Positions 1 to 46,100 of a DNA stretch of 46,100 nucleotides are shown here, one piece after another. Under the pieces are notes generated by a model. The model saw only the letters and a program-made list of their open reading frames with translations, was not told the origin of the DNA and searched no databases. A program made the position numbers and the translations under genes. Numbering within the stretch: position 1 is the first letter of the stretch; each line of letters opens with the position of its first letter. The stretch spans positions 1-46,100 of the IMG/VR virus record IMGVR_UViG_3300035162_004537; one strand, given 5' to 3'. The DNA is from a virus.

Positions 1-560
1 AGGTCTACCCCCTTCGGCACGAGGCCAACGCTAACGATATCCATCCCGCGATTGAGGACTTTATGCCGCACTGTAGGGCGTCTTCCTGCGCTAAGGACGG
101 GCGCGTTAGACTGGCCCTGGAACCACGCTAGGGTAACGAGCACCCGCTTGGCTGCAGGCGCAGCGCCATCGAGCTGAACGTGTAGCATGGGAATTTCATC
201 TGTCGCTACGGCACCGTCGACAAGTTTTTCCCAGATCGCCTGGGAAAGGAAGTAGTGGTCCTTACTCGTTTGCTTGGCCTCCATACGCCAGCCGTGGAAC
301 GCTCTAGCGTCCCCATCCATACCTAAGGCACCCGACGCGATCGTAGGGGTAGCGCCTACGATCTTCCCCGCAGACTCCTCCTGCTTGGCGTACTTGCGCC
401 GCAGGCGGAGGTGACGAGGTTGCGGCCTTTTATACTTGCTGCAACTGTCCAAGTGAGGGACACGGTCTACTACTGCGTGTTTCCCTCCTCGTAGCTTTCT
501 GCCTACCTTGAGGGTTCCTTCACTACCGCACTCCCTACACTTGGCGTTGTTATAGTTCAC
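1..560 (-). CDS. PD-(D/E)XK resolvase-like nuclease, partial at left edge
   Basis: A reading frame open to the left edge (about 186 codons visible, C-terminus missing). It starts at a GTG at 558-560 whose GTGA overlaps the recA stop, so the two are translationally coupled. The N-terminus has a CREC knuckle. The middle reads ASGALGMDGDAR, then WRMEAKQTSKDHY, then IPMLHVQL. This spacing of an acidic GDxR strand, an E-x-K strand and a final hydrophobic strand matches phage PD-(D/E)XK nucleases annotated as Holliday junction resolvase-like or recombination endonucleases. As last visible gene of the replication operon after recA, it could cut branched recombination intermediates. That role is inference; the family call rests on motif spacing only. 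Confidence 0.6.
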   Translation of the reverse strand, partial: MNYNNAKCRECGSEGTLKVGRKLRGGKHAVVDRVPHLDSCSKYKRPQPRHLRLRRKYAKQEESAGKIVGATPTIASGALGMDGDARAFHGWRMEAKQTSKDHYFLSQAIWEKLVDGAVATDEIPMLHVQLDGAAPAAKRVLVTLAWFQGQSNAPVLSAGRRPTVRHKVLNRGMDIVSVGLVPKGVD

Positions 561-1534
561 AGCTTGGCCAAGATCTCATCTGTGACCTTCGGGTTCTCTT
601 CCAAGAAGGTCAGCAGCTTCTGGAGGCCTTGAACTCGAACATCCCCATAGGAGTACCAGGCGCCTGCCCGGGTAACGATTCCGTGCGCCAGCGCGGCATT
701 CATTATCTGTGCCTCTCTGCACATGCCTTTACCGAAGATTAAGTCCACTTCGGTAGACAGGAACGGCGAAGCTACCTTGTTCTTTACGCAGACCATCTTC
801 ACGCGGTTCCCGTAGGCAATCTCTCCCCGCTTCAGCGACCCGATGCGCGTCACCTCAATGCGGACTGACGCGTAAAAGCGCAGAGCCCTGCCCCCAGAGG
901 TTGTCTTGGGGCTGCCATAGGACACGCCAATCTTCATGCGCAGCTGGTTGATGAAGATAACTATGGCCTTCGTTGACGCGATTTTCCCGGTCAACTTACG
1001 GAGCGCCTGGCTCATAAGACGAGCTTGTAGACCTGGGTGGGAGTCGCCCATCTCTCCGTCGAGCTCGGCCTGTGGGACCAGTGCGGAAACGGAGTCAATT
1101 ACTACGAGAGCAACGTCCCCCGTACTGACTAAAGACTCCGCCATGGTGAGTGCATCCTCTCCGCTGTCGGGCTGGTAGAGGATCAGCTTTTCCATATCTA
1201 CGCCAAGCGCAGTAGCGTACGTGGGGTCGAGTGCATGCTCTGCGTCGATAAAGGCAGCGATGTGGCCCCGCTTCTGTGCCGCTGCAATAATGTGCAGCGT
1301 TAGCGTGGTCTTGCCCCCGGCCTCCGCTCCGAAGACCTCAACTACCCGACCCCGCGGTAGCCCTTTATGGCCTAGGATGCTGTTGAGTGCTAACGTGTCG
1401 CACTCAAGAATTTCGACTTCGGGCTGATCTACGGCGAGCTGGCCCCGGGCAGTCCCAATGACCTGACCGGTGTCCGCACGAACCTTGCTCAGCACATCCT
1501 CTAGGGTGCCCGCCCTACGAGAGCGCTTACCCAT
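557..1534 (-). CDS. recA: RecA recombinase
   Basis: 325-aa RecA, close to bacterial length without the long acidic C-terminal tail. Walker A is GAEAGGKT at residues 69-76, followed by the DAEHALDP segment, the Walker B strand VVIDS near residues 144-148, the QARLMSQALRKL region, and FINQLRMKIGV with the GSPKTTSGG loop. It forms ATP-dependent filaments on ssDNA and drives strand exchange; in a phage it would serve recombination-dependent replication and repair. The start overlaps the 3' end of the upstream lysine-rich gene and the stop overlaps the nuclease start. Nothing in the core looks degenerate, so it is probably an active enzyme. It resembles bacterial RecA more than T4 UvsX. Confidence 0.97.
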   Translation of the reverse strand: MGKRSRRAGTLEDVLSKVRADTGQVIGTARGQLAVDQPEVEILECDTLALNSILGHKGLPRGRVVEVFGAEAGGKTTLTLHIIAAAQKRGHIAAFIDAEHALDPTYATALGVDMEKLILYQPDSGEDALTMAESLVSTGDVALVVIDSVSALVPQAELDGEMGDSHPGLQARLMSQALRKLTGKIASTKAIVIFINQLRMKIGVSYGSPKTTSGGRALRFYASVRIEVTRIGSLKRGEIAYGNRVKMVCVKNKVASPFLSTEVDLIFGKGMCREAQIMNAALAHGIVTRAGAWYSYGDVRVQGLQKLLTFLEENPKVTDEILAKL

Positions 1535-1772
1535 CTTGGGTGGCCTTCTTCTCCGGCACCTTCTTCTTGGGGGTCTCGGTCTTCTTCTCGATCTTGTCGT
1601 GGGCCGTCTTCTCTTTGGGAGTGTCGACGACGGCTCGTTTTTCCATGGACATGATGTCCTCCTGTTCTGGGATGATGGTTGACCAGATGTCCTCTAGCCA
1701 GTACGTCTCTGGGTTCACTGCAAAGGCATCTGTAGTGATGCCCCGCAGCTTGCTCCCTACTTTGTTCTTCAC
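1527..1772 (-). CDS. Small lysine-rich protein, unknown
   Basis: 81 aa, starting at a GTG (1770-1772) preceded by an AGGAGG ribosome binding site that contains the stop codon of the upstream gene. The first half has aromatic and acidic residues (ETYWLEDIWSTIIPEQED). The second half is almost entirely K, E, P and T, so probably disordered and basic. Its 3' end overlaps the recA start. An internal in-frame ATG at 1650-1652 has its own strong GGAGG site, so a 41-residue basic C-terminal product may also be made. No family recognised. The overlapping 95-aa frame in another phase is rejected because it lacks this start signal. Confidence 0.7.
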   Translation of the reverse strand: MKNKVGSKLRGITTDAFAVNPETYWLEDIWSTIIPEQEDIMSMEKRAVVDTPKEKTAHDKIEKKTETPKKKVPEKKATQDG

Positions 1773-1780
1773 TTTGCCTC

Positions 1781-1966
1781 CTACTCATTGGTTGGCCAGC
1801 ACTCGAATCCGCCGGGGAGTCGTTCGACGCTGAGGAAGCGTCGAATGCACTGACGTGCTCGAGGCTGCGATGTAGTGTGGACTTCCTTGCTATCTTCGTC
1901 GCGCAGAGTGATTGGTCCCTCTGCGTAGAAGGCGCCCGGAAACCGTATGTACCAGCGTTTACTCAT
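1781..1966 (-). CDS. Small hypothetical protein
   Basis: 61 aa, starting MSKRWYIRFPG and ending ECWPTNE. The ATG at 1964-1966 overlaps the polymerase stop in an ATGA arrangement, which supports coupled translation. It has the look of a short single beta-sheet domain (alternating aromatic and polar residues, RFPGAFYAEGPITLRDE), with a basic middle (QPRARQCIRRFL). No family recognised. Position between DNA polymerase and recA suggests a replication or recombination accessory role, as inference only. Confidence 0.7.
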   Translation of the reverse strand: MSKRWYIRFPGAFYAEGPITLRDEDSKEVHTTSQPRARQCIRRFLSVERLPGGFECWPTNE

Positions 1967-3900
1967 TTTGCATCTGCCCAGTTGTCTACGATTTTGGGTT
2001 CGGCGATCAGGGGCACTGACAGCGGCTCGCTGTACGGGTGCTCCATCTCGTATTGGATGATAGTCAGGGCTTCTTCAGCGTTAGCTTCTGGCCCCTCGAA
2101 GATGAGCTCATCGTGGACCTGGTGTAGCAGGTACCAGCCGAGCTCCTTCAGGCGCTTGTTCTTGTTCAGGTTGATCATTACCTTCTTGACGATGTCAGCA
2201 GCACTGCCCTGGATGGGCGTATTGACGGCCTGCCGCTCTGCGTGGCCGCGCTCTCCGTAGTTCCGGCTCTTGATCTTCGAGAGCCGGCGCATCCGCCCGC
2301 TCATGGTCTGGACGTAGCCCTGCTCCTTGGCGAGAGCCTGCATCGAGTCCATGAAGACTTTGATGCCACGGAACTCCGTCAGGAACATGTCGATGTAGCC
2401 CTGCGCCTCTGACTCCGTGACGAATCTGCCGAGAGTCTCGGATAGGCCCGCGGACAGCCGCTTCTTGCCCTGGCAGTAGAGGATTCCAAAGCCGACGCTC
2501 TTCGCGGCCTGCCGCATTTCTACGGCTTCCGGGACTTCGTCTACCTTGGCGGCTTGGTAGAACTCCTCGTAATTCTTGCCGGCCATCTTCGACCCCGTGT
2601 AGGCATGTAGGTCTTTGCCTGACGAGATCGCATTGATAAAGCCCTTGTCTTGGGACATTTCAGCCATGACCCGCATCTCTAGCTGAGCGTAGTCAGCGAC
2701 GATGAACTTGTTGCCCGGCTCTGGCGTGTACGCCGCTCTGATGCGGTGTGGGTCGCTGCTGGCTCTGGGCACGTTCTGCAGGTTGGGTTGAGCGCTTCCA
2801 AGCCGCCCAGTGGTCTTGTGCGCGCTGTACGTCGTGTGTACCCGCCCATCCTTGTACACCCACTTCAAGGTTCCAGTGACGTAGGTGCCCATCAGTTTGG
2901 ACGCCTTCTTGTACTGGTAGGTCAGCTTGCAGACCTCGTTCTGCGTTACTCCGTGCCCGTAGAACTTGTACAATGCCTCGTCTACCTGGGGAGCTCGGGT
3001 CTTCTCCGTGTAGCCGAGGGGCGCTAAGCCTACTTCATTGAACAGGTACTCCCCCATCTGCTGCGTGCTGTTGGGGTTGATGGGCCTGCCGACGATCTTG
3101 TTAATCTCCAGAGCCAGTCCCGCCATCTCGGAGTCTAGCGAGACCCGAATCTCCTCCAACCTCTCGGAGTCTACGTGCATCCCACGCCGCTCCATATCGA
3201 AGAGGCATTTGAGCTGTGGCTCCTCGGAGTTCCAGTACAGGTCCATCATCGTGTATCCATCGGAGGGGTCTACGATGATCTTCTCAAGCTTCTCCTTGAG
3301 TATCAGCGCAACCTTACGAGTCGCCCACGGGTCTAGCGTGGAGTAGTCGAGATATTTCTCCCACAGCTCGTGGCCCGCCTTGAACTCCCGTGGATCCAGT
3401 GCCCCGAAGAGCTCCTTGTACCCCCTACCGGAGATGCCCAGATAGTCCTTCATGCACGGCTTGAGGCCATGCTTGTTTTCTCTGAGGTCTTCGTCGTAGA
3501 GGAAGTCCATGTGGACCGTGTCCAACCAAGGCCCACCAAGAGTCGCACCACACGTGTTGGCCAACCTATGAGCGTCAAACACCGGGTTGGCTAACGCCTT
3601 GGTGACGTCTGAGGCCAACAGGTCGTTGAAGTGGTGTAGGAGCCGGGCGGGTACGAAGAACCTGCGCCTCTCACTTGGTGCTAAGCCCATGCACACGACC
3701 TGGTCGGTCATGTTGGTGTGCTTGTTGTGCTGGAGCTTCCCCTTCGAGTCGAGATAGGGGAGATCCGGGTCTTTCAGGAGCCCAAGGGTCTCTGTGTCGA
3801 CGCCCAGGACGTCTGCACCCATGCACGCCTTGATGCAGTACTCAATGTCATCGCCGCTCTCGACGTATATCGGAGCGGGGGCAACTTCCTTAAATCTCAT
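1963..3900 (-). CDS. polA: Family A DNA polymerase with 3'-5' exonuclease domain
   Basis: 645 aa. The N-terminus carries a DEDD-type proofreading exonuclease (LGVDTETLGL, D35 and E37), and there is no 5' nuclease domain. The polymerase core has motif A VADYAQLEMRV (D403), motif B RQAAKSVGFGILY (R463, K467, F471) and motif C QVHDELIFE (H596-D597-E598). It would be the replicative polymerase of the phage. F471 occupies the O-helix position that is Phe in E. coli Pol I and Taq. The residue after the motif B tyrosine is Cys where YG is usual. The ATG has a GAAGGAG site and overlaps the stop of the unknown 375-aa gene by 4 bases. Confidence 0.95.
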   Translation of the reverse strand: MRFKEVAPAPIYVESGDDIEYCIKACMGADVLGVDTETLGLLKDPDLPYLDSKGKLQHNKHTNMTDQVVCMGLAPSERRRFFVPARLLHHFNDLLASDVTKALANPVFDAHRLANTCGATLGGPWLDTVHMDFLYDEDLRENKHGLKPCMKDYLGISGRGYKELFGALDPREFKAGHELWEKYLDYSTLDPWATRKVALILKEKLEKIIVDPSDGYTMMDLYWNSEEPQLKCLFDMERRGMHVDSERLEEIRVSLDSEMAGLALEINKIVGRPINPNSTQQMGEYLFNEVGLAPLGYTEKTRAPQVDEALYKFYGHGVTQNEVCKLTYQYKKASKLMGTYVTGTLKWVYKDGRVHTTYSAHKTTGRLGSAQPNLQNVPRASSDPHRIRAAYTPEPGNKFIVADYAQLEMRVMAEMSQDKGFINAISSGKDLHAYTGSKMAGKNYEEFYQAAKVDEVPEAVEMRQAAKSVGFGILYCQGKKRLSAGLSETLGRFVTESEAQGYIDMFLTEFRGIKVFMDSMQALAKEQGYVQTMSGRMRRLSKIKSRNYGERGHAERQAVNTPIQGSAADIVKKVMINLNKNKRLKELGWYLLHQVHDELIFEGPEANAEEALTIIQYEMEHPYSEPLSVPLIAEPKIVDNWADAK

Positions 3901-5024
3901 GCTACTCCTTCGAGCGTTGCTAGTCCTTGCCTAAGTTCCCAGATCTGGTCGTAGTAAACCTCGATACCGAGCGCTTCGCACAGGAGCTCTATCTCCTCTT
4001 GCGTGTTTTCCAGGGTGTTCAGGGCTCCGCGGCTTTCCCAGCTCCTACCCTCGTCAGGGCCCAGTGCGCGCAGGGTTCTTTCCACCCAGTACTCTAGGTC
4101 TCGGAGTTGCTGGTGGTATGCATCCGTCCTACCGCTTTCATAGGTGTCGTTGATAGCGTCTTCGTCCCAGCCGTTTAGCCGCATCCACCCTATAGCCTCC
4201 ATCAGAGAGCTAGGGCATCTGGCATTCATAGCCATCGCACTAGCGCTGCATCGGACAGTGATCGGGTAGGATAGAGGGTCGAGCATTAGCGATATCGCTT
4301 CGTCCTCGTCCTTCCAGCAAACCCGGGCCCCGTCTACCAGAAGGCAGCGACCGTCCGGGGACTCGGAAACGCGGGAGTCTTCTTCGGCAGCGAACAAGCC
4401 GACAATTCCGTCTTCCTCCGAGTAGAGGCCAGCGGATGGCTGGTACAGCCGGTACGACTCTAGGTAGTTAAGTGGCGCACTTACCTGGAATCCCATCTCG
4501 TAGAACGCGTCAAACTTGGTGGAGTCTAGGCGTAGCACACGGCCGTGGAACGAGAATCCGTATGAGACCGCCCTAGTAGTGCCGGATAAAGACCCACCGA
4601 ACTCGTTCGAGGTTTCCGCGTACAAGGGGTCCGCCTTGCCTCGGAGGTATAGGTCTGACAAGCTTGCTACTTCTCCCCAGATACTCCCCGCGTTCTCGTC
4701 TACGCGACGACGGCACACGTCCAGCGTAGCGCTGCGCCACCAGTACCCACTTAGCTTTATGTCTGCGTGCCGATGTCCCTTCCAAGGCAGGAACTTTCCC
4801 TCCTCTAGGATGATGGCGGACGCACTTATAATCCTCCAGTCGACTAGGCCCACATCGGCGTCGCCAAAATCGTGCGCGAGAGTTTCCATGACATCTGCGG
4901 GTAGATGCATGTGCGCTCTCGGTATAACGAGCATCCAACTGGGAGCGTAAACGTAGACGGTGTCACCGTCCAGTAGTAGCGCTCCTTCGCCTAAAGCCTC
5001 TATGCTTTCTGGCAAAAACTGCAT
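3897..5024 (-). CDS. Unknown 375-aa replication-operon protein
   Basis: 375 aa, starting MQFLPESIEALGEG, with a GGGAGG site directly behind a strong hairpin at 5044-5071. The N-terminal third looks like a beta-rich domain (repeated short hydrophobic strands such as LLLDGDTVYVYAP). The last 90 residues look alpha-helical and acidic (WVERTLRAL, EEIELLCEALGIEVYYDQIWELRQ). No catalytic motif is obvious. It is coupled to the DNA polymerase by an ATGA overlap, so a polymerase accessory role such as a processivity factor is possible but unsupported by any motif I can see. Confidence 0.75.
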   Translation of the reverse strand: MQFLPESIEALGEGALLLDGDTVYVYAPSWMLVIPRAHMHLPADVMETLAHDFGDADVGLVDWRIISASAIILEEGKFLPWKGHRHADIKLSGYWWRSATLDVCRRRVDENAGSIWGEVASLSDLYLRGKADPLYAETSNEFGGSLSGTTRAVSYGFSFHGRVLRLDSTKFDAFYEMGFQVSAPLNYLESYRLYQPSAGLYSEEDGIVGLFAAEEDSRVSESPDGRCLLVDGARVCWKDEDEAISLMLDPLSYPITVRCSASAMAMNARCPSSLMEAIGWMRLNGWDEDAINDTYESGRTDAYHQQLRDLEYWVERTLRALGPDEGRSWESRGALNTLENTQEEIELLCEALGIEVYYDQIWELRQGLATLEGVA

Positions 5025-5043
5025 GGTACCTCCCTACGGAAGT

Positions 5044-5071
5044 AGCCCCCCTCGTTTGCACGAGGGGGGCT
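5044..5071. terminator. Perfect 11-bp GC-rich hairpin between two operon genes
   Basis: AGCCCCCCTCG at 5044-5054 and CGAGGGGGGCT at 5061-5071 form a perfect 11-bp stem around a 6-nt loop. It sits just after the stop of the cysteine-rich gene and just before the ribosome binding site of the 375-aa gene on the leftward transcript. There is no U-tract after it on the minus strand, so it is more likely an attenuator, pause or RNA-stability element than a classical intrinsic terminator. Confidence 0.6.
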
Positions 5072-5076
5072 AGGGT

Positions 5077-6345
5077 TTAGCGACGAACTCTGCTACCTCC
5101 CCCAAATGGGGCGGCGGCGGCCTGGCGGGAGTACGCTGCTGGTTTAATGGACTCCCCGCGGGCTAGGAGGTGACCGATGTTGTTCTTGATGTTCTCTGCT
5201 TGAGCATCAAGCACGGCTTGCACGTATGCCTCAACGCCTTCCGGGTCGGCAGCGAAGTCGGAACGCTTTACCTTCCACCCCTCGGGCGCGTACGACCACT
5301 GGAAGTCAACGCCCTTAGCGACGCGCTCACACTCTTCGTCGGAAGCGTTGAAGCCCTCGAGCTCCTCCTCTACCGTAGCGAAACTACCCGAGATATCGTA
5401 CTGGTAGTCCTTGTCGGCCCACTGGCCCTTTCCACTCTTCTTATCTTTCAGCTCGCCGATGCACTTGACCATCACGTTCTTGTCGTAGATGGTCCCCCGG
5501 ACACAGTCATGTCCGCCCTTCTTACACACAGAGATGAGCCTCGGCTCGCCCTCGTGCCCGTGCGTGCACTCGTAAATGGTACCGCGGGACGCGTTTATCA
5601 TCGCGTCAGACATCCTCTGGACTTCAGTTTGCTCCACTACATCAACGGTATTGCCTTCCGCGAAGCATACCTCGCAGACGAGAGCCTCCGCGTAGCACTT
5701 GGCCCCACAGGAGCTACCGCCCTCCAGGGTGGCTGCGCAGGTATTCTGAAGCATCTGGTGGGCGCCCACCATCTGGGAGAAGTGCTTGTCGCGGTCGGAC
5801 ATCTCCCAACGCTTTAGGACACCCGTGACTCTCCGGGCAATCTCGGGGTTTCTGTCTTGGCACGTCGAGCACCGCGAATGTCGCGGGGTAGCGTCATCAT
5901 CCAGACAGCGTTCCAGCAGTAGAGCGTCCCCGTCGGGGATGTAGTGCCAGTACCGGAAGTCGATAACGGGTACGACTCGTCCCGTCTGTCGGACTAGCTT
6001 GTTCCAGCGGCGGTCGTACTTGCTAGCGTTGCCCGCACCAGTGTAATCTCGGGCGGCCTGCCTCTCATGATCGTCCCAGGCTTTTGCGTAGTAACAGTAC
6101 AGGCACCGTCCATCGAAGCCTGACTTTTCGCACGAGCACTCTTTAGGGGGCCCGCCGAACGCCCAGTGGAATCCACGAACGTACGGGTCTACGTCCGGGA
6201 AACGCACACACGCGGTCTCCTTTAGATCCATGTCAAATCGGTACACCCGCCAGTCTTTCTTAGCGGTGTTACCCTTGCCGGCTTTGCCGGATTTCTTCTT
6301 GTCGCTGATATCATTGAAGTGTCGAAGTAGGTTATCGAGTCCCAT
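5077..6345 (-). CDS. Cysteine-rich zinc-binding protein, candidate ssDNA-binding protein
   Basis: 422 aa with many paired cysteines: CSCEK...CLYCYY near residue 75, CSTCQD near 158, CGAKC...CEVC near 215-230, and further Cys/His in the next 60 residues, suggesting several zinc ribbons. The N-terminal 30 residues are basic (DKKKSGKAGKGNTAKKDW). The middle has an aromatic-rich core (FRYWHYIPDGD). The C-terminus is Ala/Gly/Arg-rich. The position between primase and DNA polymerase is where T4-like phages and relatives often encode a gp32-type ssDNA-binding protein, which also carries zinc. I infer that role by context; the tail is basic, unlike the acidic tail of typical SSBs. Confidence 0.5.
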   Translation of the reverse strand: MGLDNLLRHFNDISDKKKSGKAGKGNTAKKDWRVYRFDMDLKETACVRFPDVDPYVRGFHWAFGGPPKECSCEKSGFDGRCLYCYYAKAWDDHERQAARDYTGAGNASKYDRRWNKLVRQTGRVVPVIDFRYWHYIPDGDALLLERCLDDDATPRHSRCSTCQDRNPEIARRVTGVLKRWEMSDRDKHFSQMVGAHQMLQNTCAATLEGGSSCGAKCYAEALVCEVCFAEGNTVDVVEQTEVQRMSDAMINASRGTIYECTHGHEGEPRLISVCKKGGHDCVRGTIYDKNVMVKCIGELKDKKSGKGQWADKDYQYDISGSFATVEEELEGFNASDEECERVAKGVDFQWSYAPEGWKVKRSDFAADPEGVEAYVQAVLDAQAENIKNNIGHLLARGESIKPAAYSRQAAAAPFGGGSRVRR

Positions 6346-7393
6346 TAATTTCTCTCATTATGAATTTGGAAGGTAATTCTGCCATATCGATTGCCGCCTG
6401 GATCCCTTCTTGGGCCAGGTCATCTGGCTGTGTATTTGGAGGCGAGTTCTTTGGGTAGCGGCATAGGTAAACCTCTCCGGCTTGCCTCAGCTGCTTTGCT
6501 ATCTTTATTGCGCTACAGCGCCCGTTTCTGTCCGGGGGCCACTGTTTTCCTGGCTCTAAGTCGAGCATGACGTAGTAAGGCCCCCGGACCCTCGACAACG
6601 TTCTCCTCTGGGGGAGCGTTAGTGAGGAACCTTGAAGACCTAGCGCATGCTTGAACCCTAGCTGATGCAGCCACATCGTCGACTTGTAGCCCTCTGTAAT
6701 TACTAGGGGCGGCATGTCTTCATCCTTCCAGCGATGGTATCTCTCCGAGTACACTCGCTGGATGCCGTACAGGTGCCGACGGTTGTTGGGTTTGTACTCT
6801 TGTTCAACGACGCCGTATAGTTCCCCTGCCCGTTGGCTCTTTTGCGAATCGGGGGGGCGGCCATCGTATACCTTATACTTGGGAAACGCACGATCAGACG
6901 CTGCTCGGCCACTTATAGCGACCAGCCGCCCAAGGTGGTCCCGTATGGGAAACACGACACGATCGTTGGTGCGGTCAATGCCGACCTCGAATATCTTCAA
7001 GGTTTCTTCTGTGAACCCTGCGTCGAGCAGGTTTTCCGGAATGCCTTGGTAGGCTCCGAGCACGTACTCGGGGATGACGTCCCAGGCTTCATTAACCGAC
7101 GCTTTGCGTTGCAATTTGTCAGATAGGACATGCCGTTTCTTTGCTTTTTGTATGAAGCGGTCCACCAAACTGCCGGACATGCCCAGCAGTTTGAGTAGTT
7201 GGACGAGCGACCCCGACGCTCCGCACTGGGCATGGAAGCAGATCCACGCACCCGTGCGGGTACTGATGCAGAAGGTTCGGTCAGTAGGCTTGCTTCCCGT
7301 GTGAAACGGACAGGTTGCCCGTATATCGGTGGCGCCGGATGGCCTTGCGTTCTTTAGGTGTCTATCGGCCAGGTCCCTGACCTGGGAGTCCAT
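6332..7393 (-). CDS. DNA primase (CHC2 zinc finger and Toprim)
   Basis: 353 aa. The N-terminal CHC2 finger reads CPFH (residues 29-32) then CFHAQC (around 52-57). An RNA-polymerase-like core follows (VFPIRDHLGRLVAISGR and PKYKVYDG). The Toprim domain has TEGYKS, then VMLDLEPGK and QPDDLAQEG. The usual DxD of Toprim here reads D-L-E, a conservative change. It makes RNA primers for lagging strands, presumably with the adjacent DnaB-like helicase. The ATG directly abuts the TAG stop of the helicase gene. It lacks a helicase-binding C-terminal domain, being much shorter than cellular DnaG. Confidence 0.88.
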   Translation of the reverse strand: MDSQVRDLADRHLKNARPSGATDIRATCPFHTGSKPTDRTFCISTRTGAWICFHAQCGASGSLVQLLKLLGMSGSLVDRFIQKAKKRHVLSDKLQRKASVNEAWDVIPEYVLGAYQGIPENLLDAGFTEETLKIFEVGIDRTNDRVVFPIRDHLGRLVAISGRAASDRAFPKYKVYDGRPPDSQKSQRAGELYGVVEQEYKPNNRRHLYGIQRVYSERYHRWKDEDMPPLVITEGYKSTMWLHQLGFKHALGLQGSSLTLPQRRTLSRVRGPYYVMLDLEPGKQWPPDRNGRCSAIKIAKQLRQAGEVYLCRYPKNSPPNTQPDDLAQEGIQAAIDMAELPSKFIMREINGTR

Positions 7394-8737
7394 CTACTTC
7401 TTAATCGGTCTAGGATTGAAGTCGGCCTTGAACTTGTCCAACGCTCCCTTCATCTCCTTCTCTTTAGACTCTCTATCTTTATCGGCGTCCTTCTGATCCT
7501 TCTCCTCGGAGTGGACCCAGTCGGTATCGGTAGAGATAAAGTCTCCAAACCCGTCGCACAAAGTTCCATCAATGGTCCATGCGGCGTCCTCCATGTTCCG
7601 CGCTGTGTTGACTATGATCGCAGTGCGGTTGGATACACGAGAGCTGATAACCCGTGCCCCTAGGTCAACCTTACGCATGATGTGGTCGCTGTGACCTACC
7701 TCTAGCGTTGACTTCCCCTTCGACTGCTCTCCCATCCTGTTGGCATGTCCACAGGCGATGATGGGAACCCGGAGGGACGGGTTCATCGCTAGCGCCTTCA
7801 GTCTGTCAGCAACGCGCGCGATGTAGGTGTGCTCGCGCCCATTCATCTTGTCGCCCATCTCGTCGTCTGCTAGCGCCTTCATGTAGTCGTGAATGACGAT
7901 AGCGGGTCGGACCTCTTCGATCTTGGCGCGAAGTCCGCTGATGCCTCCGTCAACCTCACTAACGATGAGGTGCTTATCGGCATACAAGGAATCCATTGCG
8001 TCTTCGAGAGTAATCCGCCCGTCAGATGTAAGATCACCCTTCATCAGACCCCGATAGGGGAGGCGAGCTCGCATTGCGTAAACCCGCCACGCGATCTCTT
8101 CGATAGGCATCTCGCGAGTGACAAACAGGACACGATAGCCCAGATTCACCCAGTGGATGGCTAGGTAGATCATCAGAAAAGTCTTCTTAGACTTTTCTCT
8201 CCCATAGAAGTAGACAAAGTTTCCAGGCAGGAGCCCTACCGATTTGTCATTGAGATAGTCCCATGGCCATGGATAGCCTAGAATTCCACCTCTACCCGCG
8301 AGCATATCTACCCGCTTCAGCACTCGCTCTTTATCTTCCCCAGCTATGAGGTCTGTCGTGCCTTGGGGGATCTCTATAGCCATCATCTCTGCAAGATGGG
8401 ACATCTGCTTCCTGGCTTGCCAGGCGTCGCCGGCTTGCAAGGTTTCGGCTACGGAGAGTAGATTGCGCTCCATCTCCGAGTGCAGGTACCGCGTCTTGAT
8501 CCCATCTATGATGACGGGTAGTGCGTCTCGAGGAGGCTGGTGCCCGTAGTTAGGGCACATCGTTTGGAAGTACTCCACGGTGGGTACCTCTTGGTACGCA
8601 TCGTAATGCTCACGGAGGACTTCCCAGTAATGGAATGCTTCATCGCCGAGCATTTTCGCTCGCACTCCTCCCGAGACAGCGCTCCCTAAGTCTCTTGTTT
8701 CTAGTACAGCGGCTATCAAGGCCAGATCAAAGTTCAT
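7394..8737 (-). CDS. DnaB-like replicative helicase (SF4)
   Basis: 447 aa from the ATG at 8735-8737, chosen over an upstream in-frame ATG because it is preceded by GGAGGTGTC. The N-terminal helical domain (to about residue 120) resembles that of DnaB. The RecA-fold domain has Walker A GREKSKKT (residues 179-186), VLFVTREM, Walker B VIHDY (281-285), and a downstream ACGHANR segment. The glycine before the Walker A lysine is replaced by lysine, a variant I have seen described for phage SF4 helicases. It unwinds DNA at the fork and works with the primase encoded next. The C-terminal 50 residues are very rich in K, D and E. Confidence 0.88.
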   Translation of the reverse strand: MNFDLALIAAVLETRDLGSAVSGGVRAKMLGDEAFHYWEVLREHYDAYQEVPTVEYFQTMCPNYGHQPPRDALPVIIDGIKTRYLHSEMERNLLSVAETLQAGDAWQARKQMSHLAEMMAIEIPQGTTDLIAGEDKERVLKRVDMLAGRGGILGYPWPWDYLNDKSVGLLPGNFVYFYGREKSKKTFLMIYLAIHWVNLGYRVLFVTREMPIEEIAWRVYAMRARLPYRGLMKGDLTSDGRITLEDAMDSLYADKHLIVSEVDGGISGLRAKIEEVRPAIVIHDYMKALADDEMGDKMNGREHTYIARVADRLKALAMNPSLRVPIIACGHANRMGEQSKGKSTLEVGHSDHIMRKVDLGARVISSRVSNRTAIIVNTARNMEDAAWTIDGTLCDGFGDFISTDTDWVHSEEKDQKDADKDRESKEKEMKGALDKFKADFNPRPIKK

Positions 8738-8857
8738 GACACCTCCGAGGCGCACAAATCCCCGCAACGTCGCTGGGCGAACAGGCGAGGGTGGTAGGTT
8801 GGACAGGTTCGGACAGCTTATGCGACAAGGCCTCTCGGATCAACGGTGTCCGCAAAA
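8738..8857 (-). promoter_or_regulatory. 120-bp gap upstream of helicase gene with GCATAAG motif
   Basis: This is the longest gap inside the leftward operon. On the minus strand it contains GCATAAG (complement at about 8829-8835), with GTTGAT 16 bases upstream of CATAAG. The same heptamer occurs in the control regions near 12,925 and 16,822. It may be an internal promoter that raises helicase and primase expression. The -35/-10 assignment is weak. Confidence 0.3.
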
Positions 8858-9163
8858 CTAGCGAGGAAATGTAAGGCCGTCGCTCGACTCATCTGCGCTG
8901 TCGTCCCTGTGCGGGGCACTATCAGATTCCGTAAATGAGTTCGCCAGATCTAGCTCCATCCGCTCGATGAGTTCGCTTAGGGCGAGCATCGTCTCGGTAG
9001 ACCAGTTTTGCTTAGGATGCGCGGACTTGACCATCATCCCGCCTCGCATCTCTAAAGCGTACTCCCCCGAGAAGAACGCGCCATTTGTTCGCTCGAGGTT
9101 TACTTCGATGCCCACTACGCGCACCCCTGTGAAGTGGTTGGGCTCTATGAATTCTACGGGCAT
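8858..9163 (-). CDS. Small hypothetical protein, beta-rich
   Basis: 101 aa, starting MPVEFIEPNHF. The first 60 residues alternate strand-like stretches (VRVVGIEVNLER, EYALEMRGGMMVK), then a helix (MLALSELIERMELDLANSF), then a disordered Ser/Asp-rich tail. The start shares one base with the stop of the upstream gene (TAATG). No family recognised. A 120-bp gap follows before the helicase gene and may hold a promoter. Confidence 0.7.
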   Translation of the reverse strand: MPVEFIEPNHFTGVRVVGIEVNLERTNGAFFSGEYALEMRGGMMVKSAHPKQNWSTETMLALSELIERMELDLANSFTESDSAPHRDDSADESSDGLTFPR

Positions 9164-9516
9164 TAGCTGGGCTCCTCCCAGTCTGCATCAGGGAAAAACC
9201 TGTCTGCGACCTCCTCTAAGCGGGCCTTGACCTCGCTGGAGACCTGTTCGTAGCACTCGGCAAGAACCACCTCTCTGCTTGCCCTGTCAGAGTAAGAGGG
9301 AAGTGTGCACCAAGCAGTTACATCTACTTTCTGGCGCGCCCACTTCGTACTCATCGACACCCCCACAGAGCACCCAACCGAGGAGTCCATCGGTTCGGGG
9401 TCTTCGGGGATGATGGAATTTTCTCTACGCGGAAGCTCGTACTCGCGATCGCCTCTAGTCAGTGAGGCAGTGCTGCCTCGCTTTCCCGTACTCGGGTTAC
9501 GTTGTCTATTGCTCAA
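9163..9516 (-). CDS. Small hypothetical protein
   Basis: 117 aa from a TTG start (9514-9516) with an AAGGTG site; the start lies within the 3' end of the upstream gene (NLEQ stop). The first 50 residues are charged and probably disordered. The second half (CSVGVSMSTKWARQKVDV... then a helical VSSEVKARLEEVADRFFP) has the strand-then-helix pattern of a small conserved phage protein type of unknown function. The stop overlaps the next start by one base. No enzymatic motif seen. Confidence 0.65.
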   Translation of the reverse strand: MSNRQRNPSTGKRGSTASLTRGDREYELPRRENSIIPEDPEPMDSSVGCSVGVSMSTKWARQKVDVTAWCTLPSYSDRASREVVLAECYEQVSSEVKARLEEVADRFFPDADWEEPS

Positions 9517-10087
9517 GGTTCACCTTTATGTAGACGCTGGGGTTTTTGGCTTTCCGCACGATGCGGTAGGGGGCTGCGTCCTCCTCCTCGAATCGGCCCA
9601 TGGAGATCAAACGCTCTAGGACCTCGGGGACGACGGTTCTTCCAATCACGGGATCTCCCTCTAGGTACATCTCTTCCAGCTCAGGGTGCTCCTGGGCTAG
9701 TCGCTCGGCGTCGTAGCTACGGAGCACCTCGACCTTGTTGACGCGGACGGACACCGTGGTGCCCTTGCCGATCGCAAGGCCTTTCTCCAGGACATCCAGA
9801 GGCAAGCTGCTGTGACAGAAACGCTTGATAGCGTCGTGTGCCCGTTTTTGCCTCGACTCGGCAATGGCCAGGTCTCCGTATAGATTCTTAGCCCTCTGCC
9901 GGCCCGAAGCTAGGAGAGCTTCCTGGTCCTCGCGGAGGCCGCTAATGTCACGCTCGATGGCAGCGCTCCGGGAGAATTCTTCTTCACATTCTACTAGGAT
10001 GCACGCATGTATGGTCTGTACGTGCGTAGCTTCCTTCTCTAAAGCTTTTCGGAGCTCCTGGAGCTCTTTTAGGTATTCAGGTTTCAT
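9506..10087 (-). CDS. Coiled-coil protein, unknown
   Basis: 193 aa. Residues 1-95 are almost entirely helical with heptad-like leucine and alanine spacing (LKELQELRKALEKEATHV, then repeated E/R/A-rich segments), a probable coiled coil. The C-terminal 95 residues look like a small alpha/beta domain (GTTVSVRVNKVEVL ... VPEVLERLISMGRFEEED). The ATG overlaps the glycosylase stop by 4 bases. No family recognised; within the replication operon it may be an assembly or loading factor, which is inference. Confidence 0.7.
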   Translation of the reverse strand: MKPEYLKELQELRKALEKEATHVQTIHACILVECEEEFSRSAAIERDISGLREDQEALLASGRQRAKNLYGDLAIAESRQKRAHDAIKRFCHSSLPLDVLEKGLAIGKGTTVSVRVNKVEVLRSYDAERLAQEHPELEEMYLEGDPVIGRTVVPEVLERLISMGRFEEEDAAPYRIVRKAKNPSVYIKVNLEQ

Positions 10088-10773
10088 GTTCCTAGCCTCG
10101 GGGTAGTGCCTGTATAAATTTGACTATGCTTGTCCGCGACCCAGAAGGCACGCTGCCAGGTACGTAAAGATAGGTCGATGTCACCGCCATCCGACGGGTC
10201 CCACTTTTCCAGCAAGGTGGCTGGGTGAAAAGTGGCGAAGGCTGCGCGAGGGACTTCCATTTGGAGCCCTTGCGTGTAGGAGGTGATTACGGGGATACGG
10301 TCATCCCTTGCAATTTTCGTGATCGTTCTCTTCTCTCGAGTCATCGTCTTCAGCGCGGTAGAGCCCAGCAGTAGAAGTACGTATGGGTCAATAATTTCGA
10401 TGGTTCTGTGGACTAGGTCTACGCAGGACTTGATCTCAGTCCGCGTAGGGTTTCTGGACTTTTTCGGTATTGCTGCATCCGTAGGCCAGCACCCAACGAT
10501 ATTTAGTAGATAGACGTCTTCACGCGAAGTCTCCGACGCGTCGAAGAAGCTCTGCATCAGGTCGCCGGCCTTCCCGACGAACGGCTTACCTGCTAGATCC
10601 TCGTTGTACCCGGGGGCTCCCCCTACGATGACTACTTGGGCATCTAGGTTGCCTTCCCCCATGACGACATTATGTCGTCGTCGTCCGGTAGGTTCGCACA
10701 GCTTGCAGCGCGAGCACCCCTCATAGTCTTTGTGAAGTAGCGTATGCAGCTCTTGCTTTCTTTCCCAATCCAT
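10084..10773 (-). CDS. Uracil-DNA glycosylase, family 4-like (4Fe-4S)
   Basis: 229 aa from the ATG at 10771-10773, which overlaps the helicase TAA (TAATG) and has a GGAGAG site; a longer in-frame start upstream is unlikely. Family features: CSRC at residues 20-23, the active-site loop GGAPGYNED at 51-59, GKPFVGKAG, NIVGCWP with C95, RNPTRTEIKSC with C117, and FHPATLL near the end. C20, C23, C95 and C117 are the expected cluster ligands. The family motif is usually GEAPG, so one Glu is Gly here. It would remove uracil from phage DNA or act on replication intermediates; some phage relatives are non-catalytic polymerase partners. Confidence 0.82.
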   Translation of the reverse strand: MDWERKQELHTLLHKDYEGCSRCKLCEPTGRRRHNVVMGEGNLDAQVVIVGGAPGYNEDLAGKPFVGKAGDLMQSFFDASETSREDVYLLNIVGCWPTDAAIPKKSRNPTRTEIKSCVDLVHRTIEIIDPYVLLLLGSTALKTMTREKRTITKIARDDRIPVITSYTQGLQMEVPRAAFATFHPATLLEKWDPSDGGDIDLSLRTWQRAFWVADKHSQIYTGTTPRLGT

Positions 10774-12149
10774 TAGTCTCTCCTTACTACTGTGTAGGGG
10801 TACCCAAACTTGGTCATGTGGTGTCCAATTTTCTGGCACATGCGACTGCACGCCGTAACGAGCTGGTCTTTCATCACCAGCATAGTCGGCGTACTTTTGC
10901 CATTGTGTGGGCGTTGAATTCGCCCTAGAATCTGGCGAATGATATTTTCGTCGGCAACGGGCGACACTAGGATGAGTGTGTCTAGGTCTTTTCTGTCTAG
11001 CCCTTCCTTTGCCAGCACGGTTGTGGCGAAGATCAGGTCACACGTAGCCAGCTTCTCTTTACGGTCCGAGCTCTTGATTTTGCCGTGGATCATGCCGACC
11101 GATATGTCAGTACGGAGCATGAACCGGGCGTACAAGATCTCTACCTGCTCTACGCGCGGGCACAGGACGAGAATCTTTCTCTCGTCTTTAACTGCCTTGT
11201 CCACCCACTGGCATACGTAGTCGTTCCGGTCTTCGTCCAGAGCTATATGAGTAAGGAGGTACGCTAGATTGACGTCGCCAGTTCGGTCTCTCATGCCGCT
11301 CATGACATCATCAGGAACGTAGGTGTTCGTCTCTAGGAAGAATATCTCGGGGATAACGTCCTGGACATGGTCTAGGAACAGGATTTTACCTAGGTGATAC
11401 TGGTACAGCTTTTCCAGACCATCAGACCGGTCCGGGGTGGCTGATAGCCCCCAGCGTGTCCCGCGCCCCAGCGGGGCTACGGTATTAAACCCAGGAGCTC
11501 CTAGGTGATGCACCTCATCGAAGATAAATACTCCGAAGTGTTCCCGAAAGCCCTCGGGTAGTTCCCCGTTCTTTACTCTAGCTACCAGCGTTTGGATCAT
11601 CGCTACCGTGATGATCTTATCCCACGGCTTCTTACTCTTTCCTTGGAAGACCCCAACCTCGTCACGCTCGATGTTGGTGTGCTCGCAGATCCGGTCAATC
11701 CACTGCTCCATGAGGTCCTTCGTGTGCACTACAACCAGCCCGGGAACCTTAGTGGCAGCCCACGCGTGTAGCGCGACTACGGTCTTCCCCTTCCCACAAG
11801 CAAGCGAAAGCACCCCGGATCCCTGCTCGAGCATGGCCTTGTACGCGTTTTCTTGCGTACCCCTGTAGAGCTTGCAGGTAACTTCGACCCCGTCTACCTC
11901 CGGGAAAGTATCGAGAGACACATCCTCGATGTCAAACGGTAGGTCGGGCCACCGCTCGAACGGGATGAACGCTCTGGGGACCCGTAAGTGATGGTCGGTC
12001 TCTACCCAGGAGTGGAGCGACGTTTTACCATCTGGGCCGGTAAACGAGAGGGTGTTCTTGATTCCCTGTAGGTTTGAGATCTTCCTGAGCGGTAACCAAA
12101 GATATTCATTCCGGTATCCCACCTCTGGGTCGAAATTTACTGGCTGCAT
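10773..12149 (-). CDS. SF2 DEVH-box helicase (UvsW/XPB-like)
   Basis: 458 aa. Motif I LACGKGKTVVALH, motif Ia VVVHTKDLMEQW, motif II IFDEVHHL, motif III GLSATPDR, a second RecA domain (ILVLCPRVEQVEILYARF), motif V TTVLAKEGLDRKDLDTLI and motif VI QILGRIQRPHNGK are all present and in order. The N-terminal 110 residues may form a DNA-binding lobe. This architecture matches phage UvsW-type and Rad25-type helicases that migrate branched DNA or reverse forks, consistent with the recA and nuclease genes downstream in the operon. The start has an AGGGGG site. It is compact and lacks restriction-enzyme domains. Confidence 0.9.
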   Translation of the reverse strand: MQPVNFDPEVGYRNEYLWLPLRKISNLQGIKNTLSFTGPDGKTSLHSWVETDHHLRVPRAFIPFERWPDLPFDIEDVSLDTFPEVDGVEVTCKLYRGTQENAYKAMLEQGSGVLSLACGKGKTVVALHAWAATKVPGLVVVHTKDLMEQWIDRICEHTNIERDEVGVFQGKSKKPWDKIITVAMIQTLVARVKNGELPEGFREHFGVFIFDEVHHLGAPGFNTVAPLGRGTRWGLSATPDRSDGLEKLYQYHLGKILFLDHVQDVIPEIFFLETNTYVPDDVMSGMRDRTGDVNLAYLLTHIALDEDRNDYVCQWVDKAVKDERKILVLCPRVEQVEILYARFMLRTDISVGMIHGKIKSSDRKEKLATCDLIFATTVLAKEGLDRKDLDTLILVSPVADENIIRQILGRIQRPHNGKSTPTMLVMKDQLVTACSRMCQKIGHHMTKFGYPYTVVRRD

Positions 12150-12157
12150 TGCACCCC

Positions 12158-12880
12158 CTATCGGAGCCGCCTACGCCGCAACGAACGGCGGCGAGGCAGC
12201 ACCCTGCGACTTTTGAAGTAGTAAGAAATCTCTTCGCCTGCAGCTCTTGCCCCCGCTCCCGCTATTACTTCGAGAATCCTAAGCCCTAGATCAACTGCCA
12301 GGTCGAGGAGCTGGTCAAAGATCCCGGCAGGCTCCCAGGAGTCAAGGTATTCGTCTTCGTAGAGCTGCTCGGTGTCGGCGTCATAGTAACTTCCCCGCCT
12401 AGGTGGGGGGTCCCGGGGTGGGGGGTACGCAATAGGGCGGTCGCCGTCTGCGTGGTAGAAATAGTCGTCGTGCTCTTCTCTTTTAGGGGCAGCGCGCCCG
12501 TGGCTATCTCTACGGGGTTCCGGGCTTCGACGTCTGGGTTCTTCTCTGCTTCGACGAGGCTCTTCTATGCTTCGACGTCTAGGTTCTTCCCGGCGAGGCT
12601 CTGGGGCGCGGCGACGAGGCTCTTCTCTGCCCCTAGGTTGCTCTCTGCCCCTAGGTTGCTCTCGTCGGGGCTGTTCACCTCGTCGCGGCTGTTCTATGCG
12701 CGCGTCCCTCCTAGGCTCCCTTCGCGCAACACTTGGTGCTTGCTGTCGCTCGTTTCTGTGCCTGCCTTGGCTTTCTTGATGCGGCGGCCGTTCTCGGCGT
12801 AGTGTGCGGGTAGGCTCCCCGCGTGCTGTACGCTCTCTAGGTGGATCCCGCCGCAGATCCCGCAATACGTTATCTCCCAC
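12158..12880 (-). CDS. Arginine-rich low-complexity protein
   Basis: 240 aa from a GTG at 12878-12880 with a GGAGAG site. Residues about 10-165 are extremely rich in R, E and P in repeats such as EQPRGR, EEPRRR and EPRRD, so strongly basic and disordered. Residues about 190-225 form an apparent amphipathic or hydrophobic helix pair (FDQLLDLAVDLGLRILEVIAGAGARAAGEE), and the tail is again basic (RRRSLRRRRLR). It is the first gene of the leftward replication operon. It could bind nucleic acid or the membrane, or form condensates; no family is recognised. The coding DNA holds a perfect 18-bp tandem duplication and degenerate copies. Confidence 0.75.
   Translation of the reverse strand: MGDNVLRDLRRDPPRERTARGEPTRTLRRERPPHQESQGRHRNERQQAPSVARREPRRDARIEQPRRGEQPRREQPRGREQPRGREEPRRRAPEPRREEPRRRSIEEPRRSREEPRRRSPEPRRDSHGRAAPKREEHDDYFYHADGDRPIAYPPPRDPPPRRGSYYDADTEQLYEDEYLDSWEPAGIFDQLLDLAVDLGLRILEVIAGAGARAAGEEISYYFKSRRVLPRRRSLRRRRLR
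12625..12660. repeat. Perfect 2 x 18-bp tandem repeat
   Basis: The unit CTCTGCCCCTAGGTTGCT occurs twice head to tail at 12625-12642 and 12643-12660 and encodes the EQPRGR repeat of the arginine-rich protein. Flanking DNA to about 12,520 and 12,720 has more degenerate copies, which suggests growth by slippage or unequal recombination. Confidence 0.9.
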
Positions 12881-12967
12881 TGATACTCTCCTGTGAAGGC
12901 GTGATAGATTGTGCTATCGATCTCTTATGCTGGAGAAATCGCGTTACTAACGCTACCGGAGTTACTC
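12881..12967. promoter_or_regulatory. Divergent control region between replication and virion operons
   Basis: This 87-bp gap lies between the starts of the leftward and rightward operons, so promoters for both are expected here. It contains an inverted repeat GATAG-N6-CTATC at 12903-12918, a possible operator. It also holds CTTATGC at about 12925, whose complement GCATAAG recurs upstream of other minus-strand genes; GTTAGT lies 16 bases upstream of CATAAG on the minus strand. No strong sigma70-type pair is evident. Confidence 0.4.
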
Positions 12968-14092
12968 ATGCGCAGCTATCAAGCCGGCACTTTCGACATC
13001 TATGACGACGGGGGCTTACTTCTGAAGGAGCTCGTTCCCGCACAGGCGGAGCTTCCCGACTTCGTAAAAGAGGCAGCTACCGTAGGCCACGCGGAGCACC
13101 AAAATCTCTACGCCCTGGTAATGATCGAAGGCGGTACGGTGCTTCAGAAGTTTGCTACCGCCGACCCGGGGAACACCTGGTTGTCAACGTTGTACTTTGC
13201 CCGTACCAAAAACAACCTGCCCGTCGAGGCGCAGAAAGTTGCGGCAGCCAATCTGATTGAGGCTTGCGATGCGTTCGACATCGAAATCCCAGAATTTCTT
13301 TACGACGTAGCGGACGGGCCCCCCGATACTAATCTGGTAGACGTAACGGGCCTCGTGCCCCCGAGCATCGTGAAGCACGCGTCAGTCGTAGCAGACTCGG
13401 TGGCACGGAACGATGAGGTCTCCTACGCCATTGAACGCGCAGACGGCACCCAGTACTTCCCCCTCGGCGACGTCACAGCTGTTTCGGCAGCCATGGACTA
13501 CTTCGATAGAGAGCACCGCAACTTCATCCCCCGGGAGCGTAGGGAGTTTGCCGTCAAGGTGGCGCACATAGCGTCTCGAGGGCACCTACCCATACCCGAG
13601 TCTATGCAAAAGTACGCCGGCGCTGACCTCAACCCCTCGTTCGGAAATTACTTGGGGCTACGTCTTTTGCACCTTCAGCACGACGACGGCACTTTGGAAG
13701 CAGAGCTAGTTAAGATCGGGGCTGACGCGTACACCAACAGCCAGGATGACGTTGCTGCCTCGCTGGCAGAGTTCGATACCCGAACCGGTCTTTCCAGTAT
13801 GTGGGATCGGGATATTCCGGACCCCTATCTGTCAACGTTTGGCATGCTCAAGCTGGCAAAAGGGAAAACCGAAGATATTGGTGAGACGTTTACTCTCGGC
13901 CCGGACTCCGTGACTACGGATGAGCTCCTCATCCTTGCTTCCCGCGGCAAGGCCGACGTAGACAACCACTTTGGCATTGCGGTTGCCCAGAAGTTCGAGG
14001 CGAACCCGGTGGCAACCTTCAAGTCTATGCCTACCGAACAGAAGCGGGTGATGATGCGTATGGCAAACAGCCTAGAGTCGATCAAGGGGTAG
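12968..14092 (+). CDS. Unknown virion-module protein upstream of portal
   Basis: 374 aa from the ATG at 12968, preferred because GGAG lies 6 bases upstream; a GTG at 12911 in the same frame would add 19 residues but has no well-placed site. It starts MRSYQAGTFDIYDDGG. It is acidic, mostly helical by eye, and has several K-x-A segments (VKEAATVG, VKHASVVA) like other proteins of this module. It ends KRVMMRMANSLESIKG. No enzymatic motif is visible. First gene of the rightward operon, ahead of the portal, so probably a head or portal-associated virion component; that is inference from position. Confidence 0.75.
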   Translation: MRSYQAGTFDIYDDGGLLLKELVPAQAELPDFVKEAATVGHAEHQNLYALVMIEGGTVLQKFATADPGNTWLSTLYFARTKNNLPVEAQKVAAANLIEACDAFDIEIPEFLYDVADGPPDTNLVDVTGLVPPSIVKHASVVADSVARNDEVSYAIERADGTQYFPLGDVTAVSAAMDYFDREHRNFIPRERREFAVKVAHIASRGHLPIPESMQKYAGADLNPSFGNYLGLRLLHLQHDDGTLEAELVKIGADAYTNSQDDVAASLAEFDTRTGLSSMWDRDIPDPYLSTFGMLKLAKGKTEDIGETFTLGPDSVTTDELLILASRGKADVDNHFGIAVAQKFEANPVATFKSMPTEQKRVMMRMANSLESIKG

Positions 14093-14095
14093 TAG

Positions 14096-14743
14096 ATGCC
14101 GTCACCACTACTGCGCCCCGCGGGGCTGCTGGACGACGAGTATGGGCTGCATCTAGTTACCCTAAGCGTCCTACTGCTGAAAGAGCTTGGCCCAGACTAC
14201 TTAGACTGGGACACGGACCACTTGTGGGAAGAGCTCGAAGAGCGTTACGGCAGTCTCGGTACGATAACTAAGGAGCGCATCAACGCCCTTCGACTTCTAC
14301 ACTCCAACAGCGCGTTCTGGGAAGAGTGGGAGGTCTTTGAGAAGGTGACTGCTGCGATCATGGGGGAGCTCCCGCTATTCAGCTTAGTGCAGCCCCCAGA
14401 GCCCGAGGAGGTAGCTATCGCGGTTACTACCGCGCGCAGGTTCGACAAACATAAATGGGACGAAGACGTAAAGGCTTACATGGTAGCGGCTTGCCTAGAC
14501 GACGGGATGTGGTATTTCTTAGGTACCCCTCTGGCGTTTCTGCATGAGACTCTCTTGGAAGCTGACAACAGGTTAGGTATTAAGCGGAACTTCGCCGGCG
14601 TCGGTAACGCCCTAGAGGCTCAACGGGGTTTTTATTCTAGCCCCGACACAGCTGCTCAGGTGCAAGCCAATAAGGTACGGGAAGTCGAGCTAGTGCTACG
14701 TCGATACAATGGTGCAGTAGATAAGCAGCTCAAGGAGCTCTAG
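14096..14743 (+). CDS. Unknown protein next to portal
   Basis: 215 aa, start ATG at 14096 with an AAGGGG site a few bases after the previous stop; its TAG stop directly abuts the portal ATG. It is acidic and helical (LLLKELGPDYLDWDTDHLWEEL, WEEWEVFEKVTAAIMG), and ends with a helix (VREVELVLRRYNGAVDKQLKEL). No motif recognised. Tight packing against the portal gene suggests a portal-linked structural or assembly factor, as inference. Confidence 0.75.
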   Translation: MPSPLLRPAGLLDDEYGLHLVTLSVLLLKELGPDYLDWDTDHLWEELEERYGSLGTITKERINALRLLHSNSAFWEEWEVFEKVTAAIMGELPLFSLVQPPEPEEVAIAVTTARRFDKHKWDEDVKAYMVAACLDDGMWYFLGTPLAFLHETLLEADNRLGIKRNFAGVGNALEAQRGFYSSPDTAAQVQANKVREVELVLRRYNGAVDKQLKEL

Positions 14744-16624
14744 ATGCCTTCAGGTAATGGCTCGGGTGGATTTGGTCCCGGCAGTAGTGCTCGCTTTGCG
14801 GGTCAACGTGCGGGCGGCCAGGGCGGCAGGAACAACTCGTTTCGATACCCCTCTCCCTGGTGGGACGTTGCCCAGCTCGACCTCCCTAGGTCGGTCAAGC
14901 ACCTATTTCAGTGGTGCCTGTACCACGCGCTGGTCAACCCCTTGGTGTCTTCGGTCACTAGGAAGATGGCGGCCTACCCCATTACCGAGATTACAATTCT
15001 GGAAGAGCCCGAGGAGGGCTTCTCGGCCCACCATGACCGGTGGAAGGACGCCCTATTCCAGACTTTAGATGTCCGCAGCTTCCAACTCGAGGTAGGTCTC
15101 GACTTTTATACCTACGGAAACTGCATCGTCAGCATCCTGTTTCCCTTCCACAAGTACCTGGAGTGCCGGGCATGCGGAGCTCGGGAGCGCATTAAGCGCT
15201 TAAAGTTTAGGAAGGACTGGAACTTCCGGGACCACAAGTACATTCTCACTTGCCCTAAGTGTCGGGCAGTCCAGCCTGCAAAGGTCGATGACGTCCACTA
15301 CCCTAGCTACAAGGGCATCAAACTTATCCGCTGGAATCCCGCGGATATTGATATCGACTTTAATCCAATCACTCGGCAGCCGGAATACGCGTACAAGGCC
15401 CCCCAAAAGCTGAAGACGAAAGTAATTCGGAAGACTCAAAGCTACCTAGAGGACCTGCCTCACGCCCTGATCAAGAGCCTAAAGACTGGTAGGCCCTTCA
15501 TCATTGACTCTCGTAACGTCTACCACTTCAAGAACCCGACGCCGAGCTTGGCCGCTAACGATGATGGCTGGGGCTACCCGCCCATCCTGCCTGCATTGAA
15601 AGACAGCTTCTATCTACAGATACTGAAGAAGTCACAAGAGGCTGTGATGCTTGAGCATCTCATCCCCCTCGATATCTTCTTCCCTGCCAGCTCTGACGCG
15701 AACGCAAATCCTTACAGCATGATCAACCTGTCGGACTGGAAGTCTAGGGTAGAGAAAGAGATCGTTAAGTGGCGGTGGGATCCGAACTACAAGCCCATCC
15801 TCCCCGTTCCCATTGGGCACCAGCGCGTTGGTGGTAATGGCCGAGCGTTGATGCTTACTCAAGAGATCCGGGCCTGGTCAGAGCATATCGTTGCTGGCAT
15901 GGGCGTACCTCAAGAGTTCGCCTTCGGGGGTCTGTCCTGGTCGGGCTCCAATGTGTCGCTGCGTATGCTGGAAAACCAGTTCATGACGTATCGCCAGATG
16001 CATCAGCATTTCCTGCAACACTTCTTGATCCCGCACATCGCCCGATTCATGGGCTGGTCCGAGATCAAGGTGAACATGCGGGAGTTCAAGATGGCAGACG
16101 ACATTCAGGGCAAACAGCTCCTGTTGTCGCTCAATCAGATGAAGAAGGTCAGCGATAAGACGCTACTGGCCGAGTTTGGGAAAGACGCACTGGCCGAGTC
16201 TAAGATTATCGAGCAGGAGCTTCAGCGCTCACTTGAGCTCCAGAAGACGGAGCAGATGTACGGCGCCAAGGTGCAGGGCGAAGTTCAAGAGATGCAGGCG
16301 AAAAGACAGCAGCAGCTTCAGGCGTTGATGGGGGCGGGGCAACCCGCCCCTGGACAACCGCCTGCTGCTATGCAGCCGAACGAGGTTGTCCAGGGCATGA
16401 GTGCCCCGCCGAATTCGGTAAACGTCCTAGAGCTCGCTGACGCCTACGCCAAGAAGCTCTCTAATATGGACCCCGCTCAATCCGCGGATGCCCTTCGTAG
16501 GATCCGAGCGCAGAGCCCGGAGCTTCATCAAGTTGTTCAGCAGAAGATGTCCCTGCTCCAAGCACAGGGAATCAAGCCCCTACCAGAGCAGCGCCCCCCT
16601 CGTCGGGAGGACAAAGTCATCTAG
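14744..16624 (+). CDS. Portal protein with zinc-ribbon insertion
   Basis: 626 aa. Portal-type features: an N-terminal Gly/Ser-rich arm, a wing beginning YPSPWWDVAQLDLPRS, the MAAYPITEI region, IKLIRWNPADIDIDFNP, VYHFKNPTPSLAANDDGWGYPPI, and a long helical segment with IVAGMGVPQEFAFGG and MLENQFMTYRQMHQHF. An insertion has CRACG near residue 143 and CPKC near 167, a probable zinc ribbon. The last 140 residues are Q/A/P-rich and coiled-coil-like, as in many portal C-termini. The portal forms the dodecameric DNA gate at the capsid vertex and would work with the terminase encoded at 30,590. Confidence 0.85.
   Translation: MPSGNGSGGFGPGSSARFAGQRAGGQGGRNNSFRYPSPWWDVAQLDLPRSVKHLFQWCLYHALVNPLVSSVTRKMAAYPITEITILEEPEEGFSAHHDRWKDALFQTLDVRSFQLEVGLDFYTYGNCIVSILFPFHKYLECRACGARERIKRLKFRKDWNFRDHKYILTCPKCRAVQPAKVDDVHYPSYKGIKLIRWNPADIDIDFNPITRQPEYAYKAPQKLKTKVIRKTQSYLEDLPHALIKSLKTGRPFIIDSRNVYHFKNPTPSLAANDDGWGYPPILPALKDSFYLQILKKSQEAVMLEHLIPLDIFFPASSDANANPYSMINLSDWKSRVEKEIVKWRWDPNYKPILPVPIGHQRVGGNGRALMLTQEIRAWSEHIVAGMGVPQEFAFGGLSWSGSNVSLRMLENQFMTYRQMHQHFLQHFLIPHIARFMGWSEIKVNMREFKMADDIQGKQLLLSLNQMKKVSDKTLLAEFGKDALAESKIIEQELQRSLELQKTEQMYGAKVQGEVQEMQAKRQQQLQALMGAGQPAPGQPPAAMQPNEVVQGMSAPPNSVNVLELADAYAKKLSNMDPAQSADALRRIRAQSPELHQVVQQKMSLLQAQGIKPLPEQRPPRREDKVI
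16331..16350. repeat. GCAA-capped hairpin inside portal gene
   Basis: GGGGCGGG, loop GCAA, CCCGCCCC: a perfect 8-bp GC-only stem with a GNRA tetraloop, inside the Pro/Gln-rich portal tail. It could be a stable mRNA element or may simply reflect Gly-Ala-Gly-Gln-Pro codons. Confidence 0.6.
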
Positions 16625-16731
16625 TCCCAGTCATCCTCTCCACGGTATTCGGCGTCTGTGGCCTTATCGTGCATGTCCAACAAGGCGTAAGCGACACCCT
16701 GAACTGCGAAGATAAAGAATATAGGCCACAC
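16621..16731 (-). CDS. 36-aa predicted single-pass membrane peptide
   Basis: GTG start at 16729-16731, preceded by GGAGGA seven bases upstream; stop TAG overlaps the portal stop on the other strand. The product begins MWPIFFIFAVQGVAYALL, a hydrophobic segment long enough to span a membrane, and ends in an acidic tail (DAEYRGEDDWD). It directly follows the 19-aa micro-gene, with GTG immediately after that gene's TAA. The strand is opposite to its neighbours. Small phage membrane peptides can be holins, antiholins or superinfection factors, but no family is recognised. Confidence 0.55.
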   Translation of the reverse strand: MWPIFFIFAVQGVAYALLDMHDKATDAEYRGEDDWD

Positions 16732-16791
16732 TTATTCGTCCTCCGTATCATCGCCTGACGCCTTTTCGAGATCATCTTCGAGACCACCCAT
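16732..16791 (-). CDS. 19-aa acidic micro-peptide
   Basis: ATG at 16789-16791 with a strong AGGAGGG site and an in-frame stop four codons upstream, so the start is fixed. The product is MGGLEDDLEKASGDDTEDE. Its stop TAA is immediately followed by the GTG of the membrane peptide, as in a coupled pair. It may be a leader whose translation exposes the downstream site. No homologue family is known to me. Confidence 0.45.
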   Translation of the reverse strand: MGGLEDDLEKASGDDTEDE

Positions 16792-16857
16792 TGAGCCCTC
16801 CTAGTGTTTTGGGTTCTACTCCTTATGCCAGAATAATAGCTGACCGAATGGTGACGA
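16792..16857. promoter_or_regulatory. Control region before the RNA polymerase gene
   Basis: 66 bp between the leftward micro-genes and the rightward polymerase. On the plus strand TTGGGT (16809-16814) and AATAAT (16832-16837) are 17 bases apart, a possible sigma70-like promoter. CTTATGC at about 16822 gives GCATAAG on the minus strand, shared with other control regions. The polymerase ATG itself has only a weak site (GGTGA). Confidence 0.4.
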
Positions 16858-19800
16858 ATGCCCAACCTGTCCCCCGAGCAACAGTTCGACGAAATCAAGG
16901 CCGCGGTTGTTTCCGTGATCGAGAAGCAGTTCCCTGTCGCTACCAAGACCACATCGCTAGAGGTGAAAAATGTCGAGGTGCGAGACGCTAAGGACAGTGA
17001 GGATGTCGTAGACCAGCAAAATGCCTTACGGGCAGGGAAGAGTTGGTCCGTTCCCGTGTACGGAGACGTCGTTCTTAAGCGCAACGGTAAGCAGATAGAC
17101 AAGAAGCGCATGAAGCTGATGAATCTGCCTAAGCTTACGAATCGGTTTGGCTACATAGTGGACGGCAGCGAGTACCAAATCCTCAATCAATTCCGCCTTA
17201 AGTCGGGTGTCTACCACCGCCGTGCTCCGAACGGAAGCCTGCTAGCGGAATACAACCTCGCCAACTCTGACCAGTTTGCGAACGGTCGCAGCTTCAAGGT
17301 TCGGCTCGACCCCAAGTCGGCTATATTTTACTTAGACCACCGAAACTCCAGTGTCCCGCTTTACCACCTCCTAAAGGACGCGGGAGTAGACGACGACGCC
17401 CTAAAGAAGCAGTGGGGCAAAGAGATTCTAGAAAAGAACAAGAAGCGCACCACTTCGGAGAAAGCTCTCCGTGCCCTTCAGCGTGCAGTAGGCCCAGAGG
17501 TTGCGGGGGATGGCAATAATTTGCTATCCCGGCTCCTGGCAAAGACGAAACTGCTCCCCGAGACCACGGCCAAGACACTGGGCAAGCCGTTCGGCAGCGC
17601 GGAACCCGCTGCCCTCCTACGCTCTACTGCACGGCTGCTGGGGATCTCTAGGGGCGATGAGGAGTCGGACGATAAGCAGGCTCTGGAGTTCCAGTCCATC
17701 CACTCCGCAGAAGACTTGTTATCCGGTCACCTGGCCAAAAACTCTAGCCGTGTTCGTAGGAAGGTACTGAATAATCTTTCTCGAAAGGACACTGCCAGGA
17801 CTATCTTACCTGTCGACGCGCTAGAGTCGACTCTGCGAAGTTTCTTTGGCACTTCCTTAGTGGGCCAACCGGAACAAACTAACCCCCTGGATATGATTAG
17901 TGGCCAATTGCGGACTACGATCATGGGCGAGCAGGGAGGCATCAAGTCGTCCCACGCAGTCTCTAATGACGCGAAGCTAGTCAACCCATCTCACTTAGGT
18001 TTCCTAGACCCAATCCATACGCCAGAGGGGGAGAAGACCGGCATTTCGCTCTCGCTCCCCCTGGGCTCGCGCAAGCGGGGTAACACCCTAGTCTCCAGGT
18101 TTTTCGACACCAAGCTCGGGAAGGTCGTTGACGTAAATGCGGGGGACGCACTTCGCAGAACAGTAGCTTTCCCCGATCAATACAAGCGTGCTGGCAGGGT
18201 GTTTAGGCCGCTGGCCAAAAAGGTCAAAGCAACACGGGGCGGGGAGATTGTCTTTGTGGATCCCTCCGAAGTGGACTACGTCATCCCAAGCCCCCGCGGG
18301 TTGTTCGGTGTCGCTAGCAACCTGATCCCATTTCTACAGAACAACCAGGGCAACCGGGCTATGACAGCGGTTCGGCAGCAAGAGCAAGCCGTCCCTCTGG
18401 AGCACCGAGAGGCTCCCATGGTCCAGGTAGAGACCGACAAGGGCGGTACCTTTGAGGGCATCGTCGGTAAGTTTGCCGCACACACTTCCCCCATAGCAGG
18501 GATAGTGAAGAAGGTAGGTAAGAACTTCATAACCCTGTCCGGTAAGGACGGGAAGTCAAAGAACGTTCAGCTCTATAGGGACTTCGCCCTGCGGGGGAAC
18601 TCTCTCTACGACTCGGAGGTCCGCGTCAAGAAGGGGGACAAGGTAACTAAGGGCCAGGTTTTGGCAGACACCACGTTCACCAAAGATGGAGACCTAGCAC
18701 TAGGCACTAATCTACGCACTGCCTATATGCCCTTCCATGGCTACAACTTCGAGGATGGTATCGTCATTAGCGAGAAAGCCTCCAAGAAGCTGACATCGCT
18801 GCACATCCACCAGAAGGCGGTACGTCGCGACAGCGATACTACGCTGAGCCGGAAAAAATTCCTGGCGCAGTACCCCTACGTATACAAGAAGGGCCAGGTT
18901 AAGAACATCGGGGAAGACGGTGTTGTGCGGATTGGCGCTGAAGTGCGCGAGGGTGACCCACTTATCCTCGCCCTCCGCAAACCCACCGAGAGCAAGCTGA
19001 GAAAGCAAATCCGCATGTTCCGGCGGGGTAGGCCAGATAAGTTCCGGGATGGCTCCCTGGCTTGGCAAGGGGAGACGTCAGGCATCGTGACGGATGTGGT
19101 CCGTCGAGGCAAGGAGATTGCGGTCTACGTCAAGACGCGGGAAGCTGCCCAGCTGGGCGATAAGCTAGTTGGGCGACACGGAAACAAGGGCGTCATAACG
19201 CGTATAGTCCCCCAGGCAGAGATGCCATTTGCCGAGGAGAAGGACGGGAGTAGGCGGCACGTTGACATCCTGCTGAACCCTCTAGGAGTTCCCGGTCGAA
19301 TCAACCTGGGGCAGATCTTAGAGACTGCGGCAGGGAAGATTGCAGAGAAGACGGGCAAGGTCTTCAAAGTGAAAAACTTTGAGCCCGACACGGACTACCT
19401 TGGGAAGGTGCAGGGGATGCTCGCCAAGGCCGGCATCAAAGATAAGGAGACGCTGATAAATCCCAGGACGGGAAAGCGCTACAAGCAGGACATCCTTGTA
19501 GGCAACCAATACATCCTAAAGCTCCGTCACCAGGCAACTAAGAAGCTCTCTGCGCGTTCTGGCTCTGGTGGGGAGGGTGCGTTTTACGATATCAACCACG
19601 CACCCGCAAGCGGCGCCCCCCACGGTGGGCAGTCCATGGGCGAGCTAGGCCTGTACTCACTCCTGGCTCACGGTGCGCGCGAGAACATCCACGAGATGTA
19701 CTCCTACAAGACAAACCGGAACGACGAACTCTGGTACGCGATCCGAGAGGGGAAGCCAATTCCCACCCCCAAAGTTCCTTTCGCCTTTGACAAGCTTCTC

Positions 19801-22800
19801 GGGTACCTCAACGCAATGCGCGTGAACGTGAAGAAGGAGGGAAATAGCCTACAGCTAACGCCCTTCACGGAGAAGCAGGTCAAGGAGCTGTCTTCTGGCA
19901 AGCTTAGCAGCCCGAGCTTGATGGTCCGAGGCAAGGACTTAAAGCCCATTAAGGGCGGCTTGTTCGACCCTGAGATCACGGGGGGAATGGAAGGTACTCG
20001 CTGGTCGCACTTTGACCTAGCGGAGCCGATGCCCAACCCGCTATTTGAGGAGGCTATCAAGAAGCTGACAGGCTTAACGAAGAATAAGTACCGGGAATAC
20101 ATCACCGGCGACGTGGCTGTGAACGGCAAACGGGGAGGGGCTGCTATCAACGAGCTCCTTAAAGGTATTGACGTAAAGAAGATGCGCAGCAGCATTGAGA
20201 AGAAGATCGTCAAGACAACTGGTGCCGGTAAGAAGAAGCTCCACAAGCAGCTACGCATCCTCAAGGCACTGGACGACGCGGACATAAGTCCCACCGTCTA
20301 TATGATGAAGTCTGTGCCGGTAACCCCTCCAATATTCCGACCGGTAACCGCAAAGGAGGACGGGTCTTTATCTAGCGATGACCTGAACGGCCTCTACAAG
20401 GATATTGGGGCCCTCAATGAGACCCTAGAGTTAAACCGTAAAACGGGCGTTCCTCACGAACAGATGAAAGAGGTACGTGCAGAGCTGTACGACAGCATAA
20501 AGGCAATGACGGGCATGGGCGGGTCTCTTACACGAGAGTACCGAGGAATCCTCGACATCATTTCGGGCAAGATACGTAAAGGTAAAGGCGCCGGGGAGGG
20601 CTCCTCCAAGCGAGGCTTCTTCCAGCGGAATGTCCGCCAACGCAGGCAGGACTTTTCCGCTAGGTCTATCATCACTCCCGACCCCCGTATGGGTCTGGAC
20701 GAAGTAGGCGTTCCCGAAGATATTGCGTGGACTATGTTCCAGCCCTTTATCGAGCGGGAACTCATTCGCCAGAATTTTAAGCCACAGGATGCGATCGACG
20801 CGGTAAAGGGGCGTACGGTAGTGGCTCAGCGTGCTCTTACTCGAGCCATGGCAAACCGTCCCGTCCTGCTGAAGCGGGACCCGGCACTGCACAAGTTCAA
20901 CGTCATGGGGTTTAAGCCCCGACTAGTTCGCGGCAAGGCCATCGAGATCCACCCACTGGTCACCGGGGGGTACAACGCTGACTTTGACGGGGATACCATG
21001 AGTATCTACCTGCCTATTACGGAGAAGGCCGTGAAGGAGGCCCACAAGCTCTACCCCAGTAACAACCTGTTTAGCCCGACTACGGGTGGGGTCATGTACA
21101 CGCCCGGCCATGAAGCACTACTGGGCACTTACCTACTTTCCCAGAAAGGTAAGCGTACCAAGAAGTCTTACAGAGATCTCAAGAGCGCGCACTCAGCAGC
21201 GCGCAAAGGCGAGATAGGGAAGACCGATATCATTCGGGTAGGGGGCGCAGAGACTACTGTGGGCCAGCTGCTCCTAGAGGAAGGCTTACCCGAGGAGTAC
21301 AGGCAAACGGGTAAGCGCTCTATCGCTAAGATGCGCATCTTCGATAAGGGCTCGGTAAAGAAGCTGCTCACTAGTGTGGCTAAAAAGCACTCCGGTAAGT
21401 TTAGCGATGTAGCAAACCACCTAAAGGACCTCGGTAATGACTTCAGTACTGAGGAGGGATTCTCGGTAGGTCTTTCCGACTTTGCCGTCGTTAACCGGCG
21501 TGTGCGGGACCGCATGTTTGCTAGGGCAGAACGGGCAGCTGCCCTGATCCGCAAGGACAGCAAGCTAAAGAGCCCCCAAAAGCAGAGCAAAATCCTCAAG
21601 ATGTTCGCCCGGGTAGACGACCGCTTGGATTCCCTCAACAATATTGAGCTACTGAAGAACCCTACTAATATTTTCAAGATGGTCGTGTCCGGCGCTCGGG
21701 GTAGCCCCCTGCAGCTTAAGCAGATCATCAGTACCCCTGCGCTGGTTCAGGACGCAAAGGACCGGACGGTGCCCTACTTGATTCCGAAGTCTTACTCGGA
21801 GGGCATGGATGTGGCGTCCTACTGGACCACTATGCATGGTGCTCGTATGGGCACCGTTAAGAAAGTAGAGGGCGTGCGGGATCCTGGCTACCTATCCAAG
21901 CAAATCATTAATTCTACGATGAACCAGCTCGTTACGGAAGACGATTGCGGTACGTCGGACGGCGTCAACATATCAGCGTCAGATACAGACGCGTCGGATA
22001 GGTACCTGGCCAAGCGGGTCAAGGTTAAGGGCCATAGCTACCGCGCGGGCTCCCTGGTCACGCCAGAGCTTATCTCCGCTGCCCGTAGCTCCAAGCTGTC
22101 GAGCCTACCTGTACGCTCCCCTATGCGCTGCAAGGCATCTCACGGGGTGTGTAAGAAGTGCATGGGACTAACGGAGGCCGGAAAGTCCTACGATATTGGA
22201 ACCAACGTGGGAGTCATCGCCGCACAGTCTATCGGCGAGCCTAGCGCACAGCTTGCGATGCGCGTGTTCCACACAGGAGGCGTAGCAAAGGGTAAGGCGT
22301 CTAAGCAGACGTCTATGTTCGGCAGGCTTAGCCAGCTTTTACGTATGCCTCGGAACTTACCGCATCAGGCGCCCCTGGCGCTGTCTTCGGGTAAGGTGGA
22401 TGCAATCAAAGCTGCTCCTCAAGGCGGTCATTACGCATTTATCAATAAGGTTCCGTACTACCTGCCCCCGGACCAGGTTTCCAAGGTACGTAAGGGCAAG
22501 AGGGTAATGCGGGGGGACGCTCTCACCGATGGGGCCGTTGACCCCAAACAGCTGCTCTCCCTGAAAGGTGTGCGGGCTGTGCAGGACTATCTTACGGACG
22601 AGATCCACGACGTTATGCGAGGCGCTGTGCCGTTGAAGCGCCGCAACGTAGAGGTTGTGGTCAAGGCCATGACCGATGTGGGTAAGATCGAAGACGCGGG
22701 CGACCACGAAGACTGGACCACCGGAGATATCCGACCTATCTCTCAGATAAGGTCCTGGAATCTTTTTGGGAGAAAGAAGAAGAAGAAGAAGAACCGCGTA

Positions 22801-23028
22801 GCGTTTACCCCCATAGTTAAGGGAGTAGATGTCCTACCTACTGAAGTACAGGAGGACTGGCTAGCTCGCCTGAACTTCCAAAACTTGAGCCGCACTCTAT
22901 CTCAAGCGGCCCGGGAAGGCTGGAAGTCGAAGCTTCACGGGTTCCACCCAATTCCTGGCATCGCGTATGCCAAGGAGTTCGGACGGGGTAAGGAACGTCT
23001 AGGTAAAGACTGGAAGGGGCAATATTAA
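16858..23028 (+). CDS. Single-chain fused RNA polymerase beta/beta-prime
   Basis: 2,056 aa. Beta half (about 1-990): KLTNRFGYIVDGSEYQ near 91, the rifampicin-region equivalent near 337-360, HTPEGE near 387, MPFHGYNFEDGIVISE near 624, GDKLVGRHGNKGV and LNPLGVPGRINLGQILE near 765-820, and GGQSMGELGLYSL near 923. Beta-prime half (from about 992): GLFDPEITGG near 1035, DFSARSIITPDP near 1263, NRPVLLKRDPALH, the Mg-binding NADFDGD at 1373-1379, the zinc ligands VTEDDC and RCKASHGVCKKC, the GVIAAQSIGEP and LAMRVFHTGG trigger region near 1784-1806, and the C-terminal FQNLSRTLSQAA. The N-terminal beta-prime zinc finger is absent. All catalytic elements appear intact, so it is probably an active two-barrel polymerase. 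Stop and spike start overlap (TAATG). Confidence 0.95.
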   Translation: MPNLSPEQQFDEIKAAVVSVIEKQFPVATKTTSLEVKNVEVRDAKDSEDVVDQQNALRAGKSWSVPVYGDVVLKRNGKQIDKKRMKLMNLPKLTNRFGYIVDGSEYQILNQFRLKSGVYHRRAPNGSLLAEYNLANSDQFANGRSFKVRLDPKSAIFYLDHRNSSVPLYHLLKDAGVDDDALKKQWGKEILEKNKKRTTSEKALRALQRAVGPEVAGDGNNLLSRLLAKTKLLPETTAKTLGKPFGSAEPAALLRSTARLLGISRGDEESDDKQALEFQSIHSAEDLLSGHLAKNSSRVRRKVLNNLSRKDTARTILPVDALESTLRSFFGTSLVGQPEQTNPLDMISGQLRTTIMGEQGGIKSSHAVSNDAKLVNPSHLGFLDPIHTPEGEKTGISLSLPLGSRKRGNTLVSRFFDTKLGKVVDVNAGDALRRTVAFPDQYKRAGRVFRPLAKKVKATRGGEIVFVDPSEVDYVIPSPRGLFGVASNLIPFLQNNQGNRAMTAVRQQEQAVPLEHREAPMVQVETDKGGTFEGIVGKFAAHTSPIAGIVKKVGKNFITLSGKDGKSKNVQLYRDFALRGNSLYDSEVRVKKGDKVTKGQVLADTTFTKDGDLALGTNLRTAYMPFHGYNFEDGIVISEKASKKLTSLHIHQKAVRRDSDTTLSRKKFLAQYPYVYKKGQVKNIGEDGVVRIGAEVREGDPLILALRKPTESKLRKQIRMFRRGRPDKFRDGSLAWQGETSGIVTDVVRRGKEIAVYVKTREAAQLGDKLVGRHGNKGVITRIVPQAEMPFAEEKDGSRRHVDILLNPLGVPGRINLGQILETAAGKIAEKTGKVFKVKNFEPDTDYLGKVQGMLAKAGIKDKETLINPRTGKRYKQDILVGNQYILKLRHQATKKLSARSGSGGEGAFYDINHAPASGAPHGGQSMGELGLYSLLAHGARENIHEMYSYKTNRNDELWYAIREGKPIPTPKVPFAFDKLLGYLNAMRVNVKKEGNSLQLTPFTEKQVKELSSGKLSSPSLMVRGKDLKPIKGGLFDPEITGGMEGTRWSHFDLAEPMPNPLFEEAIKKLTGLTKNKYREYITGDVAVNGKRGGAAINELLKGIDVKKMRSSIEKKIVKTTGAGKKKLHKQLRILKALDDADISPTVYMMKSVPVTPPIFRPVTAKEDGSLSSDDLNGLYKDIGALNETLELNRKTGVPHEQMKEVRAELYDSIKAMTGMGGSLTREYRGILDIISGKIRKGKGAGEGSSKRGFFQRNVRQRRQDFSARSIITPDPRMGLDEVGVPEDIAWTMFQPFIERELIRQNFKPQDAIDAVKGRTVVAQRALTRAMANRPVLLKRDPALHKFNVMGFKPRLVRGKAIEIHPLVTGGYNADFDGDTMSIYLPITEKAVKEAHKLYPSNNLFSPTTGGVMYTPGHEALLGTYLLSQKGKRTKKSYRDLKSAHSAARKGEIGKTDIIRVGGAETTVGQLLLEEGLPEEYRQTGKRSIAKMRIFDKGSVKKLLTSVAKKHSGKFSDVANHLKDLGNDFSTEEGFSVGLSDFAVVNRRVRDRMFARAERAAALIRKDSKLKSPQKQSKILKMFARVDDRLDSLNNIELLKNPTNIFKMVVSGARGSPLQLKQIISTPALVQDAKDRTVPYLIPKSYSEGMDVASYWTTMHGARMGTVKKVEGVRDPGYLSKQIINSTMNQLVTEDDCGTSDGVNISASDTDASDRYLAKRVKVKGHSYRAGSLVTPELISAARSSKLSSLPVRSPMRCKASHGVCKKCMGLTEAGKSYDIGTNVGVIAAQSIGEPSAQLAMRVFHTGGVAKGKASKQTSMFGRLSQLLRMPRNLPHQAPLALSSGKVDAIKAAPQGGHYAFINKVPYYLPPDQVSKVRKGKRVMRGDALTDGAVDPKQLLSLKGVRAVQDYLTDEIHDVMRGAVPLKRRNVEVVVKAMTDVGKIEDAGDHEDWTTGDIRPISQIRSWNLFGRKKKKKKNRVAFTPIVKGVDVLPTEVQEDWLARLNFQNLSRTLSQAAREGWKSKLHGFHPIPGIAYAKEFGRGKERLGKDWKGQY

Positions 23029-24509
23029 TGGCCATATCTTCACTAATGGCCCAGTACGGCATGAGCCAGACAAATATATATCGCGCCGTCGTGACAGCCG
23101 TAGACTCCGTTAAGCACACCTGCTCAATTAAGGGCGACATGAAGGGGGGTCAGTGGTCCGGCGTTGAGATTATGCCCATGTACCAGACTACCGAGGGATA
23201 CGGGTCCTTCTATCTCCCCGAAGTCGGGGCGGTAGTCTGGGCGTGTGCCCCCGGGGATCGAGATAAGCCCTTCATCGTAGGGTTCTCTCCCTCCCCCTCC
23301 GCGGAAGACCAGGAAAGCCCGGACGAGGATCCCCTCGACTACCGAATGAACCGCCCAGTTCTTGGGCCGGGGGACTACATGGTAGCCTCCCAGGATACGG
23401 CGTTCATCGTCCTCCGCAAGAGCGGCTACTTAGAACTTGGGTCGGGGCAGACGGCTAAGCGCGCCTACATACCCCTCACTAACATCATACGGGACACATT
23501 TGAGTCCTACGTCATGCAAGGCAGCGGCGGCGATTTTTCCTGGGCCACCCGCCGTGAAGACGAATCCCATGGGAGCGACGTTACTCCCGTTGAGTACAGG
23601 CTTCGGATTAAGGAGTTTATAGAAGAAGACCCTATTCTCGACATCGCATTTGGTCGGATCGAGGGGGAGGACGACTTCTTTGTGCCCCCTAACGGTGAGA
23701 TAGGACAAATCATAGGCCGGTTCATCCTTGAGCTCCCGGATGGGTCGAGAAACTTCTCGGCTTACCTGGACCGACGAGGCAACGTCATGTACCACACCCA
23801 GGGCGACATCCAAGAGAACGTAGAGGGCACTCGTAGTGTGTATGTCCGCAACACCTTCCAGGAGCGCGTGGTAGGCCTGCGGACGTCCTTCGTGGGAGTG
23901 CGCAAGCAGCAGGTCGGTACTGACGACGCCCTAGAGGTAGGGCGCTCTCGTAGAATGACGGTAGAGGGCGACGTTACCGACGTAATCGGCGGCCAGTACA
24001 CCAAGACGGTAAACGGCCCTACTGTGGAGTCTTTAGGAGCCGTAACGCAGGTCATAGCGGGCCAGTTCGAGAGAACTATCGTTGGCAACAAAAACGAGAC
24101 CGTTAGTGGGGGTAAGCAGACTACCGTGATGGAGAACTACCACGAGGTTGTCGCCATGACGAAAACCGTCATGCTGGGGAACGCAATACCTGGAGGTGAC
24201 GCCTTCAAGATGGTAGCCGCCAATGGAAATATCCAGATGACCGCCCCCTTGGGAGTGTTCCAGCTCGAAGCCCTGAAGGTTACCGTGACCAGCGCGAATG
24301 TACAGATCGGCTCCGTTCTGGCCACGCAGCCTGTAGTAAAGGGCACTCAGTGGACTGCACTTTGGGCTGCACTACTCTTCTGGATGGATACCCACACCCA
24401 TATGTGCACAGCCCCGGGGACGCCGTCGCTCCCCCCGTTGATTCCGTCCTCGCCGATCCTAAGCCCCTTGCAGGCGGCAGCCCTGTCCGTCAAAGTATTC
24501 GTGGAGTAG
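23028..24509 (+). CDS. Baseplate spike protein (gp5/VgrG-like)
   Basis: 493 aa. The N-terminal OB-fold segment (about 15-90) reads YRAVVTAVDSVKHTCSIKG, then LPEVGAVVWACAPGDRDKPFIVGF, typical of gp5/gpV hub-spike proteins. From about 250 to 430 there are repeated strands such as VGLRTSFVGVRKQQVG and GQYTKTVNGPTVESLG, as in a triple-stranded beta-helix needle. The C-terminal THTHMCTAPGTPSLPP is the His/Pro-rich signature common near spike ends. It would form the membrane-piercing tip of a contractile tail. Start overlaps the polymerase stop, so the two are co-translated. Confidence 0.85.
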   Translation: MAISSLMAQYGMSQTNIYRAVVTAVDSVKHTCSIKGDMKGGQWSGVEIMPMYQTTEGYGSFYLPEVGAVVWACAPGDRDKPFIVGFSPSPSAEDQESPDEDPLDYRMNRPVLGPGDYMVASQDTAFIVLRKSGYLELGSGQTAKRAYIPLTNIIRDTFESYVMQGSGGDFSWATRREDESHGSDVTPVEYRLRIKEFIEEDPILDIAFGRIEGEDDFFVPPNGEIGQIIGRFILELPDGSRNFSAYLDRRGNVMYHTQGDIQENVEGTRSVYVRNTFQERVVGLRTSFVGVRKQQVGTDDALEVGRSRRMTVEGDVTDVIGGQYTKTVNGPTVESLGAVTQVIAGQFERTIVGNKNETVSGGKQTTVMENYHEVVAMTKTVMLGNAIPGGDAFKMVAANGNIQMTAPLGVFQLEALKVTVTSANVQIGSVLATQPVVKGTQWTALWAALLFWMDTHTHMCTAPGTPSLPPLIPSSPILSPLQAAALSVKVFVE

Positions 24510-24511
24510 CT

Positions 24512-24769
24512 GTGGCACTTAATATCGGAAATGCGCGAGTAGGCACTGGCCTGGCGGGCGAAATCAAAGCCGCCATGGCGCTCGAAATGCGGAAGCAGTA
24601 CGGGAACGACTTTGACGAGGTCTTGGCCGAGAAGGGTTTGATCGCCTACGGGGATGCTATCGCTGCGGCGGTTATCAACCACTTCGAGGCGAACGCCGAC
24701 TTGAAGCTGTCTGGTGTCCAGTCCGGGGCCAGCAATGTCACGGTCAACGGCCCGAACGCAATCACGTAG
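24512..24769 (+). CDS. Small baseplate-associated protein
   Basis: 85 aa from a GTG at 24512, two bases after the spike stop with GGAG upstream; the longer frame starting inside the spike gene is rejected. Product starts MALNIGNARVGTGLAGEIKAAM and contains YGDAIAAAVINHFEANADLKLSG, then VNGPNAIT. Small Ala-rich helical proteins of this type often follow the spike gene in myophages. Exact role unknown. Confidence 0.65.
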   Translation: MALNIGNARVGTGLAGEIKAAMALEMRKQYGNDFDEVLAEKGLIAYGDAIAAAVINHFEANADLKLSGVQSGASNVTVNGPNAIT

Positions 24770-24787
24770 ACTACCGAGGGAGGTACC

Positions 24788-25015
24788 TTGAACCGAAAGC
24801 AACGACGGCGAGCATCGAAAGCTACTGGGAATCCCGCATGGAAGCGCGGTAATATTCTCCAGGACCCTGCAAAGCTTTATGAGATCATGTCAAAATTCAA
24901 AGGCGCTATGGACGGTGTAGAGGTGGAACTTACTGCCCACGCTGCGCGACTGGCTAAGTCTGCCGAGAACTCCGAGCGCCTTGAGCGCGAACGAGCGGCA
25001 CAGGGCGCGCTATGA
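24788..25015 (+). CDS. Small basic phage protein
   Basis: 75 aa from a TTG at 24788 with a GGGAGG site. Starts MNRKQRRRASKATGN, a basic opening common in small phage structural or chaperone proteins, and continues as one long amphipathic helix (VEVELTAHAARLAKSAENSERLERERA). Overlaps the next start by 4 bases. Function unknown. Confidence 0.65.
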   Translation: MNRKQRRRASKATGNPAWKRGNILQDPAKLYEIMSKFKGAMDGVEVELTAHAARLAKSAENSERLERERAAQGAL

Positions 25016-26223
25016 CCGCATGGACCCAGGTAGGGCCTGGCGCAAATCTTGATGGTCTACTGGCACTAGCGACTCAAATTCAGGGAGTCCTGGACGCAAT
25101 TGGGACTGCCTTGGAGGCTATCGCTGCCATTATAGATATTCTAGCCGCGCTGGCAACGTTGACCATCAACCTGTTGTCTGCGATCGTAAGCGCCATCATC
25201 AATGCTATTGAGCAGCTTGTCTTAGATATGTTTGAGTACAACGTTGCGCTGGCCGTACACACCAACATCAACTGGGACCCACAGTGGCGGTATGACCGCG
25301 ACACTCTGGCAGGCGAGGGCGCGGAGGTTAACGATTTCGTCAACGACGGCAGCCTCCCCTGGACGGGGGGAGGCACCGATGGGTGGCTGCTCGACCTTCT
25401 TACGTCTTCCCAAGATGAATCAGACCCATTCCGGCCGGTTACCGATGCAGGCACACAAATTCGCGGCATCATCGTTATGAACGGCGTCTCGAATAATGGA
25501 GAGCTAGAAGACCTTAAGAGCCTGTACGACCTATTTACTGACTTCTCTGACTTCAAGGACGCGCTTGATATAAAGAAGACGCTGGAAGAGACCTCGGAGT
25601 CTATAGCAAAATCTGTATCTAGGGCTGGCTCTGCGTTCTCTGACGGGTTTTGGCGCACCCTCAACGCCCAAGGTCCCCCTAGTCTTCGCGGCTATAACGA
25701 GTTCTCTGACTACGTACCCAAGCTAGGCAGCTACCCAAAGTGGCTGTCTGTCCCAGTGGCCGCGCTGTTTCCCGCGACCAAGAAGTTATTTGAGGGATTG
25801 CGGAAGGCGCTAGGGATGCTACGCCCCTCCCTAGGGCTTGCGGATGCCTTCGTAGCTCTGGCTGCGGCCATTAAGGCTAGGGTTGAGCTGATCCGGGCTG
25901 CGCTGGCAGAGATTACCGGGCTGATTGAGACGCTAGTTACTCTGCTAGTTTTCTTTTCTTCGGCCTACATTATCGTGATTGATGAGCCCGAGGGGGGTAT
26001 GAACGCGTTCATTAACACTGCCCTTTCGGGCGAAGGCAAGCCTTTCTTCGGGACCGGTGGTATCGTTGCAGGGTTCACCGTACTCGCTACCAACCCCGAT
26101 GCTCAGAAGTCTCTAGATCTCTTTATGGAGACGCTCGGGATGCCCCTACAGAACTTCTCCGATCAGGCCACCGAGTTGACGGACAAGCTAGACGACACCT
26201 ATGAAGAACTCTTCCTCCCGTGA
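25012..26223 (+). CDS. Hydrophobic structural protein, probably baseplate or tail
   Basis: 403 aa. The N-terminal 75 residues are an unusually hydrophobic helical stretch (ALEAIAAIIDILAALATLTINLLSAIVSAIINAIEQ). A second hydrophobic region lies near residues 280-325 (VALAAAIKARVELIRAAL, LIETLVTLLVFFSSAYIIVI). The middle contains aromatic and Gly-rich loops (NINWDPQWRYDRD, LPWTGGGTDGWLLDLL). Such pairs of long hydrophobic helices occur in phage proteins near the spike. No catalytic motif. The position after the spike suggests baseplate or tail-tip function, by inference. Confidence 0.7.
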   Translation: MTAWTQVGPGANLDGLLALATQIQGVLDAIGTALEAIAAIIDILAALATLTINLLSAIVSAIINAIEQLVLDMFEYNVALAVHTNINWDPQWRYDRDTLAGEGAEVNDFVNDGSLPWTGGGTDGWLLDLLTSSQDESDPFRPVTDAGTQIRGIIVMNGVSNNGELEDLKSLYDLFTDFSDFKDALDIKKTLEETSESIAKSVSRAGSAFSDGFWRTLNAQGPPSLRGYNEFSDYVPKLGSYPKWLSVPVAALFPATKKLFEGLRKALGMLRPSLGLADAFVALAAAIKARVELIRAALAEITGLIETLVTLLVFFSSAYIIVIDEPEGGMNAFINTALSGEGKPFFGTGGIVAGFTVLATNPDAQKSLDLFMETLGMPLQNFSDQATELTDKLDDTYEELFLP

Positions 26224-26230
26224 GTGGCAC

Positions 26231-28498
26231 ATGTCTACCCAGCTATTTCTAGACACATCAATCCCCTTCATCAAGGTTGCTGCTGGTGCTTTACTAGAAG
26301 TCGACCCCGAGATGTGGCCTACCGAGATCCTCAAGATTGCACACAAGGAACTCCCGTTCCTACAGCGATGCGAGCTCGACGTGGAGCTCGACCGAGTGGA
26401 CCCCCTTCGTGGGTACGCGGTGGGCAAGATACTTCTCTACCCGGCTCGCATGGCTAAAGAGGCTGCTGCTGGCCAGGACAAGTTGTTGTCCATGCCGGTC
26501 GTTGTCCGAAACCGTGAACTCTCGCCCCTTGACGTGTACAGCTACAAGGGTGCGATGCACCCTATGGACGACGACACGGTCAACGAGATCCTCTTCGTAC
26601 CTGACACGTTCGAGCACGTTGCGCCGAAGGGGCAGTTTACCGGCAGCGAGCTAGCGAGCCAGCTCGCTCCCCCAACTAGTAGTCACCAGTACGGCGGTAG
26701 CTCCCTGAATAAGAGTGCCCACGAGAAGACGGCCATGTGGCCGTTCAAGAAGAAGAAGAAGGGCGGCAAGGCCACCCTGGGGTCTGCTGCTGCTGTGGGG
26801 AACTACTTGAATGGACTGCAGGGAGGCATCCAGCAGACCCTGCACAAGCCTACGGGTACGGTGAGCCCGTTTACCCAGCAGGGTGGACGTACGGGGATTA
26901 TGACAGCAGCTGGGAGCTTCCAGCCAGTAAGCGAACAGGCCGCTGACGACTTCATGAAGGCCTTTGCTCAGCAGAAGCAGAAGAAGGCGTCTGTTGATCT
27001 ACTGAAGGTCGCAGCACATACCTTCCGCGACGCCGATGTCGAAGCGTTCCGCCAGCAGGTCATGGGGCACCCGGGGCTTCGATACAATTACGCGAACAAC
27101 GAAATGCTCCGCGGCGCTACCGAGACCATCTTCGCGGTTAAGGAGAAGACTGCGGCGGAGAAGCGCGCAAACCGCCGTGCGGCTACCAAGCCGACGGTCG
27201 TTCAATTTGTGGAGCACGGGAAGGGCTACTTCCTCAAGACAGCAAACCACCACGCGTACGCACCCACGGTGCGGGAAGTCAGCCGCTTTGACGCGCAGAA
27301 GATGCTCTCCGAGACGTCGATGAAGCGTCTATTGAAGGTGGGCCACGTCACTCTGACGTCTGATCCAGTAATGACTACGCGACCCATGACCAAAAGTGCG
27401 TCTGCTGCTGACCGCTTTGGCATCTACCGGGTGTGGGACGGTGCGCAGCCCAAGGAAGGCATGGTGGTCTCGCGCATGGTGGGCGTGGACGGTCGAGTCC
27501 TGGATGCCCAGGTGTTCTTGGGAGAGGATGCTCACGCTATGCAAGAGAAGATTGCAGGCTCCTTCGAGCGCACCACAACACTGGCAGGAAGCCACGCCCG
27601 CGGAAAGGGTGTGTTCGTCTATCAGGAAGGCAACAGGGCAGTTGCTACGGAGCCGATCGAAGTACTAAACGAGATATCGACTTCGTACGACGGAGAGAAA
27701 GTCGCCTACTACAACGCTCGGCGAATGGCGACGGGCGAGCCGCTTCGGATCTACCGAGTCCCTGGCCTGCAGAAGCTAGCGGCCCTCGGAGACGGGGAGC
27801 TTCATATTCCTGCTCGCATGGTCTTTTGCGCCTTAGCGGGTAAGCAGACTACGGTAGCTTCAAACACAAATACGGTAGATATGCTTGAGCAGCAGAAGCT
27901 TGCATCCCACAGCTCGGCCACACTTGTATCTGATGGTGCCTCCTACGAGATCCGTGGGCGTAATGCCCGCGTATTCGACGGGGACATGATGACCGCAGAC
28001 GCAGCTGCGTTTGCACTTGGCGCACTGGGGGTCACGGGCCGGCAGTCCGAGGCGCTCCTCAAGGTCGCAGCGAGTTCTGGTAGCGTTACTGTAACTACGA
28101 CTCGCCCCGTAGTCAGCGAGCTAGCTAAGGGCCGTGACGAATTAATTAAGGCTGCCCACTTTGTGCGGTCTATGCCCAGCATGAAAACAGATCTCGTAAA
28201 CGCAGTCGCTATCCTTACCGAGCCGGCAAGCATGGAGATGTGGAAAGAGGCGGCCTCTGGTATTTCCTCCGAGACAGCTAATACCATCCTGTCCCTGAAC
28301 TTCGTAAACCCGGAGAACGCGGCAATCTACGTGAACTACCTGCCATCTATCGAAAAGGTTTCGTCGGTCCTGGCGGAGCTACTGGTAGCCAGCCGATTGG
28401 GCCTTAGCGATATTCGGGAGTCTGCGGCCCTAAACGCTATGAAGCAGGTGCAGAAGGTAGCGAAAGACCTAGGGCATCTGCGCGAAAAGATTCAGTAG
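26231..28498 (+). CDS. Large virion-module protein with repeated EKTA-like motifs
   Basis: 755 aa from the ATG at 26231; the earlier in-frame ATG at 26201 overlaps the previous gene and is less likely. The first 150 residues are compact (STQLFLDTSIPFIKVAAG). Then comes AHEKTAMWPFKKKKKGG, a Lys-rich patch, then KEKTAAEKRANRRA, and further K-x-A segments (QEKIAGSF, MTKSASAAD, WKEAASGI, IEKVSSVL). The C-terminal 100 residues are helical. No enzymatic signature. The EKTA sites suggest segments cut or docked during assembly, discussed separately. Function unknown; likely a virion structural or injected protein. Confidence 0.75.
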   Translation: MSTQLFLDTSIPFIKVAAGALLEVDPEMWPTEILKIAHKELPFLQRCELDVELDRVDPLRGYAVGKILLYPARMAKEAAAGQDKLLSMPVVVRNRELSPLDVYSYKGAMHPMDDDTVNEILFVPDTFEHVAPKGQFTGSELASQLAPPTSSHQYGGSSLNKSAHEKTAMWPFKKKKKGGKATLGSAAAVGNYLNGLQGGIQQTLHKPTGTVSPFTQQGGRTGIMTAAGSFQPVSEQAADDFMKAFAQQKQKKASVDLLKVAAHTFRDADVEAFRQQVMGHPGLRYNYANNEMLRGATETIFAVKEKTAAEKRANRRAATKPTVVQFVEHGKGYFLKTANHHAYAPTVREVSRFDAQKMLSETSMKRLLKVGHVTLTSDPVMTTRPMTKSASAADRFGIYRVWDGAQPKEGMVVSRMVGVDGRVLDAQVFLGEDAHAMQEKIAGSFERTTTLAGSHARGKGVFVYQEGNRAVATEPIEVLNEISTSYDGEKVAYYNARRMATGEPLRIYRVPGLQKLAALGDGELHIPARMVFCALAGKQTTVASNTNTVDMLEQQKLASHSSATLVSDGASYEIRGRNARVFDGDMMTADAAAFALGALGVTGRQSEALLKVAASSGSVTVTTTRPVVSELAKGRDELIKAAHFVRSMPSMKTDLVNAVAILTEPASMEMWKEAASGISSETANTILSLNFVNPENAAIYVNYLPSIEKVSSVLAELLVASRLGLSDIRESAALNAMKQVQKVAKDLGHLREKIQ

Positions 28499-28507
28499 GA
28501 GTACGGC

Positions 28508-29383
28508 GTGGCTTCATACCCATATCGTAGGTATCTACTGTACCAACTCTCTCGGAAGATGGTGTATTACGACATCATCGCGGACTGCCTAGCAAAGGGC
28601 CTGGTACCTCCCAGCGAAGACGAACTCCGTCTCCTAGACGCCGAGCTCGGGTCTGCCCCTAAGGGCTGGAAAGCTCGCCTGCCCGACGCGGGCCCTGCTT
28701 TTAGGAAGTGGCTACTGGCCAAGGGGGTAATGGACCTTTGGGATCAGTCCGAGGTCTCTCGGGAGGTGCTGGACTTCCAGCAATCAGGTAAACCTAGCGG
28801 TGACTTTGAGTCTTTGATGCTCCTGCATGGGGATGTAGCGCATTGCAGAGCGGAGCTTCTTCTTAGCTATGCTGAGGCCCGAGTCCCCTCCCTAGAGGCG
28901 TTGTGTATCTACGTCGAGTACTTCTGGGATATAGGCTCGATGCCCCGTACCGAGTTGTTCGACTACATTGAAAAGTCTAAAGATCGGGCTCGCTACCTCC
29001 CGGCATACGAAGGGGACCTAGAGCGCTCCTACAGCATTTTAGGGATTCAGCAGCGAGTGGAGGCTGCTAGCCTGGCAGACTCCTTCGTCCAGTTTGCCTA
29101 CCGCCAGGTGCGGATGTTGGACCGGCAGGGCGTAGCCCAGACGGGTGCCCAGCTGATCGGCATTTCCGCACTTCAACGCGCTGCCCTCGACTCGGTTAGA
29201 GTACGAGATGAAGTTCGTATGGCGCATGATGACGACAACTTGCGGAAAGATGCGGCGTTGTTTAGGGCTCAGATAGTCCGGACAGCTCAGATCGTGTCTA
29301 TAGATGACCTAGAAGGAGGAGCCGTCGATGCGGAGTATGAAGACGCTGGAGAAGCTGGAATCCGCAGGATTCCAGCGAGATAG
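28508..29383 (+). CDS. Unknown helical protein, virion assembly region
   Basis: 291 aa from a GTG at 28508 with a TAGGAG site. Mostly alpha-helical: YRRYLLYQLSRKMVYYDII, AGPAFRKWLLAKGVMDLW, then ESLMLLHGDVAHCRAELLLS, LEALCIYVEYFWDIGSM, and an acidic end (DDLEGGAVDAEYEDAGEAG). Its place two genes before the large terminase invites the question of a small terminase, but I see no clear helix-turn-helix. Function unresolved. Confidence 0.7.
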   Translation: MASYPYRRYLLYQLSRKMVYYDIIADCLAKGLVPPSEDELRLLDAELGSAPKGWKARLPDAGPAFRKWLLAKGVMDLWDQSEVSREVLDFQQSGKPSGDFESLMLLHGDVAHCRAELLLSYAEARVPSLEALCIYVEYFWDIGSMPRTELFDYIEKSKDRARYLPAYEGDLERSYSILGIQQRVEAASLADSFVQFAYRQVRMLDRQGVAQTGAQLIGISALQRAALDSVRVRDEVRMAHDDDNLRKDAALFRAQIVRTAQIVSIDDLEGGAVDAEYEDAGEAGIRRIPAR

Positions 29384-29831
29384 TGGGCTGGTAGTTCCCG
29401 AGTCTTCCACCGGACTGGTGATGCCCAACGGCATGCCGGTGCCGAAAGCACTCGAGTTTGAGGTACGCGAACATACGTACTTCGCAGTAGAGTTCGCGGA
29501 GAAGGGCGCAGACATCATCTACCATTTTTGGCCCCCCAGCAATGGCGATAACTTTTGTGAAGTCTTCTCCGAATGCCTGGAAATCGGCTTCCAGGAGATA
29601 CTCCCAGAGAGCGCAGACGTCCGGGCAACCTATACTGACCAGACCGAGTCTGCGGTGCTCCTCCGCTTTAGCGAAGCGGAGGGTAAGCTCAGTCAAGAAG
29701 ACGTGCCCCCCAGAGCTAGGGAAACCTACTTTGTGCGCGTAGTGGGTGGAACAGAGTATCCTCTCGCTGATATCTTCCTCAAGGGACGGGTCTTCTTATC
29801 CATTGAGAAGGCGATTAAGGAGAAGAGCTAA
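29328..29831 (+). CDS. Hypothetical protein overlapping its upstream neighbour
   Basis: 167 aa, ATG at 29328 preceded by AAGGAGG; a second ATG is three codons later. It overlaps the previous gene by 56 bases in another frame. The product is acidic with a beta-rich look (VREHTYFAVEFAEKGADIIYHFWPP, ESAVLLRFSEAEG, TYFVRVVGGTEYPL). Stop TAA shares one base with the next ATG. Contains a perfect 9-bp hairpin at 29660-29682. Function unknown, possibly a small connector or tail completion protein. Confidence 0.7.
   Translation: MRSMKTLEKLESAGFQRDSGLVVPESSTGLVMPNGMPVPKALEFEVREHTYFAVEFAEKGADIIYHFWPPSNGDNFCEVFSECLEIGFQEILPESADVRATYTDQTESAVLLRFSEAEGKLSQEDVPPRARETYFVRVVGGTEYPLADIFLKGRVFLSIEKAIKEKS
29660..29682. 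repeat. Perfect 9-bp hairpin inside gene
   Basis: CCTCCGCTT, loop TAGCG, AAGCGGAGG. It lies inside the 29328-29831 coding region and has no U-tract, so it is a possible RNA stability or pause element rather than a terminator. Confidence 0.55.
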
Positions 29832-30226
29832 TGCTCGCAGTTAAAAACTTCCAGAACAATCGGGACATGCTCGATTTCATCCAAGGCTCATCGGTGGCTC
29901 GAGGTAGCGCAGGCACCAATACGGCTGCCAGCCCCAACCTGCAGGATCTGACTGCGGGAGCGTTCACAAGCGTTCTAGTGGGTGACCAGCTCGTTATCTC
30001 TGGCGAGACTGCGATCTTCACCGTGGACACTAAGACGGACGACAACAACCTAATCCTAAGCGCTAATATTGTCGGCGCTCACGCGGTTGGGGTGACTGCG
30101 GCTACATGGCAGGCCCTGCGCGGCGGCGTCGGAGAGGCAGCCCTAAAGTTTGGTAGCCCGCTTCAGGACACGCTCGGGCAGAGCCATTGGATCGTGGTCT
30201 ACGATGCTCTCACGTTCAAGGTCTAG
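29831..30226 (+). CDS. Small structural-type protein
   Basis: 131 aa, starts MLAVKNFQNNRDMLDFIQG. It is beta-rich with a Gly/Ala/Thr composition typical of small virion proteins (GAFTSVLVGDQLVISGETAIFTV, NNLILSANIVGAHAVGV) and ends SHWIVVYDALTFKV. Last rightward gene before a 364-bp interval that holds only a minus-strand gene. Function unknown. Confidence 0.7.
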   Translation: MLAVKNFQNNRDMLDFIQGSSVARGSAGTNTAASPNLQDLTAGAFTSVLVGDQLVISGETAIFTVDTKTDDNNLILSANIVGAHAVGVTAATWQALRGGVGEAALKFGSPLQDTLGQSHWIVVYDALTFKV

Positions 30227-30591
30227 CGCTTCTTACCGTTAGCCCTCTGCTGCTGTATCAGCAGGTCCATGTCGGACATCTCGGGCTTCTGCCACCAGGT
30301 TAGGACCATGGCACCAACGATGGGGATCTCCTCCCCGTCGTCCTGGTGCCAGAACTGGTGGCGCATCTCCTCGAATCGCGCATCAACACCTATGCGTTCT
30401 CCGCTTTTGCGGATCCAATCTGCAGCATACCTCCGTAGGGTGACGTCTTTCTTATCCCCGGGGTTGAGCATCCTGACCGGAATTTTGGCAATATGAAGGT
30501 CCGCGTCCGATGTACGCGCAGCTACTGGCAGGATTCGCCCGTGCGTTATCTTGTCCAGTGTTTCCAGCAAAGGGGTAAGGTCTAGGTCCAT
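30223..30591 (-). CDS. Minus-strand hypothetical protein, head to head with terL
   Basis: 122 aa from the ATG at 30589-30591; a longer start at 30654 is possible and has an AGG six bases upstream, but would overlap terL. Product starts MDLDLTPLLETLDKITHGRIL and contains ARTSDADLHIAKIPVRML, RRYAADWIRKSGERIGVDARFEEM, and ends QQQRANGKKR. The interval has no convincing plus-strand gene, which supports this one. The start codon shares two bases with the terL start (CATG). No family recognised. Its 3' end overlaps the 29831 gene by 4 bases, tail to tail. Confidence 0.6.
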   Translation of the reverse strand: MDLDLTPLLETLDKITHGRILPVAARTSDADLHIAKIPVRMLNPGDKKDVTLRRYAADWIRKSGERIGVDARFEEMRHQFWHQDDGEEIPIVGAMVLTWWQKPEMSDMDLLIQQQRANGKKR

Positions 30592-32281
30592 GTCAGCACT
30601 CACTTCAATTCCTATGACTCCGCTAGATTTCACGGAGTTCGCTATTCGCCACAAGGGTGAACCTATCTCATTAGATAGACGGCCCTGGTTGCCTACGATC
30701 TACAACCTACCTTTCACGGTACAGCCCGATGATACTTTCCGGCGCAAGCAACTCCTAATCTTCGGGCGGCAATGCGAGAAAAGCACGACCATCGCTAACA
30801 TGCTGATGTCGTGCGCCAACCTGGTGGACTACCTCCGGCTCCTCTACATCACAGCATCCGATGTTCAGATGCGGGAGTTCTCGGATGAACGCTTGCGCGC
30901 CGTGATTGCAGACAGCTCTCGCCTGCTAGACCTGGCGGGGCAGACCCAGAGATACCGAGCGAGGAGTCCTACGGGTCAGAAGGAAACTCAGAACGTTCAG
31001 ACTAAGCGGTGGGTCAACCAAAGTAAGATTCTGCTCCGCTCCGTGTATCGATCTGCAGACCGGGCCCGTGGTATCTCCTCAGACTTCCTCGGGGTAGATG
31101 AGCTTCAGGATATCTATACCGACACCTTGCCCGTCATCGAGGAGACACTCTTCCACTCCGAGCTTGCCGGCGGGCCGATCTCCCTGTACGCAGGGACACC
31201 CAAGACGTTCGACAACCCCCTGGAGTTCTACTGGTCCAGGCACTCCACGCAGAATGAGTGGATGGTCAAATGTGAAGGCTGTGGGAAGTGGACGCTGATC
31301 ACCGAAGAGCACATCCACCCTACAGGCCTCTTCTGCCTGGTGTGCACTACCGAGCTCAACCCCGTCACTGGCCAGGCCCAGTGGGTGCGGCTTGGCAGAG
31401 AAGACTCCGAGTGGGAGGGCTTTCGACTTCCACAGCCCGTTGTCATTTACGCGTACCGCAATGAGCCGCAGGTGTTCACTCGCCAGTGGATGGAGCTGCT
31501 CAATAAGCGGCGTAGATACCCTCGCGCTAAGTTTCAGAATGAAGTCATGGCTCGGTCCTACGACGCGGGTACAAAGCCAGTCACTTTCGAGGAAGTTCGC
31601 AAGTGCTGCATCTCCACCGAGTCCTTCGTGGGAGAAGACGATATCGATGTAGGACTACGTACTACCCAGACGTGGGCTGGGGTGGACTGGGGTACTGGCG
31701 AAGTCAGCTACACTGTGGCGTCCGTGTGGCGGTATGACGCCAGTGGTCGCTTCGCGTGCATCTGGGCAAAGAAGTACGAGGGCGTAGAGGCAGACCCAGA
31801 CTTCCAGATCGGGGACATGATTCAGTGGTTCCGTAGATTCAACGTCAACCGCATTGGGTCTGACTGGGGGTTCGGCTTCCAAGCCAACCCAAAACTTCAG
31901 AAGGCCTTCGGCGCCGGCAAGGTGCTCTGCTACTACCACGCAGGCAAGCAGGGGGAGAAGGTTCGCTGGGACAAGAAGGGCGTGAAGTTCACCACGCACC
32001 GAACCAGAGTCCTGGGCGATGTGTTCACCCTCATCAAGCGCGGACCCGTCAGTGGAGGCATGGCATTCCCGAAGTGGGAGCAGTTCGAGGAGTTCTCCAA
32101 GGACATCCTTGCCGTCTACCAGGAGCACGACGATACGAGAGGGGAGCTCCGGTATGACCACCCTCGAGGTGTCCCTGACGACTTCCTACACACTGCCTGC
32201 TACGCACTGCTTGCTAGCCAGTTCGACAAGCGGCGCCCCGATCTGCACAACCCGCAGCCGAGTCGAAGCCGAAAAAAGTGA
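30590..32281 (+). CDS. terL: Terminase large subunit
   Basis: 563 aa from the ATG at 30590. ATPase: a Walker A-like GRQCEKST at 59-66 (the usual Gly before Lys is Glu), Walker B FLGVDELQD near 167-173, and coupling motif YAGTPKT. A CEGCGKW/CLVC insertion is a probable zinc ribbon. The RNase H-fold nuclease has WAGVDWGTG (D366), IGSDWGFGF and VPDDFLHTACYALLA, which supply the acidic metal ligands. It cuts concatemeric DNA and pumps it through the portal. The C-terminus is basic (RSRKK). It is followed by a strong bidirectional hairpin terminator. Confidence 0.93.
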   Translation: MSALTSIPMTPLDFTEFAIRHKGEPISLDRRPWLPTIYNLPFTVQPDDTFRRKQLLIFGRQCEKSTTIANMLMSCANLVDYLRLLYITASDVQMREFSDERLRAVIADSSRLLDLAGQTQRYRARSPTGQKETQNVQTKRWVNQSKILLRSVYRSADRARGISSDFLGVDELQDIYTDTLPVIEETLFHSELAGGPISLYAGTPKTFDNPLEFYWSRHSTQNEWMVKCEGCGKWTLITEEHIHPTGLFCLVCTTELNPVTGQAQWVRLGREDSEWEGFRLPQPVVIYAYRNEPQVFTRQWMELLNKRRRYPRAKFQNEVMARSYDAGTKPVTFEEVRKCCISTESFVGEDDIDVGLRTTQTWAGVDWGTGEVSYTVASVWRYDASGRFACIWAKKYEGVEADPDFQIGDMIQWFRRFNVNRIGSDWGFGFQANPKLQKAFGAGKVLCYYHAGKQGEKVRWDKKGVKFTTHRTRVLGDVFTLIKRGPVSGGMAFPKWEQFEEFSKDILAVYQEHDDTRGELRYDHPRGVPDDFLHTACYALLASQFDKRRPDLHNPQPSRSRKK

Positions 32282-32302
32282 AGGCGAAAAAGAGCCAAGC
32301 CC

Positions 32303-32335
32303 ACCTACTCCCCACCAGCCGGGTGGGGAGTAGGT
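32303..32335. terminator. Bidirectional terminator hairpin, 14-bp perfect stem
   Basis: ACCTACTCCCCACC at 32303-32316 and GGTGGGGAGTAGGT at 32322-32335 pair perfectly around a 5-nt loop. It lies between the convergent ends of terL (plus) and the Ala-rich gene (minus). No long U-tract is seen, but the position and strength fit a terminator serving both strands. Confidence 0.8.
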
Positions 32336-32356
32336 AGCTCGGCCTGACCCTATGGA

Positions 32357-32995
32357 TCAGACGCCGCCGTCGGCGACGTTGTACGGGAGGACGTTGCCGT
32401 CCTCGTCCATTTCGCCGCCGCCTCGGCTCGACAGCATACGGTAGCCGCCATAGGCGGCCCCGCCTGCTGCAGCGACTCCAACAGCAGCAAGCGCGTACTC
32501 TTGCGTGCCCCAACCGTCCTCATCGTCAGCATCGATGATATCGAGCTGACGACCCTTCGAGTCGACACCGGCCCATTCGCGAGCGCCGTTGCCTGCGCCG
32601 CGGATGACCGCGCTGGCGGTCATCGCGATCTCCTTTCGGAGGACTCCGCCAAGGGTTTCCCGAGTTCGGACGAGGTAGCCGTCGTCCGTCACCCGCTCTC
32701 CGACGATTTCCGCGTTGAGGAAGCCCCCAACGAAGTTGCTCGCCATCCCGCCAGCCACCCCGGCGGCGGTGACGAGGACGGTCGCGGCGCTGGTCGCAGC
32801 GCCGGCGGCAGTTGCCACGACACCGGGGCCCGCGGGCTGGCGGCTCGCAGCGACCTCGTCCATCATCGCCCTAAACTTCGCGTCGTTCGCTTCTCGCTCT
32901 TTAGCGAGTTCTTTGCGGACGAATTCCTCGAGGCTTGGGGTGGCGGGACTGGGGTTGGCTTCCGCTGCGGCTTTCTTCATACTTGAACTTGACAT
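32357..32995 (-). CDS. Ala/Gly-rich protein with hydrophobic segments
   Basis: 212 aa from the ATG at 32993-32995, chosen over an upstream ATG because TAGGAG lies just ahead. The N-terminal 60 residues form a charged helix (LEEFVRKELAKEREANDAKFR). Then comes VVATAAGAATSAATVLVTAAGVAGG, a hydrophobic glycine-zipper-like stretch. A second hydrophobic helix near 175-195 reads YALAAVGVAAAGGAAYGGYRML. The end is acidic. It may insert in membrane or line a virion channel. It is read against the late genes and has its own candidate promoter. No family recognised. Confidence 0.72.
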   Translation of the reverse strand: MSSSSMKKAAAEANPSPATPSLEEFVRKELAKEREANDAKFRAMMDEVAASRQPAGPGVVATAAGAATSAATVLVTAAGVAGGMASNFVGGFLNAEIVGERVTDDGYLVRTRETLGGVLRKEIAMTASAVIRGAGNGAREWAGVDSKGRQLDIIDADDEDGWGTQEYALAAVGVAAAGGAAYGGYRMLSSRGGGEMDEDGNVLPYNVADGGV

Positions 32996-33078
32996 TATTG
33001 CTCCTAGTAAGCACCAGCAGGGGGGTTTGGGTCCCACTGGCTTGTCGGTGCAAAGGACGTATTGTCCCTTACATTCTG

Positions 33079-33108
33079 CTTATAGGAGGTTTGTTATGCT
33101 ATTTTCAC
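33079..33108 (-). promoter_or_regulatory. Candidate promoter for the Ala/Gly-rich gene
   Basis: On the minus strand GTGAAA (complement 33103-33108) and TATAAG (complement 33079-33084) are 18 bases apart, close to a sigma70-type pair. GCATAAC lies between them, resembling the GCATAAG motif of other control regions. It sits in the 114-bp gap between the two leftward genes. Confidence 0.4.
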
Positions 33109-33109
33109 T

Positions 33110-33802
33110 TTAGGCCAAAGTATAGGCTAAAACATGGCTTTCGATGGATTTTAGAGGTACTTCCGTCGCTGTTAATGCCCGGCCCATCTGTCCTGCCCCC
33201 GTGGCGTTACTTCTCTTCGCGTTCGCGTACAGGACGCCGTAGAATCTATCCTTGGCTCGGATCAGCCTAGCAAGTAGAACGTCTCTCCCCGCCTGGGGGT
33301 AGTCCGGGTCACTTTCTAGCTGGCGGACCATTCTCATCGTTAGGTCTACTAGGGGTACCCATGCGCGAGAGCCGGCCCCGCGGAGGAGGAGGAGTACCTC
33401 GTCTTCTTGCAAGGACATCAGATCGTCTGCGAGCTGGGACATTACCCGTACGCCCCACGCGCCGTCTCCCAGCATGGAGATGTGGGTGAGTCTCATCACC
33501 TCCAGCTCTTCTTTCGTGCGCGCCCTGCGCGGAGCGCCGAAGCCCATGCCTAGCTTCAGTGTTTCGAAGCCGGCCTCGAGCTTTAGGAGCCTCTGCTCTA
33601 GCTCGTTACTGGACGGGGCATGCACTTCAATGACCGGGGTGACCCGCTCGGAGTACAGCCTCTGGACGTCAGCTTCCGGGATCCACACCTTACGTCCTTG
33701 CTCTAATCTACGCATCTCCCCGGCACTTAGTAGCTCCCCTACCTTGCGCTCTGACACTCCTAGGATTTCAGAAGTTTGCTTCTTCGTGTAACATCCGTAC
33801 AT
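33110..33802 (-). CDS. Helix-turn-helix protein, candidate regulator
   Basis: 230 aa. The first 50 residues form a MerR/excisionase-type (HTH_17) domain: CYTKKQTSEILGVSERKVGELL, then MRRLEQGRKVWIPEADVQRLY. A coiled-coil stretch follows (SNELEQRLLKLEAGFETLKLGM), then a helical domain with no known motif (LMSLQEDEVLLLLRGAGSRAW, VLLARLIRAKDRFYGVLY). It could control transcription of the late region or act in DNA packaging as a small-terminase-like DNA binder. It is leftward and divergent from the 33871 gene, which suits a regulator. The role is inference. Confidence 0.72.
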   Translation of the reverse strand: MYGCYTKKQTSEILGVSERKVGELLSAGEMRRLEQGRKVWIPEADVQRLYSERVTPVIEVHAPSSNELEQRLLKLEAGFETLKLGMGFGAPRRARTKEELEVMRLTHISMLGDGAWGVRVMSQLADDLMSLQEDEVLLLLRGAGSRAWVPLVDLTMRMVRQLESDPDYPQAGRDVLLARLIRAKDRFYGVLYANAKRSNATGAGQMGRALTATEVPLKSIESHVLAYTLA

Positions 33803-33870
33803 CTCATCCCCGCAGTTGGATCATTAGGTTATTCTACTGCTCCCCACTTTGGGTAAACTACGAGGTCCCC
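33803..33870. promoter_or_regulatory. Divergent intergenic region
   Basis: 68 bp between the HTH gene and the next rightward gene, so promoters in both directions are expected. On the minus strand GTTTAC and TAGAAT are 16 bases apart, a plausible promoter for the HTH gene. No clear rightward pair is seen. The rightward gene has only a weak GAGG site before its ATG. Confidence 0.35.
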
Positions 33871-34758
33871 ATGAACTTCTTAGAGAAGCTCGCTAACGCG
33901 CCAACCGAGCGGCAATCCTCTGAGCACCTCAAGCTACTTGGTAAGAGGGCAGCCAGCCTGTATGGCGGCAATGAGGTGGATAGTTTGTCCGAGGCGGTTC
34001 TCCGCGTAGCCGGGGAAGAGGGCAATCTTAATAATGATCAAGTTGCTCGCATCTCGGAAATGGCAAACCAGGAGACGTGGCGCACCGTCTTTGTTGAGGG
34101 CGGCAACCGCGGAGCTTCCTTCGAGCCCGCAAACGCAGACAACATTATCGGCGAGCTCTCCCACCGGCCCGAGGTCGAGGACGCCGAGGCACTGAACATG
34201 CTGGACTACAGCAGCGATGTTCCCGGCGAGCAGATCCCGGACGACATAAGTTTAGCCGACGCGTTTGGCGTCGAGTCGGACTCGGAAGCGTACGAGGCGC
34301 TCAACCCTGCCCAGGCCGAGGCGGAGTTCTCGGAAAAGACTGCATCAGCCGCTGGCGTAGCTCGGTACGGAGTTGACCAGGCTGCCACCGCCTTGGCCAG
34401 TGCGGGAGAAACATTCTACGCCATGGTTAAGTCTGCACATCTTGACGACGGCCATGGGCTCCTGCAGCTGTCCAAGGCTGCCGCGGCGGGTATGCAAGAC
34501 CCGCTATTCGCTGCCGACATGATGTCCGCTATCTTGTCCCGGCTCGAGGTTGACGGCGTAAAGTTTGACCGAGCAAGTGAGCTCCGCAAGGTTGCTCACC
34601 CGCTTGTGGTTAACCCTGACCATCCGTTTATCGCTGCCGCCGCAACGCTAGAGCGCGCCGCGTTTGAGCACTACACTGCAGGAGACGCCCACGAGAAGTT
34701 GGCCGCGTCGCATAGGCATGCGGTCAAAGCGCTAAGAGAAAAACTTAGGAACGTTTGA
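33871..34758 (+). CDS. Acidic helical virion-module protein with EKTA motif
   Basis: 295 aa, starts MNFLEKLANAPTERQ. The N-terminal half is very acidic (PGEQIPDDISLADAFGVESD). Then AEFSEKTASAAGVARYG marks the boundary to an Ala-rich helical half (VDQAATALASAGETFYAMV, LLQLSKAAAAGMQDPLF). It ends HEKLAASHRHAVKALREKL. The division at the EKTA site, acidic before and helical after, is like a propeptide layout. Stop overlaps the next start (TGATG). Function unknown; probably a scaffold or internal virion protein. Confidence 0.72.
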   Translation: MNFLEKLANAPTERQSSEHLKLLGKRAASLYGGNEVDSLSEAVLRVAGEEGNLNNDQVARISEMANQETWRTVFVEGGNRGASFEPANADNIIGELSHRPEVEDAEALNMLDYSSDVPGEQIPDDISLADAFGVESDSEAYEALNPAQAEAEFSEKTASAAGVARYGVDQAATALASAGETFYAMVKSAHLDDGHGLLQLSKAAAAGMQDPLFAADMMSAILSRLEVDGVKFDRASELRKVAHPLVVNPDHPFIAAAATLERAAFEHYTAGDAHEKLAASHRHAVKALREKLRNV

Positions 34759-35753
34759 TGAGTTTCTCTGGCCTCAAGGTCCGCATGGCAGAGCACGAGA
34801 AGACCGCAGGTGTCGGGTCCGTGATCAAGAACACGCTTGTTGGCGCCGGGCGTATGGTTCGAGGATCTGCCGGGGAGGTGGCAGGGGCTGTCCGTAGAGT
34901 AGCCGCGCCTCTGGTAGACCCCGCTACAGGTGCAGCGGTCTCTGGCTGGAAGAACCCCATCCGTCGTACTCTTACTGCGGCAGGGCAGGGCGTCTTAGAG
35001 ACAGGCAGCCTCCTAGCTAGAGGAGCTACTTACCCGCTCCGGGCTGGCGGGAAAGCGACCGTGAGCGGTGCTGCGGATATTGCACGCCGCGGATTTGCCG
35101 CAGCACCGCTCACGGGTGTTGCTACAATTGGCATGGCCCCTATACTGCTTCCCGATATCCGGGGTGCTACAGCTGGTCACCGACAGGAGATGGCTAACCT
35201 TATGGATCAGCGAAACATGGGTGTACAGAAGCTCGGCTCAGCGTCCTCTCTCATCTCCGAAGAGGACAAACGCGCCGCGAACTCAATTCGCAGGCAGCTA
35301 GAAAAGCAGGCGGCTAAACAAAATCCACTGGCCATTGCCCTTGGCGTGGCAGCCGCGTCGACAGCTCTTGGCGTGGGCTCCACTCTTGGTGGCCACCTCC
35401 TAGGGAAAGCCTACGAGGGTATCCGTGCGGGCGACCGTCCGAATAGATTCCGGGCAATGCTAAAAGCCGAGCCTTCGTTAAAGAAGGAGCGATACGCGCG
35501 GACGTACTTCAACGTCCTAGACCGCGCTAGCCCCTACATTGCAGGCGAGCCCTTTATCGCCGCTGCTACTGTTCGCTCCATGATTGAGACCCCGTCTTTG
35601 ATCGACGGAGGCGTTCCTTCTGTAGGGCCTCGTATGATGAAAGAGATTATGGATGCGGAAGAATCCCGGCAGAAGAGTAGATTCCACCCATTCAAAACTG
35701 TGAAGCCCTTTAAGGGCTCACTACCTAGCGGCTTCGGAGAGGCGGGCGAATGA
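34758..35753 (+). CDS. Basic hydrophobic virion-module protein
   Basis: 331 aa from the ATG at 34758, which overlaps the previous TGA. The start MSFSGLKVRMAEHEKTAGVG puts an EKTA site at residues 14-17, so cleavage there would remove a short N-terminal piece. The rest is basic and Ala/Gly-rich with several hydrophobic stretches (APLTGVATIGMAPILLP, LAIALGVAAASTALGVGSTLGG), suited to membrane interaction on infection. It contains LEKQAAKQN. The C-terminal part is globular in composition. It resembles phage internal or ejected proteins only in composition; no family recognised. It holds an 18-bp inverted repeat. Confidence 0.7.
   Translation: MSFSGLKVRMAEHEKTAGVGSVIKNTLVGAGRMVRGSAGEVAGAVRRVAAPLVDPATGAAVSGWKNPIRRTLTAAGQGVLETGSLLARGATYPLRAGGKATVSGAADIARRGFAAAPLTGVATIGMAPILLPDIRGATAGHRQEMANLMDQRNMGVQKLGSASSLISEEDKRAANSIRRQLEKQAAKQNPLAIALGVAAASTALGVGSTLGGHLLGKAYEGIRAGDRPNRFRAMLKAEPSLKKERYARTYFNVLDRASPYIAGEPFIAAATVRSMIETPSLIDGGVPSVGPRMMKEIMDAEESRQKSRFHPFKTVKPFKGSLPSGFGEAGE
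35059..35115. repeat. 18-bp perfect inverted repeat inside a coding gene
   Basis: The arms at 35059-35076 and 35098-35115 are perfect reverse complements (core GTGAGCGGTGCTGCGG), separated by 21 bases. The repeat lies within the 34758-35753 coding region and could form a very stable RNA hairpin or DNA cruciform. It is the longest perfect inverted repeat I noticed in the window. Confidence 0.85.
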
Positions 35754-37315
35754 TGGAGAAAAACGTACGTTTCGACTCGGTAGACAGTCTAGGCCGACAC
35801 TTTGCGGAGGCTATCGACATCACCCCCCGCGGTGGCGGCTTAGAGAAGATTGCTGGTGAGCGGCACCCGGAGATCGAGTCGTACATCCGGTGTCTGCGCC
35901 CCGACCCTGCTTATCAGTACGTTCTGATGACGCCTATGGGGGCTTTCGAGGCATACGGCATGAACAGCAACGGGGATATTTTCCCTGCGCTTGCCCTTAG
36001 CTTCAACCGAGATAAGGACGCGCCTGGTCCAACTATCAGTCGCCTAGTGGACAAGTGGCTCGGAGGGCACGGTAAGAAACTTCCCCCTGGGAAGTACGAC
36101 AACTTTGGCCACAAGACGTTTTTGGAGGCGCACCGGTATCGCCACCACGTCAACAAGGATCCCTCCATCTCTTACGGGGATATTGTTTGCTCCGTGTGGA
36201 ACCCCGCCATGCAGCGGGTCGAGGTCATCGCGCGGCACGATCGCGAGAAGGCAAAGCGCGTTGGCGCTGAGGAGATCATCGTCGACCTGGACGACGGTAA
36301 GCCTCGTCAGATCTCGATGGGCTGCAAGGTTGCATTCGATGTCTGCACGGTCTGCGGGCACATTTCGCGTACTCAGTCTGACTACTGCGAGCACCTGCGT
36401 ACGATGATGGGCAGCATCACGGGAGACGGGAAGGTGGTCGGAGCCGTCAACTTGTTCCCTCGCTTCTTCGATTTATCTGACGTCTTCGTCCCCGCGGCGA
36501 AGGAGTCCGGCGTACTTGAAAAAGTAGCCAGGGACAAGAGATACTATACGCTGACGGGTATGAAGACATCCACGAAGCTAGCCAGGGACAAGGAGGCGGA
36601 GATCAAGAAAGAAGTTCTCCCCAACTCGGGCTACCGGGCGATGAAGGACAGCTGTGGAGCTGAACCAGATATCGCCAAGTCAGTACTGCGTAAAGGCAAC
36701 TTCGGAGAGCTGCTGTCCACCCTTGCCGTTATGGGTATTGTACTAAAGCCCCGCGAGTTTCAAGATGGGATGCTTCACCGGATGGGTCATTCGGAGATGG
36801 CAGATAATCTTTGGAAGTCAAAGCGAGTCTTCCGGCAGTCGAGAGGCGCGCCCGCATCTTCGCTCGGTGCGCCGAACATGGGTCTAGCTAAATTGCTCTC
36901 CTCCCTGATTCCCGAGAGGTCCGCGTTTTACCCACATCTGCCTAGGAGAGTCATACGTATTGCTATTACTAAGCAGGCATCTGAGGCCCCCCGCGTCGCG
37001 GAGATGAGCCCCCTACTTGAGAAGATTGCTAGCGCATATGACTCATACCGGAAAGCTCTACGGGAGCTCCCCGCTGCTCTGGATGTTGCAGTAGAGAATA
37101 ATTTTGGCTACTACAGCAGCAACTTCTTTGGCGATCTAGTAGTAGACTCAATGATGAAGACAGCGTCTTTCCACAAGATGGACTTGTCTACCCCGCTAGT
37201 GCCGTTGTACGTTTACTCGGCCCACCGTGGGGGGGAAACAGTTCCGCCCCCTTCGTGGGACCTAGACACCCCCTCCCATTCTTCAGCCCACCCCCTTTTG
37301 TTCCCGGCCCTCTGA
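35750..37315 (+). CDS. Prohead maturation protease-like protein
   Basis: 521 aa. The N-terminal 270 residues resemble the phage prohead protease (herpes/T4 gp21-type) layout: GAFEAYGMNSNGDIFP, NFGHKTFLEAHR (H121 as candidate catalytic His), VWNPAMQRVEVIARHDREKA, and PRQISMGCKVAFDVCTVCG with S189 as candidate nucleophile. A zinc-ribbon-like CTVCG...YCEH follows directly. Then FFDLSDVFVPAAKES. The protein itself has LEKIAGER, LEKVARDK, LEKIASAY and MKTASFHK sites. The C-terminal half is helical and not recognised. The last 25 residues are Pro/Ser-rich after a G7 run. Next to capsid genes, it is the best candidate for cutting virion precursors. Confidence 0.6.
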   Translation: MMEKNVRFDSVDSLGRHFAEAIDITPRGGGLEKIAGERHPEIESYIRCLRPDPAYQYVLMTPMGAFEAYGMNSNGDIFPALALSFNRDKDAPGPTISRLVDKWLGGHGKKLPPGKYDNFGHKTFLEAHRYRHHVNKDPSISYGDIVCSVWNPAMQRVEVIARHDREKAKRVGAEEIIVDLDDGKPRQISMGCKVAFDVCTVCGHISRTQSDYCEHLRTMMGSITGDGKVVGAVNLFPRFFDLSDVFVPAAKESGVLEKVARDKRYYTLTGMKTSTKLARDKEAEIKKEVLPNSGYRAMKDSCGAEPDIAKSVLRKGNFGELLSTLAVMGIVLKPREFQDGMLHRMGHSEMADNLWKSKRVFRQSRGAPASSLGAPNMGLAKLLSSLIPERSAFYPHLPRRVIRIAITKQASEAPRVAEMSPLLEKIASAYDSYRKALRELPAALDVAVENNFGYYSSNFFGDLVVDSMMKTASFHKMDLSTPLVPLYVYSAHRGGETVPPPSWDLDTPSHSSAHPLLFPAL

Positions 37316-37324
37316 GAGGAAAGC

Positions 37325-37720
37325 ATGGAAAATCTGACATCACTACTCGATGAACTCTACCGCACGGATTCTGCGCTACCCGCGATCGAAAAGGTCGCGG
37401 AGGACAGCTTTCGAAGTACGCTACAAACCTCGGATCAGCTCTTTGAGACTGACTCGTCGGCTCTTGCCGATTGGTCCACAGAGCGTTTGATCGAGGCAGC
37501 CCAGCAGCTCGGTAACGAGAAGACCGCATCAGAATCAGACGATTCTGACGACCAAACGGAGGCTTTGGCCGACGAAGTTGGAGGTCGCGTCATGGCTCAC
37601 GCTATGATGGATGAGTTCCGCTACATCAAAGTAGCCATGGCTAATGGCCTATGCCGCGTATGCAAAGAGTCTCCTCTGGATATCGCAGGGACTTCGGTTT
37701 GCTCGGCATGTCACGAGTAA
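37325..37720 (+). CDS. Small acidic protein with GRVMAH module and zinc ribbon
   Basis: 131 aa with a GAGAGGA site. Contains IEKVAEDSF, then NEKTASESDDSDDQ, an acidic run, then GGRVMAHAMMDEF, a module shared with the proteins at 41766 and 42609. The C-terminal 28 residues have CRVC and CSAC pairs, a probable zinc ribbon. Likely a virion or scaffold accessory protein; no family recognised. Confidence 0.7.
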   Translation: MENLTSLLDELYRTDSALPAIEKVAEDSFRSTLQTSDQLFETDSSALADWSTERLIEAAQQLGNEKTASESDDSDDQTEALADEVGGRVMAHAMMDEFRYIKVAMANGLCRVCKESPLDIAGTSVCSACHE

Positions 37721-38022
37721 CCGCAGCATTTTCAGCCGAGATGATCAAGATGGCGTTCGAGATAAAAGTTCCCCCCATTTCGCTGGCTGGTGCAGGCACC
37801 AAGTCTCGTAGTGGTGTGGGCATTAACGCAGCCATCCCCCGGATTAGCGGGACTCGTACTGGCGGTGGGGCACCTCTGAGTGTCAAAGCGCCGAAGCCCC
37901 CCAAATTCTCGTTCCCTTCGACCAAAAGTACTGGTGTACGTGCCGGGGTTCCTAAAGGAGCCAAGCCAGCACAAGTTACCCCTCGGATAGACAAGCAGAC
38001 TGAGCTACGCTCGGATCGGTGA
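37708..38022 (+). CDS. Small basic Pro/Gly/Ser-rich protein
   Basis: 104 aa from the ATG at 37708, which overlaps the end of the previous gene by 13 bases; a start at 37741 is also possible and the ribosome site is poor. After MSRVTAAFSAEMIKMAFEI the product is basic and low in hydrophobic residues (RSGVGINAAIPRISGTRTGG, SVKAPKPPKFSFPSTKSTG), probably disordered. Unknown function; perhaps an internal or DNA-binding head protein. Confidence 0.55.
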   Translation: MSRVTAAFSAEMIKMAFEIKVPPISLAGAGTKSRSGVGINAAIPRISGTRTGGGAPLSVKAPKPPKFSFPSTKSTGVRAGVPKGAKPAQVTPRIDKQTELRSDR

Positions 38023-38030
38023 GGACCACT

Positions 38031-38576
38031 ATGAGTATGACCCTAAATGATCTGGTGCAAGCCGCATGCCTCGGCGGCGAGTACGCCGAAGAGTATGCAG
38101 AGTCCAATGTAGTTCCGGCGGCCGAGAAAACGGCATCTGCAACTACCCCGGCACTTACATCGGACGTAGAGAAGGTAGCCAGCGCCCTCGAGTTCCTAGG
38201 AACTCGCGGCGTTGAGAACCTCGTCAAAGTCTCCATGTCGCACCCCGGCCTGGGTAATGTAGGCACCAACGCCCACAAAAAGCCCGGTGGTGGAAGTAAT
38301 TCGGTTGATACTTCCGGTACAGGCCATGGCGATCACCACGCATCGCTTGCCAGCAACGCTGCTGCCATCGCTTTCGACAAGAAAGAGAAGGCTAAGAAGG
38401 TGCTCCCCGCACTGAGCGCCGTTCTCGATGAGAAGGCTTTTGCCGACTCCGCCCTTAAGCAAAAGCTCACGGGAGCCTCCGGTAAGGGTGATAAGAATAT
38501 CCAGAAGAGCGCGCAGGACCTTGACGCTGTTAGGGCCGAACTCGCTAGGCGCGTCGTCGCTGCAGGAGGTGAATGA
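38031..38576 (+). CDS. Virion-module protein with EKTA and EKVA motifs
   Basis: 181 aa from the ATG at 38031, with GAGG six bases upstream. Starts MSMTLNDLVQAACLGGEYAEEY. AEKTASATTPA and SDVEKVASALEFL come early. A Gly/His-rich flexible middle (NAHKKPGGGSNSVDTSGTGHGDHH) is followed by a Lys/Ala-rich helical C-terminus. Its stop overlaps the next ATG. Position between protease-like and capsid genes suggests a scaffold or core component. Not a recognised family. Confidence 0.7.
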   Translation: MSMTLNDLVQAACLGGEYAEEYAESNVVPAAEKTASATTPALTSDVEKVASALEFLGTRGVENLVKVSMSHPGLGNVGTNAHKKPGGGSNSVDTSGTGHGDHHASLASNAAAIAFDKKEKAKKVLPALSAVLDEKAFADSALKQKLTGASGKGDKNIQKSAQDLDAVRAELARRVVAAGGE

Positions 38577-38947
38577 TGCTAGAAAAGCTTAGTGCCGATC
38601 AGGTCAACGACTATATGATCAAGGCCGCAGGCCTTCTCCGCGCCCAGCAGGCGCAGATCCATGAACTTGAAGGCGAGCTCGTTACTCGTGGCCGCCGCGA
38701 TCACGCGGAAAAGATTGCCAGCCATGCTGTTGATCGTGGCATCATGAGTGACGACGACGCCAAAACGTATGCCGAGCACCTTGTCGAGTCTGACGAGGAT
38801 TTGAAGATGGTAGAGGACTTCGTTGGCCGAGCGGCCGCCGGAGTACCTCTTGGGGCAACCCTGGAGAAGCAGGCTTCGGCAGAAGACAGTGGTGGCGAGG
38901 CTGATGTTCTCACCGCCTTCTTGCTCTCGAGCCCATATGCAGGCTAG
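38573..38947 (+). CDS. Small helical protein with EKIA and EKQA motifs
   Basis: 124 aa. Starts MMLEKLSADQVNDYMIKAAG, followed by a helix (LLRAQQAQIHELEGELVTRG), then AEKIASHAVDRGIMSDDDAKTY and GATLEKQASAEDSGGEADV. Acidic overall. Located just ahead of the decoration and capsid genes; a scaffold-like role is plausible by position and helical character. Confidence 0.68.
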   Translation: MMLEKLSADQVNDYMIKAAGLLRAQQAQIHELEGELVTRGRRDHAEKIASHAVDRGIMSDDDAKTYAEHLVESDEDLKMVEDFVGRAAAGVPLGATLEKQASAEDSGGEADVLTAFLLSSPYAG

Positions 38948-38985
38948 GATTCCCTAGCTTACAACCCCCCTCGGAGGTTTCTCCA

Positions 38986-39462
38986 ATGCTTGATCTCATT
39001 TCTCCCGTCAACGACGTCTTTCGACGTGACATCCCGGTAGACGACCCGGACTCCCTTCTCGACCCTAACGAGAGCACTACTGCTCTTGAGGCAGGCGAGT
39101 GGCTTATCGCTGATGCTGTTACCGGAAAGGCCATTCGCGCCGGTACGCTTCAAACAGAAACCAACATCATGCAGGTATTCTCCCAGCGTGGTGACGTGGC
39201 TGCACAGGCGATCGACAAGACCGCGGTGCTCTACCTGCACGACTACGAAGCCGAGACCGACATGTTCGATCCGGCCCCGGCTATTCCCTACGTTCTGGGA
39301 CTGACCTTGACCGTGGACCAAGTAGCCATTGACACGGTTACTCGTTCGGCTCTTACTAGTGCCGCCACGGGCGATCTCGTTCACGGTATTGTGACGAAGC
39401 TCCCCGCTAACAACCGCGGAAAGCTTCGCTTCATCAAAACTTCCCCTTACGTGGCCCTCTAA
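38986..39462 (+). CDS. Capsid decoration or stabilisation-type protein
   Basis: 158 aa with a GGAGG site. Starts MLDLISPVNDVFRRDIP. It is beta-rich (TALEAGEWLIADAVTGKAIRAG, PAIPYVLGLTLTVDQVAIDT, GDLVHGIVTKLPANNRGKLRF). A small beta-rich protein immediately before the major capsid gene is the usual place for head decoration proteins. The family is not positively identified. Confidence 0.65.
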   Translation: MLDLISPVNDVFRRDIPVDDPDSLLDPNESTTALEAGEWLIADAVTGKAIRAGTLQTETNIMQVFSQRGDVAAQAIDKTAVLYLHDYEAETDMFDPAPAIPYVLGLTLTVDQVAIDTVTRSALTSAATGDLVHGIVTKLPANNRGKLRFIKTSPYVAL

Positions 39463-39488
39463 GCCAGCGCTTCAGCTAGGAGACTTCA

Positions 39489-40529
39489 ATGTCTGATTCA
39501 CTTAATTCGCTGTTCGCTGCACACCTCGACTCCCCGGAAGGGAAGGAGAAGCTTGCAGCTGTCGCTCAAGCCTACGTGCGGGACAAGCTCCGCGAGAGCT
39601 CCTGGGCACGGAAAATTATTCCGCCCAAGATGGTCACTAAGGCCGATATGCAGGTCTCCGTCAACCATGACACCTTGGTGTACATCGACGAGATCGAGCC
39701 CAATTCGCGTGCCATGACCCTGACCTTCCGTGGTCAGCCTACGGCTCGCTTCATCCGCGCTCCTCGGTACGAGATTCCAATCTTTACCGTGAGCTCGGAG
39801 CGGTTCGAGAAGACCGAGCAAGAGCTCTTGTCTTACAAGATGCCCATTACCAAGGTCATCGAGGACAACTCCGTCAAGGACATCCAGGAAGTCGAAGATC
39901 ATCGCTTCCTGATCTACGTCGAAGCTGCTGTCCAGCAGACCGGCCAAATCGTTCGTGGCCAGCAGGCCCAGGATGATGCCGCAGTCAATGGACTCGGTGA
40001 CGGCCTTCGCGGTGTCGTGCAGCGTCAAGACCTCATTGAGCTCTTCAAGGAGCTTGACGGTCGCCGTCGTCGCCTCGCCCGCATCCTCATGACCGAGCCC
40101 GACTGGGATGACGTCATGGCGTGGACCATCGAGGACTTCGGTGACTCTGTGCAGTCCAAGGTTGTGGTTGATGGCTACACCTACAACAAGATCATGGGTC
40201 GCATGGTCGTTCGTACGGTGAAGACTGACATCTTGGCTCCTGGCAACGTCTACGGGTTTACCGACCCGGAGTGGCTCGGCAAGTTCCTGGTGCTTAACAA
40301 CACCAAGTTCTACATCGACAAGATCGCGAACCTGATCACGTGGCAGGCTTGGGAAGACATCGGGATGGCCATTGGCAATATCTCGTCTCTTGCGAAGCTT
40401 GAGCTTTACAATGGTCAGGGCGCGGGAAATAACGCCTCTGATGCCATCATCGCGGAAGAAGACGTCGGTACCGAAGTCTTTAACCAGGCCGATGACGGCT
40501 TGACCTTCCCCAAGGTCTCTAGCTACTAG
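39489..40529 (+). CDS. Major capsid protein
   Basis: 346 aa with a TAGGAG site 5 bases before ATG. HK97-fold-like features: a helical N-arm (SPEGKEKLAAVAQAYVRDKL), then SSWARKIIPPKMVTKADM, the E-loop-like YIDEIEPNSRAMTLTFRGQP, RYEIPIFTVSSERFEKTEQE, a spine-like helix (HRFLIYVEAAVQQTGQIV), and the A/P-domain segment GNVYGFTDPEWLGKFLVLNN. It forms the icosahedral shell. EGKEKLAAV near the N-terminus may be a processing site. The long antisense frame across it is a shadow. Confidence 0.88.
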   Translation: MSDSLNSLFAAHLDSPEGKEKLAAVAQAYVRDKLRESSWARKIIPPKMVTKADMQVSVNHDTLVYIDEIEPNSRAMTLTFRGQPTARFIRAPRYEIPIFTVSSERFEKTEQELLSYKMPITKVIEDNSVKDIQEVEDHRFLIYVEAAVQQTGQIVRGQQAQDDAAVNGLGDGLRGVVQRQDLIELFKELDGRRRRLARILMTEPDWDDVMAWTIEDFGDSVQSKVVVDGYTYNKIMGRMVVRTVKTDILAPGNVYGFTDPEWLGKFLVLNNTKFYIDKIANLITWQAWEDIGMAIGNISSLAKLELYNGQGAGNNASDAIIAEEDVGTEVFNQADDGLTFPKVSSY

Positions 40530-40538
40530 GAGCAGTAA

Positions 40539-41039
40539 GTGGTCAAGCCGTACACCGTTCGCAATATTCGTCCTCGCCGAACAATTCGATTGTTCGGTCG
40601 GACACTCGCGTCGGCTCTCGGCGGCGGGAACTCGGACCTGGATCTTACCGAGGCGGAAACGCTTCATGGTTCAGTGCTTCGGCTTCTCTCTGTTGGGCGG
40701 CTTGCCCTCGTACAGCATCCACCGGAGCTTCCTCCAGCACTTCAGGACCTTCTCGGCCCTGCACTAGAGCCGGTCGCAGTGGAGCCGGCAACGGATCTTG
40801 TCATCGAACCAGAACCGGAGCCGGCCCCTGCGCCCGAACCCTTGCCCGAACCGCTACCTGTCAAGGTCGTAGAGAGCTGGGAGAAGTTTGTGCCTGCAGA
40901 GGCCGATGCCCCTCTTGACCGTGACGCGCTGATGGAAATGAGTTTCAGTGCGCTGAAGAAGCTCGCTAAAACTCTCGACAAGAGTGCGGCTGGCAGCCGG
41001 GTAAAGATTGTTGATCGCATCCTTGGAGATGGAGAATAG
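40539..41039 (+). CDS. Pro/Glu-repeat protein with SAP-like C-terminus
   Basis: 166 aa from a GTG at 40539 with a TAGGAG site. The N-terminus is basic (RNIRPRRTIRLFGRTL). A Pro/Glu spacer (EPEPEPAPAPEPLPEPLP) follows. The last 35 residues (LMEMSFSALKKLAKTLDKSA) look like a SAP or Rho-N-type DNA-binding helix pair. Such proteins often follow capsid genes in phages. Function unknown. Confidence 0.65.
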   Translation: MVKPYTVRNIRPRRTIRLFGRTLASALGGGNSDLDLTEAETLHGSVLRLLSVGRLALVQHPPELPPALQDLLGPALEPVAVEPATDLVIEPEPEPAPAPEPLPEPLPVKVVESWEKFVPAEADAPLDRDALMEMSFSALKKLAKTLDKSAAGSRVKIVDRILGDGE

Positions 41040-41041
41040 TA

Positions 41042-41239
41042 ATGGCCAAGAAAAGTCCTTTGCGCAACGCTCAAGCTAACAGTATTTCGGTGTGTGGCCG
41101 CCTGTTAAGTTCTGGCCAGTCGACTACCGTTAACTCTACTGCTGTCGGCACGCGCGAGCGCGCCCTCGCCAAACGAGGGAAGATCCGCATTCGCCCCTCA
41201 AACGTCGAGGGCAGCCTGCAGATTACCTGCACGCTGTAG
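41042..41239 (+). CDS. Small basic hypothetical protein
   Basis: 65 aa, starts MAKKSPLRNAQANSISVCG, basic and Ser-rich, ending with strand-like residues (IRIRPSNVEGSLQITCTL). GGAG lies about 12 bases ahead. Position after the capsid gene suggests a small head or neck component. Confidence 0.6.
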   Translation: MAKKSPLRNAQANSISVCGRLLSSGQSTTVNSTAVGTRERALAKRGKIRIRPSNVEGSLQITCTL

Positions 41240-41248
41240 GGGGTCTTC

Positions 41249-41716
41249 GTGGCTAGTGCTCTATCTTTTGAGAACTTCGTCCCTGAAGTGCGGGCCTACA
41301 TCCGCGACTTCAAGGAGCTCAATAGGTTGATTACCGGCTACGAGACCAGTGACCGCTTGATTAGCTACTGCGTGCATCTAGCAATTGATGAGTTCAACAC
41401 GACCCCGCCTCTGCTGGGAACTTTTAGTATTGGCTCATTCCCCTCACGCACCATTCTTTTAGATCTAACTATTGTTCGTATCTTAATATCCGTAGGACTG
41501 TTGAAGAGCCGCAATCGGTTTTCTTACAGCGACGGAGGTTGGTCCTCTGACACTGAACAGCAAGATGCGCTATACCAGCAGTGGATTCAGTTCCTTCGCT
41601 CCCAGAGTCAGCCCCGCATGGAAAAGCTCAAGATCGCCTTAAATATTGAAGGCGGCTGGGGTGGTGGTGTAGGATCTGAGTACGGGTGGATTCACGGTTG
41701 GTATGGACTGAGTTGA
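41249..41716 (+). CDS. Head-tail connector-type protein
   Basis: 155 aa from a GTG at 41249. Contains FENFVPEVRAYIRDFKELNR, ETSDRLISYCVHLAIDEFNTTPP, then hydrophobic helices (TILLDLTIVRILISVGLL) and a Gly/Trp-rich end. The sequence of helices with DEFNTTPP is like phage head-completion or connector proteins. It would join portal and tail. Moderate confidence; based on pattern and gene order. Confidence 0.55.
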   Translation: MASALSFENFVPEVRAYIRDFKELNRLITGYETSDRLISYCVHLAIDEFNTTPPLLGTFSIGSFPSRTILLDLTIVRILISVGLLKSRNRFSYSDGGWSSDTEQQDALYQQWIQFLRSQSQPRMEKLKIALNIEGGWGGGVGSEYGWIHGWYGLS

Positions 41717-41741
41717 CCCCCACTTACAATGAGCATAGGCT
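41713..41741 (+). promoter_or_regulatory. Candidate sigma70-like promoter
   Basis: TTGACC (41713-41718) and TAGGCT (41736-41741) are 17 bases apart in the 49-bp gap before the 41766 gene. The -35 overlaps the previous stop codon. A small hairpin TGAGC-ATAG-GCTCA (41730-41743) overlaps the -10. This is the best bacterial-type promoter match I found in the rightward region. Confidence 0.45.
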
Positions 41742-41765
41742 CAACCCACTTTCAGGAGTGACCTC

Positions 41766-42599
41766 ATGAACCCGACCCTCGCCGCGCTATATGGAACTGA
41801 CATCGTTAAGACCGCTTCTGACGATGAGTACTTCGACATCAACGACATCGACCTAGAGACCCTTTCTGACGACGAGCTGATTGGCCTCGCAGAGATGGTT
41901 GACGCCGGCGAATTCGATGATGGTGACGAGGATGGTGACGAAACCATCGAGAAGATGGCCCAGGATGGCTCTCTAGACTACTGGGACACCGCCGGACGCG
42001 TCATGGCTCACGCCTACGCCAATGAGCTCTCTGGCGAGTTCGAGAAGGAAGCCGAAGCCGTCGAAGTTGACTTCGACCACATGCCCGACACGTTCGCCGT
42101 GTCCGACCTGTCGGGAGACGAGCTCGTGTGGCTCATCGACTCCGGTGAGTACGAGATGGACAAGACCGCTGGTGTTGTTTCCCGAATGAAGGGCTACGGA
42201 AATTCGGCCAAGAAGGCATTTTTAGCGCGTATGGCCGCAGGTAAGGCAGCGGCCCGTCGAGGTGGCCAAGCAGCCCGACGTACCAGCACCGGTCGCCAGG
42301 CCGAGGGCGCCATGCGCGGTGGCATGCTCGGAGCCAAGGCAGGCCGTAAGGCTGGCCAGGGTCTCTACGCTGCAGAGCAGTTCGGCGCCAAGGCCAAGGA
42401 CGTGTACTCCGGCGGTCGCGCCACTCGCGCATACAAGCAGCTTCGCCGTATGAAGGATGGCGGCCAGCCCATGAATCCGGCCATGAAGCGTGAGCTCATG
42501 GAGCTCGGCATCGGCGCCGGGCAGACTGGAGCCGCTTACGCCGTTCCTGCCGCTATCGCTGCTCTCGCCGCCAAGGGCGTCTCCGGACGCAACAACTAG
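41766..42599 (+). CDS. Acidic/basic two-part virion protein with GRVMAH module
   Basis: 277 aa with a CAGGAG site. Residues 1-125 are strongly acidic (DDEYFDINDIDLETLSDDEL, AGEFDDGDEDGDETIEKMAQ) and hold AGRVMAHAYANEL and FEKEAEAV. MDKTAGVV near residue 138 marks the boundary. The C-terminal half is very basic and Ala/Gly-rich (ARMAAGKAAARRGGQAARRT, GAKAGRKAGQG). An acidic propeptide masking a DNA-binding half, released at the KTAG site, would fit, as inference. Likely an internal head protein. Confidence 0.7.
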   Translation: MNPTLAALYGTDIVKTASDDEYFDINDIDLETLSDDELIGLAEMVDAGEFDDGDEDGDETIEKMAQDGSLDYWDTAGRVMAHAYANELSGEFEKEAEAVEVDFDHMPDTFAVSDLSGDELVWLIDSGEYEMDKTAGVVSRMKGYGNSAKKAFLARMAAGKAAARRGGQAARRTSTGRQAEGAMRGGMLGAKAGRKAGQGLYAAEQFGAKAKDVYSGGRATRAYKQLRRMKDGGQPMNPAMKRELMELGIGAGQTGAAYAVPAAIAALAAKGVSGRNN

Positions 42600-42608
42600 G
42601 AGCTGACA

Positions 42609-42971
42609 ATGAATCAGGTCATCGCAGGTATCTATGGGACTGGGGGTCACGAGAAGGTGGCGTCTGAAGGCGGCGAGTCCGTCTCGACGCTAGACGATCT
42701 AGCCCTACTGTTCCTCTCTGAAGTTGGATTCGACGGAAGCGAGGGTGTCGAGAAGATCGCCGCTGCTCGTGACGAAGTACTCAATGAGTTTGCCTCGTTC
42801 GACCAAGCTGGTCGTGCCATGGCACACCATGAGTTCGAGCAGATGGAGAAGGAAGCTTCCGAGGGTGACACCTCAGCGCTAGAAGCTTTCTTCGCAGATC
42901 TTGAAGTTGGAAACGTCCAGGACGATATCCACACCAAGATCGCGGCAGAGATCTCTCGTCGCACGAGCTGA
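42609..42971 (+). CDS. Small acidic protein with GRAMAH module
   Basis: 120 aa. Starts MNQVIAGIYGTGGHEKVASEG. Contains GVEKIAAARDEVL, FDQAGRAMAHHEFEQMEKEA, and ends IHTKIAAEISRRTS. It appears related to the acidic half of the 41766 protein (similar N-terminus with xxYGTxx and the GRxMAH module), so the two may be partial paralogues. Function unknown. Confidence 0.68.
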   Translation: MNQVIAGIYGTGGHEKVASEGGESVSTLDDLALLFLSEVGFDGSEGVEKIAAARDEVLNEFASFDQAGRAMAHHEFEQMEKEASEGDTSALEAFFADLEVGNVQDDIHTKIAAEISRRTS

Positions 42972-43051
42972 GTCTCTTATGAGCCCCGCCCCTCTATCCA
43001 CCAGCTAGGCGGGTAGACTGGTGGGGCTTCGTATATCTGGAGGGGCGGAAG
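42972..43051 (+). promoter_or_regulatory. Leader able to sequester a ribosome binding site
   Basis: 80-nt leader of the zincin gene. CCGCCCCTC (42986-42994) is a perfect complement of GAGGGGCGG (43040-43048), which overlaps the ribosome binding site six bases from the ATG. Between them CCACCAG (42998-43004) pairs with CTGGTGG (43018-43024). An alternative CCCGCC/GGCGGG stem (42985-42990, 43008-43013) excludes the first. This suggests switchable translation control. Confidence 0.5.
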
Positions 43052-45583
43052 ATGCGCAAAAAGCTAGGGTTCCCCAAAGTGGGGGAGGCGAAAACGCCTA
43101 GAGGCGTACAGGTGCGCAGGCGCGGGAGGTCTTTCGAGGGAGCTGTTGCTGGCACCCTCGGCAGGGTCGGTGGCGCCTCCGCAGCCGTCCTGCTTGACCC
43201 AGGTAACTTCGTCAATTTCTTAGCCGGCCTGGAGCCCGCGGAAGCTGGCAGGGTCATCCAGACCATGCAGCTGAAGCACCCAGAGGCACTAGAGGGCGTA
43301 GCTGTCAACCTGGGCGGCACGGACCTATGGAATGATTGGAAGCGAACGATCAACAACAAGAAGCTGACCCCTGTGGAGAAGGCACTTGGGGTAGTCGTCG
43401 CGGCTCCCCAAGGCGCATTGCTGGGTATGGCAGGGCGTGGAGATCACTACAACGCATTCTCTGACTCTGTGACATCTTTCAGCGGCAATCCTCACGTACT
43501 GGCACACGAGCTGGGGCATGCGATCGACTTCAACAAGAGAAAGGGGCTGCACCGGAGCCTCTACGCACTGCGCGGTCTGCTTGCTGGTGTTGCAGGTGCT
43601 GCGGTGGCCGGCCCGGTAGGCATGGCTGCAGCGGGCGGGCTTGATACGCTCGGCAAGGAATACAACGCCTCCAGCACTGCACTGCGCGCTACTCCATCCA
43701 AGGATCGAGCTGCCTCCAGAAACATCCTGGCGCCAGCGTACGGCAGCTATGTCGGAGGATTTGCAGGGAGTATTGCAGGGGCTGCAATACCGGTGGACCT
43801 CCCCGCCTTCGAGGGATGGCCTGGCAGTAACCCTTCGCGCGCACAACTTCGAGCGGCACGCAAGGGGAGCGGCCGGAAGGTTGTAGGGCGTATGTCTCCG
43901 GATGTCGTGCGTAACCTCAGGCTGGCGAAAACAGCATTACCGCTACTGGGTATACTCGGCGGGCACGCAGCGGTGCGGACGTACAATGCACTGAACCGGG
44001 ACAGCAAGGAGAAGACTGCCATGACGTCCAATCAACTGGCTATGCCAAAAACTGCGGGCTGGTTTACCGCAGCAAAAAAGACGACGACAGAGGCGGCAAG
44101 TCAAGCCGGCGCGCGTATCCTCAAGAGCAATCCCGAGCTGACCAAGAAGCCCGTTGCGAATCTATCCAACGCGAGGTTTCAGCTACAAGAGATGAAGCGG
44201 CAGCGAGCGGTAGATGCTGCGGCGGCTGCGAGGGCGTACAATCCAAATATCGAGAAGGCCGCTATGAAGTCCAACAACCGCATTGACCAAGCCCTCGTTG
44301 AGATTCAGCGCAAGTTCGATGCACTGCGCAAGGAGGACCACGGGCTCCCTTGGCGCACAGACCATGGCCGCTACGTGGAGCGCACTGTGTCCATCCCGGA
44401 GATGGCCAAGGCAGCGTCAAGCAGTGATGCCTGTGCACTCACTGCCCTGATGCACACTGGCACCCTGGAGAAGGGAGCGTCCCTGGCGGGCGCGGGTGTA
44501 GGTGCGCTATCTGCTGAGAAGGGTCGAAAGTGGGAGGGTGGTGCGAAGGGCCTCCTCGGCGGCACATTAGGGGGAATAGCCCTGTCTGCTCCCGTCGCGC
44601 TGGCCATGGCCACGCGAAAGGGCAAGACAATTAACATCCCCGCTGATACGCGCGCGCTGGTGTTGGCAAGCCTCACGGGCCAAGTGGCAGGCGGTCACCT
44701 TGCGGGCAGAACTGCCCGCAAGAAGGCCAAGACCAAGAAGGCATCTGCAGCCTTTGGCCTAGCAACTAAGTTCGGCCCTGGAGTATCCCTTGGATACTCC
44801 ACTGGGCGAGAGGCTGCAGGGCAGGCGGCAGCTGCTGTTGCTCCCCGCGGGAAGCGGACTCGCGCAGAGGCCATCGCACGCAAGGCGTCGGTCCCACTGA
44901 CTATTGGCGGAGCTCTCGCCGGCGTATACGCAGCCCGCGGGATGTCGAGCAAGCGCATCTACGCCAAGTTGCTCAAGATGCCGAAGTTGAGCAAGGCCGA
45001 GCGTGACTTGATCGTCGACCACGCACTCCCTGCTGCTGCAGGCATGGCAGGTGGCACCCTCACCGGGGTCGCTACTGGTACTGCCGTAGGCGGCGCCGCT
45101 CACATCAAGAAGGCTTCCGTCACCTGGTACGAGGAGCGCTTGAACACGCCGAGCTCGGTACTGGGCATCGAGAAGATGGCGGGACTCTCCTCGAAACTGC
45201 GGCCCTTCAAGGGGGCGCCTGAAGTAGAGAAGATTCTCTACGGGAGCCCCAGCGGGGCAGACGTACTAGAGGCGGTACATTCCCTCCAGAAGAAGGGCTT
45301 GAACACCCCAGACATCAACCGCATCCTTGCTCATCGCAAGGGTCGGGAGGCGTCTAAACTCTATGCACAGTCCAATTCGGCGAAGCCTACGCTTCTGCAG
45401 CGCTTAGGTCGAGAAGTCGGCTTTCCTACCAAGGCAGATAAGCTGCGCAAGGAGGCCTGGTACGCTCGTTATATAGGTAGTTCAGCCCGAACTCGCGGCA
45501 GGTATGCCGAAGAGTCAAAGTCCCGACGGAAGAGCGATATAGCTCATATGAAAGTCGTGGCAGGCTGGCACAAAGGTAGGTGA
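43052..45583 (+). CDS. Large virion-type protein with zinc metalloprotease motif
   Basis: 843 aa with a GGAGGGG site. VLAHELGHAIDF places HELGH at residues 152-156, a zincin active-site motif; the third zinc ligand is not evident. Before it lies an N-terminal basic segment and DPGNFVNFLAGLEPAEAG. After it are hydrophobic Gly/Ala helices (LLAGVAGAAVAGPVGMAAAG), then DSKEKTAMTSN, MPKTAGWF, IEKAAMKSN, MAKAASSSD, LEKGASLAG, KKASAAFG, IKKASVTW and IEKMAGLSS. These divide it into segments as in a polyprotein. Two further hydrophobic Gly-rich regions follow. It could be ejected into the host, but that is inference. Confidence 0.7.
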   Translation: MRKKLGFPKVGEAKTPRGVQVRRRGRSFEGAVAGTLGRVGGASAAVLLDPGNFVNFLAGLEPAEAGRVIQTMQLKHPEALEGVAVNLGGTDLWNDWKRTINNKKLTPVEKALGVVVAAPQGALLGMAGRGDHYNAFSDSVTSFSGNPHVLAHELGHAIDFNKRKGLHRSLYALRGLLAGVAGAAVAGPVGMAAAGGLDTLGKEYNASSTALRATPSKDRAASRNILAPAYGSYVGGFAGSIAGAAIPVDLPAFEGWPGSNPSRAQLRAARKGSGRKVVGRMSPDVVRNLRLAKTALPLLGILGGHAAVRTYNALNRDSKEKTAMTSNQLAMPKTAGWFTAAKKTTTEAASQAGARILKSNPELTKKPVANLSNARFQLQEMKRQRAVDAAAAARAYNPNIEKAAMKSNNRIDQALVEIQRKFDALRKEDHGLPWRTDHGRYVERTVSIPEMAKAASSSDACALTALMHTGTLEKGASLAGAGVGALSAEKGRKWEGGAKGLLGGTLGGIALSAPVALAMATRKGKTINIPADTRALVLASLTGQVAGGHLAGRTARKKAKTKKASAAFGLATKFGPGVSLGYSTGREAAGQAAAAVAPRGKRTRAEAIARKASVPLTIGGALAGVYAARGMSSKRIYAKLLKMPKLSKAERDLIVDHALPAAAGMAGGTLTGVATGTAVGGAAHIKKASVTWYEERLNTPSSVLGIEKMAGLSSKLRPFKGAPEVEKILYGSPSGADVLEAVHSLQKKGLNTPDINRILAHRKGREASKLYAQSNSAKPTLLQRLGREVGFPTKADKLRKEAWYARYIGSSARTRGRYAEESKSRRKSDIAHMKVVAGWHKGR
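43770..43790. repeat. Perfect 9-bp hairpin, 3-nt loop, in zincin gene
   Basis: GTATTGCAG, loop GGG, CTGCAATAC. A compact hairpin inside the coding region, similar in form to the one at 44779-44801. Confidence 0.6.
44779..44801. repeat. Perfect 10-bp hairpin, 3-nt loop, in zincin gene
   Basis: TGGAGTATCC, loop CTT, GGATACTCCA. It lies inside the coding region, about 1 kb downstream of the hairpin at 43770-43790; no U-tract follows. Confidence 0.6.
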
Positions 45584-45586
45584 CCA

Positions 45587-46100
45587 TTGGCCGTCGCCCA
45601 CAACATTCGTGTCTACACCCTCGAGCGTGACTCTCTTACGGTTGCTTGGGCGATTCAAGACACAACAGAGGACCTGAGCCAGCACACGGTATCTGTGTGG
45701 CGCTCCGAGCAGGAGGGTGGGCCCTACCAGCGCGTCAGCATGGAGATGATCGCCAGCGACGTCTTCGACTTCCAAGATCGTGCGGTGAACATCCTGTCCA
45801 AGTGGCGGGAGTTCTACTACCGAATCCAGCTAACGGACACGAACACCTCCGCAGAGCAGTTCTTTGGCTCTACGCCCCACCGCCAGGTCATTGCCGACGG
45901 CAAAGATCCGGGCGGCGTCATTATGGAAGCGCCTCCGGATGTCGAGGCGCTCGAAGCCATCCGCCGCTTCGACATGGTGCTCCGCGAGTACATCGGCCGG
46001 AAGGTGCTCGTACTGTCCCAGCGCACATGGGGTCAGCGCTGTGGAGAGTGCTGGGACTTCCTGAAGCGCCGGAAGAAGTTCTCCAAGTGCCACACTTGCT
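45587..46100 (+). CDS. Neck or head-closure type protein with Fn3-like domain, partial
   Basis: A frame open to the right edge (171 codons visible) from a TTG at 45587 with AGGTAGGTGA just ahead, three bases after the zincin stop. The N-terminal 85 residues look like a fibronectin III-type beta sandwich (IRVYTLERDSLTVAWAI, EFYYRIQLTDT). Then comes a helical segment IRRFDMVLREYIGRKVLVL followed by CGECWD and KCHTC, a zinc ribbon. This last combination is typical of a conserved phage structural protein near capsid and connector genes. C-terminus is outside the window. Confidence 0.65.
   Translation, partial: MAVAHNIRVYTLERDSLTVAWAIQDTTEDLSQHTVSVWRSEQEGGPYQRVSMEMIASDVFDFQDRAVNILSKWREFYYRIQLTDTNTSAEQFFGSTPHRQVIADGKDPGGVIMEAPPDVEALEAIRRFDMVLREYIGRKVLVLSQRTWGQRCGECWDFLKRRKKFSKCHTC

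Follow-up and report, generated by a model that had tools for sequence, protein, structure and literature searches.

The locus at positions 16858-23028 (plus strand) of the window, the 46,100-nucleotide stretch of IMG/VR record IMGVR_UViG_3300035162_004537 analysed here, raises the question of whether a phage encodes both large subunits of a cellular-type RNA polymerase (RNAP) as one chain and, if so, how such an enzyme is used. The uninterrupted frame starts with ATG, contains no internal stops and encodes 2056 residues comprising a complete β followed by a complete β′, confirming the single-chain β-β′ RNAP core that a preliminary description had read from the motif order. Pfam Rpb2 domains 3 and 6 (residues 339-400 and 589-901) precede Rpb1 domains 1, 2, 3, 4 and 5 (residues 1108-1816), and the best NCBIfam match is PRK09603, the model of natural bacterial β/β′ fusions (E = 5e-174), although the score of 581 is far under the model cut-off of 5372. 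The NFED, GDK/GNK, NADFDGD and LAMRVFHTGG motifs noted previously were all located, within YNFEDG (629-634), GDK (K769), GNKG (K777), YNADFDGD (D1375, D1377, D1379) and the trigger helix QLAMRVFHTGG (1798-1808), respectively. Both DPBB barrels are present, with the DxDxD aspartates and the two lysines, as are the bridge helix, a 36-residue helix in the predicted model (residues ~1652-1687), and the trigger loop. No loss of catalytic residues was seen upon alignment. The active-site lysines (19162-19188, plus strand; equivalent to E. coli β K1065 and K1073) are found in 83/83 family members and, among the representatives compared, in 37/37 fused, 8/8 bacterial and 10/10 archaeal enzymes, while the three aspartates of the metal-binding motif (20974-20994, plus strand) are retained in 82/82 members. 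In the trigger helix region (M1801, H1805; 22231-22281, plus strand) the equivalent of H936 is present in 37/37, and the four zinc cysteines of the β′ C-terminal part (C1697, C1758, C1765, C1768; 21946-22161, plus strand) in 35-36 of the 37 representatives.

The two halves were delimited by alignment with RpoB and RpoC. The β-like half (residues 1-995; 16858-19842, plus strand) and the β′-like half (residues 996-2056; 19843-23025, plus strand) gave AlphaFold2 models with pLDDT of 86.1 and 88.1 and pTM of 0.82 and 0.84, respectively, and are predicted to fold like bacterial RpoB and RpoC, which were the top Foldseek matches (E = 7.7e-77 for the former, TM of 0.86 for the latter). The β C-terminus directly abuts the β′ N-terminus in a linkerless junction (residues ~985-1005, ...NAMRVNVKKEGNSLQLTPFTE...; 19810-19872, plus strand), and the surrounding segment (residues 974-1044 of the window's protein) is of near-constant length, 69-78 residues, across all members. 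Alignment further revealed a deletion of the β′ N-terminal zinc-binding domain, shared by all 37 fused and all 7 Arash-type enzymes compared (the latter described below). An apparent absence of the β flap-tip helix was dropped, as the alignment in E. coli numbering keeps the helix position (23 versus 26 residues); only the later β flap loop is shortened relative to E. coli. In cellular RNA polymerases the alpha dimer is the assembly platform for β and β′. Alpha (PF01000) was detected in 0/30 records of the fused family and its sister group, with positive controls matched in 13/14 genomes, which supports the earlier suggestion that the enzyme works without alpha.

The window is a single metagenomic contig, which might favour an artefact of assembly or annotation joining two genes. 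This reading is scarcely credible and already refuted, because the 72 complete single-chain homologues recovered from independent IMG/VR contigs and metagenomes (2008-2824 residues, best segments 34-63% identical, 62 below 90% identity) are all single frames, excluding an assembly error. Family members carry a single RNAP copy per genome. Matches to Staphylococcus, Listeria, Enterococcus and some Salmonella “phage” records, which resemble host rpoB/rpoC, were excluded as relatives. In a quick tree the family branches as a separate clade, apart from the bacterial and archaeal enzymes, with Salmonella phage Arash and its relatives as the sister clade. The single-chain polymerase described earlier is a member of a large family rather than a one-off, and its junction is shared with isolated phages, namely Arash and Vibrio phages D69, D148 and D181. 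In these Arash-type phages (Arash, OQ632216, gp206 plus gp216) the junction is likewise linkerless, the N-terminal β′ zinc finger is likewise lacking, and the sigma of family A4, portal, capsid, terminase and a promoter-like motif are held in common. They differ in that β′ is split after the catalytic barrel, giving more than one chain, and in the Arash-type loci L104, L109 and L119 one further time, whereas the window's β′ is unsplit.

The RNAP gene lies among virion genes, between portal and tail-hub genes, and this order is conserved (84 loci). The portal gene is directly upstream (14744-16624, plus strand; homologous to Arash portal gp204, E = 3e-76), with homologues in 71/84 loci that precede the RNAP gene in nearly every case, and is itself preceded by two conserved genes (12911-14092 and 14096-14743, plus strand) with homologues in 57/84 and 59/84 loci; the first of these probably starts at the ATG at 12968. 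Downstream, the ATG of the gene for a T4 gp5-like baseplate hub (23028-24509, plus strand; PHROG 430, Pfam Gp5_trimer_C), with homologues in 64/84 loci, overlaps the RNAP stop codon (TAATG). The large terminase (30551-32281, plus strand; PHROG 675, E = 1e-43; Arash gp1, E = 1e-51) and the major capsid protein (39489-40529, plus strand; PHROG 2522, E = 4e-15; Arash gp226, E = 2e-39) follow. The phage late region named in the preliminary description is a virion-morphogenesis block, with the small correction that the window covers just part of a phage genome of ~100-200 kb. PF00940, the T7-like polymerase family, matched neither the phages nor any control, so that this negative carries little weight, and scans of 14000-26000 for sigma70-type promoters and terminators returned counts no higher than in shuffled sequence.

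A divergent sigma-like family, A4, was detected with a family profile in 22 of the 25 larger fused-RNAP records, 4/4 Arash-type records and 0/3 phages with separate β and β′; the three fused records in which it was not detected are possibly incomplete contigs. Against the PDB, A4 aligns with bacterial SigA/RpoD (E = 8e-10 for SigA) over sigma regions 2-4, as members of the sigma70 family would. Pfam matched regions 3 and 4, region 2 being sub-threshold in most, and an initial view of the fused phages as lacking sigma, based on Pfam region 2 alone, was overturned by region 4 and then by the family profile. The A4 gene is absent from the 46-kb window; since it would lie outside this fragment, some 45-50 kb upstream, a sigma in the window's phage is inferred from relatives with polymerases 55-65% identical. 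The β′ coiled coil binds sigma region 2. It is retained here at 43 residues, but R275, E295 and A302, the E. coli residues contacting sigma70, are replaced, as expected with a private sigma; the residues of the flap tip through which sigma region 4 is bound show partial likeness only. A hybrid enzyme, in which the fused chain borrows host alpha, omega and sigma70, would be in keeping with the bacterial-like core fold and the retained coiled-coil and flap-helix positions; the loss of the sigma70-contact residues and the co-occurrence of a dedicated sigma family make it improbable.

Published virion proteomics of Arash, in which 116 proteins were detected, bears on where the enzyme acts. The fused subunit, Gp206, gave 3516 spectra, the highest of all proteins, the β′ remainder, Gp216, 1210, and the sigma Gp10, a member of A4, 467. 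Per residue these values are near-equal (2.31, 2.00 and 2.00, respectively), and the RNAP exceeds the portal. The RNAP parts and sigma are thus shown to be in the virion of the sister phage; packaging in the window's phage would follow by analogy. Since the Arash virion carries the RNAP with a matching sigma, viral gene expression is probably started without the host polymerase. The same abundance could be expected of an inactive relic, or a purely structural protein retained as a head component. This is very improbable: the active-site residues are invariant although the proteins differ at ~60% of positions, and in some family members inteins interrupt the active-site motifs. Inteins persist at functionally critical sites. 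A weightier alternative, though still an unlikely one, is a non-virion polymerase made during infection that serves middle or late genes with the phage sigma, host polymerase reading the early genes and presence in particles reflecting carry-over, for which the Arash authors allow in the case of abundant enzymes. Against it stand the top rank of the RNAP in the virion, its near-equality with its other part and sigma, its excess over portal, the location of its gene among virion genes, and the absence of a second Arash sigma (gp196) from the paper's virion table. The word “fused” occurs 0 times in the text of that paper, which does not mention the β-β′ fusion.

A candidate early-promoter motif, GGYATAAG, is shared with Arash and precedes early genes. 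In Arash, GGTATAAG is distributed 30 versus 1 by strand, and 24 of the 30 sites lie ≤60 nt upstream of the start of a leftward gene (6.7% expected); in the fused loci the strand counts are 53 versus 2, and GGTATAAT is rare. Three candidate elements were located on the minus strand of the window: GGCATAAG (16822-16829), which faces small ORFs of the minus strand and is directed away from the RNAP gene; AGCATAAG (12924-12931), which precedes the leftward block of replication genes by 44 nt; and CGCATAAG (8817-8824), the weakest, 50 nt upstream of a DnaB-like helicase gene. Read on the plus strand as CTTATRCC, the motif occurs upstream of the RNAP start in 30/63 loci against 0.44 expected. A role as RNAP promoter was rejected, as a scan of the whole of Arash shows the same strand bias even where genes run leftward, and CTTATRCC was therefore reinterpreted as GGYATAAG upstream of minus-strand early genes. 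The extended -10 element is TGnTATAAT. GGTATAAG resembles it, and recognition by host sigma70 is possible. Such readability would suit the non-virion polymerase, but at the final position of the -10-like element 30 sites have G and 2 have T.

Two items beyond the preliminary description, the dedicated sigma-like protein and the packaging in a sister-phage virion, alter the likely mechanism. The best reading, which we consider probable, is a virion-packaged, alpha-free, sigma-dependent single-chain RNAP for early transcription. The single-chain core, β end to end with β′, would adopt the usual crab claw without an alpha dimer, be produced late together with the flanking virion genes, and enter the particle with the phage-encoded sigma-like protein. 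Both would be injected along with the DNA, the enzyme then starting leftward early-gene transcription at GGYATAAG promoters. Polymerase activity, sigma-core pairing, promoter recognition and service of early, perhaps all, phage genes by one enzyme are inferred. More tentative, at somewhat under even chances, is the wider proposal of a widespread separate viral class with a one-chain, alpha-free, cell-type core, its own sigma in the virion (perhaps with a SNF2/RapA-like ATPase), a lineage-specific GGYATAAG promoter, and a branching point outside the bacterial and archaeal enzymes. A covalent fusion in place of the alpha platform, with the canonical core kept, would make the role of alpha directly testable; a single-gene, sigma-dependent and probably rifampicin-resistant polymerase is a prospective laboratory tool, the deep branch informs the age of viral RNA polymerases, and the unexplained Arash proteome result gains a clear hypothesis.

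This would be a sigma-using virion polymerase, in contrast to the known T7-like, phiKZ-like and crAss-like ones. The vRNAP and nvRNAP of phiKZ/AR9-type jumbo phages are two-barrel enzymes that lack alpha, and one of the two is carried in the virion (PMC7598289). They comprise four or five polypeptides and have no sigma homologue, whereas the window's RNAP is one frame, and AR9/PBS1 parts display only short and weak similarity to it. The enzymes of crAss-like phi14:2 (gp66), YonO and P23-45 (gp64/gp96) are likewise phage two-barrel RNAPs made of a single polypeptide, with virion enzymes represented by gp66 and gp96, but are highly diverged from cellular β/β′, while the present one keeps a near-complete canonical domain set. 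Natural rpoB-rpoC fusions are documented in Helicobacter and Wolbachia (PMC7483510). These have the same one-chain β-β′ order but are cellular and larger (models of 2839-2890 residues versus 2056). They operate with alpha, omega and a standard sigma.

The earlier reading is further qualified by the multi-subunit RNAP-encoding Caudovirales (mReC, 97 contigs), already reported with β and β′ near the cellular type (Weinheimer & Aylward 2020, PMC7481178); that paper names β and β′ subunits and applies “fused” to crAssphage only. Like the fused family, mReC enzymes are alignable to cellular ones, form a separate deep branch and come from the same source database, and the window encodes, as mReC contigs do, COG0085- and COG0086-like proteins (via Pfam/NCBIfam equivalents) with NADxDGD. 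Phages with single-chain cores are a large, so far overlooked group of bacterial viruses that likely overlaps with mReC. The eight mReC capsids found (8/8) are of the Gp23 type (PF07068), which matched 0/30 fused- and Arash-type records and was positive in three phages with separate subunits. Terminase type failed to distinguish the fused lineage from mReC, PF03237 giving weak matches in several fused records and none in the Gp23 phages. The separate-subunit phages (Cobetia Carin-5, Yersinia GN1, and Rhizobium RHph_TM30 and Vibrio 1.031 for β′) also encode two-barrel RNAPs but differ in having separate genes in the replication module, a Gp23 capsid, a retained zinc finger and no A4 sigma; in Cobetia Carin-5 a neighbouring gene is annotated as a sigma.

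The RNA polymerase (RNAP) gene of the window (16858-23028, + strand) is a single open frame, 2056 codons long, in which Pfam recognises Rpb2 and then Rpb1 domains, in cellular order, bearing out the preliminary description of β and β′ fused in a single chain. The profile search proposed there also returned a helicobacter β/β′ fusion as the best curated model, at a score far below the model cut-off. The anatomy of the chain was read by alignment to E. coli, B. subtilis and other RNAPs. The β part retains the protrusion, fork, barrel, flap and C-terminal regions; its lobe is shortened to about 163 residues (199-301 in the compared RNAPs). No linker separates the end of β from the start of β′: in the alignment the stretch ...LNAMRVNVKKEG-NSLQLTPFTEKQV... 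spans both termini, and this junction measures 69-78 residues in every family member. The β′ part retains the lid, coiled coil, bridge helix, trigger helix and C-terminal zinc cysteines, and its rudder is shortened. All fused members (phages encoding both subunits as one chain) and all Arash-type members (Salmonella phage Arash, OQ632216, and relatives, which keep the junction and split β′ later) carry a deletion of the β′ N-terminal zinc-binding domain, which phages with separate subunits retain. Family alignments, which addressed the suggestion that catalytic residues might be lost, found these residues invariant. In the relatives' loci L005/L006 the catalytic motif reads GGDLDGD in place of NADFDGD, with the three aspartates retained. 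Of the classical rifampicin positions, H526 is replaced by G or N in most members and S531 by T in 37/37; because residues differ at these positions, the fused RNAPs are predicted to be rifampicin resistant. AlphaFold2 models of the two halves, computed separately, have pLDDT values of 86.1 (β) and 88.1 (β′) and resemble bacterial RpoB (E of about 1e-76) and RpoC (E of about 1e-67), respectively.

One profile scan of IMG/VR yielded 312 stretches encoding relatives, with complete single chains at 72 of the loci kept and 62 relatives less than 90% identical to each other after clustering. Each large record (about 100-200 kb) contains exactly one fused RNAP gene, several rows per record being counted as pieces of one frame rather than extra copies. 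In unrooted trees (1775 shared columns, support values from short searches) the fused members group together (SH-aLRT 99; 97 under a C20 mixture model, 30 taxa) with the Arash-type phages as sister, both apart from bacteria and archaea. Since the junction is common to both sister groups, the simplest reading is that the fusion is older than their divergence and that the Arash-type β′ breaks came later; the reverse order is possible. The Arash-type chains at L104, L109 and L119 are broken a further time, into β plus the β′ start (about 1130-1220 aa), a barrel piece of 381-388 aa and a β′ C-terminus elsewhere. In-frame inserts of 353-494 aa occur in the RNAPs of L040, L080/L081, L083 and L084/L085, after q390, q1378 and q1805 (window protein numbering). 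They carry LAGLIDADG, with intein-splicing domains additionally in L081, and inteins thus appear to lie inside the NADFDGD motif and trigger helix of some relatives.

Phage RNAPs of the single-polypeptide kind (crAss gp66, YonO, P23-45) and split virion RNAPs (phiKZ, AR9; PMC7598289) are already known, as are the mReC, Caudovirales whose β and β′ resemble the cellular type (PMC7481178). In the open-access literature we found no description of a canonical full-length β-β′ fusion in phages, nor of such a fusion paired with a packaged sigma. The mReC have Gp23-type capsids (PMC7481178), whereas none was found in the fused and Arash-type records searched; partial identity of the two lineages is nevertheless possible, because the terminase evidence is ambiguous. 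Ordinary bacterial rpoB-rpoC is present in several entries catalogued as phage (Listeria, Staphylococcus, Enterococcus, Salmonella) or plasmid; these are host contamination or mislabelled chromosomes.

No alpha subunit was found in the fused and Arash-type records. Pfam sigma region 2 was seldom matched in the records searched, and weak region 4 matches pointed to a protein of some 240 residues with homologues in both close and distant members. A profile built from three of its sequences detected this sigma-like family in 22/25 fused and 4/4 Arash-type records, and in 0/3 phages with separate subunits. The protein aligns to SigA and RpoD across regions 2-4, Pfam assigns it regions 3 and 4, and PHROGs annotates it as a sigma factor. 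In close relatives its gene is situated some 44-49 kb upstream of the RNAP, a position outside the window fragment.

Arash and the window have terminase, portal, capsid and one further protein in common. In purified Arash particles Gp206 gave more spectra than any other protein (3516, at 100% coverage), accompanied by Gp216 (1210 spectra), helicase Gp217 (1148) and sigma Gp10 (467) (PMC10585845). Gp206 is β fused to the N-terminal part of β′, Gp216 is the remaining β′, and Gp10 belongs to the sigma-like family. By spectral counts, a crude abundance measure, Gp206, Gp216 and Gp10 reach 2.31, 2.00 and 2.00 spectra per residue; the values for portal and capsid protein are 1.51 and 4.34. Early transcription or carry-over were offered by the Arash authors as possible reasons for these virion proteins (PMC10585845). 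In a relative (G020 record), a SNF2/RapA-like ATPase (L277:2372-4144, +) is homologous to Gp217 (E=1e-48), and some 5 kb separate its gene from that of the sigma-like protein; it is a possible partner of a packaged polymerase. A second, more RpoS-like Arash sigma, gp196 (120656-121693), goes unmentioned in the virion study (PMC10585845) and perhaps serves later transcription.

The 46,100-base record comprises two oppositely directed blocks. The replication block runs leftward and encodes a recombinase, DNA polymerase, primase, DnaB helicase, uracil-DNA glycosylase and a helicase; the virion block runs rightward and contains two conserved genes and those for portal, RNAP, T4 gp5-like hub, terminase and capsid. 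Within the virion block, the order from the two conserved genes through portal, RNAP and hub to terminase recurs across the family. The uracil-DNA glycosylase domain (PF03167; 10084-10851, −) has a counterpart encoded by Arash and found in its virions (PMC10585845). A 240-aa protein with many REEPRR repeats and no family match (12158-12880, −) has perhaps a DNA-condensing or early host-acting role. In Arash, one strand carries 30 copies of the octamer GGTATAAG and the other a single copy (2.4-2.7 expected on each), and 24 of the 30 sites precede a leftward gene by no more than 60 nt (6.7% expected). The extended consensus is TGGTATAAGtAAaGTGTA; GGTATAAT occurs twice. Across 63 fused loci the strand counts are 53 vs 2; the window and its nearest relatives have the element as GGCATAAG or AGCATAAG. 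Leftward-reading copies stand at 12924, heading the window replication block, at 8817 (CGCATAAG), upstream of a helicase gene, and at 16822, between portal and RNAP, pointing away from the RNAP into small leftward ORFs. We read the element as an early promoter for the phage's own RNAP; the main alternative is that host sigma70 reads it as an extended −10. Between portal and RNAP (16630-16800, −), downstream of the copy at 16822, the sequence read by eye seems to contain two tiny ORFs, likewise leftward, that have a good ribosome site.
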